Origin: Saccharibacillus sacchari DSM 19268
Lineage (GTDB): Bacteria; Bacillota; Bacilli; Paenibacillales; Paenibacillaceae
Direction: 5' to 3'
Length of the DNA stretch: 64,000 bases
Assembly (NCBI RefSeq): GCF_000585395.1
Contig: NZ_KK073875.1
Span: 3,323,307-3,387,306 of the forward strand
In this document: positions 1 to 64,000 of the stretch, piece by piece
Numbering within the stretch: position 1 is the first letter of the stretch
Layout of the letters: every line of letters starts with the position of its first letter
Program-made: the position numbers and the translations under genes
The notes under the pieces: generated by a model
Databases searched by the model: none
Seen by the model: only the letters and a program-made list of their open reading frames with translations
Told to the model about the DNA's origin: nothing

Positions 1-1347
1 TTCAAAGAGATGGCTCAGACTTACGGAGATACGCCGAATATCATTTATGAGATTGCCAATGAGCCAAACGGCAACGTGAATTGGAACAATCAGATCAAGC
101 CTTACGCGGAAGAATTGATTGCCACGATTCGTGCCGAAGACCCGGATAATCCGATCATAGTCGGCACGGGTACATGGAGTCAGGATATTCACGATGCTGC
201 GGCTTCTCCGCTTACCGATGAAAATGTGCTATATGCGGTACACTTCTACGCCGGTACGCATGGCGCATGGCTGCGTGACCGGATCGATGCCGCGATGGCG
301 CAAGGGCTGGCCGTGTTCGTTAGCGAATGGGGAACAAGCGATGCTTCAGGCAACGGCGGGCCTTTTTTGACGGAAGCCAAACAGTGGACCGACTTTATGG
401 CTAATCGCGGCATCAGCTGGGCAAACTGGTCGCTGGCCGACAAACAGGAAGCTTCCGCGGCATTGGCGCCTGGGGCAAGCTTTACGGGAGGATGGACGCA
501 GGCTCAGCTCAGCGCATCAGGTAAATTCGTCCGTGAGCAAATGCTGGCGGGATCGGGCAATACAGGCGGAACCACTCCGGTTGTACAGGTTCCTACGCAG
601 GTTAAAGGCTTAACGGCGACTGCGGGGAACGCCAAGGTAGCGCTGAAATGGAACGCCACAACCGGGGCCGATAGTTATATCGTGAAACGTGCGGAAGGCG
701 GAGGAACGTATACGATCTTGAAAAAAGGCATAACTCAAGCTTCTTTTACGGATGCGACAGCAGTAAACGGCAAGACGTATCGCTACAAAGTTGGGGCTGT
801 CAATACGAAGGGAGCAGGCACGGATTCGACTGAAGTCACGGCCAAGCCCGTTTCGTCCAGCACAACTCCCCCGGTAACGCCGCCTTCGACAGGTAGCGGG
901 AATTTGAAACTGCTTTATCGAATCTTGGACGATAACGCTTCGGACAACGCTTTGCGTCCCGTTTTTAATATCCGTAATACGGGTTCGAATGCTGTGGATT
1001 TGAAAAACGTTAAAGTTCGCTACTATTACACGAACGAAGGCGGAGTCAGCCAAAATTACTTCTGCGATTGGGCGCAGATCGGAGCTTCCAATGTCAAAGC
1101 CGCTTTCGGTAAAACCAGTGGTTCGCCAACAGGGGCTACCGACTACGTAGAGCTTTCTTTTACAGCAGGAACGATTCCGGCCAATGGAGAAACGGGTGAG
1201 ATTCAGTCACGCATCCACAAGTCGGACTGGAGCAATTACGATGAAACGGATGACTACTCGTATAAAGCCGGGCAAATGCAATTCGGTGAATGGGACCGCG
1301 CTGTAGTCTATGTAAATGACGCAGTTGCTTATGGAATCGAGCCTTAA
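1..1347 (+). CDS. Secreted GH5 endoglucanase, C-terminal part (5' end outside window)
   Basis: The reading frame is open from base 1, so the N-terminus and signal peptide lie upstream of the window. The visible part begins inside a glycoside hydrolase family 5 barrel. The acid/base Glu is at bases 61-63 in the motif YEIANEPNG and the nucleophile Glu at 325-327 in FVSEWGTS. A fibronectin type III domain follows (about bases 585-860), then a Thr/Pro-rich linker, then a family 3 cellulose-binding module (about 900-1344). This order is typical of extracellular Bacillus and Paenibacillus cellulases that cut internal beta-1,4-glucan bonds. The GH5 assignment is firm; whether the natural substrate is cellulose, beta-glucan or another glucan cannot be told. 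A GC-rich hairpin follows the stop. Confidence 0.93.
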
Positions 1348-1450
1348 CGGATCAGGATTCCAAAGCTTACCCGGGTTGGCATTTTTGCAACGATGAAGAC
1401 TCCGCGTTAGAATAAAGAGGCGGATTCGCGAAGCGGAAACGAAAGACGAT

Positions 1451-1500
1451 AGGCGCGGGCGCATACGGTCGGGATTTTTCCGCCGTCGCCTGCGCCTTAT
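1451..1500 (+). terminator. Probable terminator after the cellulase gene
   Basis: Arms AGGCGCGGGCG (1451-1461) and CGCCTGCGCCT (1487-1497) pair with one mismatch, with further GC pairing inside the loop, then a short T-rich stretch. It sits between the cellulase stop and the pepF ribosome site. Confidence 0.55.
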
Positions 1501-1522
1501 TTCATGAAGAGGAGTGACGGCA

Positions 1523-3340
1523 ATGAGTGAGAAAGTGTTAACGCGCGCGGAGGTGCCGGAGTCTTCGACCTGGAATCTGGAGCATCTGTTTTTGACGGAA
1601 GAAGACTGGAATAAGGAGCTTGAAGGGGTGCTGGCCAGCGCGGACGAAGTGACCCGGTTCAAGGGACGTCTGGGAGAGGGCGCGGACTTGCTGCTCGACT
1701 GCCTGAATGCCCAGGAAGCCTTGATGGAGAGAGCTCGCAAAGTCGGAGCCTACGCACATTTAAAACAGACCGAAGACGGGACCAATCCGGAAAATCAAGC
1801 ACGTTCGGCCAAGTCCGGCGATGCATTGACCAAGCTGGGTTCGCAATTCACGTTTATCGAGTCGGAGATTTTGGAACTGCCGGAAGGCACGGTGGAACGG
1901 TATTTGCAGGAAGAACCGGGTCTTGCAGAATTCGCGCGTAGTTTGAAACTGCTGCTGGAGCAGAAGCCGCACAGCCTGTCGCCGGAAACGGAAAAGGTAT
2001 TGGCTTCGTTGTTCGAAGTCCACGGTGCGCCGTATCGTACATACCTGCGCGGCAAGCTGGCTGACATGACGTTTGAAAGCGTGGAGGTCGAAGGAAGCCG
2101 TTACCCGGTGTCTTTTGCTTCTTACGAGACCAATTACGAGATGAATCCGAGCACGGAACTGCGCCGCAGCTCTTTTGCTTCCTTTAGCCGAGGTCTGCAT
2201 GCTTACCGGAATACGTTTGCCGAAGCTTATGCGGCTGAGGTGAAGCGCCAGGTCGTGATGTCGCGCCTGCGCAATTATGACTCCGTAACCGAGATGCTGC
2301 TGCGTCCGCAGCAGGTGACTGAGGAGATGTACAGCGCGATTCTGGATACGATTCAAACGGAACTTGCGCCGCATATGCGTAAATACGCGGCATTGAAGAA
2401 AAAAGTGCTGGGTCTCGATACGATGTATTTCTGCGATCTGAAAGCTCCGCTTGATCCGGAATACAGCCCGTCGATCACGTATGAGGAAGCCTGCAAAACG
2501 GTGCAAGAAGCGCTCGGCGTGCTGGGCCATGAATACGGCGAGATCGTCGAAGCCGCCTTCACGCAGCGTTGGGTCGACCATGCGAGCAACGTTGGCAAGT
2601 CGACAGGAGCATTCTGCTCGTCCATTTACGGCATGCACTCGTATATTTTGATGTCCTGGTCGGATAATATGCGCGGCGCGTTCACGTTAGCGCATGAAGT
2701 GGGCCATGCCGGACATCTGATGCTCGGCGCCCGGTATCAACGGATGACGAATGCGCGTCCGTCGCTCTACTTCATCGAAGCGCCGTCGACGATGAACGAG
2801 CTGTTGCTGGCCGAGCATCTGCGTTCGCGTTCGAACGACAAGCGTCTGCGCCGTTGGGTTATTATGCAGCTGCTCAACACCTATTACCATAACTTCGTGA
2901 CCCATCTGCTTGAAGGCGAGTTGCAGCGTCGCGTGTATGCGCGTGCCATGAACGATCAGGCGATCACGGCTAAAGTGCTGAGCGACCTAAAAGGCGAAGT
3001 ATTGGCTTCATTCTGGGGCGATGCGCTGGAAATGACAGAGGATGCGAAGCTGACCTGGATGAGACAGCCGCATTACTATATGGGCTTGTATCCGTATACG
3101 TATTCGGCGGGATTGACTTTGTCGACCGCGATGATGCAAAAGATCCGCGAAGAAGGACAGCCGGCGATCGATCGTTGGTTGGAGACGCTGAAAGCCGGAG
3201 GCTCGCAAACTCCGCTGGAACTGGCGAAAATGGCGGGTGTCGATATGTCCGATACCGCCACGATTCGCAGCGCGGTGGACTATGTAGGTTCGTTGATTAA
3301 TGAATTATGCGAGCTTTTCGAAGAGGAAACGATCGGCTGA
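1523..3340 (+). CDS. pepF: Oligoendopeptidase F (M3 metallopeptidase)
   Basis: A 605-residue cytoplasmic zinc peptidase of family M3 that cleaves short peptides, typically about 6-17 residues in the PepF group. The zinc motif HEVGH is seen near residue 391 (FTLAHEVGHAGH), and the length matches PepF. The ATG at 1523 is chosen because AGGAG lies 8 bases upstream; a GTG at 1514 is in frame but overlaps that ribosome site. It is monocistronic: a hairpin precedes it and a strong bidirectional terminator follows. Two further M3 enzymes lie at 18.6-22.2 kb, but they belong to a different, shorter subgroup and are not copies of this gene. Confidence 0.95.
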   Translation: MSEKVLTRAEVPESSTWNLEHLFLTEEDWNKELEGVLASADEVTRFKGRLGEGADLLLDCLNAQEALMERARKVGAYAHLKQTEDGTNPENQARSAKSGDALTKLGSQFTFIESEILELPEGTVERYLQEEPGLAEFARSLKLLLEQKPHSLSPETEKVLASLFEVHGAPYRTYLRGKLADMTFESVEVEGSRYPVSFASYETNYEMNPSTELRRSSFASFSRGLHAYRNTFAEAYAAEVKRQVVMSRLRNYDSVTEMLLRPQQVTEEMYSAILDTIQTELAPHMRKYAALKKKVLGLDTMYFCDLKAPLDPEYSPSITYEEACKTVQEALGVLGHEYGEIVEAAFTQRWVDHASNVGKSTGAFCSSIYGMHSYILMSWSDNMRGAFTLAHEVGHAGHLMLGARYQRMTNARPSLYFIEAPSTMNELLLAEHLRSRSNDKRLRRWVIMQLLNTYYHNFVTHLLEGELQRRVYARAMNDQAITAKVLSDLKGEVLASFWGDALEMTEDAKLTWMRQPHYYMGLYPYTYSAGLTLSTAMMQKIREEGQPAIDRWLETLKAGGSQTPLELAKMAGVDMSDTATIRSAVDYVGSLINELCELFEEETIG

Positions 3341-3407
3341 CGCGCGAATCGAAAACTGATTTTGGTTTGCCCCTTGCGCGCTTCACCGAACGGTAAGGAA
3401 TAGAACA

Positions 3408-3453
3408 AAGACCGTTTCGCGGGAATCGAACACTCCCGCGAAACGGTCTTTTC
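3408..3453. terminator. Bidirectional terminator between pepF and the nitroreductase gene
   Basis: A perfect 17-bp inverted repeat, AAGACCGTTTCGCGGGA at 3408-3424 and its complement at 3434-3450, with a 9-base loop, A-rich before and TTTT after. It lies between two convergent genes and can serve both. Confidence 0.9.
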
Positions 3454-3487
3454 GTCATGGCTTTATAAGCTTTTCCGGTCGGAGCTA

Positions 3488-4132
3488 TCAGAATTGATCG
3501 AACGTTACGAACTCGGATACCGGCTTGCGGTAACCGCGAGGGCGGCGCTTGTCCGTATCTTCTTTCCCGATCGCGATCAGCATCACCGGAGTCATATTGT
3601 CCGGCGCGCCTACCGCGTTGCGCACGGCTTGCGGATCGAAGCCGATCATCGGGCAGGTGTCCCAACCTTTGTCCTTGGCAATCAGCATGAACATCATAGC
3701 CGACAGGCTCGCATTGCGAATCGCTTCTTCTTGTTGGAACACTTCGCCGCGCAGTTCGTAAAATTCAGTCACGTCACGAACGCTAGTGTCGAATTCCATC
3801 CGATCGATAATCCCGAGCGAAAGGAAACCTTCATTCATCTCGGCAATATGCGTATACGCCGACTTGTCACCGAATACGGCAATAACGGCCGAAGCCAGCT
3901 TAATCTTATATTGACCGCCGGAAGCTTGATAAATCTTTTCCTTTACATCCTCATTCATCACCGGTACGTAATGCACATGCTGAAGATTAAAAGCCGAAGG
4001 CGCCAGTTTAGTCAATTCAAAGATTTCAGTCAATTCCTGACGAGAAATCGGAGTCTCCGGTACGAACTTGATCGCCGAATGGCGATTTTTAAGCAGAGTA
4101 GTCAAGTCTTGCGAGGCAGTCAGTTCCTGCAT
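3488..4132 (-). CDS. Nitroreductase-family flavoprotein
   Basis: A 214-residue protein of the FMN-dependent nitroreductase family, which reduces quinones, nitroaromatics or related electrophiles with NAD(P)H. Family features seen are an N-terminal RHSAIKF segment for FMN phosphate contact, the APSAFNLQH motif and a C-terminal IGKE...RPRGYRKP segment. The ATG at 4132 is preferred: TAGGTG lies 6 bases upstream, whereas the GTG at 4141 has no spaced ribosome site. A clear sigma-A-type promoter is present at 4231-4259. The exact substrate cannot be told. No transcription factor is adjacent. Confidence 0.9.
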   Translation of the reverse strand: MQELTASQDLTTLLKNRHSAIKFVPETPISRQELTEIFELTKLAPSAFNLQHVHYVPVMNEDVKEKIYQASGGQYKIKLASAVIAVFGDKSAYTHIAEMNEGFLSLGIIDRMEFDTSVRDVTEFYELRGEVFQQEEAIRNASLSAMMFMLIAKDKGWDTCPMIGFDPQAVRNAVGAPDNMTPVMLIAIGKEDTDKRRPRGYRKPVSEFVTFDQF

Positions 4133-4230
4133 GATGAACACCTACGTTTCTATAGAATGGATGATCCGTAAAAGACCAAATGCGTACAGGTTGTTCCGTT
4201 TGCTTGCCTTCTAAGTTGCTTTGTATCATT

Positions 4231-4259
4231 AGGATAATAGATAACTAAAAGTAAGTCAA
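4231..4259 (-). promoter_or_regulatory. Promoter of the nitroreductase gene with possible operator
   Basis: Read on the minus strand, TTGACT (4259-4254), a 17-base spacer and TATCCT (4236-4231). The spacer contains TTACTTTTAGTTA, a near-palindrome. It is loosely like the AT-rich dyads bound by YodB/HxlR-type redox repressors that control nitroreductases in Bacillus, but that link is only a guess. The rest of the 4142-4350 gap is AT-rich with no gene. Confidence 0.6.
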
Positions 4260-4354
4260 TGAGTTTTTAAGATTTTCACAACTTTTCTCTTACTTTCTCA
4301 AATGTTTTTATTATGATTTAAAATGCTTTTCGAAGCGCTCTTCAAACAAAAAAG

Positions 4355-4390
4355 AAAGGGGATCAAGTCTATTGAGACTCGATCCCCTTT
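4355..4390. terminator. Hairpin AAAGGGGATC...GATCCCCTTT
   Basis: A 10-bp perfect stem (4355-4364 / 4381-4390) with an inner AGTCT/AGACT stem. It lies downstream of the DUF4309-like gene on the minus strand and just beyond palindromic element A; A-rich before and T-rich after, so it can terminate in either direction. Confidence 0.7.
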
Positions 4391-4429
4391 ATTCCGACCT
4401 ACCTTCCCTACAAGAAAGCTAAAAGCGAA

Positions 4430-4528
4430 GGGAGAAATTCAGTGAGGAACGCCTTTGAACTCGGAAAATTCCTTATTCAAATCCAATCCATTTTCCGAGT
4501 GAAACAGCGTTCCGAACGAATTTCTCCC
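4430..4528. repeat. Palindromic repeat element, copy A
   Basis: A roughly 99-bp imperfect palindrome. Arms are GGGAGAAATTC (4430-4440) / GAATTTCTCCC (4518-4528), GGAACGC (4446-4452) / GCGTTCC (4507-4513) and ACTCGGAAAA (4459-4468) / TTTTCCGAGT (4491-4500). It shares sequence and fold with copies at 23.8, 25.3 and 25.5 kb. It ends 8 bases from the stop of the gene at 4537, so it would be transcribed in that gene's 3' UTR. Confidence 0.85.
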
Positions 4529-4536
4529 GCAGCGGC

Positions 4537-5133
4537 CTAAGCTTTCCCCTCCACCAAATTAATATGCGACAAATCCAACGAATTATTAAAAATAAACTCG
4601 ATGTTGTATTCGCCGCGTTTATACGTCAACTTGGTCTGCGTCGTATTCCCGTTTTTAATCGTCGTCGTGGACGTCGGCACATACCAGTTTTTCTTCACCA
4701 TCGCCATCGTAATTCCGCCAATATTCGTCTGACGCTCTACATTGGTACCGAAATAGCGAATTTCCTTCAGCACGCCGGAAGTCGTGTAGGACATCGCATA
4801 TCCCGGATTTCCCATATTGGCCGTATAGCTATCAAAGCCGTTCACGGAAGTCCGCGCGACATCGGGCTGACCGAATTTATCGATAATTTCGCTCCGGGTT
4901 GTTTTTCCTACGGCAAATCCTGAAGGATTGCCGGGGAATTCGCCTTTAAGAGCGGGTTTGTAGAAAGTATTGAGTTTCTCCTGGGCCATAGCGGTATCCG
5001 AAGCCGTGGGCGCCTGAGCGGCCGAAGCGGAAGGGAGGCCAACTTGCGTGGCTGCTCCGAATGAGCCGATGGCAACTACGCTTGCCGCCGATAGAGCCAG
5101 AAGTGTTTTGCGTACGCGAGTAATGGTAGTCAT
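4537..5133 (-). CDS. Secreted DUF4309/YjgB-like protein
   Basis: A 198-residue protein with a clear signal peptide: basic start, hydrophobic run to about residue 28, and an ASA-like cleavage site near 36-38. The mature part contains a segment around residues 75-90 (GKTTRSEIIDKFGQPD) typical of the DUF4309 family, to which the uncharacterised Bacillus protein YjgB belongs. It is presumably exported or cell-wall associated; its function is unknown. The ribosome site AAGGAGG sits 7 bases before the ATG. It is a single-gene unit followed by palindromic element A and a terminator-like hairpin. Confidence 0.8.
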   Translation of the reverse strand: MTTITRVRKTLLALSAASVVAIGSFGAATQVGLPSASAAQAPTASDTAMAQEKLNTFYKPALKGEFPGNPSGFAVGKTTRSEIIDKFGQPDVARTSVNGFDSYTANMGNPGYAMSYTTSGVLKEIRYFGTNVERQTNIGGITMAMVKKNWYVPTSTTTIKNGNTTQTKLTYKRGEYNIEFIFNNSLDLSHINLVEGKA

Positions 5134-5266
5134 GAAATTTCCTCCTTAAAAGCAACAGCTGTTTGCGAAATATGATACTCCTTACATATTACCTGATTAG
5201 CAGACTTTGAAACAAGCGAGCAGTAAAAGGACGCGCATGCAAAAGCGAATGTCATGCCTATTCTTT

Positions 5267-7558
5267 TCATACACCTTTTGCCGAGCCGGAAAACAGCTTC
5301 CGATATTGACCCGGCGTATGACCGGTTTCTTTCTTGAATTTGCGTATAAAGTTCGGTGCATCCTGATAGCCGATTCGCCCGATGATCTCTTTCAACGGTT
5401 CGTCCGTCGTCGTCAACTGCACGATTGCCGCGGCCATTCGTTTATGCCAGATATATTGAACGAAGTTCGTCCCGACCTTTTCCTTGAATGAACGGCTGAA
5501 GTACGACATGGAGATTGAATAGTTATGCGAGATCGTCTCCAGACTGAGCGAATGATCCGCGTAATGCTCATCGATATAAGCCACGATCGTATCCATCAGC
5601 GTATGGGCTTCGCATTCTTCTTTTTGTTCAATTTGCTCGCAAAGCTTGTCCACGAGTCGCAAGAAATAAGGCTCCAACTCTTCCGGCGAAGAGAACGATT
5701 CGAGCGGAGGGATGCCTCCGTGCAGATTATCGATCCCCGCTTCATTGGCCGTTTTCAGAATCGTATTGAGAATGTCAAAGCCGATACAACGCATGTAACG
5801 TGCCGAGAGTCCGGGAATCCGCAGCGTGTCCAAAGCTTCGGCTACGGAACGCGCAGCCACGTCGGCGCTTCCTTGCTTCAGGCTCTGAGTCAGCTTGAGC
5901 AACACATTTTTCGGAACCCAGTACGCTTCGCCGGAGTCCGCTGTCAGATCGCTAAAGTAAGCAATACTCGCTCCGCCGCTGCGTGTGCGCGACTCGAACG
6001 CCGAACAGGCTTCGATAAACGATTGACTGAGCCGCTGAGGTCCTGCCGAACAAGTGCCGATCCCGATTGCCGGATTCAACCGACCGATACCTTGCAGATG
6101 ATCATGAACGGAGCGCGCGATTCGGTCGATCTGCTCCGTCTCGTCCAACTCTTCGAGCGGATCGAAACCGACGATCAACGCGATTTGATCCGGCTTTTGC
6201 AATTCCACGCTATGCAGCTTCGCGCCCAACTCCGGATATTCCGCTTCGGCCAGCATGGTTAGCATCAACTGCCAGTCGCGCGTCTCGTCCGTGGTTGCGC
6301 CGGGACGTTCGCGGCCAATCAGCATCGTGAAATAGCGAGTGCGGTCAAAGTCCAATCCGAACGATTGCAGCAGCTCGGGAGTCAGTTCTTCATCGCCGCC
6401 GTGGCGCAGCAGCATCAGCAGGAAATGATTGCGCGCATACGGCTCCTGCAAATCTGCCTTCGCGCTATAAGCTTGCAGCGCCGAACGAATCCGGTCCAAC
6501 TCATTGCCGGGTGCCGCGTCGTGAACCGGATTGGCATCGCCCGAACGCGAAGTCGGCTTGGATTCGGCAAACTCGGACAATTGGAAAATGGGGCTATACT
6601 GCCGACGCGCCAGCAACCACGCGCCGAGTGCACCGAAAACGACGACGATCGAGAACAGCGCCGCGATAAAGGTACGAATATGCAGAACGCTGCTGAAAAA
6701 CTGCGAGCTCGGCATCAGCGTCACATATTCCCAGCCATTCAGTTCGGATTTTACCGATACGACGGAATGCGGAACGCCGTCGATCGCAATGCTATGTGTT
6801 CCGGTGGATAGCGAAACAAGAGAGCCTAGCGCGTCTTCTCCCAACCCTTCCTCTTGGTTGCTTTTCACAGCCAGAACTTGTCCTTCCGAGTCGAAAATAT
6901 AGGAAGAGCCTTCATACCCGCCCAGAATCGAATCGATAAGACCCGTTAGGCTGGATTCTTTAACAAAGTACATCAAGGTGCCATGCGGATTCGGGCTATT
7001 CGGAACGATCGGAACCAAATAAGCCAGCGTCGACTGCTCGAAGCCGGAACCGCGACTGACCAGATCGGCAGGGCGCATCGTCGCAAACCGTGTCTTGTTC
7101 AGATCGGTTTCGACTGTGCCGGCTTCCCAGTTGCGGAACCGGTATTTATCCGCAAACACGTCCAGATCATACATGCCTACACTGGAATAAATCCGCGGAT
7201 CACCCCGGAAATACAGGAACATCTCGTCAATGATCGGACTTGCCGCTTTGTAATTCCCCAACGCGTCGATTGCCTCGAGACTGTAATACGCATCATGCAC
7301 GCGATAACGACTAAGCCTCGGATCATACGCCGCGCGCGAAGCGATATCATTCAATTGCTGCAAATGAGTGTCCACGATCGTCTCGGCCTGAGTGAGTTGG
7401 TTGAGATGCGATTGTTCGATTTGCGCGCGTAAATTGGCCGCCGTATTGTGATACAACACAAACGTCAGACAGATCAGCGGAATGAGCAGAACGAACAGAT
7501 AAGAGGAAATGTATTTCAGGAAGAGCCGTGATTTGAAGTAGCTCGGTTTCACCTTCAT
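5267..7558 (-). CDS. Membrane-bound AraC-family sensor-regulator of the glycan locus
   Basis: A 763-residue one-component regulator. A TM helix lies at about residues 12-35, an extracellular sensor of Cache-like build spans about 36-290, a second TM lies at about 290-315 (FIAALFSIVVVFGALGAWLL), then a cytoplasmic linker and a C-terminal AraC DNA-binding domain (last about 100 residues: ETISHNYSISMSYFSRSFKE and IGRIGYQDAPNFIRKFKKE). This architecture is common in Paenibacillus next to carbohydrate ABC importers and probably reports an external sugar. The second ATG (7558) is chosen because AAGGAG lies 7 bases before it; the ATG at 7564 almost touches the ribosome site. It is divergent from the permease operon at 8116 and is its likely activator. 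Confidence 0.9.
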   Translation of the reverse strand: MKVKPSYFKSRLFLKYISSYLFVLLIPLICLTFVLYHNTAANLRAQIEQSHLNQLTQAETIVDTHLQQLNDIASRAAYDPRLSRYRVHDAYYSLEAIDALGNYKAASPIIDEMFLYFRGDPRIYSSVGMYDLDVFADKYRFRNWEAGTVETDLNKTRFATMRPADLVSRGSGFEQSTLAYLVPIVPNSPNPHGTLMYFVKESSLTGLIDSILGGYEGSSYIFDSEGQVLAVKSNQEEGLGEDALGSLVSLSTGTHSIAIDGVPHSVVSVKSELNGWEYVTLMPSSQFFSSVLHIRTFIAALFSIVVVFGALGAWLLARRQYSPIFQLSEFAESKPTSRSGDANPVHDAAPGNELDRIRSALQAYSAKADLQEPYARNHFLLMLLRHGGDEELTPELLQSFGLDFDRTRYFTMLIGRERPGATTDETRDWQLMLTMLAEAEYPELGAKLHSVELQKPDQIALIVGFDPLEELDETEQIDRIARSVHDHLQGIGRLNPAIGIGTCSAGPQRLSQSFIEACSAFESRTRSGGASIAYFSDLTADSGEAYWVPKNVLLKLTQSLKQGSADVAARSVAEALDTLRIPGLSARYMRCIGFDILNTILKTANEAGIDNLHGGIPPLESFSSPEELEPYFLRLVDKLCEQIEQKEECEAHTLMDTIVAYIDEHYADHSLSLETISHNYSISMSYFSRSFKEKVGTNFVQYIWHKRMAAAIVQLTTTDEPLKEIIGRIGYQDAPNFIRKFKKETGHTPGQYRKLFSGSAKGV

Positions 7559-7937
7559 CTTCATTCTCCTTTCCCGATCCCTGTTTTGGCAGATATAAGC
7601 CGTTACCTTCTATCTAAAGTGTACGAAAGTGTGGGATTGTCGGACAATATGTAGAATTTGACCAATTATAGGGAGGCGCAGCGGCGCTGTCTTTTGCTTT
7701 TCGATATGTTGTTTTTTACTTTTGGACGGGAATAGAAAACATTAATCTTTCTTCGCGATGTGAAATTCGATTGGTTTTCCATGAAAAAACCAGTGATTCT
7801 GTAATGTATTCTAACACATTTTCCAGTCGGTGCGATTGTCAAAATTTTCGTCAGAGCCAAAACCACATATTTACGCTCTGCCTTTCGTTCTGTAAACTCG
7901 CTGTAAACCCAAATCAACGAAACGCGGAATGAAGGCA

Positions 7938-7952
7938 ATGGAAATGCTTACA
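7938..7952. promoter_or_regulatory. Possible CcpA (cre-like) site
   Basis: ATGGAAATGCTTACA fits the cre consensus WTGNAANCGNWNNCA except for one C-to-T change in the central CG. It lies upstream of the carbohydrate operon, where catabolite control would be expected. The surrounding gap 7559-8115 holds no convincing gene; a 90-codon minus-strand ORF at 7666-7938 has no family features. Confidence 0.35.
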
Positions 7953-8041
7953 AAAAAATAGACGCACGCCATATTCAATCCGGAAATGTGACAATATCAT
8001 TGAATGGGTGCATCGGAAAGGAAAAGCCATCACAAAAAAGC

Positions 8042-8069
8042 TTGTCAGGTAATGTGACTCTTCTATATC
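8042..8069 (+). promoter_or_regulatory. Probable promoter of the glycan operon
   Basis: TTGTCA (8042-8047), a 16-base spacer and TATATC (8064-8069), 46 bases before the permease start. This is a weak sigma-A-like pair, as expected for an activator-dependent promoter. Confidence 0.45.
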
Positions 8070-8115
8070 TTATTCTTGCCTGACCGGCCATTTAACTAAC
8101 AAGGGAGTGAAGACG

Positions 8116-9081
8116 ATGATGCACGAGGGCGCAAAAGCGGTGCTTGATCCACAAGACGTACCGGCCAAACGAAAAAGCAAAAAGTTATTCAAGAAAATCG
8201 TACGCAACTGGCAGTTGTACATCTTTATGGCTCCCGCGCTGCTGACCGTCATTATTTTCAACTATGTACCGATGTACGGTATTCAGATCGCGTTCAAAAA
8301 TTACATCCCCGCGCTGGGCATGGCAGAGAGCAAGTGGGTCGGCTTCGATCATTTCACCCGGTTTTTCGAATCGTATTATTTCTGGGATCTGATGTGGAAT
8401 ACGCTCAGTATCAGCTTGTACGGATTGCTGGTCGGATTCCCGCTGCCGATTCTGCTCGCGCTAGCTTTCAACGAAATCCGCACGGGTCCTTTTAAAAAGA
8501 CGGTCCAGACCGTTACATACGCGCCGCACTTTATCTCGATGGTCGTTATGGCGGGCATGATCATCACCTTCCTGACGCCGTCGACCGGCATGATCGTCAA
8601 TCTGCTCGAAGCGATCGGAGTCACGCCGCCGAGCTTCCTGACCGATCCGCGCTGGTTCAAGACGGTCTACGTGCTATCGGATGTCTGGCAGGCTACCGGA
8701 TGGGGAACGATTATTTATTTGGCCGCCCTGACCGCCGTCGATCCGGGATTGCACGAAGCGGCCATCCTCGACGGAGCATCGAGGCTTCAGCGGATTCGGC
8801 ATATCAACTTCCCGGTCATTATTCCGACGATTACGATTCTGCTGATTCTGAACATGGGCGGATTGCTCGGCGTCGGTTACGAGAAAATCCTGTTGCTGCA
8901 AAACCCGCTTAATATGGAAGCTTCCGACGTCATCGCCACTTCCGTTTACCGAACCGGCTTGCTCGAAGCGCAGTACAGTTACTCGACCGCGGTCGGCTTG
9001 TTCAACTCGATCGTGAACGCGATCTTGCTGATCGTCGTCAATCAGGTGGTGCGGCGCACGAGCGAGAACAGTCTGTGGTAA
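8116..9081 (+). CDS. Carbohydrate ABC transporter permease (LplB-like)
   Basis: A 321-residue inner-membrane permease of the CUT1 class. It has a basic cytoplasmic N-terminus, about six TM helices (first around YIFMAPALLTVIIF) and the EAA loop near residue 205-225 (AALTAVDPGLHEAAILDGAS) that docks the ATPase. It pairs with the next permease. The start at 8116 follows AAGGGAG with an 8-base gap; a GTG at 8107 is rejected because it overlaps that site. No ATPase gene is nearby, so a shared MsmX-type ATPase is likely. The cargo is probably an oligosaccharide, judged from the downstream hydrolases. Confidence 0.93.
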   Translation: MMHEGAKAVLDPQDVPAKRKSKKLFKKIVRNWQLYIFMAPALLTVIIFNYVPMYGIQIAFKNYIPALGMAESKWVGFDHFTRFFESYYFWDLMWNTLSISLYGLLVGFPLPILLALAFNEIRTGPFKKTVQTVTYAPHFISMVVMAGMIITFLTPSTGMIVNLLEAIGVTPPSFLTDPRWFKTVYVLSDVWQATGWGTIIYLAALTAVDPGLHEAAILDGASRLQRIRHINFPVIIPTITILLILNMGGLLGVGYEKILLLQNPLNMEASDVIATSVYRTGLLEAQYSYSTAVGLFNSIVNAILLIVVNQVVRRTSENSLW

Positions 9082-9115
9082 GCGTGAAAAAGATGAATTC
9101 AGGGAGGGATGAAGG

Positions 9116-10021
9116 ATGATCAGTTCGATTAAAGAAACCAAGCAGGACAAAGTCTTTCTCGCTTTCGTGTATCTGATCTTGACGGTGGCGCTCGTGATCG
9201 TCGCTTATCCGCTGATCTATATCTTGAGCGCTTCGATCAGCAATCCGACCATCGTGGCCGCCGGGGAAATGTGGCTGCTGCCGAAAGATATTACGTTTGA
9301 AGGATATCGCCGCGTGTTTCAGGATTCCAGCATCTGGAACGGTTATCTGAATACCGTCATCTATACCGTCGTCGGAACGCTGGTTAATCTGGTCGTCACG
9401 CTGCCCGCGGCTTACGCACTGAGCCGCCGCGATTTCGTCGGACGCAACCTGTTCATGATTTTGTTTATCGTAACCATGTTCTTCGGCGGCGGGTTGGTTC
9501 CTACGTATCTGGTCGTTCGCAGTCTCGGACTCGTCGACAGCATGTGGGCGTTGATCCTACCGGGGGCGACCTCGGTGTGGAACCTGATCGTGTGCCGAAC
9601 CTTTTTCCAATCGTCGATTCCGAGAGAATTGCAGGAAGCGGCAGAGATCGACGGGTGCAGCAATTTCCGCCTGTACTTCCGTATCATTCTTCCGCTGTCT
9701 ACCGCGCTGATCGCCGTTATGGCTCTCTTTTTCGGCGTCGGGCATTGGAACAACTACTTCTCCGCCATGATCTACCTGAACCAACAGGAAAAATATCCGC
9801 TTCAACTGGTGCTTCGGCAGATTTTGGTCCTGCAGCAGATGTCGGCGCAGGCCGGAACCATCGACGCCACCATGGCGACTTCGCTCAATAACAAAGCCGA
9901 AGTTGCCGCGCTCGTCAAATATGCCGTTATCATCGTCGCAACGCTGCCGATCATCGCGGTGTATCCGTTCCTTCAGCGTTACTTCGTGCAAGGTGTCATG
10001 ATCGGCTCCGTCAAGGGCTGA
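9116..10021 (+). CDS. Carbohydrate ABC transporter permease (YtcP/AraQ-like)
   Basis: A 301-residue second half of the heterodimeric importer channel, of the AraQ/YtcP type with about six TM helices. An EAA-type motif is seen around residues 172-195 (SIPRELQEAAEIDGCSNFRL). The ATG at 9116 has GGGAGG 8 bases upstream. It lies 34 bases after the first permease and 65 bases before the binding-protein gene, in one transcription unit. The C-terminus (FVQGVMIGSVKG) is typical of the family. Confidence 0.93.
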   Translation: MISSIKETKQDKVFLAFVYLILTVALVIVAYPLIYILSASISNPTIVAAGEMWLLPKDITFEGYRRVFQDSSIWNGYLNTVIYTVVGTLVNLVVTLPAAYALSRRDFVGRNLFMILFIVTMFFGGGLVPTYLVVRSLGLVDSMWALILPGATSVWNLIVCRTFFQSSIPRELQEAAEIDGCSNFRLYFRIILPLSTALIAVMALFFGVGHWNNYFSAMIYLNQQEKYPLQLVLRQILVLQQMSAQAGTIDATMATSLNNKAEVAALVKYAVIIVATLPIIAVYPFLQRYFVQGVMIGSVKG

Positions 10022-10086
10022 TTTTGCATAGCATTACATTGTCGTACTACCTGCATATCCATCAGAAAAAAGGGGAGGATTTAGGT

Positions 10087-11694
10087 ATGAAAAAGGGACG
10101 TAAAAAAGGAGCAGTCGCATTATCCGGCTTGTTGTTGTTCTCGGTGTTGGCTTCGGCCTGTCAATCCGGAGGGTCGCCGACGGAGTCGGCAGCGGAAACA
10201 GGCGGTACGGTGAGCAAAGACGGATTCCCGATCGTCGAACAACCGATTACGCTGAGCGTGTTCGCGCCGAGCGCCGATATGGCGCCGTGGGACACCATGC
10301 CGGTCATCGAAGAGATGGAGAAGCTGTCCAATATCAAGATCGAGTTCCAGACCGCGCCGATCGACAGTTTCCCGACGAAGAAGAATCTGGTCTTCGCGAG
10401 CGGCGAACTGCCGGACATCCTCTACGCTGCGGATATCACGCCGGCCGAGCAGGTTAGCTACGGCACGCAGGGGCAACTCGTACCGCTCGAAGACTTGATC
10501 GACAATTACGCGCCCAACCTGAAAAAAATCCTCGACGAAAACCCGAACGTGCGCAAATCGATCACGACGACGGACGGTCATATCTACGCGCTGCCGTTTA
10601 TCGACACGACAGCGGTCTGGTACCGCGGCCCGATGTGGTACAACGGCGAATTCCTGGAAACGCTGGGCGTGGAAGAGCCGAAAACGACGGACGAGCTGTA
10701 CGACTATCTGAAACGCGTCAAAACCGAAGATCCGAACGGCAACGGCCAGGCTGACGAAATCCCGTTGACTTCGGTCAAGCTGGACGATCTGCGCATGTTC
10801 TTCCTCGGCTTCTGGGGAATCTATAACGAAGTGTATTACGCGGACAAAGACGGCAAAGTCCACTACACGCCGCAGGAAGAAGGCTACAAAGGCTATCTGA
10901 CTTTCCTGAACAAGCTGTGGAACGAAGACCTGCTGGATCACGAGACGTTCTCGCAAACCGATGAGCAGAAAAAAGCCAAAGGCGCGAAAAACCAACTGGC
11001 GCTGTTCAGCGACTTCTATCCGTACTTCACGCTCGGCGGAACTGAAGAAACCATGCAAGATCCGATGATGACGCCGGTGAGCAGCGAAATCGCGGATACG
11101 CCGGTTTACGGCAAACATCCGGGCATGTCTTCCAACGGCACGTTCGCGATCTCGGTCACGAATCCGAGTCCGGAAGCCAGCATGCGCTGGATCGATTATC
11201 AATACGGATATGACGGCGCGACGCTGTGGACGCAAGGACCGAAAGGCATGATGTGGGATTACGTAGACGAAGCCACGCACGAGAAAAAGTATCTCGAAGT
11301 GCCGAACGGCGGCGACCGCGAGGAATTCCGCGCGACGCTGACGCCGAACTACGGCATCGTGACGCCGGGCGTCAATATCCCGGATCTGACCAACGGCCTG
11401 CGCAGCGAAGTGGAAGACTGGGTCGTGCAGCAAAACGAAGAAAAACTCGTGCCGATCGCCAAAATCCCGTTCCCGAACGTGTATCTGACCAACGACGCGC
11501 AAACGGAAGTGTCCGCGCTGCTGTCCGATCTGAACACGTACGTGGAACAAATGGAAGCGAAATTCGTTACCGGGCAAGAACCGCTGAGCAACTGGGATGC
11601 CTATGTGGCGCAGCTGAAAAAAATGGGCAGCGACCGCATCGTGGAAATCTATCAAGAAGCCTACGATCAGTGGAACAGCGAAAACGCGCAGTAA
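10087..11694 (+). CDS. Extracellular solute-binding lipoprotein
   Basis: A 535-residue lipoprotein. The signal ends in the lipobox LASAC, lipidated at Cys25, followed by a short Gly/Ser/Thr linker and a long family-1-type sugar-binding fold (LplA-like, larger than classical maltose-binding proteins). It should capture the oligosaccharide for the two permeases encoded just upstream. The true start is 10087, with GGGAGG 8 bases before it; an in-frame codon at 10024 would add a tail in front of the signal peptide. A hairpin downstream may hold expression of this gene above that of the enzymes. Confidence 0.93.
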   Translation: MKKGRKKGAVALSGLLLFSVLASACQSGGSPTESAAETGGTVSKDGFPIVEQPITLSVFAPSADMAPWDTMPVIEEMEKLSNIKIEFQTAPIDSFPTKKNLVFASGELPDILYAADITPAEQVSYGTQGQLVPLEDLIDNYAPNLKKILDENPNVRKSITTTDGHIYALPFIDTTAVWYRGPMWYNGEFLETLGVEEPKTTDELYDYLKRVKTEDPNGNGQADEIPLTSVKLDDLRMFFLGFWGIYNEVYYADKDGKVHYTPQEEGYKGYLTFLNKLWNEDLLDHETFSQTDEQKKAKGAKNQLALFSDFYPYFTLGGTEETMQDPMMTPVSSEIADTPVYGKHPGMSSNGTFAISVTNPSPEASMRWIDYQYGYDGATLWTQGPKGMMWDYVDEATHEKKYLEVPNGGDREEFRATLTPNYGIVTPGVNIPDLTNGLRSEVEDWVVQQNEEKLVPIAKIPFPNVYLTNDAQTEVSALLSDLNTYVEQMEAKFVTGQEPLSNWDAYVAQLKKMGSDRIVEIYQEAYDQWNSENAQ

Positions 11695-11779
11695 ACCGTC
11701 CGTAATGGATAAAAAACATGCGGCAGGCGTCGTTTGAAATGAAAAAACGGCGCTTCGTCTAAGAAGTGAATCGAAGAAG

Positions 11780-11817
11780 CGAAAGATGAAGCGGGAGAGC
11801 CCGTTTTCGTTTTTCGC
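11780..11817 (+). promoter_or_regulatory. Hairpin between binding-protein and fucosidase genes (attenuator-like)
   Basis: GCGAAA (11780-11785) pairs with TTTCGC (11812-11817) around an inner GCGGG-AGAG-CCCGT stem followed by T-rich sequence. It lies between two genes of one operon, so it may stop part of the transcripts or protect the upstream message. Confidence 0.5.
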
Positions 11818-11848
11818 TTCTCGTTTTATCAAGGAGGCTAATCCCGAA

Positions 11849-13252
11849 ATGACGGATATCAAAGTGACGGAAGCAACATCGGAAAACGAAGAAACGGTCG
11901 TTCACGAAGGCGTGCACAATTACAGCAGCGAAGACGAATGGGTCAAGCCGGAAGATCCTTTGATTTTAGAGCGGCTGGAATGGTTCAAAGACCAGAAGCT
12001 GGGGCTGATGATGCACTGGGGACCGTATTCGCAGCTCGGCGTAGTGGAATCGTGGGCGCTGAGCGACGGAGACGCGGATTGGGCGAGAGACTGTATCGAC
12101 TGGGGCGTGGAAGGCGAAGAGTTGAAGCGCGAATATTTCGATCTCGACAAAACGTTTAACCCGATTCGGTTCCAGCCGGAACTGTGGGCCGATCTGGCCG
12201 CGGAAGGCGGGTTCAAATATTTGACGTTTACGACCAAGCATCACGACGGGTTCTGCATGTGGGATACGCATACGACGGATTACCGCATCACCGGGCCGGA
12301 GACGCCGTTCCATCGGCACAAATACGCGGATATCTGCCGGAATCTGTTCGATGCGTTCCGCTCCAGAGGGCTTGCGATCTCGACTTATTTCTCCAAAGCG
12401 GATTGGCATACGAAAGACTACTGGGCCCCCGGCATGGAGCGCGGCGAAAAAATGTGGCGCGGCCCGTCTTACGATCCGAAAGAGTACCCGTGGCTGTGGG
12501 AAAAGTTCGTTCAATTCACGCATGAGCAGATTACCGAGCTGATGACGCGTTACGGACGGATCGACATGCTGTGGCTGGACGCGGGCTGGGTCAACGAGCG
12601 CAGCGGTCAGGATATCCGGCTCGGCGAGCTGGTCGATAATATCCGCCGCGAGCATCAACCGTGGCTGTTGTCGGCCGACCGTACCGTAGGTGGAGCCTAC
12701 GAAAATATCATCACGCCGGAGCAAACGCTGCCGGAGCGTCCGCTAAACGTGCCGTGGGAAAGCTGCATCACGATGGGCACTTCGTTTTCGTTCAATTATG
12801 AAGATCGCTACAAAAGCGTGCGCGAACTGGTGCATCTGCTGGTCGAGATCGTGGCAAAAGGCGGCAATCTCGCGCTTAACGTCGGGCCTCAGCCGGACGG
12901 GCGTTTGCCGCAGGCGGCGATCCAAGGCATGAAAGGATTGGGAGCCTGGCTGAAGGTGAACGGCGAAGCCATCTACGGGACGCGAATCTGCGAGCCTTAC
13001 GTGTCCGAGGATAAAACCATTCAATTTACGCGCAAAGGCGACATTGTGTACGCGATCCGGTTGTACGGGGAACATGAAGCCGTAGAAACCGAACTTGCTA
13101 TTCCGGTAATCGGCGAGTTCAAGCGGGCTTCGTTGGTCGGAACGGACGGCGAACTGCCGATGCGCGGCACGGACGCGGGCGTAATCGTGACGCTGCCGGA
13201 ATCGATGGGTACAGACGGCACGCCGATCGCGTTGGCCATTCGTTTGGAATAG
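11849..13252 (+). CDS. GH29 alpha-L-fucosidase, cytoplasmic
   Basis: A 467-residue glycoside hydrolase of family 29, which removes alpha-linked L-fucose with retention. Family motifs seen are MHWGPYSQLGVVESW near the start, TKHHDGFCMWD in the middle and MLWLDAGW with the predicted nucleophile Asp244. No signal peptide is present, so it acts on imported sugar. The start at 11849 follows AAGGAGG with an 11-base gap; an earlier in-frame ATG at 11786 would run through the attenuator-like hairpin. It lies in the operon with a GH18 enzyme and a transglutaminase-fold protein, suggesting a fucosylated GlcNAc-containing substrate. Confidence 0.92.
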   Translation: MTDIKVTEATSENEETVVHEGVHNYSSEDEWVKPEDPLILERLEWFKDQKLGLMMHWGPYSQLGVVESWALSDGDADWARDCIDWGVEGEELKREYFDLDKTFNPIRFQPELWADLAAEGGFKYLTFTTKHHDGFCMWDTHTTDYRITGPETPFHRHKYADICRNLFDAFRSRGLAISTYFSKADWHTKDYWAPGMERGEKMWRGPSYDPKEYPWLWEKFVQFTHEQITELMTRYGRIDMLWLDAGWVNERSGQDIRLGELVDNIRREHQPWLLSADRTVGGAYENIITPEQTLPERPLNVPWESCITMGTSFSFNYEDRYKSVRELVHLLVEIVAKGGNLALNVGPQPDGRLPQAAIQGMKGLGAWLKVNGEAIYGTRICEPYVSEDKTIQFTRKGDIVYAIRLYGEHEAVETELAIPVIGEFKRASLVGTDGELPMRGTDAGVIVTLPESMGTDGTPIALAIRLE

Positions 13253-13292
13253 CAAGCAAGCTTGAGCAGACAGTTGAACAGGAGGCATACAC

Positions 13293-14357
13293 ATGAACTT
13301 AAGCGGAATGCCGGAACCGGCGATTCCTTTTGCGCCGTTGTCGTATCTCTGCAAACGTGCGCCGGGCAAGCTTGAACTGGACGGCCGCCTGGACAAAACG
13401 TTCTGGGACGACGCGCCGTGGACGGAAGACTTCGTCGATATTGAAGGCGATCTGAAGCCGAAGCCCTGGAAACGGACGCGAGTCAAAATGCTGTGGGACG
13501 ACGAATATTTTTATTTCGGCGCGGAATTGGAAGAAGACGAGATTTGGGCAACGTTGACGGAACGGGAATCGGTCATTTTTTACGACAACGACTTCGAGAT
13601 TTTTATCGATCCCGACGGCGACACGCATCAATATTACGAGTTCGAGATCAACGCGTTGAATACGGTATGGGATCTGATGCTGGTCACGCCTTATCGCGAC
13701 GGGGGCCCGTCTGTAAACGGCTGGGATATCCGTGGTTTACGGACGGCGGTACATATCGACGGCAAACTGAACGATCCGGACGCGGACAATCGGAGCTGGA
13801 GCGTAGAAGTCGCGATGCCGTGGAACATTTTGCGCGAATGCGCGGAAGGGCAACAACCGCCGCAAGCCGGACAATCTTGGCGGGTGAACTTTTCGCGGGT
13901 CCAATGGCAGGTCGAAAAGGAGCAAGGCGCTTATCGGAAAAAGATCAATCCCGAGACTGGGCGTCCGTTTCCCGAAGACAATTGGGTCTGGTCGCCGCAA
14001 GGCGTGATCAATATGCACTATCCGGAAATGTGGGGATTCGTGCAGTTTGCGGGAGAAGAGATGTCCGGCGGCGCCGAGCCGCCGTTCGAACTTCCGGCCG
14101 ACGAGCGCGTGAAGTGGAAGTTGCGTCGTCTCTATTACCGCCAACGGAATCACTATGAACGCTTCGGGAAATTCGCGGCCGAGCTGGCTCCGCTGTTGGA
14201 AGACGGCGACGAAGGCGGCGAACTTGCGGCATGGGGAGATTCGGCTCAAGCGCCGTTGATCGAGACAACCACGAATTCGTTCCGGATCCGGGCCGCGTCG
14301 GCGAACGGAAGCGGAGCATACTGGATACGCGAAGACGGAAAACTATGGAAGGAGTGA
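13293..14357 (+). CDS. CBM9-like carbohydrate-binding protein
   Basis: A 354-residue protein with a CBM9-like domain over about residues 20-250: ELDGRLDKTFWDDAPW, WDDEYFYFGAELEE and the segment DNDFEIFIDPDGDTHQYYEF. The C-terminal 100 residues are charged and unassigned. Similar stand-alone proteins are annotated as carbohydrate-binding family 9-like. No signal peptide or TM is seen, so it appears cytoplasmic, unlike CBM9 modules of secreted xylanases. Its ribosome site is AGGAGG. It lies 40 bases after the fucosidase and 7 before the transglutaminase-fold gene. Its role may be to present or sense the imported glycan. Confidence 0.85.
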   Translation: MNLSGMPEPAIPFAPLSYLCKRAPGKLELDGRLDKTFWDDAPWTEDFVDIEGDLKPKPWKRTRVKMLWDDEYFYFGAELEEDEIWATLTERESVIFYDNDFEIFIDPDGDTHQYYEFEINALNTVWDLMLVTPYRDGGPSVNGWDIRGLRTAVHIDGKLNDPDADNRSWSVEVAMPWNILRECAEGQQPPQAGQSWRVNFSRVQWQVEKEQGAYRKKINPETGRPFPEDNWVWSPQGVINMHYPEMWGFVQFAGEEMSGGAEPPFELPADERVKWKLRRLYYRQRNHYERFGKFAAELAPLLEDGDEGGELAAWGDSAQAPLIETTTNSFRIRAASANGSGAYWIREDGKLWKE

Positions 14358-14364
14358 ATCGGCG

Positions 14365-17169
14365 ATGAAAACGGGCGAAAGCAAGCCGGAGATCGGACGA
14401 AGCTCAAGCGTGAAAGATTCGGACTGGGAGCAATCGAACGCGCGGGACAATGCCGGCGCGACAAACGGTATTTTTTCGCTGACTCCCGAACGGCTTGACG
14501 CGATCAACGAAGCGTTCGAGCAGCGGAGGGAATTGGCGGCGGCGCGAGATGATGAACTGTTCGGCGTATTGGAACAGGTTGCGGACGACGAAGAACGTCT
14601 GGCGTTGATTTTCCTGTACGCGCATATGCCGATCAACGATCTGGCCGATTATGACGGGCAGTTATTTTTGAGCCATGTTCGGCACGCCCTGCATATGCGT
14701 AATGCGATGCCTTGGGGAGCCGACGTGCCGGACGAATTGTTTTTGCATTACGTGCTGCCGCCGCGCATCAACAACGAACGGATCGAAGATTATCGCGGCA
14801 TTATCGCAGATCAGTTGACCGAGCGCGTTTGTTCGTTGTCGATGAGCGAAGCCATACTGGAGACCAATTATTGGTGTTATGAAAAAGCGACGTATACCGG
14901 CAGCGATGCGCGAACCATTTCGCCGCTCGGCATGATCGTCAGCGCCAAAGGACGCTGCGGCGAAGAATCAACGCTTACGACCGCTGCGCTGCGCAGTATA
15001 GGCATACCCGCGCGTCAGTGCTACACGCCGCGCTGGGCGCATGTCGATGACAACCATGCCTGGGTAGAAGCGTGGGCGGACGGCAAGTGGCATTTTATCG
15101 GGGCTTGCGAACCGGAAGCCCAGCTCGACAAAGGCTGGTTCGACGCCCCGGCCCGCCGGGCGATGCTGGTCCATACCCGGGTTCCGGCCGGATACGACGG
15201 ACCCGAGCCGGTCACCTATACGGACGGGTCGCACACCGAAATCAATCTGCTGGCAAATTATGCGCCGGTGCGGAAGCTGCTTGTGCAGGTATCGGATGCT
15301 GACGGTCGGCCTGCCGCCGAAGCCGAAGTGCAGTTTCAGATTTACAACTATGCGGAGCTGCACCCGATCGCTTCGGTGCGAACGGATGATAACGGCGAAG
15401 CCGCATTTCTGACCGGATACGGCGATCTGGTCGTGCGCGCGGCGTCGAAAGGCACTTGGGCGGAAGCTTGGATCAAAGGCAGCGAGGAGAAGTCTGCAGA
15501 ACAGCAGATCGCGCTGACACTGAATCGAAACGGACAACCGGAAGGCATAATCGATTTCGATCTGACGCCGCCGAAAGAGATTCCTCCTCCGGCAGATCGC
15601 GAAACGCTGAGCGAACAAGCGTTAGAGATCCACCGCCGGCGCACGGCTGAAGGCGAGCAGATACGCAATGCTTACGAATCCACTTTTATCGGCGAAGAGC
15701 AAGCCGGGACAATGGCAGGGCGATGGGGACTGGAACCGGACCGTTTGCTTAAAGTGTTGGGCGACGCGCGGGGAAATCACGGCGAAATTGCGGCTTTTCT
15801 GGACAAATATGTGCCCGAGCACGGCGAATGGCCGCTGCGATTGCTGGAAAGCCTGACTGCCAAAGACATGATCGATATAGGGCAACAAACATTAGAGGAC
15901 CATCTGCTTGGCGGTCTGCAAGCTTTGCGCGATTGCGAACAAAATTATCGCGGCGAACTTTTCGTTGCGGAAGTGTTCTGCCCGCGCGTGCGGTGGGAAC
16001 GCCTGGCTCCGTACCGTAAGAAGCTGCGAGCCGCTTTTGCGATCGCGGAGCAGGAGCAATTTCGGGCCGATCCGCAATTGTTGGCCCGGCGGATCGCGGA
16101 CGCGTGGAGCGTGCGCGACGATCTGACGCCCGTACCCGGCAAAGCGTCGCCGTTCGGGACTTTTGCATTGAGAGCGGGAGATCGGGAGTCGGTCGAAATT
16201 TTGCTGGTGGCGCTTTGCCGCAGCATCGGCATCCCGTCCCGGCTGCATCCCGCAACGCAGCGGCCGCAGGCAATGGCAGACGGGGCATGGATCGACCTCG
16301 AGCGTCCGGTCTCAGCTTTCAACAGCGACATGAAAGCGGGCGAGCCGGAAGCTGAAGCATTGAAGACTGCGACAGGCAACCCTTCGAACAAGGAGTCAGT
16401 CTCGATGCTCGGCACGTTACGTCTGCTGCCGAATATCGAAAATTCGGATACGGCCGTCGCAGTCGAAGCTTCTTATCGGGAAAACTTCACCCTGGCCCGT
16501 CTGGAGAACGGATTGTATGCGACCTTGAATTATCCGTTTCGTAAAAAAGACGTGCATGCGCAGCCGTTTGAGCTGGAAGCGGGCGAATACCGGATGACGA
16601 CAGGCATTCGTTTGCAAAATGGCCGCGTGCTTGGACGGATGTTCGATTTCGTGATCGGGCCTGAACGCGAAACGACGCTTGCTCCAATCTTCCGGCAGCC
16701 TGAAGAAGTCGTTCCGGTGCTCGGAATCGCCCCCGACATTTCTCGCTTGACTCTTCGGGACGGGACCGCGTCTGCGCTGTCCGATCTTGTCGGCAGCGAT
16801 GGCGCACTGGTGGCTTGGATCGATTACCGCTTGGAGCCGACCCGTCACCTGCTGCGCGAGGCTGGCGAAATGAAAGCGGAGCTGGAAGCGGCAAACGTGC
16901 CGTTGGTGTTCATCGTCAGCGATCAAGCGGTCGATATGGACGAGATTATGCCGTTTATTCCCAAGCCGCTGCCGACAGGAGCAATCTTTGCTTATGATGC
17001 GTCCGGCGCAGGCTTGGAGACAATGAGTACTGTTTGTCCGCCTCCGGGCAAGGAATATCCGCATCTTTTTGTGTTAGACGCGCAGCGGCATATCCGCTAC
17101 GCCGAATCCGGCTATAAGCCCGGCAGCTGCCGCGAAGCGTTGAGCGTTTTGCTTACGGTTCGCGATTAG
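14365..17169 (+). CDS. Large transglutaminase-fold protein with PNGase-like core
   Basis: A 934-residue protein without signal peptide. The core at about residues 150-275 is transglutaminase-like: catalytic Cys198 in GRCGEES and His231 in DDNHAWVEAW, then WHFIGACEPE. The spacing and the GRCGE and ACE motifs recall peptide:N-glycanases as remembered from the family, but the expected catalytic Asp before ACE is Gly. Residues about 300-380 look like a beta-sandwich. A second weak transglutaminase-like segment lies near 590-650 (DRESVEILLVALCRSIGIPSRLHP). The C-terminus (about 790-930) resembles a thioredoxin/redoxin fold without a CxxC pair. It is embedded in a fucosidase/GH18 operon, with AAGGAG before the ATG. 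Activity (protease, amidase or glycan release) is unproven. Confidence 0.8.
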   Translation: MKTGESKPEIGRSSSVKDSDWEQSNARDNAGATNGIFSLTPERLDAINEAFEQRRELAAARDDELFGVLEQVADDEERLALIFLYAHMPINDLADYDGQLFLSHVRHALHMRNAMPWGADVPDELFLHYVLPPRINNERIEDYRGIIADQLTERVCSLSMSEAILETNYWCYEKATYTGSDARTISPLGMIVSAKGRCGEESTLTTAALRSIGIPARQCYTPRWAHVDDNHAWVEAWADGKWHFIGACEPEAQLDKGWFDAPARRAMLVHTRVPAGYDGPEPVTYTDGSHTEINLLANYAPVRKLLVQVSDADGRPAAEAEVQFQIYNYAELHPIASVRTDDNGEAAFLTGYGDLVVRAASKGTWAEAWIKGSEEKSAEQQIALTLNRNGQPEGIIDFDLTPPKEIPPPADRETLSEQALEIHRRRTAEGEQIRNAYESTFIGEEQAGTMAGRWGLEPDRLLKVLGDARGNHGEIAAFLDKYVPEHGEWPLRLLESLTAKDMIDIGQQTLEDHLLGGLQALRDCEQNYRGELFVAEVFCPRVRWERLAPYRKKLRAAFAIAEQEQFRADPQLLARRIADAWSVRDDLTPVPGKASPFGTFALRAGDRESVEILLVALCRSIGIPSRLHPATQRPQAMADGAWIDLERPVSAFNSDMKAGEPEAEALKTATGNPSNKESVSMLGTLRLLPNIENSDTAVAVEASYRENFTLARLENGLYATLNYPFRKKDVHAQPFELEAGEYRMTTGIRLQNGRVLGRMFDFVIGPERETTLAPIFRQPEEVVPVLGIAPDISRLTLRDGTASALSDLVGSDGALVAWIDYRLEPTRHLLREAGEMKAELEAANVPLVFIVSDQAVDMDEIMPFIPKPLPTGAIFAYDASGAGLETMSTVCPPPGKEYPHLFVLDAQRHIRYAESGYKPGSCREALSVLLTVRD

Positions 17170-17208
17170 CAGGCAATCCTTACTACTTCATGGAAAAGAG
17201 GAAATGAC

Positions 17209-18315
17209 ATGACCGGCTCCCTATCTGCGCAAGACCCAAATTCAAATGTTGTTCGTACGGTCGGTTACGTCGGCCATAACGATCTCCCGGATCTCGACAC
17301 GGAAGACCTGCTCAAGCTGACCCATATCAATATCGCTTTCGGTCATGTGGGCAACGACGCGATCGTGACCGACCATTTGAATAATATGACCGAAATCGCC
17401 CGCCTCAGAAAAGAACATCCGAGTATCCTGATCCTGTTGTCGGTCGGCGGTTGGAGCGCGGGCGGATTCTCTGAAGCAGCCTCCACCGAAGCCGGACGCC
17501 GCCGCATGGCTGAATCCTCGCTGGCTGCGATCGATGCCTATGACTTGGACGGGATCGATCTCGACTGGGAATATCCGTGCTACGGCGAAGCCGGAATCGG
17601 AGCCGACCCGGCCGATCGCGAAAACTTCACGCATTTGCTGCGAAGTATCCGTGAAGCGTTCGACGCGCGCGGCGCCGTTGACGACCGGCATTATTTGCTG
17701 ACGATCGCGGCGGGGGCGGATCAGTATTATATCGACGGCACGCATATGGACGAAGCGCAGCAATACCTCGATTACGTTCAGTTGATGACCTACGATATGC
17801 GCGGAGGTTTCCAGGTGCTGACCGGACATCATACCAATCTGCATACGCCGACTGGCGATTTGTTCCGCATCAGCGTCGAAGCATCGGTCAACTTGTTTGT
17901 GCATGCTGGCGTACCGAGATCGAAGATCGTGATCGGCGCGGCTTTTTATTCCCGGATGTGGAAAGGCGTGCCGAACGTGAATAACGGTCTGCATCAGATG
18001 GCGGCGACAAGCGGCGGTTACGGTCCGGAATTCACGGAGCTGCACGACGATTATATCGACCGGAACGGTTTTCGCCGATATTGGGACGATGAAGCCAAAG
18101 CGCCTTATCTTTACGACGGAGGAACGCAAGACGCCGGTACCTTTATTACCTATGACGACAAAGAGTCGATTCATTGGAAATGCCGTTACGTTATTCAAGA
18201 AGGTTTGGGCGGCGTGATGTTCTGGGAATATCGCTGCGATCGTACAGGATTGCTGCTGGAAGCTATCCGTGCAGGATTAGCCAGCGGGGAAAAAGCGGCC
18301 CCGTCCGTATCTTGA
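17209..18315 (+). CDS. GH18 chitinase-type glycosidase, cytoplasmic
   Basis: A 368-residue family 18 glycoside hydrolase. The signature DGIDLDWEYP is seen with the catalytic acid Glu121, along with LLSVGGWSAGG upstream and QLMTYDMRGG and MFWEYRCD later, as in chitinases. No signal peptide, chitin-binding or LysM domain is present, so it acts inside the cell on imported chito-oligosaccharides or chitobiose-core glycans. GH18 also includes endo-beta-N-acetylglucosaminidases, so the product cannot be predicted. It is the last gene of the operon, 39 bases after the transglutaminase-fold gene, and is followed by a strong hairpin. Confidence 0.92.
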   Translation: MTGSLSAQDPNSNVVRTVGYVGHNDLPDLDTEDLLKLTHINIAFGHVGNDAIVTDHLNNMTEIARLRKEHPSILILLSVGGWSAGGFSEAASTEAGRRRMAESSLAAIDAYDLDGIDLDWEYPCYGEAGIGADPADRENFTHLLRSIREAFDARGAVDDRHYLLTIAAGADQYYIDGTHMDEAQQYLDYVQLMTYDMRGGFQVLTGHHTNLHTPTGDLFRISVEASVNLFVHAGVPRSKIVIGAAFYSRMWKGVPNVNNGLHQMAATSGGYGPEFTELHDDYIDRNGFRRYWDDEAKAPYLYDGGTQDAGTFITYDDKESIHWKCRYVIQEGLGGVMFWEYRCDRTGLLLEAIRAGLASGEKAAPSVS

Positions 18316-18411
18316 TGAGAGTGCAACGTAAAACTTTTGAGTAAAAAGGATCGGAATATCGGCGATTATGGACAAGTTTCTTTTCTATCGCTACAATCGA
18401 ATACAATGTCA

Positions 18412-18441
18412 GACAACCCGGCTTCCGAAAGCCGGGTTGTC
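18412..18441 (+). terminator. Hairpin ending the glycan operon
   Basis: A 13-bp perfect stem GACAACCCGGCTT / AAGCCGGGTTGTC with a 4-base loop. It is very stable but not followed by a clear T run. The rest of the gap 18316-18642 contains only the promoter region of the next gene. Confidence 0.7.
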
Positions 18442-18578
18442 GGCATGCGTAAAACGCGGAAGCGGACGCTTATTGGATGATCTGCGTCTGCCGCAAACGA
18501 TAATTATCCCGATTTGCGCATAAACTTTCATTATGTTAACTAACCTGCCGCAAAACGAAAAACTTTTTACATTTGATC

Positions 18579-18607
18579 TGGTGATTATTTCTTAAACTCG
18601 TTATACT
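18579..18607 (+). promoter_or_regulatory. Possible promoter of the first M3 peptidase gene
   Basis: A good -10 TATACT (18602-18607) with a poor -35 TGGTGA 17 bases upstream, 36 bases before the TTG start. Confidence 0.4.
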
Positions 18608-18642
18608 GGAAAAATAGTTCGTACATCAGAGGAGGAAATGCA

Positions 18643-20340
18643 TTGACGACCTTTCAACAGTTTGACTACGTACGCCCAAATATTGACCAGTTGAAGATTA
18701 ATTTTAAGGAATTGATCGCCAAGTTCGAAGCCGCAGGGAGCGTTGGGGAGCAAGAGTCTGTCATGCACGAGATTAATGCGCTGCGCAACAGCTTTGACAC
18801 GCAGCACCAGCTCGTCAGCATTCGCCATTCGATCGACACTACCGACGAGTTTTACAAAAACGAGCAGGATTTCATGGACGAAGTCGGCCCGGTCGTGCAG
18901 GAGTACATATCCGATTACTACCGCGCGCTGACGACCTCGAAATTCCGCGGCGAGTTGGAAAGCAAATGGGGCACGCAGCTGTTCGCGTTGGCCGAAAGCG
19001 CGATCCGCACGTTCAGCCCGGAGATCATCGAAGATCTTCAGCTCGAAAACAAACTGTCCACCGAATACGATCAGCTGATCGCATCGGCGAAAATTCCGTT
19101 CGAAGGCGAAGAGCGCACGCTGCCGCAGCTGCTGCCGTTCGAATTGTCGACGGATCGCGATATGCGCAAACGCGCGTCGGAAGCCCGCTTCGGTTTCCTG
19201 AACGAAAAAGAATCGGAACTGGACCGCATCTACGACGAGCTGGTCAAAGTCCGTACCAAAATCGCGAAAAAACTCGGCTACCCAAGCTTCGTCGAGATGG
19301 GTTACGACCGCATGATGCGCACCGACTACAACGCCGAGATGGTCGCGAACTTCCGCAAGCAAGTGCAAGAAGAGATCGTGCCTGTAGCGACTCGTTTGCG
19401 CAAGCGTCAAGAAGCACGGATCGGCGTCGACACGCTGCGTTATTACGATAACGGCTTCAGCTTCAAGAGCGGCAACGCCACGCCGAAAGGCGACCCGGAC
19501 TGGATCGTCAAAAACGGCGAAGACATGTACAAAGAGCTGGCGCCGGAAACGGACGAGTTTTTCCAATTCATGCTGAAAAACGACTTGATGGATTTGGTGA
19601 GCAAAAAAGGCAAAGCGGGCGGCGGTTACTGCACGTACCTGCCGGATTACAAAGCGCCGTTCATTTTCTCGAACTTCAACGGCACTTCCGGCGATATCGA
19701 CGTGTTGACGCACGAAGCGGGACACGCGTTCCAAGTGTATTCCAGCCGCGGTCACGAAGTGCCGGAATACTTGTGGCCGACGTATGAATCCGCCGAGATC
19801 CATTCCATGAGCATGGAGTTCTTCACTTGGCCGTGGATGGAGAAATTCTTCAAGGAAGATACCGATAAGTACCGCTTCGACCATTTGGCTTCGAGCCTGC
19901 TGTTTATTCCTTACGGCGTCTCGGTCGACGAATTCCAGCATTTCGTGTACGCCAACCCGGACGCGACGCCGGACGAGCGTAAAACGGCTTGGAGAGAGAT
20001 CGAGAAGAAATACCTGCCGCACCTGAACTACGAAGGCAACGATTACCTGGAGCGCGGCGGTTTCTGGCAAAAGCAAGGCCATATTTACGGCGCGCCGTTC
20101 TATTATATCGATTACACGCTGGCTCAGCTCTGCGCGTTCCAATTCTGGAAGCGTTCGAGAGAAGACTTCGAAGCGGCATGGAAAGATTATATTCACCTGT
20201 GCGGTCTGGGCGGCACGCAATCCTTCACCGGACTTGTCAAGGAAGCCGGCCTGATTTCCCCGTTCGAAGACGGCTGCGTATCCTCCGTGATCGGGACGAT
20301 CGAAGAATGGCTGAACAGCGTGGACGACAAAGCGCTGTAA
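18643..20340 (+). CDS. M3 family oligoendopeptidase, paralog 1
   Basis: A 565-residue zinc metallopeptidase of the M3 family, short oligoendopeptidase subgroup. HEAGH is near residue 357 (LTHEAGHAF), with the downstream Glu helix around AEIHSMSMEFF. It probably degrades peptides in the cytoplasm. The start is TTG at 18643, with GGAGGA 6 bases upstream; the ATG just before it is followed at once by a stop in another frame. It has its own promoter and is followed 70 bases later by a terminator and then a close paralog in the same direction. Codon use is strongly biased, suggesting high expression. Confidence 0.93.
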   Translation: MTTFQQFDYVRPNIDQLKINFKELIAKFEAAGSVGEQESVMHEINALRNSFDTQHQLVSIRHSIDTTDEFYKNEQDFMDEVGPVVQEYISDYYRALTTSKFRGELESKWGTQLFALAESAIRTFSPEIIEDLQLENKLSTEYDQLIASAKIPFEGEERTLPQLLPFELSTDRDMRKRASEARFGFLNEKESELDRIYDELVKVRTKIAKKLGYPSFVEMGYDRMMRTDYNAEMVANFRKQVQEEIVPVATRLRKRQEARIGVDTLRYYDNGFSFKSGNATPKGDPDWIVKNGEDMYKELAPETDEFFQFMLKNDLMDLVSKKGKAGGGYCTYLPDYKAPFIFSNFNGTSGDIDVLTHEAGHAFQVYSSRGHEVPEYLWPTYESAEIHSMSMEFFTWPWMEKFFKEDTDKYRFDHLASSLLFIPYGVSVDEFQHFVYANPDATPDERKTAWREIEKKYLPHLNYEGNDYLERGGFWQKQGHIYGAPFYYIDYTLAQLCAFQFWKRSREDFEAAWKDYIHLCGLGGTQSFTGLVKEAGLISPFEDGCVSSVIGTIEEWLNSVDDKAL

Positions 20341-20409
20341 AAAGAATTCGACCGATCACGTCAAAGAAACGCGAGTATGAGCCTGTTCGAGAAATCCGCC
20401 TTAACCGAC

Positions 20410-20446
20410 AAAACTGCTGTTCACCGAGTGTGGACGGCAGTTTTTT
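20410..20446 (+). terminator. Terminator between the two M3 peptidase genes
   Basis: AAAACTGC (20410-20417) pairs with GCAGTTTT (20437-20444), with partial inner pairing and six Ts. The second peptidase gene therefore either has its own promoter or depends on readthrough. Confidence 0.75.
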
Positions 20447-20492
20447 ACATAAGCTTATCCGCGTCAAATGAACAGAAGAGGAGTGCGAAAAA

Positions 20493-22193
20493 ATGAAGCA
20501 GTCGTTTCACGATTTTCCGTATGTTCGTCCCGATATCGAGGCTGTCGGTCGGGACTTCCAAGCCGCGATAACCGCTTTCGAATCTGCCGAGAACGTCGAG
20601 GAGCAGATCGTTGCCAATCGCGAATACAACGAGCTGTATTCGGCAATCGCGACGCAGGTCATGTTGGTCAATATTCGGCATTCGATTGATACGACCGACG
20701 CTTTTTATCAAGAAGAGAAAGCGTTCATGGACCGCAACATCCCGATCGTGCAGCAGATGGAAGCGGCTTATCATCGGGCGTTGATTGCTTCGAAATTCCG
20801 GCCTCAGCTTGAAAAATTGTGGGGGACGCAGCTTTTTGCCCTGGCCGATGCTTCGAGCCGTACGTTCGATCCGGCAATCATCGAAGAACTTCAGCGTGAA
20901 AACGAGCTGTCGACGAAATATCAAATGTTGATCGCGTCGGCGAAAATTCCGTTCGAAGGCGAAGAGCGCACATTGATGCAGCTGATGCCGTTCGAATTGT
21001 CGACCGACCGCGCGATGCGGAAAAAAGCTTCTGAAGCGCGTTATGCGTTCATGGAGGAACACGAAGCCGAATTCGACGGAATCTACGACGAGCTGGTCAA
21101 AGTCCGCACGGGAATGGCCCGCAAGTTGGGGTATCCGAGTTATGTGGAAATGGGCTATGACCGGATGAAGCGAACGGATTACGATGCCGGGATGGTAGCC
21201 AATTTCCGTAAACAAGTATTGGACGAGATCGTGCCCGCGGCAACTTCCTTGCGCAATCGTCAGCAGCAACGAATCGGCGTCGACACGCTGCGTTATTACG
21301 ATAACGCGTTCAGCTTCGAAAGCGGAAATGCCACCCCGAAAGGCGACGCGGATTGGATCGTGCAAAACGGCGAACAGATGTATCGGGAGATGTCGCCGGA
21401 GACGGACGAGTTTTTCCAATTCATGCTGCAAAACGACCTGATGGATCTGGTGAGCAAAAAAGGCAAAGCGGGCGGCGGTTACTGCACGATGCTGTTCGAT
21501 TATAAAGCGCCGTTCATTTTTTCCAACTTCAACGGAACCTCGGCGGATATCGACGTGCTGACGCACGAGGCGGGACACGGCTTCCAGGACTACCGCAGCC
21601 GGGAGTTCGAAAATAAAGCGTATTGCTTCCCGACCATGGAGTCCGCCGAGATCCATTCCATGAGCATGGAGTTTTTCGCTTGGCCGTGGATGGAGAAGTT
21701 CTTCGAAGAAGATACCGACAAGTACCTGTTCAATCATCTTGCAAGCGCGCTTCAATTCATTCCGTACGGCGTTTCGGTCGACGAATTCCAGCATTTCGTG
21801 TACGGCAACCCCGACGCGACGCCGGAAGAGCGCAAAAAGGCGTGGCGGGATATCGAGAACAAATACCTGCCGCATCTGAATTACGAAGGCAGCGATTATT
21901 TGGAGCGGGGCGGCTTCTGGCATAGGCAAAGCCATATTTTCACCGCGCCGTTTTATTACATCGATTACACGCTGGCGCAAATCTGCGCGTTCCAGTTCTG
22001 GAAACGTTCGAGGGAAGACCGCGAAGCGGCTTGGGCGGATTACGTGCATCTCTGCGGTCTCGGCGGCAGCTTGTCGTTCACGAACCTGGTTCGCGAAGCG
22101 GGCTTGATCTCGCCGTTCGAGGACGGCTGCGTATCGTCCGTGATCGGACAGATCGAAGAGTGGTTGAACGGAGTCGACGATCGCGCGCTGTAG
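20493..22193 (+). CDS. M3 family oligoendopeptidase, paralog 2
   Basis: A 566-residue tandem paralog of the gene at 18643, alike along the whole length: same YVRP N-terminus, identical FEGEERTL and KKGKAGGGYCT segments, and HEAGHGF near residue 358. It has an ATG start with GAGGAG upstream. The gene duplicates the entire reading frame, but the spacer and codon choice differ (less GC-rich third positions), so it is not a very recent copy. A different peptide preference or expression condition is the likely reason for keeping both. Confidence 0.93.
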   Translation: MKQSFHDFPYVRPDIEAVGRDFQAAITAFESAENVEEQIVANREYNELYSAIATQVMLVNIRHSIDTTDAFYQEEKAFMDRNIPIVQQMEAAYHRALIASKFRPQLEKLWGTQLFALADASSRTFDPAIIEELQRENELSTKYQMLIASAKIPFEGEERTLMQLMPFELSTDRAMRKKASEARYAFMEEHEAEFDGIYDELVKVRTGMARKLGYPSYVEMGYDRMKRTDYDAGMVANFRKQVLDEIVPAATSLRNRQQQRIGVDTLRYYDNAFSFESGNATPKGDADWIVQNGEQMYREMSPETDEFFQFMLQNDLMDLVSKKGKAGGGYCTMLFDYKAPFIFSNFNGTSADIDVLTHEAGHGFQDYRSREFENKAYCFPTMESAEIHSMSMEFFAWPWMEKFFEEDTDKYLFNHLASALQFIPYGVSVDEFQHFVYGNPDATPEERKKAWRDIENKYLPHLNYEGSDYLERGGFWHRQSHIFTAPFYYIDYTLAQICAFQFWKRSREDREAAWADYVHLCGLGGSLSFTNLVREAGLISPFEDGCVSSVIGQIEEWLNGVDDRAL

Positions 22194-22213
22194 AGATTCA
22201 AAAGCTAACAAGG

Positions 22214-22250
22214 AAAAGGATGAAGCCGAATGTTTCGGTCTCATCCTTTT
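22214..22250. terminator. Terminator after the second M3 peptidase gene
   Basis: AAAAGGATGA (22214-22223) and TCATCCTTTT (22241-22250) form a 10-bp perfect stem with inner CCGA/TCGG pairing and flanking A and T runs. It lies between convergent genes and can serve both. Confidence 0.88.
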
Positions 22251-22263
22251 TCTGCATGATCGA

Positions 22264-23157
22264 TTATGACAGAGGCACTGACGTTGCTTGCTTGCGAAAA
22301 TCCTGCGGCGTATGTCCCGTATGTTTGTGGAAAACATAAGCAAAGTAGCTCGCGGATTGAAAGCCGCACGCAATGGCTACTTCGGATACGGGGCGATTCG
22401 TTTCTTTGAGCAGGTCGCAGCTTTTTTGGATGCGGTATTGAACGAGATAATTGTTCGGCGTGAGGCGAAGATGCTTCTTGAACAGCTCGCAGCAGCGGCT
22501 GCGGCACACCGACCCGGCTGCCGCGATGTCGTCGGTGCTGAGCTTGAATTCGTAATGCCGATGAATATAGTCCGTCATGTCGTGAATGATGGCAAGATGA
22601 CGATTGTCGATAGACTCGCTCGACTTTTCTTGAATATGGTCAGCAATACAGGCGCATAAATAAGAACAACGGGAGATCAGATGCAGCAAATTCCCGGAAT
22701 TGCGTTTCATTTGTTCATTGATATCGATTAATAGGTTAATAATCTCCTGCTGCCAAGCGATTTGCGCGGATAAATGCAAAAAGTCGTCCGCATTCAATCC
22801 GAATTTTTGATTCAAAAAAGTTTTGCCTGCCGAAGTGTGCTCGCCCAATAAAGTCGGATGCACGGTAACGATGACATGCGAACAGTTGCCGCTATCGGCA
22901 AAAAATCCGCGATGCAGCCTTTTGCTGTTCACGAAGATCGCATTTCCTTCCTCGACGCGAACGGACTGGTCATTGACCATATAATTCATGGAGCCTTCAA
23001 CAATCAATAAAAACTCCAGATCGGCATGCCAGTGGTAAGCAAACGCGTTCAAATCACGAACCCTCACCGATCCCTCGTAAACGCATACGGGAAAACCGGG
23101 CAGATTATAAGAAAGCTTTTCGGATAGGTCCGAAGAAATTTGAAGCGATTCGACCAT
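22264..23157 (-). CDS. AraC-family regulator with cupin sensor domain
   Basis: A 297-residue cytoplasmic regulator. The N-terminal cupin-like half (HWHADLEFLLIVEGSMNYMV, about residues 25-110) probably binds a small molecule. The C-terminal two helix-turn-helix AraC domain covers about the last 100 residues (ASYFAYVFHKHTGHTPQDFR). The start at 23157 is preferred, with GAGAGGGA about 7 bases upstream; an upstream in-frame start at 23187 has no ribosome site. It is divergent from the receiver-only gene at 23320 and convergent with the M3 peptidases. The target is unknown; the divergent neighbour or itself is most likely. Confidence 0.88.
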   Translation of the reverse strand: MVESLQISSDLSEKLSYNLPGFPVCVYEGSVRVRDLNAFAYHWHADLEFLLIVEGSMNYMVNDQSVRVEEGNAIFVNSKRLHRGFFADSGNCSHVIVTVHPTLLGEHTSAGKTFLNQKFGLNADDFLHLSAQIAWQQEIINLLIDINEQMKRNSGNLLHLISRCSYLCACIADHIQEKSSESIDNRHLAIIHDMTDYIHRHYEFKLSTDDIAAAGSVCRSRCCELFKKHLRLTPNNYLVQYRIQKSCDLLKETNRPVSEVAIACGFQSASYFAYVFHKHTGHTPQDFRKQATSVPLS

Positions 23158-23319
23158 ATAAAAGTCCCTCTCTTGAAAAAAATACAATATTGATAGTGAA
23201 ATAGACTATTTTTAGCGCGAAATCAATAATTTTATTATACAATTTCGATAATCGAATATGAAATAAAATTCGGAATATTCAAAAGACAATCTCAAGTCTG
23301 CGGAAATAGGGGTGGGAAG

Positions 23320-23700
23320 ATGAATACCTTGATTATTGCCGATGATGCCGAGGTTAAAAATACGATCAAGCAGGCGATTTGCGAGCTTGAGCTGGGATGC
23401 AGGATTTTCGAGACGTCTTCGCCCAAAGAAGCGCTGAAGCTGATGCAATCGGATCGTATGCCGATCGTCTTTTCGGAGATCGATATGCGTCAGATGAACG
23501 GTCTTTCTTTTGTTGAAACGCATAAGCGTGCTTTTCCCGAGACTTGCTGGTTGGTGATCTCGGCGTCTAAAAATTTCTATGATATCAAAAAGGCGATCGA
23601 GCTTGGCATTATTGATTATTTATTGAAACCCGTCGACGGATCGGAACTGCGTAATGTGCTGAAAAATCGAGTGCATTATACACGTGCAGTTTGTCATTAG
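23320..23700 (+). CDS. Stand-alone receiver-domain protein with Asp-to-Glu phosphosite
   Basis: A 126-residue CheY-like receiver without an output domain. The acidic pair is at Asp8/Asp9, the switch Ser at about 81 and the conserved Lys at about 103 (LLKPVD). The position of the phosphoacceptor Asp, in VFSEIDMRQMNG (TDIRMPGMDG in YesN-type receivers), is Glu53. Glu cannot be phosphorylated by a histidine kinase and may mimic the active state. The closest family is the receiver of YesN-type AraC regulators, so this may be a retained N-terminal half. The ribosome site is GGGGTGGGA. No kinase is adjacent. Confidence 0.85.
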   Translation: MNTLIIADDAEVKNTIKQAICELELGCRIFETSSPKEALKLMQSDRMPIVFSEIDMRQMNGLSFVETHKRAFPETCWLVISASKNFYDIKKAIELGIIDYLLKPVDGSELRNVLKNRVHYTRAVCH

Positions 23701-23768
23701 CTTTAATAGATTCTAAGCTTTAAAAAAAGAAATCTCGAGGCTGTCGAGAGAGTTACGTAGGAGCGTGA

Positions 23769-23943
23769 AGCGAGAAGACTGCGAGAGAAATTGCCAGCAT
23801 ACGCTTCCGAAGTGCATTTCTTCGAAATGCTTCAGGTCGCGTGTTGAAATCGAGAACGGGATTAAATTTTTAGCGGAATTTTCTCGATTTCAAAGGCGAT
23901 CACTATCGTTCCTACACTGAATTTCTCTCTCCGTCTTCTCGCT
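23769..23943. repeat. Palindromic repeat element, copy B (long, reversed)
   Basis: A 175-bp imperfect palindrome filling the gap 23701-24000. Outer arms are 23769-23792 and 23920-23943 (AGCGAGAAGAC...GAGAGAAATT against its complement with two small mismatches). A perfect 13-bp inner arm pairs TTGAAATCGAGAA (23844-23856) with TTCTCGATTTCAA (23881-23893). An extra mini-hairpin GCATTTC-TTC-GAAATGC lies at 23814-23830. Read on the minus strand it aligns with copies A and D. It lies between convergent genes. Confidence 0.8.
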
Positions 23944-24000
23944 CCCAGTTACGGTCAGGCTTTCTCGGTACCTTCTTTAATAAAAAAGAAGGCTCATTTT

Positions 24001-24570
24001 TTAATTTAATAATCTGCCGTTATCGTTCCATTGTCCGTACATGCGGTTTTCTCGCGTATTTAGCATAAACTTCTCCAGTCTGCTTTCGAACAATTCCGGC
24101 TGCTTGCGGCAGCTTTGGATCGTGTCGAGACGGATGCGTCGGTACAATTCGGGGAAGGCGAGGAAATTCTCAAGCGTTTGCGAATCTGCCTGTAGTCTGC
24201 GGTCGATTTCTTCGTCGATGACAAAAGAATCAAGGCCTCCCGGTGGGAAAAATAGACGTCCGGTCTCATGGATCAGACCTAAGCGTTCCAGACGCAAGGC
24301 GCGCTGTTTATTCAGTTCTGTCCATGAACTGCCGCGAGTTCTTGGCGAAAGGCGTTGCATCACGCCGATGCCCGCCGCGGTCTTTTTTACGCCGTCTATC
24401 CAGCCGAAGCATAGGCATTCTTCAACGACATCCAGATACAGCAGAGTATCAGGACTTGGTTTCATGCTTACGGCGACCCAGCAGCATTTTTGAGTAGCAT
24501 GATTTTCCTCCAGCCACTGCCTCAAGTTCTCCCGCGTTTTGACCTCTGTTAACAAAGGCTGCATCTCCAT
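24001..24570 (-). CDS. YdeI/OmpD-associated (OmdA) family protein
   Basis: A 189-residue protein of the YdeI/OmdA family. Family features seen are RENLRQWLEENHAT, the segment ECLCFGWIDG and RLSPRTRGSSWTELNK, then a Lys/Arg-rich C-terminal helix pair. Relatives have been linked to bacteriocin or peptide resistance in a few bacteria, but the biochemical role is unknown. The start is uncertain: ATG 24570 has AAGGAG 11 bases upstream, ATG 24564 is also possible, and the GTG at 24582 overlaps the ribosome site. It lies 45 bases downstream of the DinB-like gene, probably co-transcribed. Confidence 0.82.
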   Translation of the reverse strand: MEMQPLLTEVKTRENLRQWLEENHATQKCCWVAVSMKPSPDTLLYLDVVEECLCFGWIDGVKKTAAGIGVMQRLSPRTRGSSWTELNKQRALRLERLGLIHETGRLFFPPGGLDSFVIDEEIDRRLQADSQTLENFLAFPELYRRIRLDTIQSCRKQPELFESRLEKFMLNTRENRMYGQWNDNGRLLN

Positions 24571-24615
24571 AGCCCTGATCACTCCTTTTCTTCAACCGAT
24601 TCGGTCGTGACTTGC

Positions 24616-25152
24616 TTATTTCGAATAAACCTGCGCTTCGTCTACCGGATTTTGATACCAGAATAACACATAATCCGTCATCGTCGAAGCATGTCCAAGC
24701 TGCCGCAGCATCGCCGAAATATTCCCCCGGTGATACGTGCCGTGATTCACTAAATGCAGCAAGATCTCCGACAGTCGCGTCTCGCGGCTTCCGGTATACG
24801 GATTGACCAGCAAAATGCTGCGCTCCAGATCAGGCTCCGCCTGGAGCCAAACGTTAACTTTGTGCGCAAGCGATTCGAAAGCAGCAGCAAACTCTTCTAC
24901 GCCAAACCCGGACATCTCTTGTTCCAGCGCCATATACTGATTCATGGCTTGCTGCATATCCATGCCCGTCAGCACGTGATACCAGATCGTTTCCACCGCG
25001 AACATATGACTGAACCCCCGCGCAATCGTCGGAAAAGAAGTGTTCGCCTCCTGTTGCATCACCGAAGAAGGCAGCTCATTAATTCGTTTCAACAGCGTCT
25101 GAGTCGCCCAAGCGTCGTAAGTAAACATTTGTGCAGAAGGATTGTGATTCAT
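24616..25152 (-). CDS. DinB-family protein
   Basis: A 178-residue four-helix-bundle protein of the DinB/YfiT superfamily, named for damage-inducible B. subtilis DinB, not the polymerase. The metal-site histidines are seen around GFSHMF (helix 2) and HLVNHGTYHRGN (C-terminal helix), so a divalent metal is probably bound. Members include thiol-dependent transferases using bacillithiol or mycothiol. The ribosome site AAGAGGT is correctly spaced. It is the first gene of a unit with the YdeI-like gene; its upstream region is filled with palindromic elements C and D. Confidence 0.88.
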   Translation of the reverse strand: MNHNPSAQMFTYDAWATQTLLKRINELPSSVMQQEANTSFPTIARGFSHMFAVETIWYHVLTGMDMQQAMNQYMALEQEMSGFGVEEFAAAFESLAHKVNVWLQAEPDLERSILLVNPYTGSRETRLSEILLHLVNHGTYHRGNISAMLRQLGHASTMTDYVLFWYQNPVDEAQVYSK

Positions 25153-25211
25153 GATTATGACCTCTTTTCAATAAGTAGTGTAACCCGTCTTCAACAACAG
25201 CATACGAAAAG

Positions 25212-25237
25212 AAGACTGACAACAGCGTGTCAGCCTT
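25212..25237. repeat. GACTGAC hairpin 1
   Basis: AAGACTGACA pairs with TGTCAGCCTT (one mismatch). It is the first of three similar hairpins that bracket palindromic copies C and D. Confidence 0.7.
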
Positions 25238-25295
25238 CAAGTTGCAGATAGAATTCAGAGTCAATTCCTGTTCGGGGGGGGAAGCTGGGAACTGC

Positions 25296-25394
25296 GGGGG
25301 AAATTCGTTCAAAACGCTGTTTCACCCGGAAATTTGATTGAAGTTTTTGTGGAATTTTTCCAGGTTCAAAGGCGTTTTGACCTGAATTTCCCCC
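25296..25394. repeat. Palindromic repeat element, copy C (reversed)
   Basis: A 99-bp palindrome. GGGGGAAATTC (25296-25306) pairs with GAATTTCCCCC (25384-25394), and TCAAAACGC (25309-25317) with GCGTTTTGA (25372-25380). The minus-strand reading matches copy A base for base over the CGCCTTTGAA and GTGAAACAGCG blocks. Confidence 0.85.
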
Positions 25395-25430
25395 TTCGTT
25401 TTCGCTTCATTTATAAATAAAATTAAAAAA

Positions 25431-25456
25431 AAGACTGACAATGCAACGTCAGTCTT
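25431..25456. repeat. GACTGAC hairpin 2
   Basis: A perfect 9-bp stem AAGACTGAC / GTCAGTCTT with loop AATGCAAC, between palindromic copies C and D. It is preceded by an A-rich run. Confidence 0.75.
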
Positions 25457-25483
25457 AGCGTGCCAAGAACGTCCAACGTAGCT

Positions 25484-25618
25484 GGAAGCGAGAAGACGGA
25501 GAGAGAAATTCAGTTCAAGACGCCTTTGAACTTGGAAAACCTCAACTCAAAATTTCAATCGACTTTTCCAAGTGAGACAGCGAATTGAACGAATTTCTCT
25601 CGCAGTCTTCTCGCTTCC
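25484..25618. repeat. Palindromic repeat element, copy D
   Basis: The most regular copy. Perfect arms are GGAAGCGAGAAGAC (25484-25497) / GTCTTCTCGCTTCC (25605-25618), GAGAGAAATTC (25501-25511) / GAATTTCTCTC (25591-25601), GTTCAA (25513-25518) / TTGAAC (25585-25590) and ACTTGGAAAA (25530-25539) / TTTTCCAAGT (25564-25573). Same orientation as copy A. The gap 25153-25668 contains nothing else recognisable. Confidence 0.88.
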
Positions 25619-25647
25619 CCCGCCGAAGTGACTTTCGAGAGCACCCT

Positions 25648-25680
25648 AAGACTGACCGCGATGCAGCGTCAGTCTTTTTC
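25648..25680 (-). terminator. GACTGAC hairpin 3, overlapping the end of the WYL regulator gene
   Basis: AAGACTGAC (25648-25656) and GTCAGTCTT (25668-25676) form a perfect 9-bp stem. The TGA stop of the gene at 25669 lies inside the right arm, so the hairpin is both gene end and terminator-like stem. Confidence 0.7.
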
Positions 25681-26595
25681 TCCGTCGTACAGAAACAATG
25701 CCTTTTGCAAATGATCGCGCAAAATGAACCGCAGCTCCACCGGCTGCAATACTTCCGCACCCGGGCCGAAGCCGAGCAGGATCGACCAGAGCCAGCGGGC
25801 TTCGAGCGGTTTGTGAATACTCAGACGCATCGTAAGGCTCCCGTCCGAATGAAATTGTTTATCCGCTTGGGGGAATTGATCGAGCGCGCTGGATAGAGCT
25901 TCCGGATACACGCGAAACACCACATCGCGACTATGTTCATCTTCTTCATAGATCGCCGGCGGTCGGTCCAACGAGCTTTCATCGTGCGCGGCAAACGTGT
26001 CTTCCGTCAACTGCACCGCCAACATGCGCGACAACCGAAACTCGCGATAATCACGTCGGGTCCGGCAGAAGCCGTAGACGTACCAATTGCTGTGCTTGTA
26101 ATGCAGGCGCAAAGGTTCTAAAGTTCGACGGGTTCGCTGATTGTCCGCACGGACGTAGTCGAAGCGAACAACCCGATGCTCCGCTACGCCTGTCCGCAGC
26201 TTCGGTAGCGCTTCGGGATCGACGCGTCGCGTTTCCAAATTAACGGCCAGTCCGGCTGCGCTGTCCGAATTCGGCGAGATCGTTTGCAATCGTTCGATCG
26301 TGCCTTGCGCCCGCTCGTCCTCGAAGACGGAGGAGAGGCTGCGCAGCACGGTGAGCAGCGTCTCGACGTCGTAGGAGCCGAGCAGCGCTTTATCCATTTT
26401 ATAACCGTCCATAATACCGTATCCGCCATGCTGCCCCAGAACGGACACGACCGGGAATCCGGCAGCGCACAGCACGTCGATATCCCGGTAAATGGTACGC
26501 TGCGAGACTCCGTATTCATCCGCCAACACCGACGCCGACAGCACTTCATGATTGAGCAGCTTATAGATCATGGCAATCAATCGTTCCAATTTCAT
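25669..26595 (-). CDS. YafY-type regulator with HTH and WYL domains
   Basis: A 308-residue transcription regulator. It has an N-terminal winged helix (MKLERLIAMIYKLLN, then LADEYGVSQRTIYRDIDVL), a middle WYL domain (VRFDYVRADNQRTRRTLEPLRLHYKHSNWYVYGFC) and a C-terminal WYL extension. Members bind nucleotides or other ligands and often repress themselves or a divergent gene. The start at 26595 has GGTGGAG 6 bases upstream; an in-frame codon at 26682 lacks a ribosome site and would extend across the promoter. The palindrome at 26626-26647 overlaps the -10 and suggests autoregulation. The divergent gene is pssA. Confidence 0.9.
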   Translation of the reverse strand: MKLERLIAMIYKLLNHEVLSASVLADEYGVSQRTIYRDIDVLCAAGFPVVSVLGQHGGYGIMDGYKMDKALLGSYDVETLLTVLRSLSSVFEDERAQGTIERLQTISPNSDSAAGLAVNLETRRVDPEALPKLRTGVAEHRVVRFDYVRADNQRTRRTLEPLRLHYKHSNWYVYGFCRTRRDYREFRLSRMLAVQLTEDTFAAHDESSLDRPPAIYEEDEHSRDVVFRVYPEALSSALDQFPQADKQFHSDGSLTMRLSIHKPLEARWLWSILLGFGPGAEVLQPVELRFILRDHLQKALFLYDGEKD

Positions 26596-26625
26596 GGGTT
26601 TCTCCACCTGTTTTCCGAGTAATGT

Positions 26626-26647
26626 ATCCGCATTATAGCATGCGGAT
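26626..26647 (-). promoter_or_regulatory. Palindrome overlapping the -10 of the WYL regulator promoter
   Basis: ATCCGCAT (26626-26633) and ATGCGGAT (26640-26647) flank a minus-strand TATAAT (26637-26632), with TTATTG 17 bases upstream as -35. This is a plausible operator for autoregulation. Confidence 0.5.
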
Positions 26648-26748
26648 TCGCACGCAATAACAAAACGTTCTTGTCGCAACACGAAAAAGACATAACTGAT
26701 TGCTACACTGACTCTTGTAATCGTAAAGTGATTAGGAGATGACGATGA

Positions 26749-27279
26749 ATGAAAAAAATGATTCCTTCCGCGTTGACGTTGGCTAATCTGTTGTTGGGAT
26801 TTCTTGCCCTTTTATTTATTTTCAAAGACGAGCTCGTGCCTGCGATTTGCTTGATTTTGCTTGGCTTGTTATGCGATTTCTTCGACGGTTATTTCGCGCG
26901 CAAGCTGGATGCCGCATCGGAACTCGGCAAAGAGTTGGATTCCTTGGCCGATCTCGTCACCTTCGGCGTGGCGCCTGCCGCTCTGGTCTATGCCGCGTCG
27001 CTGCGCGAGATTGCGGTGTTCGGCGCGCTCTGCTGCGTGATTTATCTTTGCTGCTGCGCAGTTCGCCTTGCCCGATTTAACGTAAAGCAGGCTTGCCTGG
27101 CGGGCTTTGTAGGCATGCCGACGCCGCTGGCCGCTATCCTGATTCTGCTGATCTCGGTATTGTCTACGCCCGGCGTAACGGCGATCGGGATGTTGGTGAT
27201 CGGCGCGTTGATGGTCAGTCGGCTTTCTTTTCCCAGTTTAAAAAAGATGAAGAGTGAACCGGCGGAGGAGTATCGATGA
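26749..27279 (+). CDS. pssA: CDP-diacylglycerol-serine O-phosphatidyltransferase
   Basis: A 176-residue membrane enzyme that joins CDP-diacylglycerol and L-serine to make phosphatidylserine. The CDP-alcohol phosphotransferase signature is complete: Asp46-Gly47, Ala50-Arg51, Gly60, Asp64 and Asp68 in CDFFDGYFARKLDAASELGK and the following residues. About six TM helices are predicted. It overlaps the next gene by four bases (ATGA), giving translational coupling. The order pssA-dedA-psd matches the Bacillus subtilis pssA-ybfM-psd operon. The ribosome site is TAGGAG. Confidence 0.95.
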   Translation: MKKMIPSALTLANLLLGFLALLFIFKDELVPAICLILLGLLCDFFDGYFARKLDAASELGKELDSLADLVTFGVAPAALVYAASLREIAVFGALCCVIYLCCCAVRLARFNVKQACLAGFVGMPTPLAAILILLISVLSTPGVTAIGMLVIGALMVSRLSFPSLKKMKSEPAEEYR

Positions 27280-27764
27280 ATAACGCGCTGCAATTTTTGT
27301 CGGATTACGGATATGCGGCCGTCTATGGTCTGCTCACGCTCGGAATTGTCGGACTGCCGATACCGGATGAAATTCTGATGACGGGCGTCGGCTATCTGAC
27401 CTTGATCGGCACCATGAAGCTGCCCTATGCGATTTTTTTCAGCTTCGCGGGGGCGATGAGCGGGATGATGATTAGCTATGCGATCGGTCATAAAGCCGGA
27501 CGGCCGCTGCTGGAGCGGTATGGAAAGTGGGTAGGCATGAAGCCGCAGCGAATCGCCAAAGTAGAGGGATGGATGAATAAATACGGGCCAATCTCGATCG
27601 TCGTCGGTTATTTTATCCCCGGCTTCCGGCATGTGACCTGCTATATGTGCGGAATCAGTCGAATGCCGTTGCGTAAATATGTATTGTTCGCTTCAGTGGG
27701 GGCATTGGTTTGGTGCGTCATTTTTATTATGATGGGAAGGGTATTGGGATATGCGAATCATTGA
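27276..27764 (+). CDS. DedA-family membrane protein
   Basis: A 162-residue DedA (SNARE-associated) membrane protein with four to five hydrophobic segments. The conserved features are GIVGLPIPDEILM, FFSFAGAMSGMMISYAIG, and the motif GYFIPGFRH with the invariant Arg. DedA proteins are implicated in flipping undecaprenyl phosphate or phosphatidylethanolamine across the membrane. Its place between the genes for phosphatidylserine synthesis and decarboxylation fits a lipid-transport role. It overlaps pssA by 4 bases and psd by 14 bases, so the three are tightly coupled. It corresponds by position to B. subtilis ybfM. Confidence 0.92.
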   Translation: MNNALQFLSDYGYAAVYGLLTLGIVGLPIPDEILMTGVGYLTLIGTMKLPYAIFFSFAGAMSGMMISYAIGHKAGRPLLERYGKWVGMKPQRIAKVEGWMNKYGPISIVVGYFIPGFRHVTCYMCGISRMPLRKYVLFASVGALVWCVIFIMMGRVLGYANH

Positions 27765-28608
27765 ACAGGGAAAAGGATTCATATACCGTTTATCGGTGCG
27801 CGTGCTCGGCGGAAGGTTGTGCAGCGGGGCGTTAAAAAGATTCTGCGATTCGCGGTTTAGTCGGCATCTGATTCCGGCTTTTGTCAGCGTCTATAGGATT
27901 TCCGACAAAGAGCTTGAGAAACCGTTGACGGCTTTTCGTTCGCTCAGCGACTTTTTTATACGTGAAATTCATCCGAGTCGGCGCCCGATTGACGGAGATT
28001 GCTCCGCAATCGTAAGTCCGGTGGACGGTTATGTGCAGTCTTTCGGCGACATTACGGAGGATCAGCGTTTTGAAGTTAAAGGAAAGAGCTATTCGTTCGA
28101 AGCGTTAACGTCGCTGAATGAGGAAAGTTCCAACTATGGCGGAGGCAAATTCATTATTTTATATTTGAGCCCGGCTCAATATCATCGCTTTCATAGTCCG
28201 TTGGCTGGAGAAGGGGCGCGAGTGGCGGAGCTGGGTCGGCGTTCGCTGCCGGTTAACCGCAATGGCTGGAAATACGGAGGGCGCTTGCTGTCGTTCAATC
28301 ATCGGGTTGTTTTCCAAATTCGACGTCGTTCGGCCGGCATGATGATGATCGCGGTGGGAGCGTTGAACGTGAACTCGGTGATCCAGAGCAATACGCGTCC
28401 TTTTTGGGGAAAGGGAGAGGAAGTCGGTTATTTCTCGTTCGGTTCGACCGTTGTTTGCTTGTTTGAAAAAGGGACGGCCGAGTGGATCGAAGGCTTGCAG
28501 GAAGAAGGTTATATTCAAGTCGGGGAACGGTTGGCAAATTGGCAATGTCCCGACTCGCCGGAAGGGGGAGATCAAGGTGACGAAGAAAGTGCTGATTGTC
28601 GAAGATGA
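27751..28608 (+). CDS. psd: Phosphatidylserine decarboxylase
   Basis: A 285-residue proenzyme that makes phosphatidylethanolamine from phosphatidylserine. It self-cleaves before Ser232 in FGSTVV (LGST in most homologues), generating the pyruvoyl alpha chain. Other family motifs seen are FFIREIHPSRRPI, VSPVDGYVQSFG and the His segment YHRFHSP. It overlaps dedA at its start, and its last 32 bases overlap the response regulator reading frame. The hydrophilic C-terminal tail after the processing site (QCPDSPEGGDQGDEES...) is longer than needed and appears to result from that overlap. Confidence 0.95.
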   Translation: MRIIEQGKGFIYRLSVRVLGGRLCSGALKRFCDSRFSRHLIPAFVSVYRISDKELEKPLTAFRSLSDFFIREIHPSRRPIDGDCSAIVSPVDGYVQSFGDITEDQRFEVKGKSYSFEALTSLNEESSNYGGGKFIILYLSPAQYHRFHSPLAGEGARVAELGRRSLPVNRNGWKYGGRLLSFNHRVVFQIRRRSAGMMMIAVGALNVNSVIQSNTRPFWGKGEEVGYFSFGSTVVCLFEKGTAEWIEGLQEEGYIQVGERLANWQCPDSPEGGDQGDEESADCRR

Positions 28609-29257
28609 ACGTCGAATCCGGGAGTTGATCTCGGATTATTTTGTTGCGCAACATTGGACGGTCTGCCAAGCGGCGGACGGCAGCGAAGGTTTATATACAT
28701 TCGAGACGGAGATTCCCGATCTGGTCATTTTGGACCTGATGATGCCCGAAATGGACGGTTGGGAACTGTGCCGCCGTATTCGCCGCCGCTCGGGGGTTCC
28801 GATCATTATTCTGACTGCGGTATCGGGCGATGATCGTCAGATCGAAGGGTACGAGTTGGGCGCCGACGATTATGTCACCAAACCGTTCAGTCCCAAAGTG
28901 CTTGTGTCCAAGGCGGAAGTATTGATGCGTCGGGTGGACGGTCATCTGATCTCCGCTGCGGAGACGCCGATCGGCTTCGGCGTTCAGCTCAATACGCGCA
29001 GCCGCAAGCTGGAATACGCGGAAGAGTCTGTCGAATTGACGCCGAAAGAATACGGACTGCTTCAACTGCTGCTGCGCAACCGGGGGATCGTACTGTCGCG
29101 GGATACGATTCTCGGTTATATCTGGGGTTCGGAATACGAAGGGGATGTGCGCGTCGTCGATACCCATATCAAGAAGCTGCGAGGGAAAATGGGACCGGCC
29201 TCGGAATGCGTGCGAACCGTATTCGGCGTCGGGTACGTGTTTGAGGAGAAATTATGA
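28577..29257 (+). CDS. OmpR-family response regulator
   Basis: A 226-residue regulator. The receiver has acidic residues at 10-11 (VEDE), phosphoacceptor Asp53 (ILDLMMPEMDG) and Lys about 103 (VTKPF). The C-terminal winged helix covers about residues 130-226 (LTPKEYGLLQLLLRNRGIVLSR and RVVDTHIKKLRGK). The GTG start at 28577 with GGGGGAG 6 bases upstream gives a normal N-terminus; it lies inside the psd coding region, so translation is coupled to the lipid operon. It overlaps its kinase gene by four bases. Confidence 0.93.
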   Translation: MTKKVLIVEDERRIRELISDYFVAQHWTVCQAADGSEGLYTFETEIPDLVILDLMMPEMDGWELCRRIRRRSGVPIIILTAVSGDDRQIEGYELGADDYVTKPFSPKVLVSKAEVLMRRVDGHLISAAETPIGFGVQLNTRSRKLEYAEESVELTPKEYGLLQLLLRNRGIVLSRDTILGYIWGSEYEGDVRVVDTHIKKLRGKMGPASECVRTVFGVGYVFEEKL

Positions 29258-31029
29258 AAAGAGCCGGAGTGACCGCCAAATTGTTTATCGTCACGGCCGC
29301 GATTTTCATTTTGTTTTATATCGTGGTGCTGCTGGCCCAAGTGCTTGTATTCCCGGAATTTTACGAATACCGGAAGACGGCGAAATTAAAGACGGCAGCA
29401 GAGGAATTGGCCGCGGTTTATGCGCATGATCCCAAGTCGTTCGCGGTATCTGATTCTTTGCTTGCCCAGCGTCTGCGCCGAACAGACATTAACTTTGCTC
29501 TAACCGACTTTGAAGGCAGCTTGACCGCGAACGATCCTTTTCAAATTCGGATTGCCCGCTCGGACGGCAACGAACTTAACGTATCGTTGTTTTATTTGGT
29601 GATCGCTTACCGCAGTGAAGTCGAACAGCTTAAGTTGGCAGCGGGCGAATCGGTGCAGATCTATGGCGAGTTTGGTCAAGGAGAAGATCGCGATACCTTT
29701 TACGCGTTCTATATCGGAGCGGCCGGAGGCGAAGGGACTCGCGGCAAAGAAGCGGGGGAGCGAGGCATTCAGGGCGAAGGAAACGCTATGCGCGGAACGA
29801 TCGTGACGGCCAAGTTGCCGGAGTTGGACAAGCTGGGCAGACGTCTGGGATTGCTGTATTCGGCTTTGGACGAGCTTTTTCCCTTATCGGATGAACAGGT
29901 CGCAAGCCTTCGTCGAAAAGAGCCGGTGGCGTTCACCTGGATCGATTCTTTCGGAGGAAACCGGAGCGGAATCTTGATCCGTCCGGTGGAAGATCCGCAA
30001 GGGAATATCAAACTGCTGTTGTTGGTGACTTCCTTGCAGGAGATCAAAGAAACGAACAGCGCGCTTCGCGTGTTCTTCATTTACTTGGGCGCGGGCGGGC
30101 TGGTGTTGATCCTGCTGTTATCCGTGTGGTATTCGCGGATCGTGACGCGCCCGTTGCTGCTGTTGAACCGAAGAGCGGAACGCATGAAAAGGCTCGATTT
30201 TTCGGGCGGAGAACCGCTCCGGCGGAAAGACGAGTTAGGCAGCTTATCGAACGCTTTGTTCGAACTGTCCGGCAAATTGGGCGTCACGCTGGACGAACTG
30301 AACGCGACCAACGTTCGTTTGCAGCGGGAAATCGAGCAGAACAAAGAACTGGAGCAGCTCCAAAAAGACTTTTTCGCCAATGCTTCCCATGAATTAAAAA
30401 CGCCGCTGAGTATCGTACGAGGCTTTGCGGAAGGGATGCAGGACGGAATCGGAGCCGGCAGGCAGGAGCATTATATCGGCGTAATTCTGGAGGAAAGCGA
30501 GAAGATGGAGAGGCTGGTGCAGGATATGCTGGAGCTGCTGCGCCTTGATTCGCCCGCCGTGAAGTTATACAAGTCGCCTGTACTGTTAAGCGAGTTGACC
30601 GAAGACGTGCTTCAGAAGCTGGTGTATCGAATGCGGGAAAAGGAACTGGCTACACGCATCATCCGCCGCAATGAACAAGCCGTATCCGTAGATGCCGGCA
30701 AGATCGAACAAGTCGTGCTTAATCTGCTGACCAATGCGATCCGGCATGCCAAACCGGGCAGCACCCTCGAGATCGGGGTAATCGGCGAGGCGGACGGCAT
30801 GACTTATCATGTACACAATGAGGGGGAGCCGATCCCTGAGCCTTACCTAACCCGGATCTGGGAACGCTTCTTCCGGGCGGAAGCTGCGCGTGACCGAGCC
30901 AGCGGCGGAACCGGACTGGGACTTGCGATCGTGAAGCGGATTCTGGAGCTGCATGACTGTCGATATCAGGTGGAGAATAAGGATGGAGGCGTGACCTTTA
31001 CAGTACGCTTCCGCAATCGGGAAACGTAA
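29254..31029 (+). CDS. Sensor histidine kinase coupled to the lipid operon
   Basis: A 591-residue membrane kinase. TM1 is at about 8-35, a large extracytoplasmic domain at about 36-270 includes a charged Gly-rich loop, TM2 is at about 272-292 (VFFIYLGAGGLVLILLLS), followed by HAMP, the dimerisation helix with His379 in NASHELKTPLSIV, and an ATPase domain (NLLTNAIRHA, GTGLGLAIV). It transfers phosphate to the regulator encoded just before it. Gene order and overlap imply joint expression with pssA-dedA-psd, so the signal may be membrane state; that is an inference. A terminator follows. Confidence 0.92.
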   Translation: MKRAGVTAKLFIVTAAIFILFYIVVLLAQVLVFPEFYEYRKTAKLKTAAEELAAVYAHDPKSFAVSDSLLAQRLRRTDINFALTDFEGSLTANDPFQIRIARSDGNELNVSLFYLVIAYRSEVEQLKLAAGESVQIYGEFGQGEDRDTFYAFYIGAAGGEGTRGKEAGERGIQGEGNAMRGTIVTAKLPELDKLGRRLGLLYSALDELFPLSDEQVASLRRKEPVAFTWIDSFGGNRSGILIRPVEDPQGNIKLLLLVTSLQEIKETNSALRVFFIYLGAGGLVLILLLSVWYSRIVTRPLLLLNRRAERMKRLDFSGGEPLRRKDELGSLSNALFELSGKLGVTLDELNATNVRLQREIEQNKELEQLQKDFFANASHELKTPLSIVRGFAEGMQDGIGAGRQEHYIGVILEESEKMERLVQDMLELLRLDSPAVKLYKSPVLLSELTEDVLQKLVYRMREKELATRIIRRNEQAVSVDAGKIEQVVLNLLTNAIRHAKPGSTLEIGVIGEADGMTYHVHNEGEPIPEPYLTRIWERFFRAEAARDRASGGTGLGLAIVKRILELHDCRYQVENKDGGVTFTVRFRNRET

Positions 31030-31051
31030 AAGTTTCGCATACGAGTTAACA

Positions 31052-31085
31052 CCCAAGCCGCGAATGTATGGCTTGGGGGCTTTTT
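31052..31085 (+). terminator. Terminator of the pssA-to-kinase operon
   Basis: CCCAAGCC (31052-31059) and GGCTTGGG (31070-31077) form a perfect 8-bp stem, followed by GGCTTTTTA. Confidence 0.85.
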
Positions 31086-31114
31086 ATAGCTTGGGTTCGA
31101 AATGTGTTCAACTG

Positions 31115-31306
31115 TTACAATCGTTTCTTTTGATGCCCTCTATACTTTTTCTTCGCCGAATTGTTCAGCGTCAGACCAAATCCGATGCCTAAAACACCGC
31201 CAATGATAAATCCCATCGGAAAGTTTTCAAAAGCGACGCCAAGCATGGTCCCGAACGTAATGCCGAGCAAAACGCCGAAACCTGCTGCTTTTCCTCTGTT
31301 TTCCAT
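31115..31306 (-). CDS. Small glycine-rich membrane protein
   Basis: A 63-residue protein with two hydrophobic, glycine-spaced helices (residues about 6-25 and 30-48: GFGVLLGITFGTMLGVAF and GFIIGGVLGIGFGLTL) and a basic tail. It resembles a glycine-zipper type membrane peptide; no function is known. The ATG at 31306 has GAGGAG 10 bases upstream. It starts 15 bases after the end of the MFS transporter gene and is likely the last gene of that unit. Confidence 0.65.
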   Translation of the reverse strand: MENRGKAAGFGVLLGITFGTMLGVAFENFPMGFIIGGVLGIGFGLTLNNSAKKKYRGHQKKRL

Positions 31307-31320
31307 ATGTGATCGACTCC

Positions 31321-32562
31321 TCACTTTGTATAGGATACGTTCTTCGGTGTACGGGCTTGGATCGCGTTAAGAGGTTGATCCAACTTTAGCCGAAGCGTCA
31401 GTAGACAGCATGACAGCGTGAGCAGCGAAGAGACGCCATACACCACGAACAGCGACGACACGTTCATCAGTATTCCCGACAGGCCGGTACCGAGCAGAAT
31501 GCCCGCCATCATCACCGGAATCATGACGCCGTTGGCCCGTCCGATATACTCCTGTTTGACCTCTTGAATCATGAATGCCGTAAAAATGACTTGGAAAAAG
31601 GCTCCGCATAAACCGGATAACACCCGCGCGCCTGCCGTAAGGGGCGTCCATACGGATAACACTTCAACAAAAGTGAGAACCGACCAGATCAGCATGATTC
31701 CCGTCATGACACCGCGCCGATAACGGCCGACCCAGCCGGCGGCCGCAGCGGCGGCAAGACCGCCGACCAGCATGCCGACGCCTTCCGAAGCGGTCAACCA
31801 CTGCACGCCTTCCTTCGGCAATCCCAAACGTTCAATGACCAAAAATACGTCGAGCGGCTGCGTCAATCCGATCGACAGTCCGCTAATCAGGAATAGAGCG
31901 GCGGTGATTCGAAGATTCGAACGCTCCCATACATAATGAAGCCCGTCTTTCAAATCCGTCCAAGCGGAAGTCGCTTCGGGGCGGGCTTCACGCTTGGCAT
32001 CCGGCAGCAGCAGTTGAATGCCCGCAGCGGTCAGGAAGACGAGGATCAGCGCGATCAACGACGCATTCAGCCCCAGTTGAGTATAAATGAACGTGCCCAG
32101 AATCGGTCCGAGAATCGTAAAGATCGCCATTAAGCTCTGCGTAATGCCGACGGCGCTGCCGACCTGTTCGGCCGGAACGTGCTGGCGGAACAACACGGAG
32201 GAAGACGGCTGCGAAAATTGGCTGACGATCGCGGACACGACCGTCGCCACGAAGACGGCCTGCCACAGTCCGGCGAGTACCAACAGCAGAATCACCAATA
32301 TGGAGACGGCACTCAGCGCATCGCCCGCGATTACCGTCTTTTTCGGATTCCAGCGGTCGGCGAACGTGCCTCCGATTAGCGAGAACAAGAAGATAGGCAG
32401 ATACTCCAGCGCGGTCAGCAGCGAGACTGCGACGGGATTGTTGCCGCTCTGCTCCATGACGTAGAACAGCAGCGCCATATTGCGTATCCAGATGCCGATT
32501 TGCTGAAGCAGATCGGCACCGGCGACGATTAGGAAAACGCGGTTTTTAAATAATGAAGTCAT
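31321..32562 (-). CDS. MFS efflux transporter
   Basis: A 413-residue major facilitator with 12 predicted TM helices. The motif A loop GGTFADRWNPKKTV lies between helices 2 and 3, and the segment GPILGTFIYTQLG in helix 5 suggests an antiporter type. It resembles drug or macrolide efflux pumps of the DHA3 group; the substrate is unknown. The ribosome site TAGGAG precedes the ATG. It is encoded 16 bases after an acetyltransferase gene in the same direction, with a second acetyltransferase and a divergent MerR regulator beyond, a layout that recalls Bacillus bltR-blt-bltD. Confidence 0.9.
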   Translation of the reverse strand: MTSLFKNRVFLIVAGADLLQQIGIWIRNMALLFYVMEQSGNNPVAVSLLTALEYLPIFLFSLIGGTFADRWNPKKTVIAGDALSAVSILVILLLVLAGLWQAVFVATVVSAIVSQFSQPSSSVLFRQHVPAEQVGSAVGITQSLMAIFTILGPILGTFIYTQLGLNASLIALILVFLTAAGIQLLLPDAKREARPEATSAWTDLKDGLHYVWERSNLRITAALFLISGLSIGLTQPLDVFLVIERLGLPKEGVQWLTASEGVGMLVGGLAAAAAAGWVGRYRRGVMTGIMLIWSVLTFVEVLSVWTPLTAGARVLSGLCGAFFQVIFTAFMIQEVKQEYIGRANGVMIPVMMAGILLGTGLSGILMNVSSLFVVYGVSSLLTLSCCLLTLRLKLDQPLNAIQARTPKNVSYTK

Positions 32563-32578
32563 TGTGGGGTTCTCCTAA

Positions 32579-33166
32579 TCATGATGTCGTGCGGGTCTGG
32601 GACGTAGGGGAAACGGAGCCGACCGGAATCAGTTTGGGCTTGAAGAACAGATACATCAGGCGGCCCATATAGATTTTGAACAAGCGCAGAAACTCGTACG
32701 GGATCGGTTCGCCTCCTTTAACCAATACCTCATAACCTTCCGATCCGTGTACCATACGGTATTGGGCATTCCGGTAGCCGTGGTTGAGATAGAAGCGTTT
32801 GCGTTTCGCCCGTTGCTCCGCGTTTTCGGCAGCGACTCCGGTTTCTTCGATATTCAATACCAGACGGTTGCCGCGATACTTTTCCGAAATAAGACTGAGC
32901 ACGGCGCCGCCGTAGCCTTTGGAACGATGGGAAGAGTCGATCGCCAGATATTGGACGAAGGTAATGTCATTGTGCGAGATCAGATAAGCGAAGCCGATAA
33001 ATTCGTCTGCGTCGTAAAAGGCAAGGAAGTCGACAAAGTCCTTTTTCGCTTTGCGGAGCAGGAAGCTCATCGGGATGCGTTCGCTTTCCGGGAAAGCCTG
33101 TTGATAGAGACGATCGGCAAGCTCTGCTTTGCGGGAATTTTTACGGATGGTTCTGATATGCAGCAT
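32579..33166 (-). CDS. GNAT-family N-acetyltransferase
   Basis: A 195-residue acetyl-CoA-dependent transferase. The core motif for CoA binding is seen as LAIDSSHRSKGYGGAVLSLI, with KRKRFYLNHGYRNA as the later alpha/beta segment. The C-terminal 40 residues form an amphipathic extension (FLRLFKIYMGRLMYLFFKPK). The substrate is unknown. The ATG at 33166 is chosen, with AAGGAG 10 bases upstream; an in-frame TTG nine bases earlier touches that site. It lies between a second GNAT gene and the MFS gene, probably co-transcribed. Confidence 0.9.
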   Translation of the reverse strand: MLHIRTIRKNSRKAELADRLYQQAFPESERIPMSFLLRKAKKDFVDFLAFYDADEFIGFAYLISHNDITFVQYLAIDSSHRSKGYGGAVLSLISEKYRGNRLVLNIEETGVAAENAEQRAKRKRFYLNHGYRNAQYRMVHGSEGYEVLVKGGEPIPYEFLRLFKIYMGRLMYLFFKPKLIPVGSVSPTSQTRTTS

Positions 33167-33207
33167 GGTGGTCAATCTCCTTTTGTACGTATGCGGTTCA
33201 TCTTTTT

Positions 33208-33699
33208 TTATTTTAGGGAAGGCTTGTGTTTTTCTTGTGTCGTTTGCGGACGGACCATCACTTTCTCGCCGTTCAGGTCCAGTTCGCCGTTGAAGCGGAA
33301 GCCGAATTTTTCGTATAAGCGCAGCGCGCCTTGATTGTCCTCGTACAGGCTTAGATAAATCTCGCTCGGTCCGAATTGTTCGGTTAACAGATCGAGCAGT
33401 GCGCTAAGCATGATTCTGCCGAATCCGCGTCCTTGATGCTGCGCGTCGATCAGGAACCGGTCCAGCCAGACGCGTCCCGCTTGACCTGATGATTCTTCGT
33501 CCGGGAAAAATCCGTACATCGCGAAGCCGACCAGTTCGTCGTCCGCATACAGCGCGACCGGGACGTAACATGAACACTCTTCGGCTTCTTGCAGGCATTG
33601 CGCCGTGCTTTCGATATAAGAGATTTGATCCGGCGCTACCCGAAGATCAAGTACGGATTGAACATTTTCTACTGAGACGACATGGATTGAAGTTTGCAT
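33208..33699 (-). CDS. GNAT acetyltransferase, possibly polyamine-type (BltD-like)
   Basis: A 163-residue GNAT enzyme. The CoA motif is seen as FLIDAQHQGRGFGRIML, with LYEDNQGALRLYEKFGF downstream. The overall pattern (VYxxPDExxxxGxVWLDRFLI-like segment) resembles spermine/spermidine acetyltransferases such as BltD and PaiA, which fits its position divergent from a MerR-type regulator of the BltR kind. The ATG at 33699 has AAGGTG 6 bases upstream. The substrate assignment is an inference from context. Confidence 0.85.
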   Translation of the reverse strand: MQTSIHVVSVENVQSVLDLRVAPDQISYIESTAQCLQEAEECSCYVPVALYADDELVGFAMYGFFPDEESSGQAGRVWLDRFLIDAQHQGRGFGRIMLSALLDLLTEQFGPSEIYLSLYEDNQGALRLYEKFGFRFNGELDLNGEKVMVRPQTTQEKHKPSLK

Positions 33700-33803
33700 A
33701 AGATTCACCTTGAATTTCCGGAGTTCCGCAACTGCGGCTCCACGTTTGATCGAGATATCGTTTAGAATAAGGTATACCGTAACCGGATAGTCAAGGAGGA
33801 CTT

Positions 33804-34634
33804 ATGGACAAAATAAAAACGGAAATTTACCTGTCGACCGGGGAGTTTGCGAAGCTGTGCGGCGTCAATAAAAGGACGTTGTTTCATTATGACGACATCG
33901 GGCTGTTGAAGCCGGCTTTTACGGATGAGAAAGGATACCGTTCGTATTCGCATCGTCAGTTGGACGTTTTTTTGCTGATTAACGGCTTGAAAGAATTGAA
34001 GTTTCCGCTGAAGGACGTGCGCGAATATATGGATAGCCGAACAACGCGTCATATGATTGACATGGCGAACCGGGAGCTGCCGCATATTCAACGAGAGATC
34101 GAAAAATTACAGGACATTCGCAGAATGCTGGAAGAAACGATCGTCATGGCGGAGGAAGGACTCGCGGCGGAAAAAGGAACGTTCAGGTTGGAGCGGCATG
34201 AAGCGCAGCGACTCATCCGAAGCGGGCCGATTGCGGAAGGCGATCCGAGCGCGGGTTATCTGGAGTGGACGAACGAGTTCCGGCAATTCGATCGATTAAC
34301 CCAATCGGACGCCGCTTCTTTTATCGGAACGATGATGGCGGTCGAGGATTTGTTGAACGCCAAAGAGCCGATTGTTTATTTTTTCGTGAAAACGAAAAGC
34401 AAACGCAAAGGCTTGAGCACGTTCGTTAAACCGAAAGGCATGTACGCGGTCGGTTATCATCACGGCAGCTACGAGCGTCTGGACGACACCTACTCGGATA
34501 TGCTGGCTTGGCTGGAACGGCAAAAGTTGTCTACGGGCGAATTTTCGTATGAAGAATATTTGATCGACGACGTGGCGGTAAAGGACGAAGAGGAGTATGT
34601 GACGAAGATCATGATCGAGATCGAGAACGAATAA
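33804..34634 (+). CDS. MerR-family regulator with GyrI-like ligand domain (BltR-like)
   Basis: A 276-residue regulator. The N-terminal MerR winged helix covers residues 8-80 (EFAKLCGVNKRTLFHYDDIGLLKP, then YSHRQLDVFLLINGLKEL), followed by a coiled coil (about 85-120) and a C-terminal GyrI/BmrR-like effector domain (about 130-276, KPKGMYAVGYHHGSYERL). Such proteins activate multidrug pumps upon binding cationic compounds. It is divergent from two acetyltransferase genes and an MFS gene. AAGGAGG precedes the ATG. An 8-bp palindrome GGTATACC at 33771-33778 lies in the shared promoter region. Confidence 0.9.
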   Translation: MDKIKTEIYLSTGEFAKLCGVNKRTLFHYDDIGLLKPAFTDEKGYRSYSHRQLDVFLLINGLKELKFPLKDVREYMDSRTTRHMIDMANRELPHIQREIEKLQDIRRMLEETIVMAEEGLAAEKGTFRLERHEAQRLIRSGPIAEGDPSAGYLEWTNEFRQFDRLTQSDAASFIGTMMAVEDLLNAKEPIVYFFVKTKSKRKGLSTFVKPKGMYAVGYHHGSYERLDDTYSDMLAWLERQKLSTGEFSYEEYLIDDVAVKDEEEYVTKIMIEIENE

Positions 34635-34650
34635 ATGGTAAAAAAAGGTT

Positions 34651-34735
34651 TTTTAAAGCTTCAAATTTGCGGTTTAAGAAGAAAACAAGAAAATGAATCC
34701 CTAGGGATTAAACCGCTGTTGCACAAGCTTTAAAA
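34651..34735. repeat. Nested palindrome between the MerR and antiporter genes
   Basis: Two perfect nested arms, TTTTAAAGCTT (34651-34661) / AAGCTTTAAAA (34725-34735) and GCGGTTTAA (34669-34677) / TTAAACCGC (34708-34716), with a TCCCTAGGGA palindrome in the loop. The right side is not followed by Ts, so a simple terminator is only one possibility. Its sequence is unrelated to elements A-D. Confidence 0.7.
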
Positions 34736-34841
34736 CTGAAATTAATCGCCTTAAAATCGATGTTTTTAACTGATATTTTCTGTGTTAATATGTAGCAGTC
34801 GATTCGAATCCGACTTACTTGAACAACGAGGAGTCGTGCGT

Positions 34842-36017
34842 ATGGAATTTGTGTGGATGCTTGTTTTGATTTTGCTCGGAACCAAGGTGGCCGGACATTT
34901 ATCGGTTCGTCTGGGTCAGCCGTCGGTGTTGGGAGAACTATTGGTCGGAATTCTGATGGGACCCGCGCTGCTCGGTTGGATCCATCAAGGTTCGTTTATC
35001 GAATACATGGCGGAGATCGGCGTGCTGCTGCTGATGTTCATGGCGGGTCTGGAAACGGATTTGGAGCAGTTGAAAAAGAACTGGAAGCCGGCGATGGCCG
35101 TAGCGTTGGGCGGTATCGCGCTGCCGATGATCGGCGGTTACGGCGTCGGTCAGTTGTTCGGATTTTCCGGGGCGCATTCGTTATTCCTGGGTGTTTTGTT
35201 CAGCGCGACTTCGGTCAGCATCACGGTCCAGGTATTGAAAGAAATGAACAAGTTGGACTCCCGCGAAGCGACGACGATTCTGGGCGCAGCCGTCGTGGAC
35301 GACGTGCTGGTGGTTGTTCTTCTGGCGGTGCTCACGAGCTTTTTCGCGACGGGAGACGGCGCGGAAGTATCGATCAGCCTGCTGCTGATCAAAAAGATCG
35401 CGTTCTTTGCCGTCGTTTTCTTGGCAGGTTGGCTGATCGTTCCCCGCGTGCTGCGTTGGACATCGAAGTTCCGGGTCATGGAGCCGGTGCTGACGTTCGC
35501 TTTGATTTTTTGCTTCGCGTTTGCGTATTTCGGCGAAAAAATGGGAATCGCGGGCATTATCGGCGCTTTTGCGGCAGGACTTGCGATCTCGCAAACTTCG
35601 TTCAAGCACTCCGTAGAGAGCAAAGTCGAGCCGATTGCTTACTCGATCTTCGTTCCGGTATTTTTCGTCAGCATTGGATTGAACGTCTCGTTTGAAGGCG
35701 TAGGGAGTCAGATCGGGCTGCTCGTGATCCTGACGGTTATGGCCGTATTGACCAAGCTTCTCGGCGGGGGATTAGGCGCAGCGCTGACCGGGTTCAAGCG
35801 TCGTTCGGCTTTGGCGGTAGGTGCAGGCATGGTCTCGCGCGGAGAGGTAGCCTTGATCATCGCGGCGACCGGCTTGAGTTCCGGGTTGCTGGAATCGCGG
35901 TATTTCACGACGGTGATCATCACGATCATCCTGACAACGTTGATCGCGCCGCCGATGCTCAAAGCGTTGTTCGGCGGCAGCGGATCCCGGCATCAAATAC
36001 CTCACAGACGAATGTAA
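34842..36017 (+). CDS. Cation/proton antiporter (CPA2 family)
   Basis: A 391-residue membrane antiporter of the CPA2 (NapA/KefB-like) family with about 11-12 TM helices. Features seen are RLGQPSVLGELLVGILMGPALLG near the N-terminus, the helix with LGAAVVDDVLVVVLL carrying the double Asp expected for an electrogenic Na+/H+ type, and a C-terminal GAGMVSRGEVALIIA segment. It lacks a TrkA-N or UspA cytoplasmic domain. The start at 34842 has GAGGAG 8 bases upstream; an in-frame start at 34782 would add a non-membrane tail without a ribosome site. The ion (Na+ or K+) is not certain. Confidence 0.92.
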   Translation: MEFVWMLVLILLGTKVAGHLSVRLGQPSVLGELLVGILMGPALLGWIHQGSFIEYMAEIGVLLLMFMAGLETDLEQLKKNWKPAMAVALGGIALPMIGGYGVGQLFGFSGAHSLFLGVLFSATSVSITVQVLKEMNKLDSREATTILGAAVVDDVLVVVLLAVLTSFFATGDGAEVSISLLLIKKIAFFAVVFLAGWLIVPRVLRWTSKFRVMEPVLTFALIFCFAFAYFGEKMGIAGIIGAFAAGLAISQTSFKHSVESKVEPIAYSIFVPVFFVSIGLNVSFEGVGSQIGLLVILTVMAVLTKLLGGGLGAALTGFKRRSALAVGAGMVSRGEVALIIAATGLSSGLLESRYFTTVIITIILTTLIAPPMLKALFGGSGSRHQIPHRRM

Positions 36018-36046
36018 GTCGATCTCTCGCGAAAGGATGAAGCTCA

Positions 36047-36325
36047 TTGACCGCGAATATTTTTTTGTTTTCGTATGAACCCCATAAGCGCGGCTGGACC
36101 GATCGCTGCGTCCAGTCTCATCTTGAAAGTTTGTACGACATCAAGCATTTGCATCATGACATGTATCTGATCAAAACGGACGACGACATCGATTTGCTGG
36201 AAAAGTATCTGACGGAATGTTTTTTTGAAAAAGATCGGTATTATTTGCTGCAAATCAAAGACGAACCTTACCGATTCAAGCGGGCCAAGTCCAAATCGAT
36301 CCGCCGATGGATGGACAATATTTGA
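36047..36325 (+). CDS. Small hypothetical protein
   Basis: A 92-residue soluble protein, mostly charged and aromatic (NIFLFSYEPHKRGWTDRCVQ, later DRYYLLQIKDEPYRFKRAK). I do not recognise a family. The start is TTG at 36047 with GAAAGGA 9 bases upstream; the ATG between them ends at once in another frame. It lies 29 bases after the antiporter gene and may be co-transcribed with it. A clear terminator follows, supporting a real gene end. Confidence 0.65.
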   Translation: MTANIFLFSYEPHKRGWTDRCVQSHLESLYDIKHLHHDMYLIKTDDDIDLLEKYLTECFFEKDRYYLLQIKDEPYRFKRAKSKSIRRWMDNI

Positions 36326-36336
36326 GCATAGGAAAG

Positions 36337-36365
36337 AGCCTTTCGAACGCTGGAAGGCTTTTTTC
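36337..36365 (+). terminator. Terminator after the small hypothetical gene
   Basis: AGCCTT (36337-36342) and AAGGCT (36354-36359) with a T6 tract. Confidence 0.8.
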
Positions 36366-36400
36366 TTATTTTCAAGTGAACGGAAAAGGAGGCAGTCCGA

Positions 36401-36460
36401 ATGAGTGCGATCCATGAAGAAGAACGCCTGGACCCAATGCTTTTGTCGCGATCATTATGA
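36401..36460 (+). other. 19-codon ORF with a strong ribosome site (remnant or leader)
   Basis: AAAGGAGG followed by an ATG at 36401 opens a 19-residue frame (MSAIHEEERLDPMLLSRSL) ended by TGA at 36458. The ribosome site is as strong as those of real genes here. It may be the surviving 5' end of a deleted gene or a short leader for the downstream MocR gene. The rest of the 36326-36626 gap shows no gene. Confidence 0.35.
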
Positions 36461-36626
36461 TCTCTTCCATTCTTGACCGCATCGGATCTTTGGCAACCTA
36501 ATCGTCTGCATTGACCCTATGCAAAATAAGATCTTTATTCCGCCACGACCGCTTCGAACGATAAGCCTTGCGGTTCTTTTCTTTATCGAACAGATATGGA
36601 ATGATAGAGGGTAAGGAGTTGAGCGA

Positions 36627-38099
36627 ATGTTTAAAGATTTCAGGGCGGAAGGCGAGAGTCCGGCTTATATTCAATTGAAAGTCTATATCGAGACCTTGAT
36701 TGCGCAGGGCGTTATGCCGTTGCATCATAAACTGCCTTCCACGCGCGAGTTGTCCGGACTGCTTGGGGTGAGCCGTACAACCGTCATCAGCGCGTATGAA
36801 GCGTTGGAGCGCACGGGCTGGATCGAAGCGGTCAAAGGCCGGGGCAACTTCGTGTCGCGGGCGGCCGTGCATCTGGACGAACCGCCCAGCATGATCGAGT
36901 GGACGGAGCGACTGGGGCCGCAGGCCTTTTTATCGGAAGAGATGGATTTGATGAAGCACGGAATCAAGTGGGAAAAAGGCATGATCGCGTTCACCAGCAT
37001 TGCGCCCGATGAACGATTGTTCGACATGAGCGGCGTCAAGCGTGCTTTTCTCGATCGGATGGCGCTTGAAGGCGACGTGCTGTTGAATTACGGCTATGCA
37101 CAGGGCTATCGGCCGCTGATGCGTTATTTGATGAGCTATATGAAAGGCAAAGGCGTCGAGACGACAGGCAAAGACATTTTGATCACGAACGGCTTCACCG
37201 AGGGCTTTGATCTGTTGTTGACCGCGATCGGCAAGCGGAGCGGGCGTATTCTGTGCGAGAATCCCACGCATCAGACCGCGATCAAGATTATGAAGCTGCA
37301 CGGATTCGAGCCGGTCGGCGTTCGCATGGAGCGCGACGGCGTCAATATGGACGAACTGAAGCAGACGCTGGATGAAGGGGGCTTCGATCTGGCCTATTTG
37401 ACTCCTTCTTACCACAACCCGACCGGCATCGTGACCTCGCCGGAGAAGCGGATGGAATTGCTGCGCCTGTTGGGCGAGCATGAGATTCCGGTGGTCGAAG
37501 ACGGCTTCAACGAAGAACTCCGTTATTCCGGCGCGCATGCGGCTCCGTTGATCGCTTGCGCGGGCACCGGCAACTCGGTCGCGTACGTCGGGAGCTTTTC
37601 CAAGATCCTGTTTCCCGGTATCCGGGTAGGCTGGATCGTGGCGGATCGCAAACTGATCGGCTATCTGGAGAGCTTGAAGAGGGCGCGGACCATTCATACG
37701 TCGACGCTCGACCAGGCACTGTTGTTCCAATATTTGCATAACGGCAACTTCGAACGTTATCTGAAACGGGCGCGAACGGAGTATAAACGCAAGTACGAAC
37801 TGGCTGTTCAGGGCTGCACCGCGCATATCCCGATGAAAGGCATGAGCGGTGAAGGCGGCCTGCACGTATTCGTCGAGCTGGATGAACGGTTGGATGCTCG
37901 CACCGTATTGGAGGATTGTCGCAAACTCGGCGTCGTGTTTACGCCGGGCGATATCTTTTTCACGGACGGCGGCGGGCAGCATACGTTACGGATCGGATTC
38001 TCGCGCGTGCCGGAGGAACGAATCGAAGAAGGGCTTCGAATCATCGGAACGGTGGTAAAAGAACACGTAAAGGCTTTAAATCATCGTGCAAATGCATAG
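36627..38099 (+). CDS. MocR-type regulator (GntR DNA-binding plus aminotransferase fold)
   Basis: A 490-residue fusion protein. It has an N-terminal GntR winged helix (residues about 10-80: AYIQLKVYIETLIAQGVMP, LPSTRELSGLLGVSRTTVI) and a C-terminal class I aminotransferase-like domain (about 120-480) with the PLP-binding Lys in SFSKILFPGIRVGW and the YLTPSYHNPTG motif. MocR proteins sense vitamin B6 or amino acids; PdxR and GabR are the known types. No pdxST or gabT genes are adjacent, so the target is unknown. AAGGAG precedes the ATG. A lipoprotein gene follows 20 bases later. Confidence 0.92.
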   Translation: MFKDFRAEGESPAYIQLKVYIETLIAQGVMPLHHKLPSTRELSGLLGVSRTTVISAYEALERTGWIEAVKGRGNFVSRAAVHLDEPPSMIEWTERLGPQAFLSEEMDLMKHGIKWEKGMIAFTSIAPDERLFDMSGVKRAFLDRMALEGDVLLNYGYAQGYRPLMRYLMSYMKGKGVETTGKDILITNGFTEGFDLLLTAIGKRSGRILCENPTHQTAIKIMKLHGFEPVGVRMERDGVNMDELKQTLDEGGFDLAYLTPSYHNPTGIVTSPEKRMELLRLLGEHEIPVVEDGFNEELRYSGAHAAPLIACAGTGNSVAYVGSFSKILFPGIRVGWIVADRKLIGYLESLKRARTIHTSTLDQALLFQYLHNGNFERYLKRARTEYKRKYELAVQGCTAHIPMKGMSGEGGLHVFVELDERLDARTVLEDCRKLGVVFTPGDIFFTDGGGQHTLRIGFSRVPEERIEEGLRIIGTVVKEHVKALNHRANA

Positions 38100-38118
38100 A
38101 AGAAAAGGGGACATAGGG

Positions 38119-38934
38119 ATGGTTGATCGCAAAAAACGACTAAAGCCTTGGGCCGCAGGTGCCGCGCTCGCATCCATTCTGCTGCTCGGCGGCTGTCTCC
38201 GTTTCGGTCCGCAAGAAGATGAGATGGCGAACACGACCAACACGGAAACGGCGCAAACTCAGCAGGCAGAGTCCGCGGATTCGCAACCGGCAGAAGAAGC
38301 GGAAGATTCTATGGCGGATGAATCCGCTGCGGAGTCGACAGAATCTACGGAGTCCGGGCAAACGGAGCCTTCCGGCGACGGGGAATCAACGGAGGGTACG
38401 ACTTCGAGCGCGTCAGAGGAAGAAAAGAAATCCAAAGACGAAGGCCAACGGATCGAAGTGACGATAAGCCGAGACGACGCGGAGCAATTGGTTGAATTCG
38501 ATCTGCATGTGCTTCCGGCAGGCTATTCGTTATCGGGCATGTCTTGGGAGCCGGAGGCTGAAGCGCGGGCATCCATTGATCCGGGAGAAGACGAAGCGGC
38601 GGGAACCGGAACAACGACCATGAATGAGGCCATGGCCGGAACGGACGCGGAGATCGAAGAAGGGGCTGCTCCGACGACTGAACCGGAACGAATTACATCC
38701 ACTTATTTGGATGCCGTTATCGCCGGACAGATTGGAACCGAAGGATTTTTCATTGACGAGAACGGTCAACGAATCGGCTATCGTTACGCGGCGGATCAGA
38801 CCGGACGCACCGGTACGGTTCGTCTGGATTTCCGGGACGGAGACGGCGGAATAGCGACGTGGGAAGCGCGAATCGCGCTTGGGTTGCAAGAGATAACGGA
38901 TCCGGCAGAAGAAGCGGATGGCGGTCAAGAATAA
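38119..38934 (+). CDS. Acidic low-complexity lipoprotein
   Basis: A 271-residue lipoprotein with a signal ending in LLGGC (Cys26). It is followed by about 90 residues of Glu/Ser/Thr/Ala-rich low-complexity spacer, then a globular part (about 120-265) with EVTISRDDAEQLVEFDLHVLP and GIATWEARIALG. The long acidic spacer probably carries the C-terminal domain through the wall. No family is recognised. The start at 38119 has AAGGGG 8 bases upstream; an in-frame start at 38086 overlaps the upstream gene and would place basic residues before the signal. It may share the transcript of the MocR gene. Confidence 0.75.
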   Translation: MVDRKKRLKPWAAGAALASILLLGGCLRFGPQEDEMANTTNTETAQTQQAESADSQPAEEAEDSMADESAAESTESTESGQTEPSGDGESTEGTTSSASEEEKKSKDEGQRIEVTISRDDAEQLVEFDLHVLPAGYSLSGMSWEPEAEARASIDPGEDEAAGTGTTTMNEAMAGTDAEIEEGAAPTTEPERITSTYLDAVIAGQIGTEGFFIDENGQRIGYRYAADQTGRTGTVRLDFRDGDGGIATWEARIALGLQEITDPAEEADGGQE

Positions 38935-39075
38935 ATCTCGTTTCAAACATGCGGAAAATGGATAAACATGGATTACATTCGGTGTTAGCCAAAGTTCGGG
39001 GGAAAGGAAAAAGGACTTGCTTTTTCACGCTCCGCCTGCTAACTTTTCAAAGGGTACAACCGATATATAGGGAAG

Positions 39076-39113
39076 AAGCAGCGGCGGCGCGGAGTGCTTA
39101 AAGCTGCTTTTTT
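39076..39113 (+). terminator. Terminator after the acidic lipoprotein region
   Basis: AAGCAGC (39076-39082) and GCTGCTT (39103-39109), then T-rich. The 38935-39166 gap otherwise has no supported gene. Confidence 0.7.
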
Positions 39114-39166
39114 ATCCTAAAATTTGGAAGCGTTATCAGGCTATCACGGAAAAAGGAGATACATCT

Positions 39167-39442
39167 ATGAGAGTACATGAATTTAAGATTGAAGGGGACT
39201 TCGATCGCGACGAACTGCTCCGCATCTCATCGCAGGCTTCCCAGTTCGCTTCGGAAATCAAACTCGCCTTTGGAGACGAAGACAATCAGCGGATCGTAGA
39301 CGTCAAGAGCTTGTTCGGCATGATGCTGCTTCCGATTCACAACGGCAATACCGTACGGATCAGCGCGCGGGGTCAAGACGAACTGGCAGCGCTGGAATAT
39401 ATGTGCGAATTGTTCCAACATCACGGCTGCGCGCCTCATTAA
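39167..39442 (+). CDS. HPr-like protein without the active-site histidine
   Basis: A 91-residue protein with the HPr fold pattern. The segment VDVKSLFGMMLLPI aligns with the regulatory Ser46 region of HPr (KSIMGVMSLGI), placing the Ser at 48, and ISARGQDELAALEYM matches the C-terminal helix. The N-terminal phosphorylation motif GIHARPA is absent; the corresponding stretch is DFDRDELLRI, so His15 is missing. It cannot carry PEP-derived phosphate as HPr does, but could be a regulator modified on Ser, like Crh, which also lacks His15. AAGGAG precedes the ATG. It has its own transcript between two terminators. Confidence 0.8.
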   Translation: MRVHEFKIEGDFDRDELLRISSQASQFASEIKLAFGDEDNQRIVDVKSLFGMMLLPIHNGNTVRISARGQDELAALEYMCELFQHHGCAPH

Positions 39443-39460
39443 GGCTGCCGGAGAAGGTAT

Positions 39461-39502
39461 GAAGAAACTCATCCTCCTTTTGAAGGAGTGATGGGTTTCT
39501 TC
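39461..39502 (+). terminator. Long hairpin after the HPr-like gene
   Basis: GAAGAAACTCATCCTCCTT (39461-39479) pairs with AAGGAGTGATGGGTTTCTTC (39483-39502) with two interruptions and a 3-base loop. It lacks a T tract. Confidence 0.6.
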
Positions 39503-39617
39503 GCGTTTGTGTAAAAACCTTTCCCGAATCTGCCGATATTTTGTTAAGGCATGCCTGACATGCTTTACGTTCAACCCTGATCTGAAAATGACAGCGTCCA
39601 GGAGGAGTTTATTCGTT

Positions 39618-41369
39618 ATGCTTCAACTTTCATATAATCTCGGCAGTCTGCAAGAGATTGATTCCTACCTGCATGATACCGAGTTGCAGAACCATGCAGC
39701 TCGAAGTCGCTCTACGCTGGTTCAATTTTTTGCATCGCATGTAGATTCGAACGCGATACCTGCCTTATATCAACGCATCATTGAATATATCCCGGAAGCG
39801 ATCGTCACGGGAATTACGACGGCCGGCGAAATTCACGAAGGGGAATCGATCATGGAGCGCACGGTAGTGGTCTTTTCCTTTTTCGAAACGGCGGAACTTC
39901 AGCTTGTGTCTTATCATGGGCAGTCGGAGGCGGAGCGAGAGTTAGGCCGGCGCATGGTCGATACGATTCTATCCGAGCCGGTCGCTGCCCCGATCAAAGG
40001 CATTCAATTATATGCGACGACGCAGCGCATGAATGCAGCAGGCTTGCTGGAGGACATGCAGAGCCGATTGGAGGGTGTTCCGGTGTTCGGTGCAGGAGCG
40101 AGCTCGTACCATAATCATGGAGAAACCTGGATTTTTGCGGGAGACCAAGTCTATGAAGAAGGCGCCGCAGCTGTTGTATTCCGCGGAGCAGAGCTGGAGA
40201 TCGAAGTGTATCCCTGTCTGGGGTGGGAGCCGTTAAGCCGTGCGATGACCATTACCGAAATCGAGAGTCCGACACTATTGAAAACGCTCGACGGTATTCC
40301 GGCAGCCAGCGTATACGAGAAATATCTGGGGATTCAAAACGACGATAACTTTTTCAAAAACATGCTGGAATTCCCGCTTATGCTGAAACGCGGCACGTCT
40401 ACGCTGGCTAGGGTTCCGTTGATCCGTCGGGCGAACGGGAGTCTGCAATTGGTGGCGGACGTGCATGTCGGGGAACAGGTGAGAATTACCTACGGCAGTC
40501 CGAAACATATTATCGAAGCCGCTTATGATATGCAAAAGAAGCTGGCAGACTTCCGTCCGCAAGGTATTTTGATTTACTCTTGTTATTGCCGTCAGGTCTA
40601 TCTGCAAGAAGGATTAAATCTGGAGACGCAGGGTTTCCGTCAAATTGCGCCTTCCGCGGGATTTTATACGTATGGCGAATTTTACGGGGAAGGCGGGGAA
40701 CTGGCTCTGCATAATGCAACGATGGTGGCAGTCGGCATGCGCGAGGGCGGCTTGGCCGAGCAATTTTCCGGGCAAGAGCCGAATCAAGTTCATTTGTCGG
40801 AGTCGAAACCGATGGAAATGACGGCGAGGCTTGCACGCTTCGTCGGCGTTGTCGTCGAAGAGCTGGAGCAGGCCAACCGCGACCTTCAGGAGCTGATGCA
40901 GGCGGATAGCTTAACCGGAATCTATAACCGCCGCAAAATGGACGAGCTGCTTGGCGAAGCAATGAGTTCGGACGAGGCTAACGATTCGTTATCCATTGTA
41001 CTGCTCGATATCGACTGGTTTAAGCGAATCAACGATACCTACGGACATCTTTGCGGAGACGAGGTGTTAAAGCGCACGGCCGCGATTTTGCGTGAAGACG
41101 TCTGCGGAACGGGGGATGTTGGGCGATGGGGCGGCGAGGAGTTCCTGCTGCTTTTGCGCAACAAGAAGGCGGATGAGGCTGTAACGATTGCCGAGCGGAT
41201 CCGCGTCACGTTGGAACAGACGGATTTCGGTGCTCCAGGCTCGGTGACGGCAAGTTTTGGCGTAACTGCCGCCAGACCCGGCGAAGAGATCCGACAGCTT
41301 TTCAAACGTGCGGATGATGCGCTTTATTCGGCCAAACACGGCGGTCGCAACCGCGTAGTTTTGTTTTAG
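39618..41369 (+). CDS. FIST-sensor diguanylate cyclase
   Basis: A 583-residue cytoplasmic protein. FIST N-terminal domain is at about 30-225 (TGITTAGEIHEGE, PVFGAGASSY), FIST C-terminal domain at about 230-375 (ILIYSCYCRQVY near 335), a short coiled coil (VVVEELEQANRDLQELMQ), then GGDEF at about 410-580. The active-site GGEEF is intact at about 505-509, and SLTGIYNRR and LLDIDWFKRINDTYGH are canonical, so cyclic-di-GMP synthesis is expected. The inhibitory RxxD site is not seen. FIST domains are thought to bind small ligands such as amino acids. The start at 39618 follows GGAGGAG. It is a single gene, convergent with a GNAT gene 16 bases away. Confidence 0.92.
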   Translation: MLQLSYNLGSLQEIDSYLHDTELQNHAARSRSTLVQFFASHVDSNAIPALYQRIIEYIPEAIVTGITTAGEIHEGESIMERTVVVFSFFETAELQLVSYHGQSEAERELGRRMVDTILSEPVAAPIKGIQLYATTQRMNAAGLLEDMQSRLEGVPVFGAGASSYHNHGETWIFAGDQVYEEGAAAVVFRGAELEIEVYPCLGWEPLSRAMTITEIESPTLLKTLDGIPAASVYEKYLGIQNDDNFFKNMLEFPLMLKRGTSTLARVPLIRRANGSLQLVADVHVGEQVRITYGSPKHIIEAAYDMQKKLADFRPQGILIYSCYCRQVYLQEGLNLETQGFRQIAPSAGFYTYGEFYGEGGELALHNATMVAVGMREGGLAEQFSGQEPNQVHLSESKPMEMTARLARFVGVVVEELEQANRDLQELMQADSLTGIYNRRKMDELLGEAMSSDEANDSLSIVLLDIDWFKRINDTYGHLCGDEVLKRTAAILREDVCGTGDVGRWGGEEFLLLLRNKKADEAVTIAERIRVTLEQTDFGAPGSVTASFGVTAARPGEEIRQLFKRADDALYSAKHGGRNRVVLF

Positions 41370-41385
41370 GGGAGAATCGATTCTT

Positions 41386-41976
41386 TTATCTTTTAAAACT
41401 GGATTTATGGAAGGTTTCAATGTGCTCGAATAGTTCTTGGCCGTTGCGGCTTAGTGGATGCGTTTGACGCTCCTCTTCGTTTTGCAGGTCGAGCAGCATG
41501 GCGCGGTATTTTTCCGGGATCCAGATATAGCCATGAACGTATTCGGTAGACTCGAATCCGCATTGTTGCCAGAATCGCAGTCGATTTCGGCCTTCTTCGC
41601 TATTGTCAACTTCCGCTTCTATCAATAGGCCGCTTACTTTGAGGTTTTCGCGTGCCCAGTCGGCTAACGCGGCGACCGTCTGTTTTCCGATCCCGCGTTT
41701 GCGAAAAGACGGAGATACGGCGAGATAGTCTACGATCAGCAGGCGTCGGTCGGCACTGAGTCCGGTTAAGGCCATGGAGCAGGGTTGATCGTCTAAGACT
41801 CCCATGTGCAAAAAAGCATCCATGCCTTCTAGCATATTGCGCACGATGCGTTCGGGTTTGCGGATATGTTCGGGAAAGGATGCTTCATAAATAGGAAAAA
41901 TCCGATTACGGAAGTCGTCATTCCATTCCGAACTTGTCCGGAGTTGCAATCGTTTCGGGGGAGGCTTCGGATTCAT
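41386..41976 (-). CDS. GNAT-family N-acetyltransferase
   Basis: A 196-residue acetyltransferase. The CoA-binding segment is VSPSFRKRGIGKQTVAALADW, preceded by LLIVDYLAV and followed by the RLRFWQQCGFESTEY motif. The C-terminal 40 residues extend beyond the usual fold. The substrate is unknown. The start at 41976 has AAGGAA 6 bases upstream; the longer frame to 42018 has no ribosome site. It is downstream of the chemoreceptor only in map order; its own promoter must lie in the 41977-42035 gap, next to the terminator of the chemoreceptor gene. Confidence 0.88.
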   Translation of the reverse strand: MNPKPPPKRLQLRTSSEWNDDFRNRIFPIYEASFPEHIRKPERIVRNMLEGMDAFLHMGVLDDQPCSMALTGLSADRRLLIVDYLAVSPSFRKRGIGKQTVAALADWARENLKVSGLLIEAEVDNSEEGRNRLRFWQQCGFESTEYVHGYIWIPEKYRAMLLDLQNEEERQTHPLSRNGQELFEHIETFHKSSFKR

Positions 41977-42035
41977 CGCGGGTTCCTTCTTTCTCCGATG
42001 TTTCTCTTTATTGTACAAAATAAGGATTCCTATAA

Positions 42036-42070
42036 CAAACAGCCCCGTGCATCCTGCACGGGGCTGTTTG
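42036..42070 (-). terminator. Terminator of the chemoreceptor gene
   Basis: A perfect 16-bp stem CAAACAGCCCCGTGCA / TGCACGGGGCTGTTTG with a 3-base loop, 9 bases after the stop of the gene at 42079. Confidence 0.92.
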
Positions 42071-42078
42071 AGTTCAGC

Positions 42079-44199
42079 TTACATAGAAGAGAGTTTGAAA
42101 AGGCCGAGATCCTTTTGCAATCCTGTCGCCATCTCGCTGAGTTCGCCTGCGGCGCTGCCGATTTCTTCAAGCGCGGCAAGCTGTTGCTGGGTTGAGGCGG
42201 CCATCGTCTGAGATTCTTCCGAGGAATGCTGCGCGACCCGTGCGACTTCGGAAATGGAAGCCGTCACTTCTTCTACGCCTGCGGAAATTTCCTGCGAAGC
42301 CGCGGAGATTTCCTGAATTTGATCGCTGACGGCCCGGGCGCTGTGCCCGATCGCTCCGATTGCGCCGCTTGCCCGGTCGATGAAGGCCAAGCCTTCTGCT
42401 GTTTCGTTATCCGTGCGGGACATGAGTTGAACGGTTTCTCCGATCAAATCTCGGATATCGCCGATTCGAAGAGAGATGGTCTCCACGGAAGTCTGCGTCT
42501 GCTCCGCCAGTTTACCGACTTCCGATGCAACAACGGCAAAACCCCGACCATGTTCGCCGGCTCGTGCTGCCTCGATGTTGGCATTCAAGGAAAGAAGCTG
42601 GGTTTGCCGGGCGATGGCTTTGATCGAAGCGACAATCTCGTCAATTTGCTGAGAGTGGGCATCAAGCCGGGAGACGCTGCCGGCCGATTGGCTGACCGAA
42701 TCCCGAATGCTCCGCATTTGCCGCACGGCCGCAGTCAGTTCCTGATCGCCCGTTTCGGCTTTTTGAGTCGTTTCGGCAGCCGATTCGGCTACGGAAGCCG
42801 AGGACTCTGCGATTCGCGAGATCCCGACGGCCATTTCGTTCATGGCAAGCGCGGTATCTTCGGTCATGCGGCGTTGCGATTCGGAACCGTCCGCCACCGA
42901 TTGAACCGCTTGGGCAACCTGGCGCATGGCCAGCGACGACTCCCGCGAAACTTCGCTCAGCTGTTCGGAAGCGGCAGCAGAATGTTCGGAAGCTTCCTGA
43001 CTGTTGCGAAGCGTTTTGTTCAGAGCGACGATCATACGGTTGAACGACTGGCCGACCTGCCCCAACTCATCTCGTGTCTCAATTTGAATATCTCGAGACA
43101 AGTCGCCGTTCGCCATCGCTGTCGCGCGCTCGTTGAGTTGTTGAACTGCGGCATTCACGCTTCGGTAGAAAGCCATGTAGAAGAGCAGCACAAGCAGCAA
43201 GGCGGCGATAATCACGGCAACAACCAAGTTGCGTTGAGCTTCCAAACGGTCAATGCGCTGGTCAAACAGCAACATAAGCGTTTCGGAGGCCTGCTTGAAA
43301 AACGTATTGGAGACATCGATGGTTGCCGTGCCCGCCGAGAAGAAGGCAGCCGGATCTGACGTCAGGTTTTTATCGTCAAACAACTGCTGTTGGGCGGTGG
43401 AAAGGAACTGTTCGATCGAAGTCGAAGTTTCCTGCCCGGAGGCGCTCATCCGGGATGCGGCTTCCGGATTCAGTTCGGTAATTCGTTGAAGTGCTTTATT
43501 CAATTCTTTCAATTCATTTTCCGCTTGCGTTTTCTTGACGGCAACTTGAGTCAACGTCTGCGCTTCCGCTTGGCGTCGAGTCAGCATTCCGTTGCCTGTG
43601 CCGCGGATTTCCGCGGTTTCCTCAATCAGAGCCGGAATACGTTTAACGACCATATCCATGAGGTAAAAGGAGTCAATCTCCGTGTCGAGCGACAAACCCG
43701 ATTCGTCCGCGCTTTCGACCACGAAGTCGAGCACGCGCGCGATCAGGTCGCTGTGACGGGCGAAACTTTCTTCGGCGGAAAGCGAAGTTGTTTCCTGTTC
43801 AAGCGTTTTCCATTCTCCCGCAAGGGCTTGCCAAGCATCGGCGGAGCCGACTAATCCGGACTGCTGAACAGCAAGATCGATCGCGGCTGCATTTTCGTTT
43901 GCTTGCGAAGTTGCTTCGACAAGTTTACTTTCGCTGTCTGTACCGCCGCCATTCAGATAGGCATTAGCTTGTCCGCGATGCTGCTGCAAGGAGAGGATAA
44001 AAGGCATGGAGGCTTCGATCTGAACCAACCCGACTTTTTCTTCCCGGGTCGTAGCAATTTTCTCTTGGGTGCCCGTAATCCACAAGCCGAAAAGAAGGGC
44101 CAGTGGAGCGGCGAACAAAATGCTGATGAGTACGAATTTTTGTGCATACTTCAATCGGGATAATACGAATGTGAATGGATAAAGCAGTTTGGCCAACAT
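42079..44199 (-). CDS. Methyl-accepting chemotaxis protein with NIT-like sensor
   Basis: A 706-residue receptor. TM1 is at about 18-38 ([19 protein letters not shown]), an extracellular helical domain at about 40-330 contains [12 protein letters not shown], a pattern seen in nitrate/nitrite-sensing (NIT) bundles, TM2 is at about 332-352, followed by HAMP and a long signalling hairpin whose tip is the segment [23 protein letters not shown]. The start at 44199 has AGAGGAGG 6 bases upstream. The ligand is not known; nitrate is only a suggestion. It is monocistronic with a stable hairpin in its leader. Confidence 0.92.
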
Positions 44200-44235
44200 G
44201 GGCATCCTCCTCTGTAGTACGCTGATCCGATCTCT

Positions 44236-44264
44236 ATTTCGACCCGCATAACGGGCTTCGAAAT
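44236..44264 (-). promoter_or_regulatory. Leader hairpin of the chemoreceptor gene
   Basis: ATTTCGACCCG (44236-44246) pairs with CGGGCTTCGAAAT (44252-44264) with one bulge, about 35 bases upstream of the ribosome site. Its role is unknown; it does not fit a cyclic-di-GMP riboswitch. Confidence 0.45.
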
Positions 44265-44414
44265 GGTTCGTTCGACCCTGTACAAGATTCTCTCTATCTA
44301 TATCGGAAGAAAACCCTAAAATTGATTGCTTCACCGCCCAAAAGTGAAAAAAACCACAAAAATTTGGCGTAAAATGCAAAGAGCCTGCTCGCAAGAAGGT
44401 ATTTCGCGGCGCGC

Positions 44415-44450
44415 AAAAAGACCCCGTCCACACAAAATGCGTCGACGGAG
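44415..44450 (-). terminator. Terminator of the small gene at 44506
   Basis: Minus strand CTCCGTC (44450-44444) and GACGGGG (44428-44422) with a TCTTTTT tail (44415-44421 region). Confidence 0.75.
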
Positions 44451-44505
44451 CCGGGATGAAAGAATGTTTAGATTGGTTTAATCGGTGATCGAATGATGCA
44501 GATCA

Positions 44506-44697
44506 TTAATGCAAGCGTTCAAACCGTTTAACTGCCCAGTAAGGAAGAGTTACGGAACGCTCAGCCGTGTTAACGGTGAAGAAGCGAGTATCATTCATAT
44601 CGGGAAAACAGGGCCCCGTATAAAACTCGCCGCTAACTAGATGCAGGCGCAGTACTTCTTCTTTGAATACGGCCTTTTTGATCTCTTGAACTGCCAT
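44506..44697 (-). CDS. Small hypothetical beta-rich protein
   Basis: A 63-residue protein (MAVQEIKKAVFKEEVLRL start, LPYWAVKRFERLH end). The alternation VLRLHLVSGEFYTGPCF...RFFTVNTAERSVTLPY suggests a small beta-barrel, loosely Sm- or SH3-like, but no family is recognised. A G-rich ribosome site (GGGGGG) lies 8 bases upstream, and a good terminator follows, both arguing for a real gene. Confidence 0.65.
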   Translation of the reverse strand: MAVQEIKKAVFKEEVLRLHLVSGEFYTGPCFPDMNDTRFFTVNTAERSVTLPYWAVKRFERLH

Positions 44698-44900
44698 GGT
44701 GCAGGCCCCCCTTATCAGGTAAATAAGGTCTTGCGAACTGTTTAATACCTTACATTACCCCGTGTTACGATTCTCCAATCATATTGCAGGCAATATTAAT
44801 GAACATTGTAAAAAATAATTTGAGTTTGTAAAAATTAAGGCGTCTTTATAATCGACATTAATAAGAAGACACGCCCTAGTTCCGATTTATCCTATTTGCC

Positions 44901-45011
44901 ATGAAGTTGATTTCTTATAATGAAAAAGCACGAGAAGATTACGATTATCCAGTACATGAACCGGCTGGTAATCAAGTATTGGAACGTGTGCTTTTATGGC
45001 AGCATAAATAG
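44901..45011 (+). other. 36-codon ORF before the dehydrogenase gene (probable gene remnant)
   Basis: A frame from ATG 44901 to TAG 45009 encodes a protein-like sequence (starts MKLISYNEKAREDYDYPVHE, ends VLERVLLWQHK) but has no ribosome site. It may be the 3' end of a lost gene at the edge of the AT-rich island. The rest of 44698-45032 is AT-rich, with a hairpin around GGCGTCTT and AAGACACGCC near 44843-44875. Confidence 0.3.
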
Positions 45012-45032
45012 AAACATTTGGAGGAATTTTTG

Positions 45033-46193
45033 ATGAAAAAAGTAGTTATAATGGGTTGCGGAAATGTAGGGAGCGACGTGGCGCGGTTTGTCGCCGAAGA
45101 AATGTCTGACATCGAAATTACGATTGCTGATTATAACCTTGAAGCTGCGGAACGATTAGCAAATGAAGTCGGCGGGAAGGCCGTTCAATTCGACGCTACC
45201 GTTCCCGAAGATGTGAAGCGGGTATTAAACGGAGTTGACATTGTGTTCAACGGGGTAGGGCCTTTCCATCGATTTGCGATTCCGATCATCGAACAAGCTA
45301 TTGCCAGCGGAGTCAATTATGTCGATATTAATGACGACTTTGATGTTGCTATAGAACTTATCAGCACGGAAAAATTCGATAAAGCAGCAAAAGAAGCGGG
45401 AGTCACCGTCATATTCGGCGCAGGCTCTACCCCCGGATTGACCAATATACTGGGAAAATGGGGCGTCGATCAGCTTGATCAAGCACATTCGATAAACATT
45501 GCATGGGGATGTTCGTTCGTACCGAATCTGTCTGTTGCTGTAGTGGATCACCTATTTCACTGTTTGATTGGCGATGTTCCGCAATTTATTGATGGTCAGC
45601 ATCAGAATGTGCCGGCCTGGAGCGGAGAGCAAAGAATACAGCTTCAAGGATCGTTAGGAACGAAAACATTCTCATTCTCCGGCCATGCTGAACCTGTTAC
45701 ATTGCCTAAATATATTCCGGGGTTGAAAAACGTAGAAGTGAGATCGACCTTCTTTCAAGAAGAAGGTAACGATATCTACAAACAAATTATTGCTTTGGGG
45801 CTTGCCGGAAATGAGAAGCTTCCTAAATCGGGGATTTCTCCGCGTGCATTTATTACAGAGTTCTTGAACTCTGAAGCGGGAATTGAGGCTTTAAGTGTAG
45901 ATTTAGGCTCTGAACCTGCAGGCGCAATTTTCCGAGTGGAAATTGAGGGTGAACTTGAAAATAGCCCAACTAAAATTATTTACGAGGTTCATTTGTTGTC
46001 GGATACCGTGAATGACCCTACTTCACTTTGTGCCGCTAACGTTGTAATCGATGTTCTCACAGGAAAAGTGACTCAACCAGGTTTATTCTCTCCTGAAGCT
46101 GTTATCGAACCTGAATCGTTTGTAACAAGAGTGGCTAGCAAGTTAGGCGGTAAGCTGTATAAAGAAATCGTTAAATTGGATGAATTGTATTAA
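45033..46193 (+). CDS. Saccharopine-dehydrogenase-family oxidoreductase
   Basis: A 386-residue NAD(P)-dependent enzyme of the saccharopine dehydrogenase family. The Rossmann motif is KVVIMGCGNVGSDVARFVAE at the N-terminus, with NGVGPFHRFAIPIIEQAI and GAGSTPGLTNIL following. In Firmicutes such proteins are often uncharacterised oxidoreductases rather than lysine-pathway enzymes, and no lysine genes are nearby. The start at 45033 has GGAGG 8 bases upstream. Base composition is more AT-rich than in the flanking genes, consistent with acquisition. A terminator follows. Confidence 0.88.
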   Translation: MKKVVIMGCGNVGSDVARFVAEEMSDIEITIADYNLEAAERLANEVGGKAVQFDATVPEDVKRVLNGVDIVFNGVGPFHRFAIPIIEQAIASGVNYVDINDDFDVAIELISTEKFDKAAKEAGVTVIFGAGSTPGLTNILGKWGVDQLDQAHSINIAWGCSFVPNLSVAVVDHLFHCLIGDVPQFIDGQHQNVPAWSGEQRIQLQGSLGTKTFSFSGHAEPVTLPKYIPGLKNVEVRSTFFQEEGNDIYKQIIALGLAGNEKLPKSGISPRAFITEFLNSEAGIEALSVDLGSEPAGAIFRVEIEGELENSPTKIIYEVHLLSDTVNDPTSLCAANVVIDVLTGKVTQPGLFSPEAVIEPESFVTRVASKLGGKLYKEIVKLDELY

Positions 46194-46204
46194 TGTTCAT
46201 TCAT

Positions 46205-46236
46205 GGCGTGTCCCATAAAGGGACGTGCCTTTTTTT
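46205..46236 (+). terminator. Terminator of the dehydrogenase gene
   Basis: GGCGTGTCCC (46205-46214) and GGGACGTGCC (46220-46229) with a 5-base loop and a run of Ts. Confidence 0.9.
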
Positions 46237-46377
46237 GCGCTTAACGTTGCAAATGAAAGGTGACATCTTGAAGAATCGATCATTTTCTGTTTACTCCGCA
46301 GTTATTGTGCTAAAGTATCAAGAACCGTGATCATACAAAACTAGAATTAAAACCAATTACGATGAGGTGAAGGGGGA

Positions 46378-47220
46378 ATGGGGAGTTTGCTATTAAATAG
46401 TCCGTATAAACCCAGTCAGCCTGATCTGGAACAAAAATATTTTGTGAACAGCTATAAGGTAGAAGAAACAGATGTGCTTTATGGGAAAGTATGGGAAATC
46501 TATCAATATGAATTTGATAGGCTGCCTTCTAATACAATTACAGTGCTGCCGGACGGACTTATTGAGCTTGTGTTCAATTTTAAAGACGGTCAAGCCGATT
46601 CATATTTAGTTCTGGCATCGACAGAATCCAGCCGCATAGAGGTTGGTTATTCGGAGTCAGGTTTCGGCATACGCTTTGTACCGGGTTGGTTGGGACAAGT
46701 ACAGAATCCGCCTTTATCGAGTTCGCGCAAGATACTGAATGGGCTGACGTATATAAATAGCGAAGAAGTGATTTCTAATTTCGATGTGTTATTTCAGAAA
46801 GTCATATCTACTCATTCATTCGAACAGAGAGTGGAGTACTGCAAAGCGTTCTTTGGCGGCATAGAGCAAGTAGAAAATGACCAGGCTGAACTTGCTAGAC
46901 AGGCCTGTTTATATCTCATTAATCATAATGGAAACAAAACGATTAGTGATTTGGAAAAATATATGGGGTACAGCTCTCGCTATATCCGAAAATTATTTGG
47001 TGAGTTTATCGGTTATTCTCCAAAAACAATGAACGAGATTATCAAGTTTCAGCATTCATTTCATCATTTTTCTGCGGAGCCGCATCGTTCTTTAAGCGAC
47101 CTAGCCTGTGAATTCGGATATTATGATATTTCACATATGAATCGAGCGTATATAAAGTTAGCCAAACAACTGCCTAAATCGTTGTATCGTAATTTCTATG
47201 CGGAAAAGAAGTTCGAATGA
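46378..47220 (+). CDS. AraC-family regulator with DUF6597-like N-terminus
   Basis: A 280-residue regulator. The N-terminal half has the pattern ITVLPDGLIELVFNF and GFGIRFVPGWLG of the DUF6597 domain found in many AraC proteins. The C-terminal HTH is SDLEKYMGYSSRYIRKLFGE and SDLACEFGYYDISHMNRAYI. The ATG at 46378 follows GAGGTGAAGGGGG. It is AT-rich like its neighbours. The pseudogene 20 bases downstream was probably its operon partner; the regulator may now be orphaned. Confidence 0.87.
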   Translation: MGSLLLNSPYKPSQPDLEQKYFVNSYKVEETDVLYGKVWEIYQYEFDRLPSNTITVLPDGLIELVFNFKDGQADSYLVLASTESSRIEVGYSESGFGIRFVPGWLGQVQNPPLSSSRKILNGLTYINSEEVISNFDVLFQKVISTHSFEQRVEYCKAFFGGIEQVENDQAELARQACLYLINHNGNKTISDLEKYMGYSSRYIRKLFGEFIGYSPKTMNEIIKFQHSFHHFSAEPHRSLSDLACEFGYYDISHMNRAYIKLAKQLPKSLYRNFYAEKKFE

Positions 47221-47240
47221 TCAATAGAAAAGGCGCATGC

Positions 47241-47498
47241 ATGATGCCCGCACAAAGCTGCATTAAAGAAATTATGCAAAAATATATAGACGGATTTAAC
47301 GGTAAAGACGCATCTGTTGTATACATGCTTTTTTCTGATAACGCTAAAATCGAGGACCCTGTCGGAGGCGGTCGAACGGTCGAGGGAAGATAGGCGATTA
47401 ATGCTTTTTATAAAATGGCTGTTAATAGCGTCGAAAAGCTTGAATTGGAAGCACCGATTCGAGGTTCTCATGGAAATGAAGGCTTATTGGGGATCTGA
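47241..47498 (+). pseudogene. NTF2/SnoaL (ketosteroid-isomerase-like) protein, broken
   Basis: A frame from ATG 47241 encodes IKEIMQKYIDGFNGKDASVV, then LFSDNAKIEDPVGGGRTVEG, a pattern typical of ketosteroid-isomerase-like NTF2 proteins. It stops at TAG 47391. In the same frame it resumes as AINAFYKMAVNSVEKLELEA and PIRGSHGNEGLL, the expected continuation, until TGA at 47496. Thus there is one in-frame nonsense codon plus a missing C-terminal third. A single change of AAG or GAG to TAG would explain the first stop. The gene is probably non-functional. Confidence 0.8.
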
Positions 47499-47543
47499 GG
47501 ATGCGGATGGAATCAGCCAAGCAGCAATTCAATAAAACGTGAG

Positions 47544-47590
47544 AAAGCCTTTATGAGAACAGCTTAAAGCTATAATCGTAGAGGCTTTTT
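47544..47590 (+). terminator. Possible terminator after the pseudogene
   Basis: AAAGCCT (47544-47550) and AGGCTTT (47582-47588) with Ts; the loop is long (31 bases), so it is weak. Confidence 0.4.
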
Positions 47591-47683
47591 CAGATAAGAT
47601 TATTTTACAATGATATGATTCGCTACATGTTGTATGTTCTGTATAAGCAGCTTCGACATTAAAACGTAAAGGCGGGGATTAAA

Positions 47684-47929
47684 ATGACACCGCAAGACCT
47701 TCAACGAGTCGGATACACTATTGTACATATTGAGCATATTACTAATTTGGCTAAAACTAGTCATCTGCCATTCGAGACGTCGATTCAGGAGATTCATAAA
47801 TTAACCCTTCGCAGAGGAATGGACTTTGTAAGCAAATATACTGACGTCTATGCACTTTGCAGGGACGATAAGATGCTAACCGAGGTCGGGACAACGCTCC
47901 TGGAGTATGAGGGTGAAGTTACGGACTAA
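47684..47929 (+). CDS. Small hypothetical protein
   Basis: An 81-residue soluble protein, probably alpha-helical (MTPQDLQRVGYTIVHIEH, then IQEIHKLTLRRGMDFVSKYT). No family is recognised. GGCGGGG lies 7 bases before the ATG. It sits alone in the AT-rich segment, between the broken isomerase gene and the Fur-controlled permease leader. Confidence 0.55.
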   Translation: MTPQDLQRVGYTIVHIEHITNLAKTSHLPFETSIQEIHKLTLRRGMDFVSKYTDVYALCRDDKMLTEVGTTLLEYEGEVTD

Positions 47930-48016
47930 TTGAAATAAGAAAATATCAAAACGGTATTCTCTATGGAGAGTCTTTCCTGATTTTATAGACGAATATTTTT
48001 TTGACTGCTATACTGT

Positions 48017-48031
48017 TGATAATCAATCTCA
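48017..48031. promoter_or_regulatory. Fur box before the FecCD permease genes
   Basis: TGATAATCAATCTCA matches the 7-1-7 Fur consensus TGATAAT-N-ATTATCA: left half perfect, right half 5 of 7. It lies about 310 bases upstream of the permease start, unusually far. Confidence 0.65.
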
Positions 48032-48050
48032 TTTGGGCGTGCTTTGTGTA

Positions 48051-48085
48051 CATTTCCGACACGATCGTGAACGGGGTCGGAAATG
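48051..48085 (+). promoter_or_regulatory. Leader hairpin upstream of the FecCD genes
   Basis: A perfect 10-bp stem CATTTCCGAC / GTCGGAAATG with a 15-base loop, extended by CTTTG / CAAAG after a bulge. It lies just after the Fur box in a leader of about 300 bases (48032-48342). A frame 48083-48346 runs to the permease start and overlaps it by 4 bases, but has no good ribosome site and no family features. Confidence 0.5.
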
Positions 48086-48342
48086 CAAAGATATTCATAC
48101 ATAATCCGATGCTTGAGGTCAACTGCCAGCGCCGGATGGAATATGTACCGCCAGCCTAACGATAAAGAAAGAATGTCCATTCAGCCTGGTGACCGCTTAT
48201 TATCCATCTTCAATAGGCGGGCCGCATATGAGGGTTTTGGTGTCCATTCGGAAAAGGGTGATGTCGTGAAACAATTGCAAGTAGACGCGCAAGCGTTGCG
48301 AAAAATCGGTTTGTCGCGTGGCGATAAGGAGGAAGGCATCCA

Positions 48343-49398
48343 ATGAAATCTTCCGCTTCGCCTGAAGATCCGAAGCAGGCCGTTAAGCAGGTCAAGGTCC
48401 GTTCGAGACCGTGGGCCGCATCGCTGATTCTGGTCGGCGGCGTTATTTTGCTCGTGCTCGGAATGGCGGTCGCGATTGCCATCGGCGCAAAGGATATCGC
48501 GCTTCCGGATGTATGGGATGCGGTATTCCATTTCAATCCGGATCTGACCGAGCATCAGATTATTCGCGAGCTGCGCATGCCTCGCGTAATCGGCGCGGCG
48601 GTCGTCGGAGCGGCTTTTGCGGTCGCGGGGGCGATCATGCAGGGGATGACCCGAAATCCGCTCGCCGATACCGGCTTGCTCGGCTTGAATGCCGGTGCCG
48701 GTTTCGCGCTGGCGCTGTGTTTTGCTTTCTTCCCGGGCATGTCTTTCCTGGGGCTGATGCTGTATTCGTTTCTGGGAGCCGGTGCGGGCGTCGGGATCGT
48801 ATACGGCATCGGTTCCAGGTCGAAAGGCGGCTTGACGCCGATTCGTCTCGTACTGGCAGGCGCAGCCGTGAGTGCATTGTTTACCGCGCTCAGCGAGGGC
48901 GTAGCTCTGTATTTCAAGATCGGGCAGGATTTGGCTTTCTGGTACGCGGGCGGCGTTGCGGGCACGCAGTGGGTTCAAATCCAGATTATTTTGCCGGCCG
49001 TCGTGATTGCGCTTCTGGCTGCTTTCGCATTGTCTCGTTCGATCACGCTGCTCAGTCTGGGCGATGACATCGCGACCGGACTCGGCCAACGAACGGGCGT
49101 CGTTCGCGTATTCGGCGTAATCATCGTTCTCGTTCTGGCGGGTACAGCCGTATCGATCGTCGGTTCGGTCGGATTCGTCGGTCTGATCATTCCTCACTTG
49201 ACGCGCAAACTGGTCGGCGTGGATTACCGCTGGATCATTCCTTGTTCGGCCGTACTCGGCAGCTTGCTGATCGTTTTCGCCGATCTGGCGGCACGTACGA
49301 TTAATCCGCCGCAGGAGACGCCGATCGGAGCTCTGGTCGCCCTGATCGGCGTACCCTTCTTCCTCTATCTGGCTGTCAAAGAAAGGAGGAGCCTATAA
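48343..49398 (+). CDS. Iron-siderophore ABC permease (FecCD family), subunit 1
   Basis: A 351-residue inner-membrane permease of the FecCD/BtuC family with about 10 TM helices. Conserved pieces are ELRMPRVIGAAVVGAAFAVA, MTRNPLADTGLLGLNAGAGF and GSVGFVGLIIPHLTRKLVG, the last being the ATPase-coupling region. AAGGAGG precedes the ATG. It shares one base with the second permease gene (stop TAA and ATG overlap). With its partner it should move ferric siderophore delivered by one of the binding lipoproteins at 54-58 kb. No ATPase gene is present; in Bacillus the FeuBC pair uses the shared ATPase YusV. Confidence 0.94.
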   Translation: MKSSASPEDPKQAVKQVKVRSRPWAASLILVGGVILLVLGMAVAIAIGAKDIALPDVWDAVFHFNPDLTEHQIIRELRMPRVIGAAVVGAAFAVAGAIMQGMTRNPLADTGLLGLNAGAGFALALCFAFFPGMSFLGLMLYSFLGAGAGVGIVYGIGSRSKGGLTPIRLVLAGAAVSALFTALSEGVALYFKIGQDLAFWYAGGVAGTQWVQIQIILPAVVIALLAAFALSRSITLLSLGDDIATGLGQRTGVVRVFGVIIVLVLAGTAVSIVGSVGFVGLIIPHLTRKLVGVDYRWIIPCSAVLGSLLIVFADLAARTINPPQETPIGALVALIGVPFFLYLAVKERRSL

Positions 49399-50429
49399 TG
49401 GAATCGATGATTCATCAAGCGGAGCGTCGCAAGCGCAGCCGCGGGCTCCTGGTTATCGGGATTTTGATCGTGCTTATTATCGTGGCGTTTGTCATCAGCA
49501 TGAATACCGGTTTTATCCGCTTGTCGCCGATGGAAGTGGTTCGGACTCTGTTCGGCGGCGGTACAGCGCAGCAGCATTTGATCTTGTTCGAATTCCGTTT
49601 GCCCCGTATCGTCATATCGATTCTGATCGGCGCGGGTCTGGCCGTATCCGGCTGCGTCATGCAGGGATTGTCGCGTAACGCGTTGGCAGACCCCGGCATC
49701 CTCGGCGTCAACGCGGGTGCGGGTCTTATGGTCATGCTGTACGTCTCGTTCTTTTCTTCGACGGTAAGCGGTTCGGTGTTCCTTCTTCCGATCTTGGCGT
49801 TGATTGGAGCCGGAGCAACGGCAGTGTTGATCTACGTCTTGTCTTATAAAAAAGGCGAGGGCCTGATTCCTACCCGTATGCTGCTTGTCGGAATCGGGGT
49901 TGCGGCAGGCATCAGCGCGGCAATGATCGTGCTTACGCTTCGTCTTCGCCCGGAAGAGTACCAGTTCGTCGCGTCCTGGTTGGCCGGACGAATCTGGGGA
50001 ACCAGCTGGAAGTTTGTTGTGGCCTTGCTTCCATGGCTGATTATTTTCCTGCCGTTCGTCTTCTACAAAGCCAAAGTCATGAACGTGCTGAACATGGGCG
50101 ACCAGACAGCAACAGGATTGGGCACGTCGATCGAACGCGAACGGTTGCTGCTTCTGGCGGCGGCTGTCGGCCTTGCCGGCGCCTGCGTCGCAGTCAGCGG
50201 CGGTATCGGCTTCGTCGGCCTGATCGGCCCGCACTTGGGCCGACGCCTCGTCGGACCGAAGCACCAGATTCTGCTGCCCGTCTCGGCTCTGGCCGGCGCG
50301 CTGCTCGTCCTCGTCGCCGACACCCTCGGTCGCTGGATTCTTCAGCCGACCGATATTCCAACCGGAGTCGTCGTCGCCGTCATCGGCGCACCTTACTTCT
50401 TGTACCTGCTCGGCAAGAGCAAAATGTAA
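49398..50429 (+). CDS. Iron-siderophore ABC permease (FecCD family), subunit 2
   Basis: A 343-residue partner permease. Family motifs seen are FEFRLPRIVISILIGAGLAV, LSRNALADPGILGVNAGAG and GGIGFVGLIGPHLGRRLVG. About 10 TM helices. The ribosome site AAAGGAGG lies in the end of the first gene. A strong terminator follows, so the unit is the two permeases only; binding proteins and regulators are encoded separately and in the opposite direction downstream. Confidence 0.94.
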   Translation: MESMIHQAERRKRSRGLLVIGILIVLIIVAFVISMNTGFIRLSPMEVVRTLFGGGTAQQHLILFEFRLPRIVISILIGAGLAVSGCVMQGLSRNALADPGILGVNAGAGLMVMLYVSFFSSTVSGSVFLLPILALIGAGATAVLIYVLSYKKGEGLIPTRMLLVGIGVAAGISAAMIVLTLRLRPEEYQFVASWLAGRIWGTSWKFVVALLPWLIIFLPFVFYKAKVMNVLNMGDQTATGLGTSIERERLLLLAAAVGLAGACVAVSGGIGFVGLIGPHLGRRLVGPKHQILLPVSALAGALLVLVADTLGRWILQPTDIPTGVVVAVIGAPYFLYLLGKSKM

Positions 50430-50453
50430 AACTCAAAACCCTCGTTTCATCCG

Positions 50454-50483
50454 AGCCGCTCTCCTTCCGGAGAGCGGCTTTTC
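50454..50483 (+). terminator. Terminator of the permease pair
   Basis: A perfect 11-bp stem AGCCGCTCTCC / GGAGAGCGGCT with loop TTCC and TTTTC after it. Confidence 0.93.
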
Positions 50484-50616
50484 TTATATAAATATAAGGG
50501 TCATTTGGATTCGTTCTTCGAGCGTCAACGAATTTGTTCGAGCTCGATTCTTCGATCGAATGCGAGAGGAACTTAAAACTCTTGGCGGGCCATTCCATAC
50601 GGGAGCGAGGAGCAAG

Positions 50617-50816
50617 ACTCTAACGGAACGTATATCCTTTAACGGCCCTTTTTGGAGGTGTTTTGATTTTTAACGGAACAGAGAAACGCTTAGACGGAAA
50701 AAAAGGACTCAAAGGCTTGAAATCCTTGTTTTTTCGTCTCTAAGTATCCGCTCGTTCCGTTAAAAATCTCAAACGAGCGATTTGGGCTGCTAAGCGCCAA
50801 CTGGTTCCGTTAGAGT
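50617..50816. repeat. 200-bp nested palindrome with repeated TAACGGAA motif
   Basis: Outer arms are ACTCTAACGGAAC (50617-50629) / GTTCCGTTAGAGT (50804-50816), inner arms TTTTTAACGGAAC (50667-50679) / GTTCCGTTAAAAA (50754-50766), both perfect. TTAACGG also occurs at 50639-50645. Further imperfect pairing (CTTAGACG against CGTCTCTAAG) lies inside. The gap 50430-50954 has no gene; the element is most of it. Confidence 0.85.
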
Positions 50817-50954
50817 TTCCAAAACTGTAAGCTTTCTTCGCGAGACAACGTCTTGCATGAATTTCTTCCATAGCCTATCATGGAAGCGTTACCGAAATAT
50901 CGAAACCGGTTTAGCGGTTAATCGATCCCAATCTAACCCAAGAGGTGAGCAGCA

Positions 50955-51842
50955 ATGAAATACAGAAGACTGGGCAAGACCGACTTGAACGTATCTGTCG
51001 TGGGCGTAGGCACCTGGCAATTCGGAGGGGACTGGGGCAAGGATTATACGCAAAAAGACGCCGACGAAATTCTGATCCGTGCCAAAGAATTGGGCATCAA
51101 TCTAATCGATACCGCGGAATGTTACGGACCGCATCATATGTCGGAGACGTTCATCGGCGATTTTTTGTCCCGCGATCGGCGAGAAGACTGGGTGCTCGCG
51201 ACCAAGTTCGGCCATCATTGGCACGATAAATGGGAAAACGCCTGGAACGTCGATCAGATCCGCACGCAGCTCGAAGAATCGCTTCGCGCTTTGAAGACCG
51301 ATTATGTCGATCTGTATCAGTTCCACTCCGGTTCGGACGAAGCGTTCGATAATGACGAGCTATGGACCATGCTGGACAAGCAGGTGCAAGCCGGCAAAAT
51401 CCGCAATCTGGGCATCTCGATCGGCAGCAACGACAATCTGTACCAAACGGATAAAGCGGCCGAAGTGAATGCCAAAGCGATTCAAGTCGTGTATAACCGC
51501 ATCGACCGCGTGCCTGAAGAACGGGTATTTCCGTCCTGCGAGCGTCAGGATCTCGGCGTGTTGGCGCGGGTTCCGCTGGCAAGCGGCTTCCTGAGCGGAA
51601 AATACAAGCCCGGTGCCATATTCGAAGATAATGTGCGCAAAGGTCGCGATCGCGCCGATATCGACGAAAAGCTGAGACAGGTGCAGCAAATTCAAAACAC
51701 CGAAGTACCTGAAGGCATTGGCATGGCAGAATGGGCGCTGGCTTGGTGTTTGAAAAATCCGACCGTTAGCTGCGTGATTCCCGGTTGCAAAACGGTAGAG
51801 CAGGTCGAATCGAATGCTCGCGCCGCGGAAATCGAGCTGTAA
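50955..51842 (+). CDS. Aldo/keto reductase
   Basis: A 295-residue NADPH-dependent aldo/keto reductase with a TIM barrel. The catalytic tetrad is visible: Asp52 and Tyr57 (IDTAECYG), Lys84 (LATKFGHH) and His124 (LYQFHSG). The cofactor region near the C-terminus reads CVIPGCKTVEQVESNA. Such proteins reduce aldehydes and keto sugars; the substrate is unknown. AGAGGTG precedes the ATG. It is a single gene with the large palindrome upstream and a terminator downstream. Confidence 0.92.
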   Translation: MKYRRLGKTDLNVSVVGVGTWQFGGDWGKDYTQKDADEILIRAKELGINLIDTAECYGPHHMSETFIGDFLSRDRREDWVLATKFGHHWHDKWENAWNVDQIRTQLEESLRALKTDYVDLYQFHSGSDEAFDNDELWTMLDKQVQAGKIRNLGISIGSNDNLYQTDKAAEVNAKAIQVVYNRIDRVPEERVFPSCERQDLGVLARVPLASGFLSGKYKPGAIFEDNVRKGRDRADIDEKLRQVQQIQNTEVPEGIGMAEWALAWCLKNPTVSCVIPGCKTVEQVESNARAAEIEL

Positions 51843-51903
51843 ATTAACGATATTGAAAAAAACCACATGACTTTTTTGCATTACTGTTGTAAAGTGATTG
51901 CAG

Positions 51904-51946
51904 AACGGTTTCCGCGTCGAGTTCGGACGCGGGGGCCGTTTTTTTT
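51904..51946 (+). terminator. Terminator of the aldo/keto reductase gene
   Basis: AACGG / CCGTT and CCGCGTC (51912-51918) / GACGCGG (51926-51932), followed by eight Ts. Confidence 0.9.
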
Positions 51947-52019
51947 CGAAAACGCTTCATATGGGCATGAAAATGGTACAGGGTCGCAGCACGAATGGAT
52001 AGATTGCCTGGATATTTAA

Positions 52020-52343
52020 GGAATTCCCGTCGAACGGCAGAACTCGGAGCCAGCGTCTGCCCAGGCCGAAACTGCGGCTATGACGGATCGTGCTTCGCAA
52101 GTTACAGAGCGACTGCTGGATCTTTTGCGTATTCCGGTTGAAGCCGGTATTCCGCTGCTGTTAATCGCGGGCGGGGCAGACGATGCCGTGCCTTTGGAGG
52201 AAAACGGGGATCGTCTGGACCGGCGTTATCGGGAGTTGGGCGGAAGCATTACACGAATCATCAAGCCGGATGGCGTACACCACCCGCATGGATTGGAGAA
52301 TCCGCATCAGATCGTGGAGTTCGTTCGGGCCTCATTCCGGTAA
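52020..52343 (+). pseudogene. C-terminal fragment of an alpha/beta hydrolase
   Basis: The frame is open from 52020 after a stop at 52017. From about 52128 it reads RIPVEAGIPLLLIAGGADDA, then VPLEENGDRLDRRYRELGG and KPDGVHHPHGLENPHQIVEF. This is the typical last third of a carbohydrate-esterase-like alpha/beta hydrolase, with the Asp and His of the triad but no nucleophile Ser region. No ribosome site precedes the ATG at 52080. It is a degraded remnant whose end overlaps the end of the convergent regulator gene by 12 bases. Confidence 0.7.
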
Positions 52344-53909
52344 AGCATCCGCTCGCAGCAGCTCTGGCAAAGCTTCGACTAGCTTGCCGCGTGTCCAGGC
52401 GTCGTCGAAATTCCAATGAGAGTGGAGCAGATGGACCCGATTGGCGTAACGGTGAAAGATTCCGCTTTGTAGCAGTCGACTTGCTTCACGGGATTCGACA
52501 TCGCTGTTGTCCGAGTCGTACATGATGAAAAATCGTCCTGCCGCGTAATCGCCGAGTTCGTCCAGCGGCACATGCCGAAAACCTACGCCTGCTTGGATCA
52601 TTCGGTCGATTTTGGGACAAGGGGTGAAGCCTCCTGTTCGATATAACGTAGTAGCCAAGCCTTGTCCGGCCATCGCGTATAAGCGGGTATCCATCAAGAC
52701 GAAGCAAGCCGCCGTCTCGCCTGTCTGTAAGTCAGCCGAATGCCACATCCGTTCCAGCGCCGCTGCATGCAACACGATCCATGCAGCGGCTTCTTCGGTA
52801 CGGCTTGTTAAACTTCCGATCAGGTTCAGTCGTTCATCCGGCGGGACAAAGTTTTCGATCGACACGGCGCTGCACACCTCGCCAACGCGCGGTAGCCATT
52901 CATGGCCTTCCGCTTCGAAAATCGCAAGATCGGGATTTAGTCGACCCAACATAGAGGAATCGGGCACAATACCCAGATCGATCATGTCGTGCAATTCGTC
53001 GGGAAAACAAAGCTGACTATGTACGACGGCTAGCGTAGCGGCGATCGGTGTCAAACCCAGCGCAAGCAGATCGCCTACAAGCCCTCCAGATGCCGCTATC
53101 CGCGCAGGCCGTTCAGGCGTAGGCGGCCCGGCGAAACGGATACTTTGGCTTCGGCGCCTAGAAAGCTGCCGATAAGCGGTAGGCGACACGCCCATAAATC
53201 GACTGAAACGGCGGCTGAAATAATATTCGTCGCGAAACCCCGACCCCCGGGCAATTTCGCGCAACGGATCATCCGTTTGCAGCAGCGACTTGCGCGTATG
53301 TTCTAATCGGATGACGTTCAAATACTCCAGCGGCGACAGGCCAGTGAGCTGCCTGAATAAAGTGCCGTATTGCCAGCGGCCGACGCCCGAACGGCGAATC
53401 AACTCGCTGACCGTTACAGGTTCCCGAAAACGGCGATGTAATTCATCCACAGTACCGCGAACGGCTGCTTCCGCGTTTGTATCGGCGGCAACAACCGGAT
53501 GCGATTCTATCAGGACCAACAAGAGTTGTTGGGAAGCAATCTGCCTTCTTAGCGTTTCAGCGGCGCTTACCGAAGCAGTAGCACGAAGCTGCGCCATCAG
53601 GGGAGCGGCAATATCGGGATTCAGCTCGATTTCTGCGCCATAGATCAGGCCGGCTATAGGGACGGAAGTCGGTTCGATCTGCTCGTTCCCATAAACCAAA
53701 AATGCAAAACGTTCGCCGGATTTCTGGGTTTGTCCGGAATGCTCGCGGATAGTTGGGCGCGGTGTTTCCAGCAGAAACGTATACGGCTTTCCAACCCGCA
53801 CTTCGAGCGTATGGGCATGCTCAGCTAACGAGGACGAAACCTGCAAGGATCGCCCCAGCCATCGTATATGAAAGCCGTTGTCCGGTTTAAGGCGCGGGTC
53901 GTCTGTCAT
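52332..53909 (-). CDS. AraC regulator fused to a siderophore-binding domain (Btr-like), 2
   Basis: A 525-residue cytoplasmic protein. It has an N-terminal cupin-like sensor (about 1-145), an AraC DNA-binding domain (about 150-255; TVSELIRRSGVGRWQYGTLF, EIARGSGFRDEYYFSRRF) and a C-terminal Fe/B12-type periplasmic-binding fold (about 265-525) retained inside the cell. This is the layout of Bacillus subtilis Btr (YbbB), which senses bacillibactin and activates feuABC. Its binding domain ends in HWNFDDAWTRGKLVEAL, close to KWNFDDPVTSERLLDEL of the adjacent lipoprotein, suggesting the same ligand. AAGGAG lies 9 bases before the ATG. No Fur box is seen upstream. Confidence 0.9.
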   Translation of the reverse strand: MTDDPRLKPDNGFHIRWLGRSLQVSSSLAEHAHTLEVRVGKPYTFLLETPRPTIREHSGQTQKSGERFAFLVYGNEQIEPTSVPIAGLIYGAEIELNPDIAAPLMAQLRATASVSAAETLRRQIASQQLLLVLIESHPVVAADTNAEAAVRGTVDELHRRFREPVTVSELIRRSGVGRWQYGTLFRQLTGLSPLEYLNVIRLEHTRKSLLQTDDPLREIARGSGFRDEYYFSRRFSRFMGVSPTAYRQLSRRRSQSIRFAGPPTPERPARIAASGGLVGDLLALGLTPIAATLAVVHSQLCFPDELHDMIDLGIVPDSSMLGRLNPDLAIFEAEGHEWLPRVGEVCSAVSIENFVPPDERLNLIGSLTSRTEEAAAWIVLHAAALERMWHSADLQTGETAACFVLMDTRLYAMAGQGLATTLYRTGGFTPCPKIDRMIQAGVGFRHVPLDELGDYAAGRFFIMYDSDNSDVESREASRLLQSGIFHRYANRVHLLHSHWNFDDAWTRGKLVEALPELLRADALPE

Positions 53910-53974
53910 CAACTTGCTCTCCTTTGCTTCGAAGATTTTGATCCGGTCTTATTTGACGGCAAAGCATAAAAGTA

Positions 53975-54008
53975 AAAAATCCTGCTCGGCCGATAATGGC
54001 CGAACAGG
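53975..54008 (-). terminator. Terminator of the siderophore-binding gene at 54115
   Basis: CCTGCTCGGCC (53981-53991) and GGCCGAACAGG (53998-54008), 10 of 11 pairs; on the minus strand followed by ATTTTTT. It separates the lipoprotein gene from the regulator gene. Confidence 0.85.
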
Positions 54009-54114
54009 CGGATTAAAGCGGCGCATTAAAGTCATAAGCTCATGTTACGGCAACAGCGAACGCAAGTCCATGTGCCCGGTAGCCTAACCTATGTACGCTA
54101 TACCGGCTTTCAAA

Positions 54115-55116
54115 TCAGTTCGTTCCGTTGATCGTCTTGACCAGCTCGTCTAACAACCGTTCGCTCGTTACGGGATCATCGAAATTCCATTTGCTATCCA
54201 TAATATGCACGCGGCCTTGTTGAACGGCAGGAATCGTTTTCCATACCGAACTGTTCAACAGGGCGTTTTGCGTAGCGACCGTTTCGGTATCGGTACTGGT
54301 CAGCAGGAAGATTTCCGTTCCGACATAATCGGGAACCAACTCGTTGGAGACGTCGATAAAGCGTTCGTCTTGATCGATCAGCTTTTGCACGTTGTCGGTC
54401 GGTGCCAGGTCGAGACGTCCGTAGAGGGTTTGGTTGAAGCCTTGATTGCCCATGATATACATCGTTTCTCCGAGCAGCAGCAACGAAGAAGCCGTCGGGT
54501 TGTCGGGCAGGTTGAGCGCGACTTTGGCTGTTTCAACTTTTTGCTCGTAGGCAGCCATCCATTTTTCGGCAGCCTCCTTTTGATTGGCGAGATCGGCTAC
54601 GATTTTTAGACGCTCCGGCATGTCGATGGGGTCATCGGCACCGATCACTGCGGTCGGCGCGATTTTTTCTAACGTTTCGAATTCTTCCACATTCCAATCG
54701 TCGAACAGGATCAGATCCGGAGACAATGCCGTAATTTTTTCGAGCGAGTAGGGGTAACCCACGTCTTCGATGCCTTCCAGCAGATCGGGATAAGCGACCT
54801 GGGAGGCGATTACGCTAAGCGAAGCACCGATCGGTTTGACGCCGATTGCCAGCAGATCGCCTGGATTGCTTCCAATATATACGATTCGTTCGGGAGTCAC
54901 CGGAATTTCGACTTCGCGGCCCGCTTGGTCAGTATACGTCCGCATTGACGGTTCGGAAGGGCTGTTTGAGGCAATGTCTGCTTGATTTTGCGCAGAAGTT
55001 TGAGGCGTCGCCTTTTCTGTGTTCGATGCGGCCGGAGTGCCTGCACATCCCGATAGCAGTACAGTCAGCAAGGAAAGCAGCATAAGCGGCCTGAAAAGCG
55101 TGTTTGATTTGAACAT
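54115..55116 (-). CDS. Iron-siderophore-binding lipoprotein 2
   Basis: A 333-residue lipoprotein. The signal ends in VLLSGC (Cys24), followed by an Ala/Ser/Thr/Gln linker to about residue 60, then a class III binding fold with the two lobes joined by a long helix (DQAGREVEIPVTPERIVYIG at the start, NPGDLLAIGVKPIG). It should deliver a ferric siderophore to FecCD permeases. The start at 55116 has AAGGGG 8 bases upstream; upstream in-frame codons would pass through the Fur box. A perfect Fur box lies 35 bases upstream. It is paired with the regulator at 52332. Confidence 0.93.
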   Translation of the reverse strand: MFKSNTLFRPLMLLSLLTVLLSGCAGTPAASNTEKATPQTSAQNQADIASNSPSEPSMRTYTDQAGREVEIPVTPERIVYIGSNPGDLLAIGVKPIGASLSVIASQVAYPDLLEGIEDVGYPYSLEKITALSPDLILFDDWNVEEFETLEKIAPTAVIGADDPIDMPERLKIVADLANQKEAAEKWMAAYEQKVETAKVALNLPDNPTASSLLLLGETMYIMGNQGFNQTLYGRLDLAPTDNVQKLIDQDERFIDVSNELVPDYVGTEIFLLTSTDTETVATQNALLNSSVWKTIPAVQQGRVHIMDSKWNFDDPVTSERLLDELVKTINGTN

Positions 55117-55150
55117 GCGAGAATCCCCTTTTTGTCTAAAGTTCGAATAA

Positions 55151-55165
55151 TGATAATCATTATCA
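55151..55165. promoter_or_regulatory. Perfect Fur box before siderophore-binding gene 2
   Basis: TGATAATCATTATCA is a perfect 7-1-7 palindrome, 35 bases before the start at 55116. Iron repression of this gene is expected. Confidence 0.93.
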
Positions 55166-55268
55166 CTAAAAAGTATCATAATCGTTCCGTGAACCGCGGG
55201 CAATGGACAAAATGCAGAATTAAATTTGGATAAATTGCAGATTGCATGCATGATGCAACCTGCCTCTT

Positions 55269-56966
55269 TTAACGTTTTCCGTCCAATAACCCCGGCAAGG
55301 CCGTCAATAAACGGCTGCGGCTGTAGGCGTCGATAAAGTTCCATTGGGCGGACTCGATGACATGAACACCGCGCAGAGCCGATTCTTGCAACTGCTCCCA
55401 GTAAGGACCCCGCATGAATTCACCCGTCAATTTTCGTTCTTCCGCTGTAGGAGGCAATAGCAAGAAAATGCGATCCGCAGCATAATGAACCGCTTTTTCC
55501 GGCGAAATCTCGACATATCCTTCTCCGCGACGCAGCGAATCAAGCAACGATTCGGCAGGCCGAAAGCCGTCAGGATGATACAGCAGGGCTGACAGGCCGA
55601 CGCGGCCCATGACGAACAGCCGATTGCGTTCGAACGTGAACACCGAAGCCGTTTCTCTTTTAACTCCGTGACCTAGACCTTTCCACATCCCGCGTTCCTG
55701 CTCGAAATAATGCTCCAGCCAGCGCTCGCTTTCCTTTTCGCGGCCGAACCAGTTCCCGAGCAGCAGCATGCGTTCATCCAGCGCTCCCCAGGAGTTGTGA
55801 GCCAGCACAGGGGCCACCTTCGACCATCTGCGGCAATATTCTTCGTCCATTCGGGTGCAGATAATGAGGTCCGGACGTACGGCGCTCGCGCCGCGCATAT
55901 CGGAATCGGAGGCCAGCTCGGTAAACCGATCCAACTGCTCACCGCAGAATCCCAGGCGAGAAGGAGCCGAACGTCCGCCGATCGGAGAGATACCTAGGGC
56001 CAACAGGTCACCGACCGATTCCCCCAAATACAAAATGCGCTTGGGTTCTGCGGGCACAAACACGCGGCGATGCAGCGAATCTCGCACCGCAATTGTTCCG
56101 CCGCTCTGGCGCGCATATCGTCCCGGCGAGCTTCCGGTAGCGGCGCGGAAGCGTCGGCTAAAGTAGTATTCATCGCGAAACCCGGTTCTCGACGCGACTT
56201 CGCGAAGCGGGCCGTCTCCGCGTCTGAGCAGCCGCCCCGCATGTTCAATGCGTAATTCATTGAGATACTCAAGCGGGGAAAGGCCCGTAATAGACCGGAA
56301 AACAGACGCATATTGACGCGATGTTAATCCGGAGGCTTCGGCCAGACGCGCTACCGTCCAATCCTCCGCCAATCGATGCTCCAGTCCGGATAGGCTATCT
56401 GCTACCGCCCGTGCGGCATTGATAGGAATCGGCGCCGATTCTTCATTGCCCGCGAGCAGCGTCATGATCCGGGTGAAAAGGGGCTGGCGACGGTTTCGGA
56501 CGGAGGCCGTGCGCGCAAAGCGAAGGCTATGTAATTCCTCGGCCAGTTCAAGTACCTGCGCAGAAGCCTCGGCGAATCCGTCAGGGAAGCCGGGCAGCAG
56601 ACCGAAAGACCGGAGCGGCTTGGGTTCGGATAAATCGGCAGCGGTAAAATCGAATCGGAAACAGACAGGTAAATGTTCATCTTCATGCCTATTCAGCTCC
56701 AACTCGGCAAACGCATCGGCAGGCAACAGCATGGCCATCCCGGCTTCAACTTGAAGACATTTTCCGTCAGTATGAATACGAACCGATCCGCCGGCAACCA
56801 ATAGGAGTCGATAAACAGGCGAAGCGGCCAGCATGATTCGATGTTCGCTATTCAGTCGTTCTTGATTCAGCAGATGAACAAGCAAGGCGGCAGACTTCTC
56901 GAAGGGTGCAGGGAGCGGAGGCACGCCGATTTTCAAAGAAGCCAGCGAATCTGTTTTAAGGGACAT
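55269..56966 (-). CDS. AraC regulator fused to a siderophore-binding domain (Btr-like), 1
   Basis: A 565-residue protein with the same layout as the regulator at 52332: cupin-like sensor (about 1-185), AraC DNA-binding domain (about 195-300; TVARLAEASGLTSRQYASVF, EVASRTGFRDEYYFSRRF) and an intracellular siderophore-binding fold (about 310-565). The binding domain resembles that of lipoprotein 1 next to it: NRLFVMGRVGLSALLY against NRLFVMAGTGLPQALY, and GYVEISPE against GFLEISPE. The ATG at 56966 has GGAGGAG 7 bases upstream. A near-perfect Fur box lies 23 bases before the start, so expression is iron-controlled. Confidence 0.91.
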   Translation of the reverse strand: MSLKTDSLASLKIGVPPLPAPFEKSAALLVHLLNQERLNSEHRIMLAASPVYRLLLVAGGSVRIHTDGKCLQVEAGMAMLLPADAFAELELNRHEDEHLPVCFRFDFTAADLSEPKPLRSFGLLPGFPDGFAEASAQVLELAEELHSLRFARTASVRNRRQPLFTRIMTLLAGNEESAPIPINAARAVADSLSGLEHRLAEDWTVARLAEASGLTSRQYASVFRSITGLSPLEYLNELRIEHAGRLLRRGDGPLREVASRTGFRDEYYFSRRFRAATGSSPGRYARQSGGTIAVRDSLHRRVFVPAEPKRILYLGESVGDLLALGISPIGGRSAPSRLGFCGEQLDRFTELASDSDMRGASAVRPDLIICTRMDEEYCRRWSKVAPVLAHNSWGALDERMLLLGNWFGREKESERWLEHYFEQERGMWKGLGHGVKRETASVFTFERNRLFVMGRVGLSALLYHPDGFRPAESLLDSLRRGEGYVEISPEKAVHYAADRIFLLLPPTAEERKLTGEFMRGPYWEQLQESALRGVHVIESAQWNFIDAYSRSRLLTALPGLLDGKR

Positions 56967-56988
56967 GCAGAAGCTCCTCCGATCTAAT

Positions 56989-57003
56989 TGATAATTGTTA
57001 TCA
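56989..57003. promoter_or_regulatory. Fur box before Btr-like regulator 1
   Basis: TGATAATTGTTATCA matches the 7-1-7 Fur box with one change, between the terminator of the lipoprotein-1 gene and the regulator start. Confidence 0.88.
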
Positions 57004-57015
57004 TTATAACGCATA

Positions 57016-57053
57016 AAAAGAGGCTTTCCAATGAAGATCGGAAAGCCTCTTTT
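57016..57053 (-). terminator. Terminator of siderophore-binding gene 1
   Basis: A perfect 14-bp stem AAAAGAGGCTTTCC / GGAAAGCCTCTTTT with a 10-base loop, with A and T runs on both sides. Confidence 0.92.
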
Positions 57054-57076
57054 TGATAACCAGTTAAACTCTTCAA

Positions 57077-58099
57077 TTACGATTGCACGCCGATCAATTC
57101 GGGAATCGTCTTCAGCAACGCTTCGAGAGTGTACGCGTCGCTGCTTGCTTTCAGAATATCGATCCGGTAGACGTTGCCCGCTTGAACGGCAGGCACGTTT
57201 TTCCAAATTTCGGTCTTCATCAGATCTTCCGTCGATTCTTGCGCTTCTTCAGCTACGGCATTCAAAATGAAGATCCGGTCCCCCGCGTATTCTTCCAGCA
57301 GTTCCGGCGAAATCTCCAGGAAGCCCGTGCCTTCATCAATCAATTTCTGCGTTGCCGCAGGAGCTTTGAATCCGTTCTCCTGATACAGGGCTTGCGGCAA
57401 GCCTGTACCCGCCATAACGAAGAGTCGGTTGCCCGGGTAGAACGTGAATACGGAAGCCGTCTCGTCTTCGCCTACGCCGTTCTCGTGCAGCGTCTTCCAC
57501 ATTTCGGCCGAAGCTGCGTTGTATTGTTCCATCCATGCCGCCGCTTCGTCTTTTTTATTCAAAATAACGCCCAGATCCTTCATCCGGTCCTCAAGCGTTG
57601 CAAACGTATTGAAGGTGATGGTCGGTGCGACTTTAGACAGCGATTCAAGCAGCTTTTCATCCGTGTTGCCCGTGATGATCAGATCCGGAGAAAGAGAGAG
57701 CGATTTTTCCGGATCGGGAGGCGAACCGACGTCTTCGATACCCGGAACTTCGCTGCTGAACAAACGGTCTTCCAGTTCTGCCGTAGAAGTTGCAATCGGG
57801 GTTACGCCCAGTTCAAGCAAATCGCCGAGTGTCTCGCCGTAGTAGATCACGCGCTGCGGATTCACTGGAATCTCTACGGTGTGGCCGGTGTAATCCGTAT
57901 AGCTTACCGTTCCGTTTTCTTCGACTGCAGGTTGCGTTGTTGTCTCGGTCGTCGTGGCTGGCGCTGTCGTTTCAGCCGAAGCGGCCGTATCCGTTGTTTC
58001 AGCCGGAGAAGAGCAGCCAACTGCGGCGCCGAGCAGGCCGACAGTGAAGAGACCCATGATTTTTCGGGTCGTAATGGATTGAAATTCAAACTTGCGCAT
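57077..58099 (-). CDS. Iron-siderophore-binding lipoprotein 1
   Basis: A 340-residue lipoprotein. The signal ends in GAAVGC (Cys29), followed by a Thr/Ala/Glu-rich linker to about residue 62, then a class III binding fold (YTDYTGHTVEIPVNPQRVIYYG, GETLGDLLELGVTPIA, ASVFTFYPGNRLFVM). It should bind a ferric siderophore outside the cell. A G-rich ribosome site (AGGGGG) is correctly spaced. A strong Fur box lies 34 bases upstream. It is paired with the regulator at 55269, whose intracellular domain is related to it. Confidence 0.93.
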   Translation of the reverse strand: MRKFEFQSITTRKIMGLFTVGLLGAAVGCSSPAETTDTAASAETTAPATTTETTTQPAVEENGTVSYTDYTGHTVEIPVNPQRVIYYGETLGDLLELGVTPIATSTAELEDRLFSSEVPGIEDVGSPPDPEKSLSLSPDLIITGNTDEKLLESLSKVAPTITFNTFATLEDRMKDLGVILNKKDEAAAWMEQYNAASAEMWKTLHENGVGEDETASVFTFYPGNRLFVMAGTGLPQALYQENGFKAPAATQKLIDEGTGFLEISPELLEEYAGDRIFILNAVAEEAQESTEDLMKTEIWKNVPAVQAGNVYRIDILKASSDAYTLEALLKTIPELIGVQS

Positions 58100-58132
58100 C
58101 TGATGAATCCCCCTGTTTATGTAGGTAGTTAT

Positions 58133-58147
58133 TGATAATCGTTATCA
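58133..58147. promoter_or_regulatory. Fur box before siderophore-binding gene 1
   Basis: TGATAATCGTTATCA, a 7-1-7 Fur box with one change. The rest of the 58100-58357 gap shows no gene. Confidence 0.9.
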
Positions 58148-58357
58148 ATGTTAATAAGCATAAAAGAAACCGGCAGCTTGCTCAATGCACAAATCAGCGG
58201 GATCAGAACGTCATTTTGTGCAAAAAGTCCGAAGATGAACGTCGCGTTGCCGGAATGAGATTCATATCGCGTGGACATAGCCTGACAAAATAGCCGTCGA
58301 CGTTTACAATAGAGTATACATATAACCATATCTGTAGAGACGAAAGAGAGGTTTCCC

Positions 58358-58999
58358 ATGCACAATCTTAATCCGCAAGAGCTGGACAGTAAGCTCGTGT
58401 ACAAATTGATGACGGGTACAATCGTGCCGCGTCCGATCGCGTGGGTGACTTCATTTTCACGCGAACATGATGTCGTCAATGCGGCTCCGTTCAGCTATTT
58501 TAATATGGTCAGTTCGGACCCGCCTTTGGTGGCGATATCCGTGGTTCGTCGCCCGGACTGGCAGATGAAGGATACCGCGCGTAACGTGACGGAACATGGC
58601 GAACTGGTCGTGCATATCTGCGACGAGTCGTTAGTTGAAGAGATGAACCGGACAGCCGCGATGCTGCCGCCGGGCGAAAGCGAGATCAACCTGACAAAAC
58701 TGACGCTGATCGACAGCGATGCGGTAAGCGTGCCAAGCATTGCCGAAGCGAAGGTGCGATTGGAATGCCGACTGGAATCGCATCTGCCAATTAAGTCGGA
58801 TGATGGACGTGTGACGCACGATCTGCTGATTGCCCGTATTCTAAGATTTCAATTGGATGAATCGATCTACAATGCCGAACGCGGCTATGTGTTGACGGAA
58901 AAATTGCGCCCGGTCGCAAGGCTTGCGGGTAACGAGTACGCGGAGCTGGGACGGTTGTTCAAGATCGAGCGGCCTACTCAGCCGGGTGGCGGCGTCTAA
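58358..58999 (+). CDS. Flavin reductase-like FMN-binding protein
   Basis: A 213-residue protein of the flavin reductase (FMN-binding split barrel) family. The N-terminal pattern LMTGTIVPRPIAWVTS and NAAPFSYFNMVSSDPPLVAI is typical of the group that includes NAD(P)H:FMN oxidoreductases and uncharacterised esterase-like relatives. It may supply reduced flavin. Its position next to the siderophore region raises the possibility of ferric-siderophore reduction, but no Fur box controls it. GAGAGG precedes the ATG. It is convergent with cardiolipin synthase. Confidence 0.88.
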   Translation: MHNLNPQELDSKLVYKLMTGTIVPRPIAWVTSFSREHDVVNAAPFSYFNMVSSDPPLVAISVVRRPDWQMKDTARNVTEHGELVVHICDESLVEEMNRTAAMLPPGESEINLTKLTLIDSDAVSVPSIAEAKVRLECRLESHLPIKSDDGRVTHDLLIARILRFQLDESIYNAERGYVLTEKLRPVARLAGNEYAELGRLFKIERPTQPGGGV

Positions 59000-59106
59000 A
59001 CGCTCAGTCGAATAGTAAAGTCATTACAATCCAATCGAACGTACGCGCTTGACGGGGAGTGACGGTCGCTTGGTCGGAACGCCTCCGATTTCCGCCTCCA
59101 TACGCC

Positions 59107-59154
59107 AAAAAATCCGCTTTGGGCGCCGTATAGGCGCGTCCGAGCGGATTTTTT
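59107..59154. terminator. Bidirectional terminator between the flavin reductase and cls genes
   Basis: A perfect 12-bp stem AAAAAATCCGCT / AGCGGATTTTTT, with an inner GGCGCC-type GC stem. It serves both convergent genes. Confidence 0.9.
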
Positions 59155-59171
59155 ACCGGATATGAAGGGGG

Positions 59172-60665
59172 TTACAGAATCGGCGAGAGCAGGCGGGTGA
59201 ACGATTCGAGCAGTTTACGCAGCAGCGGACGCAGCTTGTACTGTTCGAGGGTCAGGATTTCGCTGTCTTCCATGTCTTTGCGGAACAGGGCTTCCAGCTC
59301 GCCGGCTTTTTGCGAATCGTAGACGATGGCGTTGACTTCGAAGTTCAGCTTGTAGCTGCGGATGTCCATATTGGCGGTTCCGACCGAGGCGAGACGCCCG
59401 TCGACGACCATCGTTTTGGCATGCAGGAAGCCTTTTTTGTACAAATAACAGTTGACGCCGAGATCGAGCAGTTCGCCGAGGTACGAATACGAAGCCCAGT
59501 ACACCATTTTGTGATCGGGAACCTTCGGAATCATCAGATGGACTTCGACGCCGGACAGGATTGCCATTTTCAGCGCGGTCATCATGCTCTCGTCCGGAAT
59601 GAAGTACGGCGTCTGGATCATGATGCAGTCGCGCGCTTCGTCCATCATTTTGATATAAGCCAGCTTGATCGTCTCGCGGCTCTGATCCGGACCGCTGGAG
59701 ATGATCTGCGCGCCGACGCTGCCGGTGAACGGGCGGCTCACGCTCAGGAACAAGTTCTCCGGAAGCCTCTGCTTCACGGATAGGCTCCAGTCATGCAGGA
59801 AGATCGCGTGCATCTGGATCAGCGCCGTGCCTTCGATCCGCAGATGCGTGTCGCGCCAATAGCCGAACTTTTTGACCTCGCCGAGGTATTCGTCACCGAC
59901 GTTGAATCCGCCGATATACCCGCACGAGCCGTCGATGATGACCAGCTTGCGGTGATTGCGGTAATTCATTTTGAAGTTGATGAACGGAATCCGGGACGGG
60001 AAAAAGGGAGCGGCTACGCCGCCGGCTTCGCGGAACTTTTGCAGGAAGCGCCGATTAACCTTTTTGCTTCCCCAAGCATCGTACAAGACGCGGACTTCGA
60101 GACCTTGTTTCGCTTTTTCGGTCAAGGCGTCGATCAGACGCCGGCCCAGGTTGTCGTTTTGCCAAATATAATACTGCACATGGATGTACTTCTGCGCGCG
60201 GCTGATATCGGCAAGCAGGGCATCGAATTTCTCCTTGCCGTCCGAATAGACGATCACGTCGTTGTCCTGCGTGTACAGCGAGAAATCGCCGACCATGTTC
60301 ATATGCAGCAGCTCGCGGTAACGGGCCGTGCGGGGATCGTTGAATTCCAGTTTCTCGTCGAGCAGCTGTTGACGCTGGACGGAGATGCCGGGCAGCAGAA
60401 TCTTCTCCTGTTCACGGAATTGGTACCGCTTGACGCGGCTGAGATTTTGTCCGAAAAACAGATACAGGATGAATCCGATGATCGGCAGGAAAAAAAGAAC
60501 CATCAACCAAGCCCAGGTGACCCCGATATCGCGCCGCTCCAAAAAGACGACAGTCATTGCCAGAAGAAGGTTCAAGACAAGCAAAAACCACGGAGCATGG
60601 TTAAACCAATATAATTCCAAATGCCGCGACCTCAGCTTTCTATAATGAAGTTTTAAAACAATCAT
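59172..60665 (-). CDS. cls: Cardiolipin synthase
   Basis: A 497-residue phospholipase-D-family membrane enzyme that joins two phosphatidylglycerols into cardiolipin. It has two N-terminal TM helices (about 22-68) and two HKD motifs: HRKLVIIDGSCGYIGGFN and HAKTMVVDGRLASVGTANMD. Length fits bacterial Cls. The start is uncertain: ATG 60665 lacks a good ribosome site, a TTG at 60677 is also in frame, and a TTG nearer the first TM (about residue 20) has GAGG upstream. A palindromic element with 12-bp direct repeats sits immediately upstream. Confidence 0.93.
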   Translation of the reverse strand: MIVLKLHYRKLRSRHLELYWFNHAPWFLLVLNLLLAMTVVFLERRDIGVTWAWLMVLFFLPIIGFILYLFFGQNLSRVKRYQFREQEKILLPGISVQRQQLLDEKLEFNDPRTARYRELLHMNMVGDFSLYTQDNDVIVYSDGKEKFDALLADISRAQKYIHVQYYIWQNDNLGRRLIDALTEKAKQGLEVRVLYDAWGSKKVNRRFLQKFREAGGVAAPFFPSRIPFINFKMNYRNHRKLVIIDGSCGYIGGFNVGDEYLGEVKKFGYWRDTHLRIEGTALIQMHAIFLHDWSLSVKQRLPENLFLSVSRPFTGSVGAQIISSGPDQSRETIKLAYIKMMDEARDCIMIQTPYFIPDESMMTALKMAILSGVEVHLMIPKVPDHKMVYWASYSYLGELLDLGVNCYLYKKGFLHAKTMVVDGRLASVGTANMDIRSYKLNFEVNAIVYDSQKAGELEALFRKDMEDSEILTLEQYKLRPLLRKLLESFTRLLSPIL

Positions 60666-60674
60666 ACGCGTAAC

Positions 60675-60791
60675 CAAGATATTAGTCTCTTATCAGAGTT
60701 AAAGTAAGTTTAAGCCCGTCTGAAACTCACCTAAAGCGTGTGCGTTTCAGACGAGCTTAAACCTCCGATTAAGATCTGACAAGATATTAGT
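60675..60791. repeat. Palindrome flanked by 12-bp direct repeats upstream of cls
   Basis: CAAGATATTAGT occurs at 60675-60686 and again at 60780-60791. Between them is an inverted repeat, GTTTAAGCCCGTCTGAAAC (60708-60726) / GTTTCAGACGAGCTTAAAC (60744-60762), with 18 of 19 pairs. The layout resembles a small insertion with duplicated target, or a structured leader. The remainder of 60666-60951 holds only the next gene's promoter region. Confidence 0.75.
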
Positions 60792-60951
60792 TTACCTGAT
60801 TGTGATCAATAAGTGAACAATTCCGGACATCAATCACATGAAAAAGTCAAAAAAGCGTCAAACGTAGCCCGAAAGGGCCATTTGTCGCGTTCGTTTTTTG
60901 GTTAAAATTTAATGGAAAGCTCGCGTGGTGAGTCAGGAAGGCTGGAAAATC

Positions 60952-61974
60952 ATGAACTATACGCAAATCAAATGGCTGATTTTGTTTCTGCCCACTGTGG
61001 TCGTCGGCGTCTGGGAATACGTGCGGCACCAATTTCTGATGCCTGTGCTGTCGATGGACGCGGGCAACGTGCTGACGCCGGTGTTAGTCTTTCTTGTGAG
61101 CGTCACGCTGCTGCGTCGTTTGTTCGCCATGCTCGAACGCATGCAGCGGGAACTGGAGCAGGCGCGGACGGTCAAGGCGAATCTCGAAGCGCGCGAGGAA
61201 TTGGCACGGGAATTGCATGACGGTATTGCCCAGTCGCTATTTCTTTTATCGGTCAAGCTGGATCGGATGGAGAGAGGGGCGGTCGAAGCAGGTCTGGGCA
61301 GCGAGCTGGAGACTGTCAGACGAACGGTGCACGAAGTGGATCGTTATGTCAGGCAGGCTCTGGCGAATCTGCGCGAGCCTGCCCGAAGCGGACTTGCCGT
61401 CGAAGCAGCAGCGGCAGTGTCGAATCTTCAAGGATCGGCTGCGTCCTCGCGCGGATCGAATTTGTCGGGCAGTCCCGGAAAGTCGCCAGTTAGCGAGAAG
61501 AACATGCAGCCTGAAGAGCCACGGAGAAAAACGTTGGCGACGTCGGACGCGGGAGTTTCCGATAATTCCGCTCCTGTGCATGATGTGACGGAAGAGTCCA
61601 TGGTTGCGCGCGTCAGTCGATTGGCGGAGGAAGCGATGATCGACGTCAAAGTGGATTGGCATCTTCCGGATGATCAACTATCCAGCCGTGAAAAAGCCGA
61701 ACTGCTTGCCTGCATCCGCGAAGCGGTGATTAACGTACGCAAGCATGCTCACGCGGCACATGCCGAGGTGATTGGACGCAGTGAGGGAAGCGGATGGACA
61801 GTCGAAATTGTGGATGACGGTCGTGGATTCGATGGTAATCCGTTAGCTGCCTCCGGTCGGTATGGGCTTAAAATCATGGCGGACCGGGCGCAGGAGATGG
61901 GTTGGAGTTTTGAGCTGGATTCGAAGCCGGGACGAACTTCGGTCAAGCTCGGACGAGAGGAGGAAGCGCGATGA
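60952..61974 (+). CDS. NarL-type sensor histidine kinase
   Basis: A 340-residue kinase with two N-terminal TM helices (about 8-22 and 41-55) and almost no extracellular domain. It has a coiled coil, HisKA_3 with His89 in ELARELHDGIAQSLF, then about 80 residues of Ser/Ala/Pro-rich low-complexity insert (about 145-225), and the ATPase domain (CIREAVINVRKHAHA, DDGRGFDG, GRYGLKIMADRA). The intramembrane-sensing design recalls LiaS/VraS or DesK-like kinases. The start at 60952 has AGGAAGG 10 bases upstream. It overlaps its regulator by four bases. Confidence 0.9.
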   Translation: MNYTQIKWLILFLPTVVVGVWEYVRHQFLMPVLSMDAGNVLTPVLVFLVSVTLLRRLFAMLERMQRELEQARTVKANLEAREELARELHDGIAQSLFLLSVKLDRMERGAVEAGLGSELETVRRTVHEVDRYVRQALANLREPARSGLAVEAAAAVSNLQGSAASSRGSNLSGSPGKSPVSEKNMQPEEPRRKTLATSDAGVSDNSAPVHDVTEESMVARVSRLAEEAMIDVKVDWHLPDDQLSSREKAELLACIREAVINVRKHAHAAHAEVIGRSEGSGWTVEIVDDGRGFDGNPLAASGRYGLKIMADRAQEMGWSFELDSKPGRTSVKLGREEEAR

Positions 61975-62633
61975 ACCGCTGCCGCGTACTGGTGGTCGAT
62001 GATCATAAGCATGCACAGGAAGCAATCTGCGATATTTTGTCATTGGATGCTGCCTTCGAAGTGATCGGCGTCGTGTCGGACGGGGCGGAAGCGATATCTT
62101 TTACCGAACAATGGATGCCGGATCTGATTCTGATGGATATTCGGATGAGCGGAATGGGCGGTTTGGAGGCTACGGGGCGGATCAAGGTCTCTTATCCCTA
62201 CGTGAAGATCGTGATTATCACGGTATCGGACGATATTGCCTACCTGCTCGAAGCGTTGAAGCAAGGCGCGCAAGGCTATCTGCTGAAAAATCTGGCCCCG
62301 TCGACCTGGATCGAATATCTGAAGGCCATCGTCAGCGAGGAAGCGCCGCTTAGTCGGGAACTCGCTTTTCAAATCCTCAAGGAATTCTCCGCGCCTGCAA
62401 CCGAGCCGGAAAGCGATACGCTAACGGCGAGAGAACGGGAAATATTGCGCCAGGTTGCTTCCGGGTTGACGAATCGCGAAGCGGCGGAAGTGCTGGGGAT
62501 TTCGGAGCATACGGTCAAAAACCATTTGAAGAATATTTTGCAGAAGCTCCAATTACAGAACCGCGTGCAATTAACCCGTTATGCCATGGAAAAAGGCTGG
62601 GTCGGACGCGGCGGATTCGGCGGCGAACGATGA
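61971..62633 (+). CDS. NarL/FixJ-family response regulator
   Basis: A 220-residue regulator. The receiver has acidic residues at 10-11 (VVDDH), phosphoacceptor Asp56 (LILMDIRMSGMGG) and Lys about 106 (LLKN). The C-terminal LuxR-type HTH is at about 150-210 (LTAREREILRQVASGLTNRE, AEVLGISEHTVKNHLKNILQ). The start overlaps the kinase gene (ATGA). A copper-protein gene begins 20 bases after its stop and may be part of the same unit, but the regulon cannot be told. Confidence 0.93.
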   Translation: MNRCRVLVVDDHKHAQEAICDILSLDAAFEVIGVVSDGAEAISFTEQWMPDLILMDIRMSGMGGLEATGRIKVSYPYVKIVIITVSDDIAYLLEALKQGAQGYLLKNLAPSTWIEYLKAIVSEEAPLSRELAFQILKEFSAPATEPESDTLTAREREILRQVASGLTNREAAEVLGISEHTVKNHLKNILQKLQLQNRVQLTRYAMEKGWVGRGGFGGER

Positions 62634-62653
62634 GGGATGAAAGGAAGAATCAC

Positions 62654-64000
62654 ATGAAGGCAAGAAACGCAAGGTGGAGACGATTGATTCTGCTTCCGCT
62701 GCTATCGGCTATTCTGATCGCGACGCTGGCTTTGCCGGGATTGGCGTGGGCGCATGCGACGCTGACCTCGTCCACCCCGGCGGATCAGACCTCGATGGCG
62801 GAAATGCCGGAATCGATAGAACTAACATTCAACGAGACGATTCAGGGTGAATTTCTGTCGATCAAGGTGACCAATACGGCGGGAGAGGAAATGCCTGTCG
62901 GCCAGGCCGAAGTGTCGGCGAGCGATTCGCACCTCGTCACCGCTCCTGTGGAGGGCGAGTTTCCGGACGGCATCTATACGATGAACTGGCGCGTCGTCTC
63001 GGCAGACGGTCATCCGATACGCGGCACGGTTCGTTTCGGCATCGGATCGGACGGCGTATTGACCGATGCGGGCGTGGCCGGCGGCGCAGCGGATTACACG
63101 CCGGGAGCGGATACGGTGGCGCACCGGGCTGCTTTGTACACGCTGCTTTCGCTGGTAGCCGGAGCGATCTTGTATCTGGGCTTCTTACTGCCTGCGGAAC
63201 TGCGTACGGTGAAAAAGCTGACGCGTCCGGCCCGAATCGTATTTTGGGCGGCCATGGCGCTATTGCTGCTTGTGATTTTGATCGGACTACCGCTTCAGGC
63301 AAAACTGTTCGCGGACGTGCCGTGGAGCGAAGCGTTCGGCAAAGAAATTTTAAACCAGACACTCGAAGGCACGTCCTCGGGACGGATGTTCCTGCTGCAA
63401 GTTCTCGTATGGCTGATGATCGCGGGCGCGGTCGTCGTCAATGACGTAATGGGCTGGGGCAAGCGCGGCGGACATTGGACGATCGTGATTATCGGGTTCG
63501 TATTGCTGCTGGTGACTAAGGCACTGACGGGACACGCGGCGGGCTCGGAGCATGTTTTCGGACAGGTGATGGCGGATACGCTGCATATGCTGGGCGCGAC
63601 GGTCTGGATCGGCGGGCTGCTCATGCTGCTTATCAGCCTATCGGCGACGTCGGGTGACGGTCCGGCCTTTTGGAAAACGACATTCCGTCGATTCGCGCCT
63701 TGGGCATTCGGATCGGTCGTGGCTCTGGTGTTCAGCGGCGTGGTCATGAGCGTGACGCATGTGCCTGCCTGGTCGGACCTGTTCACCAGCCGTTACGGAC
63801 AGCTGATCGTAGCCAAATCGGTGCTGCTGCTGGTGATGGCGGTGCTCGGATTTCTTCACTTCCGGCGTGCGCGCCGCAAAGGGGAAGAACGCCGAACGTG
63901 GTCTTTGGTTACGGAGCTTGCGGCAGGGATCATCGTATTGGTTCTGGCAGGTCTGTTGACCAATGTGCCGACGCCTCAGCCTGCAGCCGCGGCACCGGAA
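62654..64000 (+). CDS. CopC-CopD copper transport protein (YcnJ-like), 3' end outside window
   Basis: The frame is open for 449 codons to the window edge. A signal peptide (about residues 1-34, ending GLAWA) precedes a CopC copper-binding domain (about 35-130) with the N-terminal His of HATLTSSTPAD and the DGHPIRGTVRFGI motif. The CopD membrane domain follows from about residue 155 with about eight TM helices so far (MADTLHMLGATVWIGGLLML). The layout matches B. subtilis YcnJ, proposed to import copper. The start has AAGGAAG 6 bases upstream. It follows the two-component genes closely. Confidence 0.93.
   Translation, partial: MKARNARWRRLILLPLLSAILIATLALPGLAWAHATLTSSTPADQTSMAEMPESIELTFNETIQGEFLSIKVTNTAGEEMPVGQAEVSASDSHLVTAPVEGEFPDGIYTMNWRVVSADGHPIRGTVRFGIGSDGVLTDAGVAGGAADYTPGADTVAHRAALYTLLSLVAGAILYLGFLLPAELRTVKKLTRPARIVFWAAMALLLLVILIGLPLQAKLFADVPWSEAFGKEILNQTLEGTSSGRMFLLQVLVWLMIAGAVVVNDVMGWGKRGGHWTIVIIGFVLLLVTKALTGHAAGSEHVFGQVMADTLHMLGATVWIGGLLMLLISLSATSGDGPAFWKTTFRRFAPWAFGSVVALVFSGVVMSVTHVPAWSDLFTSRYGQLIVAKSVLLLVMAVLGFLHFRRARRKGEERRTWSLVTELAAGIIVLVLAGLLTNVPTPQPAAAAPE

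Follow-up and report, generated by a model that had tools for sequence, protein, structure and literature searches.

In the present study, we analysed a window of 64,000 nucleotides, the whole stretch of Saccharibacillus sacchari DNA under consideration, in which seven open reading frames on the plus strand form an operon (8107-18315) and an AraC-type regulator is encoded divergently (5267-7564). The features are listed below.

5267-7564, minus strand: AraC-type regulator (Pfam HTH_18, GGDEF_2-like; membrane segments near the N-terminus judged by eye)
8107-9081, plus strand: ABC permease A (Pfam BPD_transp_1)
9116-10021, plus strand: ABC permease B (Pfam BPD_transp_1)
10087-11694, plus strand: solute-binding lipoprotein of the oligosaccharide-binding, AlgQ-like type (PDB matches, lipobox)
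11786-13252, plus strand: GH29 alpha-L-fucosidase, predicted cytoplasmic (Pfam PF01120, PDB 6gn6)
13293-14357, plus strand: CBM9_1-like protein, predicted cytoplasmic, usual partner of TG (Pfam PF06452)
14365-17169, plus strand: transglutaminase-fold (TG) protein, 934 residues (Pfam PF01841)
14839-15141, plus strand: TG core, residues 159-259 (alignment, PDB profile search)
17209-18315, plus strand: GH18 enzyme, N-acetylglucosaminidase-like, predicted cytoplasmic (Pfam PF00704, PDB 6inx)
18643-20340, plus strand: M3 oligoendopeptidase, possible accessory, 327 nt 3' of GH18 (TIGR02289, 733.8 bits)
20493-22193, plus strand: second M3 oligoendopeptidase, homologue of the first (both proteins match the same 13-member cluster)

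The seven reading frames are separated, in order, by 34, 2, 91, 40, 7 and 39 nt. The frame of the binding protein opens with TTG at 10024, and GGGGAGG lies upstream of an alternative ATG at 10087; with this start the 2-nt gap becomes 65 nt. The first-pass annotation had described one operon of an importer with GH29, CBM9-like, TG and GH18 genes, and all of them were found in place, the permeases and the four processing proteins with Pfam matches. Its further claim, that the four processing proteins lack signal peptides, agrees with a hydropathy scan of their first 70 residues, in which no hydrophobic stretch was present and the best 15-residue mean was 0.93 or lower.

Importer and glycan-active proteins

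The N-terminus of the binding protein reaches a hydropathy of 2.21 and is followed by a lipobox-like LASAC. Its PDB matches include 5g5y (E 6.8e-51), AlgQ1 (1.2e-42) and AlgQ2 (2.1e-41); among the codes listed for the 22 sequences matching it at E <=0.001, the NgtS codes 5swa and 5swb were absent. No ATPase was recognised by Pfam among the operon genes.

The GH29 protein (PF01120, 278.6 bits) was aligned with PDB 6gn6 (E 2.8e-60), and its candidate nucleophile D265 (codon 12578-12580) falls on the Asp of the 6gn6 WFD motif. The CBM9-like protein matched CBM9_1 (PF06452) with 41.5 bits. In the GH18 protein (PF00704, 238.7 bits), the catalytic motif DGIDLDWE (residues 114-121, at 17548-17571) fits DxxDxDxE. 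By far its best single-domain match is the N-acetylglucosaminidase 6inx (E 8.8e-160, 535 bits, residues 17-359 of 368), on which no paper turned up in our literature search. The two-domain chitinases 5gzu and 5gzt rank slightly higher, 5gzu by summing 268 and 273 bits.

The transglutaminase-fold protein

The TG protein comprises, in order, an N-terminal region with the TG core (Transglut_core PF01841, 80.2 bits), an Ig-like domain, a degenerate second TG-like stretch and a C-terminal thioredoxin-like domain without CxxC; no NCBIfam model matched it. We aligned it with 75 of its 80 best relatives (n=76), leaving out L120, L131 and L133, which are short or contain X, and also L141 and L183. The GRCGE columns with Cys198 (14956), the His231 column (15055) and the CE columns are invariant in 76/76 sequences, and the A of ACE is nearly so. 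Where the catalytic triad would normally have its Asp, all 76 carry Gly (Gly246, 15100). A residue such as the invariant Glu249 (15109) might possibly substitute for this Asp. Among the best 80 of at least 594 TG relatives, 47 loci (L136-L183 minus L141) make up what we call the Bacteroidota set, which includes bins not assigned to a named phylum as well as several short contigs. Mean identity of the TG core between S. sacchari and 46 relatives of this set is 68.6%, as against 20.8 to 32.0% for the remaining domains.

The first-pass annotation had likened the GRCGE...H...ACE core to that of Png1/NGLY1, the eukaryotic cytosolic PNGase according to the available text of PMC9102325, and had proposed a PNGase-like amidase. 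The fold is indeed shared with Png1/NGLY1 (1x3w, 3esw, 2f4m), and a stretch of the form R...P...GRCGE...R...H.W.E...W...CE can be aligned. However, the Cys-His-Asp triad of these enzymes is set against Gly at the Asp column of TG, the domain plan is different, and the likeness is weak and not specific to the operon protein. When the catalytic region was searched against PDB as a single sequence, yeast Png1 came first (E 0.0048), followed by 3isr (0.031) and mouse PNGase (0.13); the whole protein matched Png1/PNGase chains weakly (E 0.032 to 0.69). 3isr is called a putative cysteine protease in its title only. With a family profile of the catalytic region, 3isr came first (E 3.4e-6) and the PNGases gave 0.0054-0.012, whereas hhalign placed mouse PNGase (96.4%) and yeast Png1 (95.6%) above 3isr (94.0%). 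The profile of the whole protein found no Png1 at E <=1.

The same genome encodes another TG-fold protein (L004) that scores 28.2 bits against mouse PNGase, compared with 19.3 for the operon TG. Against yeast Png1, the operon TG is the best of eight (23.2 bits versus 18.6 or lower). Homology to Png1 was rejected as proof of TG function because of the higher mouse PNGase score of L004 and the loss of the triad Asp; a PNGase-like amidase is possible, and the motif named in the first-pass annotation is present. The structure model of the whole TG protein was good, and the matches listed for it by Foldseek and VIA-align were mostly thioredoxin folds. The TG-fold matches listed by Foldseek were transglutaminase 2, factor XIII and 3isr; Png1 was not among the matches listed, which is uninformative on the catalytic domain.

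Conservation of the gene set

TG matches were obtained in 117 of 295 Paenibacillaceae genomes. We compared 61 TG loci, namely the S. sacchari locus and 60 Paenibacillaceae stretches hand-picked for spread (two from one genome, four shortened by contig ends), with 40 control stretches placed arbitrarily in 20 TG genomes, two per genome. CBM9 lies directly upstream of TG in 53/61 loci, GH18 directly downstream in 36/61, and GH29 is present in 36/61. A homologue of the AraC-type regulator occurs in 36/61 TG stretches versus 1/40 random ones. GH29, GH18, TG and CBM9 were found in 0/40 random stretches from these 20 genomes, and the other families gave permease A 5/40, binding protein 2/40 and Asparaginase_II 1/40. 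The survey thus answers the call of the first-pass annotation for a test of operon conservation: the gene set recurs in Paenibacillaceae beyond chance.

These data also bear on whether TG is a general housekeeping protein, for peptide or cell-wall amide processing or as a scaffold, that was merely recruited into glycan operons of Paenibacillaceae. Within 5 kb of TG, no GH29, GH18, GH20, GH38, GH92, GH125, GH85 or CutC was found in 17/61 Paenibacillaceae loci and in up to 28/47 loci of the Bacteroidota set, the latter being an upper bound because contigs end nearby and only homologues of chosen representatives were sought. Furthermore, in the same-genus loci L047-L052 the gene after the CBM9-TG pair belongs to a group represented by a DUF218 protein. 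The CBM9 partner is nevertheless retained in 53/61 loci, the gene order with GH29 and GH18 recurs, and strong conservation is confined to the TG core. We regard a housekeeping role as quite improbable.

Peptidases were also seen beside TG: an M3 oligoendopeptidase in 9/61 loci, an M17 aminopeptidase in L090 and an M60 peptidase in L098. An asparaginase (Asparaginase_II) adjoins TG in L090 and L094. Together they recall the pepV-asnA2 pair of the alf-2 cluster of Lactobacillus casei, which has a peptidase gene in the available text of PMC6960285. It is conceivable, though rather unlikely, that the operon does process N-glycopeptide stubs but that TG is a glycopeptidase trimming peptide bonds beside the glycosylated Asn, the amide being left to another enzyme. 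The first rank of 3isr in the profile search would fit such an activity, but the protease function of 3isr comes from a title. Moreover, glycosylasparaginase (PF01112) was not found in the S. sacchari genome, the asparaginase frequency (2/61) is about the random rate (1/40), and the Pfam family Asparaginase_II differs from that of AsnA2. An asparaginase would be superfluous beside an amidase, since TG would itself make Asp.

Association with N-glycan enzymes

No mannosidase or endoglycosidase of N-glycans is encoded within the operon itself. Near TG, GH38, GH92, GH125 or GH85 was found in 9/61 loci versus 0/40 random stretches (one-sided Fisher p 0.008, which is optimistic because the TG loci are related and not independent). 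GH125, GH38, GH92 and GH20 stand beside some TG relatives; GH125/GH38 pairs are described as a marker of N-glycan-core loci in the part of PMC5215778 consulted. In L096, a GH85 protein with SLH domains adjoins TG, and L097 also has a GH85 match. The presence of GH125 was rejected as a marker on its own, as 248/295 Paenibacillaceae genomes carry it, and co-location was therefore measured against the 40 arbitrary stretches.

The S. sacchari genome encodes a GH85 protein with a signal peptide as judged by eye. It gave no match to PF01112 (glycosylasparaginase) or to PF09112 and PF12222 (PNGase F and PNGase A families). As controls of the models, PF09112 matches in another genome, PF12222 in 1/14 and PF01112 in 5/14 control genomes. 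PF01112 occurs in only 6/295 Paenibacillaceae genomes, of which two belong to the 117 TG-bearing ones, and TG would therefore fill a gap.

The operon could instead import chito-oligosaccharides that are fucosylated or N-acylated, of the chitin or Nod-factor-like kind, with TG as an N-acyl amidase or accessory and N-glycans uninvolved. We consider this unlikely. The chitinase matches of GH18, the lack of a mannosidase in the operon and the general oligosaccharide kind of the binding protein speak for it, whereas the peptidases and the enzymes of mannose-containing N-glycans (GH125, GH38, GH92, GH85) beside some TG relatives speak against it, as do those Bacteroidota-set loci that keep the TG core and have no GH18 match. 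On balance, the N-glycan core is probably the substrate of the operon. The first proposal, that a fucosylated GlcNAc core is imported and processed in the cytoplasm, is supported by the conserved linkage of GH29, GH18 and TG and by these N-glycan enzymes.

Comparison with described systems

The first-pass annotation knew of no comparable system in bacteria, a view that is not supported. According to the available text of PMC6960285, L. casei alf-2 is a pathway for fucosyl-alpha-1,6-GlcNAc-Asn, in which the core-fucosylated glyco-amino acid is imported, a cytoplasmic fucosidase acts first and the GlcNAc-Asn bond is then cut. Its fucosidase AlfC is a GH29 relative in a sequence search with the operon GH29. 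The other proteins differ: alf-2 uses an MFS permease and the autoproteolytic glycosylasparaginase AsnA2, whereas the operon has an ABC importer in a genome without PF01112, and the cluster as described there contains no TG, CBM9, ABC importer or GH18. The operon may work in the alf-2 manner despite these different proteins.

Cytoplasmic N-glycan loci with ABC importers have also been described or proposed, judging from the sections available of PMC5215778 (Streptococcus pneumoniae) and PMC6160142 (Cutibacterium acnes). The former, with the NgtS importer, takes up N-glycan pieces and encodes GH85, GH92, GH38, GH125 and a fucosidase, families that occur beside TG relatives. Its gene list, as far as available, has no TG gene. 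Unlike the stub import proposed here, free glycan released by EndoD is imported, and the cutting site of EndoD therefore leaves the GlcNAc-Asn stub behind. In C. acnes, N-glycan-core degradation is proposed to be cytoplasmic, with GH18 inside the locus, GH29 elsewhere and neither carrying a secretion signal; the proposed working enzymes, unlike those of the TG operon, are GH38, GH5_18 and GH20, and the main text does not contain the word transglutaminase.

In the plant N-glycan system of gut Bacteroides, as given in the portion of PMC9522356 available, a PNGase F-type amidase, not TG, frees the glycan from Asn and GH29 removes the core fucose; transglutaminase and CutC have no occurrence in the main text. 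The same source gives B035DRAFT_02132 as a GH29 core-fucosidase of Phocaeicola massiliensis, a species in which we found a TG-CutC-GH29 locus (L147). Identity of the two GH29 genes was unsupported by a rough gene-number fit based on GH29 and PNGase F-type gene positions. Papers retrieved for CutC with N-glycan or fucosidase held one mention of CutC each, and the literature searched yielded none joining a bacterial TG-fold protein to N-glycans or to GH29/CBM9/GH18 loci. Overall, a cytoplasmic pathway for such substrates is already known from alf-2, and the literature searched gave no description of the TG/CBM9/GH18 form.

Proposed pathway

We tentatively propose that the operon serves to import N-glycan stubs with core fucose, either Fuc-GlcNAc(1-2)-Asn or short glycopeptides carrying it, and to dismantle them in the cytoplasm, TG being the candidate GlcNAc-Asn amidase. 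Outside the cell, the predicted secreted GH85 endoglycosidase of the same genome, together with peptidases and mannosidases, would produce the stubs. These would be imported by the binding protein and two permeases, an importer by sequence, with an ATPase encoded elsewhere. In the cytoplasm, GH29 would, by its family activity, take off the core fucose. TG, which the CBM9 protein perhaps keeps bound to the glycan, may then use Cys198 and His231 to cut the GlcNAc-Asn amide, and it would release Asp and a glycosylamine, the latter decaying to free sugar. GH18 would cleave di-N-acetylchitobiose to GlcNAc, as its N-acetylglucosaminidase relative suggests. The assignment of TG as a GlcNAc-Asn amidase is likewise a tentative one.

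By a crude measure, the N-terminus of TG is hydrophobic in 46/46 members of the Bacteroidota set versus 0/30 Bacillota members. The TG step would take place outside the cytoplasm in Bacteroidota, consistent with an exported TG there. More speculatively, TG could represent a new cross-phylum family of bacterial GlcNAc-Asn amidases, of TG fold with Cys-His and Gly for Asp, whose members stay in the cytoplasm in Paenibacillaceae and are exported in Bacteroidota. Such a family would salvage core-fucosylated endoglycosidase stubs, with CutC replacing GH18 in Bacteroidota; we hold this broader form to be doubtful. If TG does cut GlcNAc-Asn, bacteria would reach the sugar nearest to the protein by a further route in addition to PNGase F-type enzymes and glycosylasparaginases, and new enzymes to remove core-fucosylated stubs would become available. 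The CutC family, labelled as copper-homeostasis, would then be tied to glycan breakdown, and a function would be given to a large protein family without an NCBIfam match, whose listed members include those of gut Bacteroides fragilis and P. massiliensis.

Results

The window belongs to a 6.08 Mb genome on a single contig and carries seven plus-strand ORFs in one run (8107-18315), with inter-ORF gaps of 2 to 91 nt and a divergent AraC-type regulator (5267-7564, minus strand). In order, the products are a pair of ABC permeases, a lipoprotein binding protein, GH29, a CBM9_1 protein, TG (a transglutaminase-fold protein of 934 residues; 14365-17169) and GH18. The first-pass annotation had taken the four processing proteins to be cytoplasmic, and this held: GH29, CBM9, TG and GH18 all lack an export signal. 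Downstream lies a peptidase pair:

18643-22193, tandem M3 oligoendopeptidase genes, homologues of each other, starting 327 nt past GH18

M3 genes accompany TG in only 9, one of them the window, of 61 Paenibacillaceae loci (the window and 60 hand-picked). A promoter-like site precedes the pair at 18369-18397, but sites of this sort were no more frequent in the window than in shuffled sequence.

Three Saccharibacillus matches (60-63%) were among the closest named matches listed for the window TG in the genome collection. TG matches were found in 117/295 Paenibacillaceae genomes at E ≤1e-30, but 398 genomes sampled from the phylum gave matches at E 1e-20 in only 5, 3 of these being Paenibacillaceae. 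CBM9 lies directly upstream of TG in 53 of the 61 loci and GH18 directly downstream in 36; GH29 is present in 36 (twice in 9 of them), all four occur together in 32. The binding protein accompanies TG in 42 loci, and the AraC regulator does so in 36. As a control, the search covered 40 arbitrary stretches, each about 20 kb long, from 20 of the TG genomes. None of them had a match to GH29, GH18, CBM9 or TG; 2 had the binding protein, 1 had the AraC regulator and 5 had permease A. Six same-genus loci (L047-L052) have a more distant CBM9-TG pair and then a gene with a DUF218 representative, with none of the glycoside hydrolase families searched for near this pair.

Pfam-confirmed neighbours in individual TG loci
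L063: GH125 and a GH38
L075: GH38 and GH3
L085: GH38
L086: GH35
L090, 12459-15013: Asparaginase_II and M17 aminopeptidase, immediately 5' of CBM9-TG, instead of GH29 and GH18
L096: GH85 with SLH domains
L098: M60

L094 has the layout of L090, and L097 also gave a GH85 match. Any of GH38, GH92, GH125 or GH85 was found in 9/61 TG stretches versus 0/40 arbitrary stretches (one-sided Fisher p 0.008, which is optimistic because the TG loci are related). Within 5 kb of TG these families occur in 8/61 Paenibacillaceae loci, 2/6 from other Bacillota and 6/47 of the Bacteroidota set, which was drawn from the best 80 of at least 594 relatives. GH125/GH38 pairs are described in PMC5215778 as a marker for N-glycan-core degradation.

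In the same 47 loci from the best 80, neighbours within 5 kb were CutC (12), GH29 (7), GH20 (4), GH92 (3), GH38 (3), GH125 (1) and CBM9 (1). For CutC, GH92, GH20, GH38 and GH125, Pfam confirmed the family in one or two representatives. At most 28 of the 47 have none of GH29, GH18, GH20, GH38, GH92, GH125, GH85 or CutC in this range; since several contigs stop near TG, this count is a maximum.

CutC (PF03932, labelled copper homeostasis) beside TG: L137, L142-L145, L147, L157, L165, L170, L171, L173; the 12th locus by tblastn only

GH29 is also present in 5 of these 11 named loci. No CutC was beside TG in the 61 Paenibacillaceae loci, which commonly have GH18; CutC may replace GH18 in the Bacteroidota set.

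Discussion

The operon is consistent with import and cytoplasmic breakdown of core-fucosylated N-glycan stubs. No match to the PNGase F N-terminal, PNGase A or glycosylasparaginase families was found in the window's genome; glycosylasparaginase occurs in 6/295 Paenibacillaceae genomes, 2 of them within the 117 TG genomes. If the operon's substrate carries a GlcNAc-Asn bond, TG is the one candidate amidase that the operon encodes. The genome also has three GH125 matches and, far from the operon, an endoglycosidase:

L185:7304-10153 (G000:C1:1085303-1088152), GH85, 949 residues, signal peptide by eye

Several observations weaken this reading. The likeness of TG to eukaryotic Png1 is weak and not particular to it; among the eight TG-fold loci of the genome, the window TG ranks best against yeast Png1 and second against mouse PNGase. 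Many TG genes stand alone, without glycan neighbours. The asparaginase seen next to TG in two loci would be easier to reconcile with TG as a peptidase than as an amidase, but its 2/61 is near the random rate of 1/40. For GH18, two-domain chitinases stand just above the N-acetylglucosaminidase 6inx, presumably from Paenibacillus barengoltzii, by summed score among PDB matches.

At the centre of the operon is an uncharacterised enzyme family, TG. For N-glycan stub breakdown, the closest known system by work done is L. casei alf-2, in which, as PMC6960285 describes it, imported Fuc-GlcNAc-Asn is defucosylated by AlfC and the amide cleaved by AsnA2. The window operon is not alf-2 by membership, because the importer and amidase families differ, the candidate amidase here being TG.

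In addition, a long open frame (10120-11862, minus strand) is antisense to the binding-protein gene, and gene maps have long antisense frames opposite operon genes in several genomes (gene clusters c9, c12 and c14); such frames are probably a side effect of codon use that is rich in G+C. A GH5 cellulase carrying a CBM3 domain lies at 10-1347; it is partial, matching from position 112 of the GH5 profile, and its true start is probably beyond the window edge.
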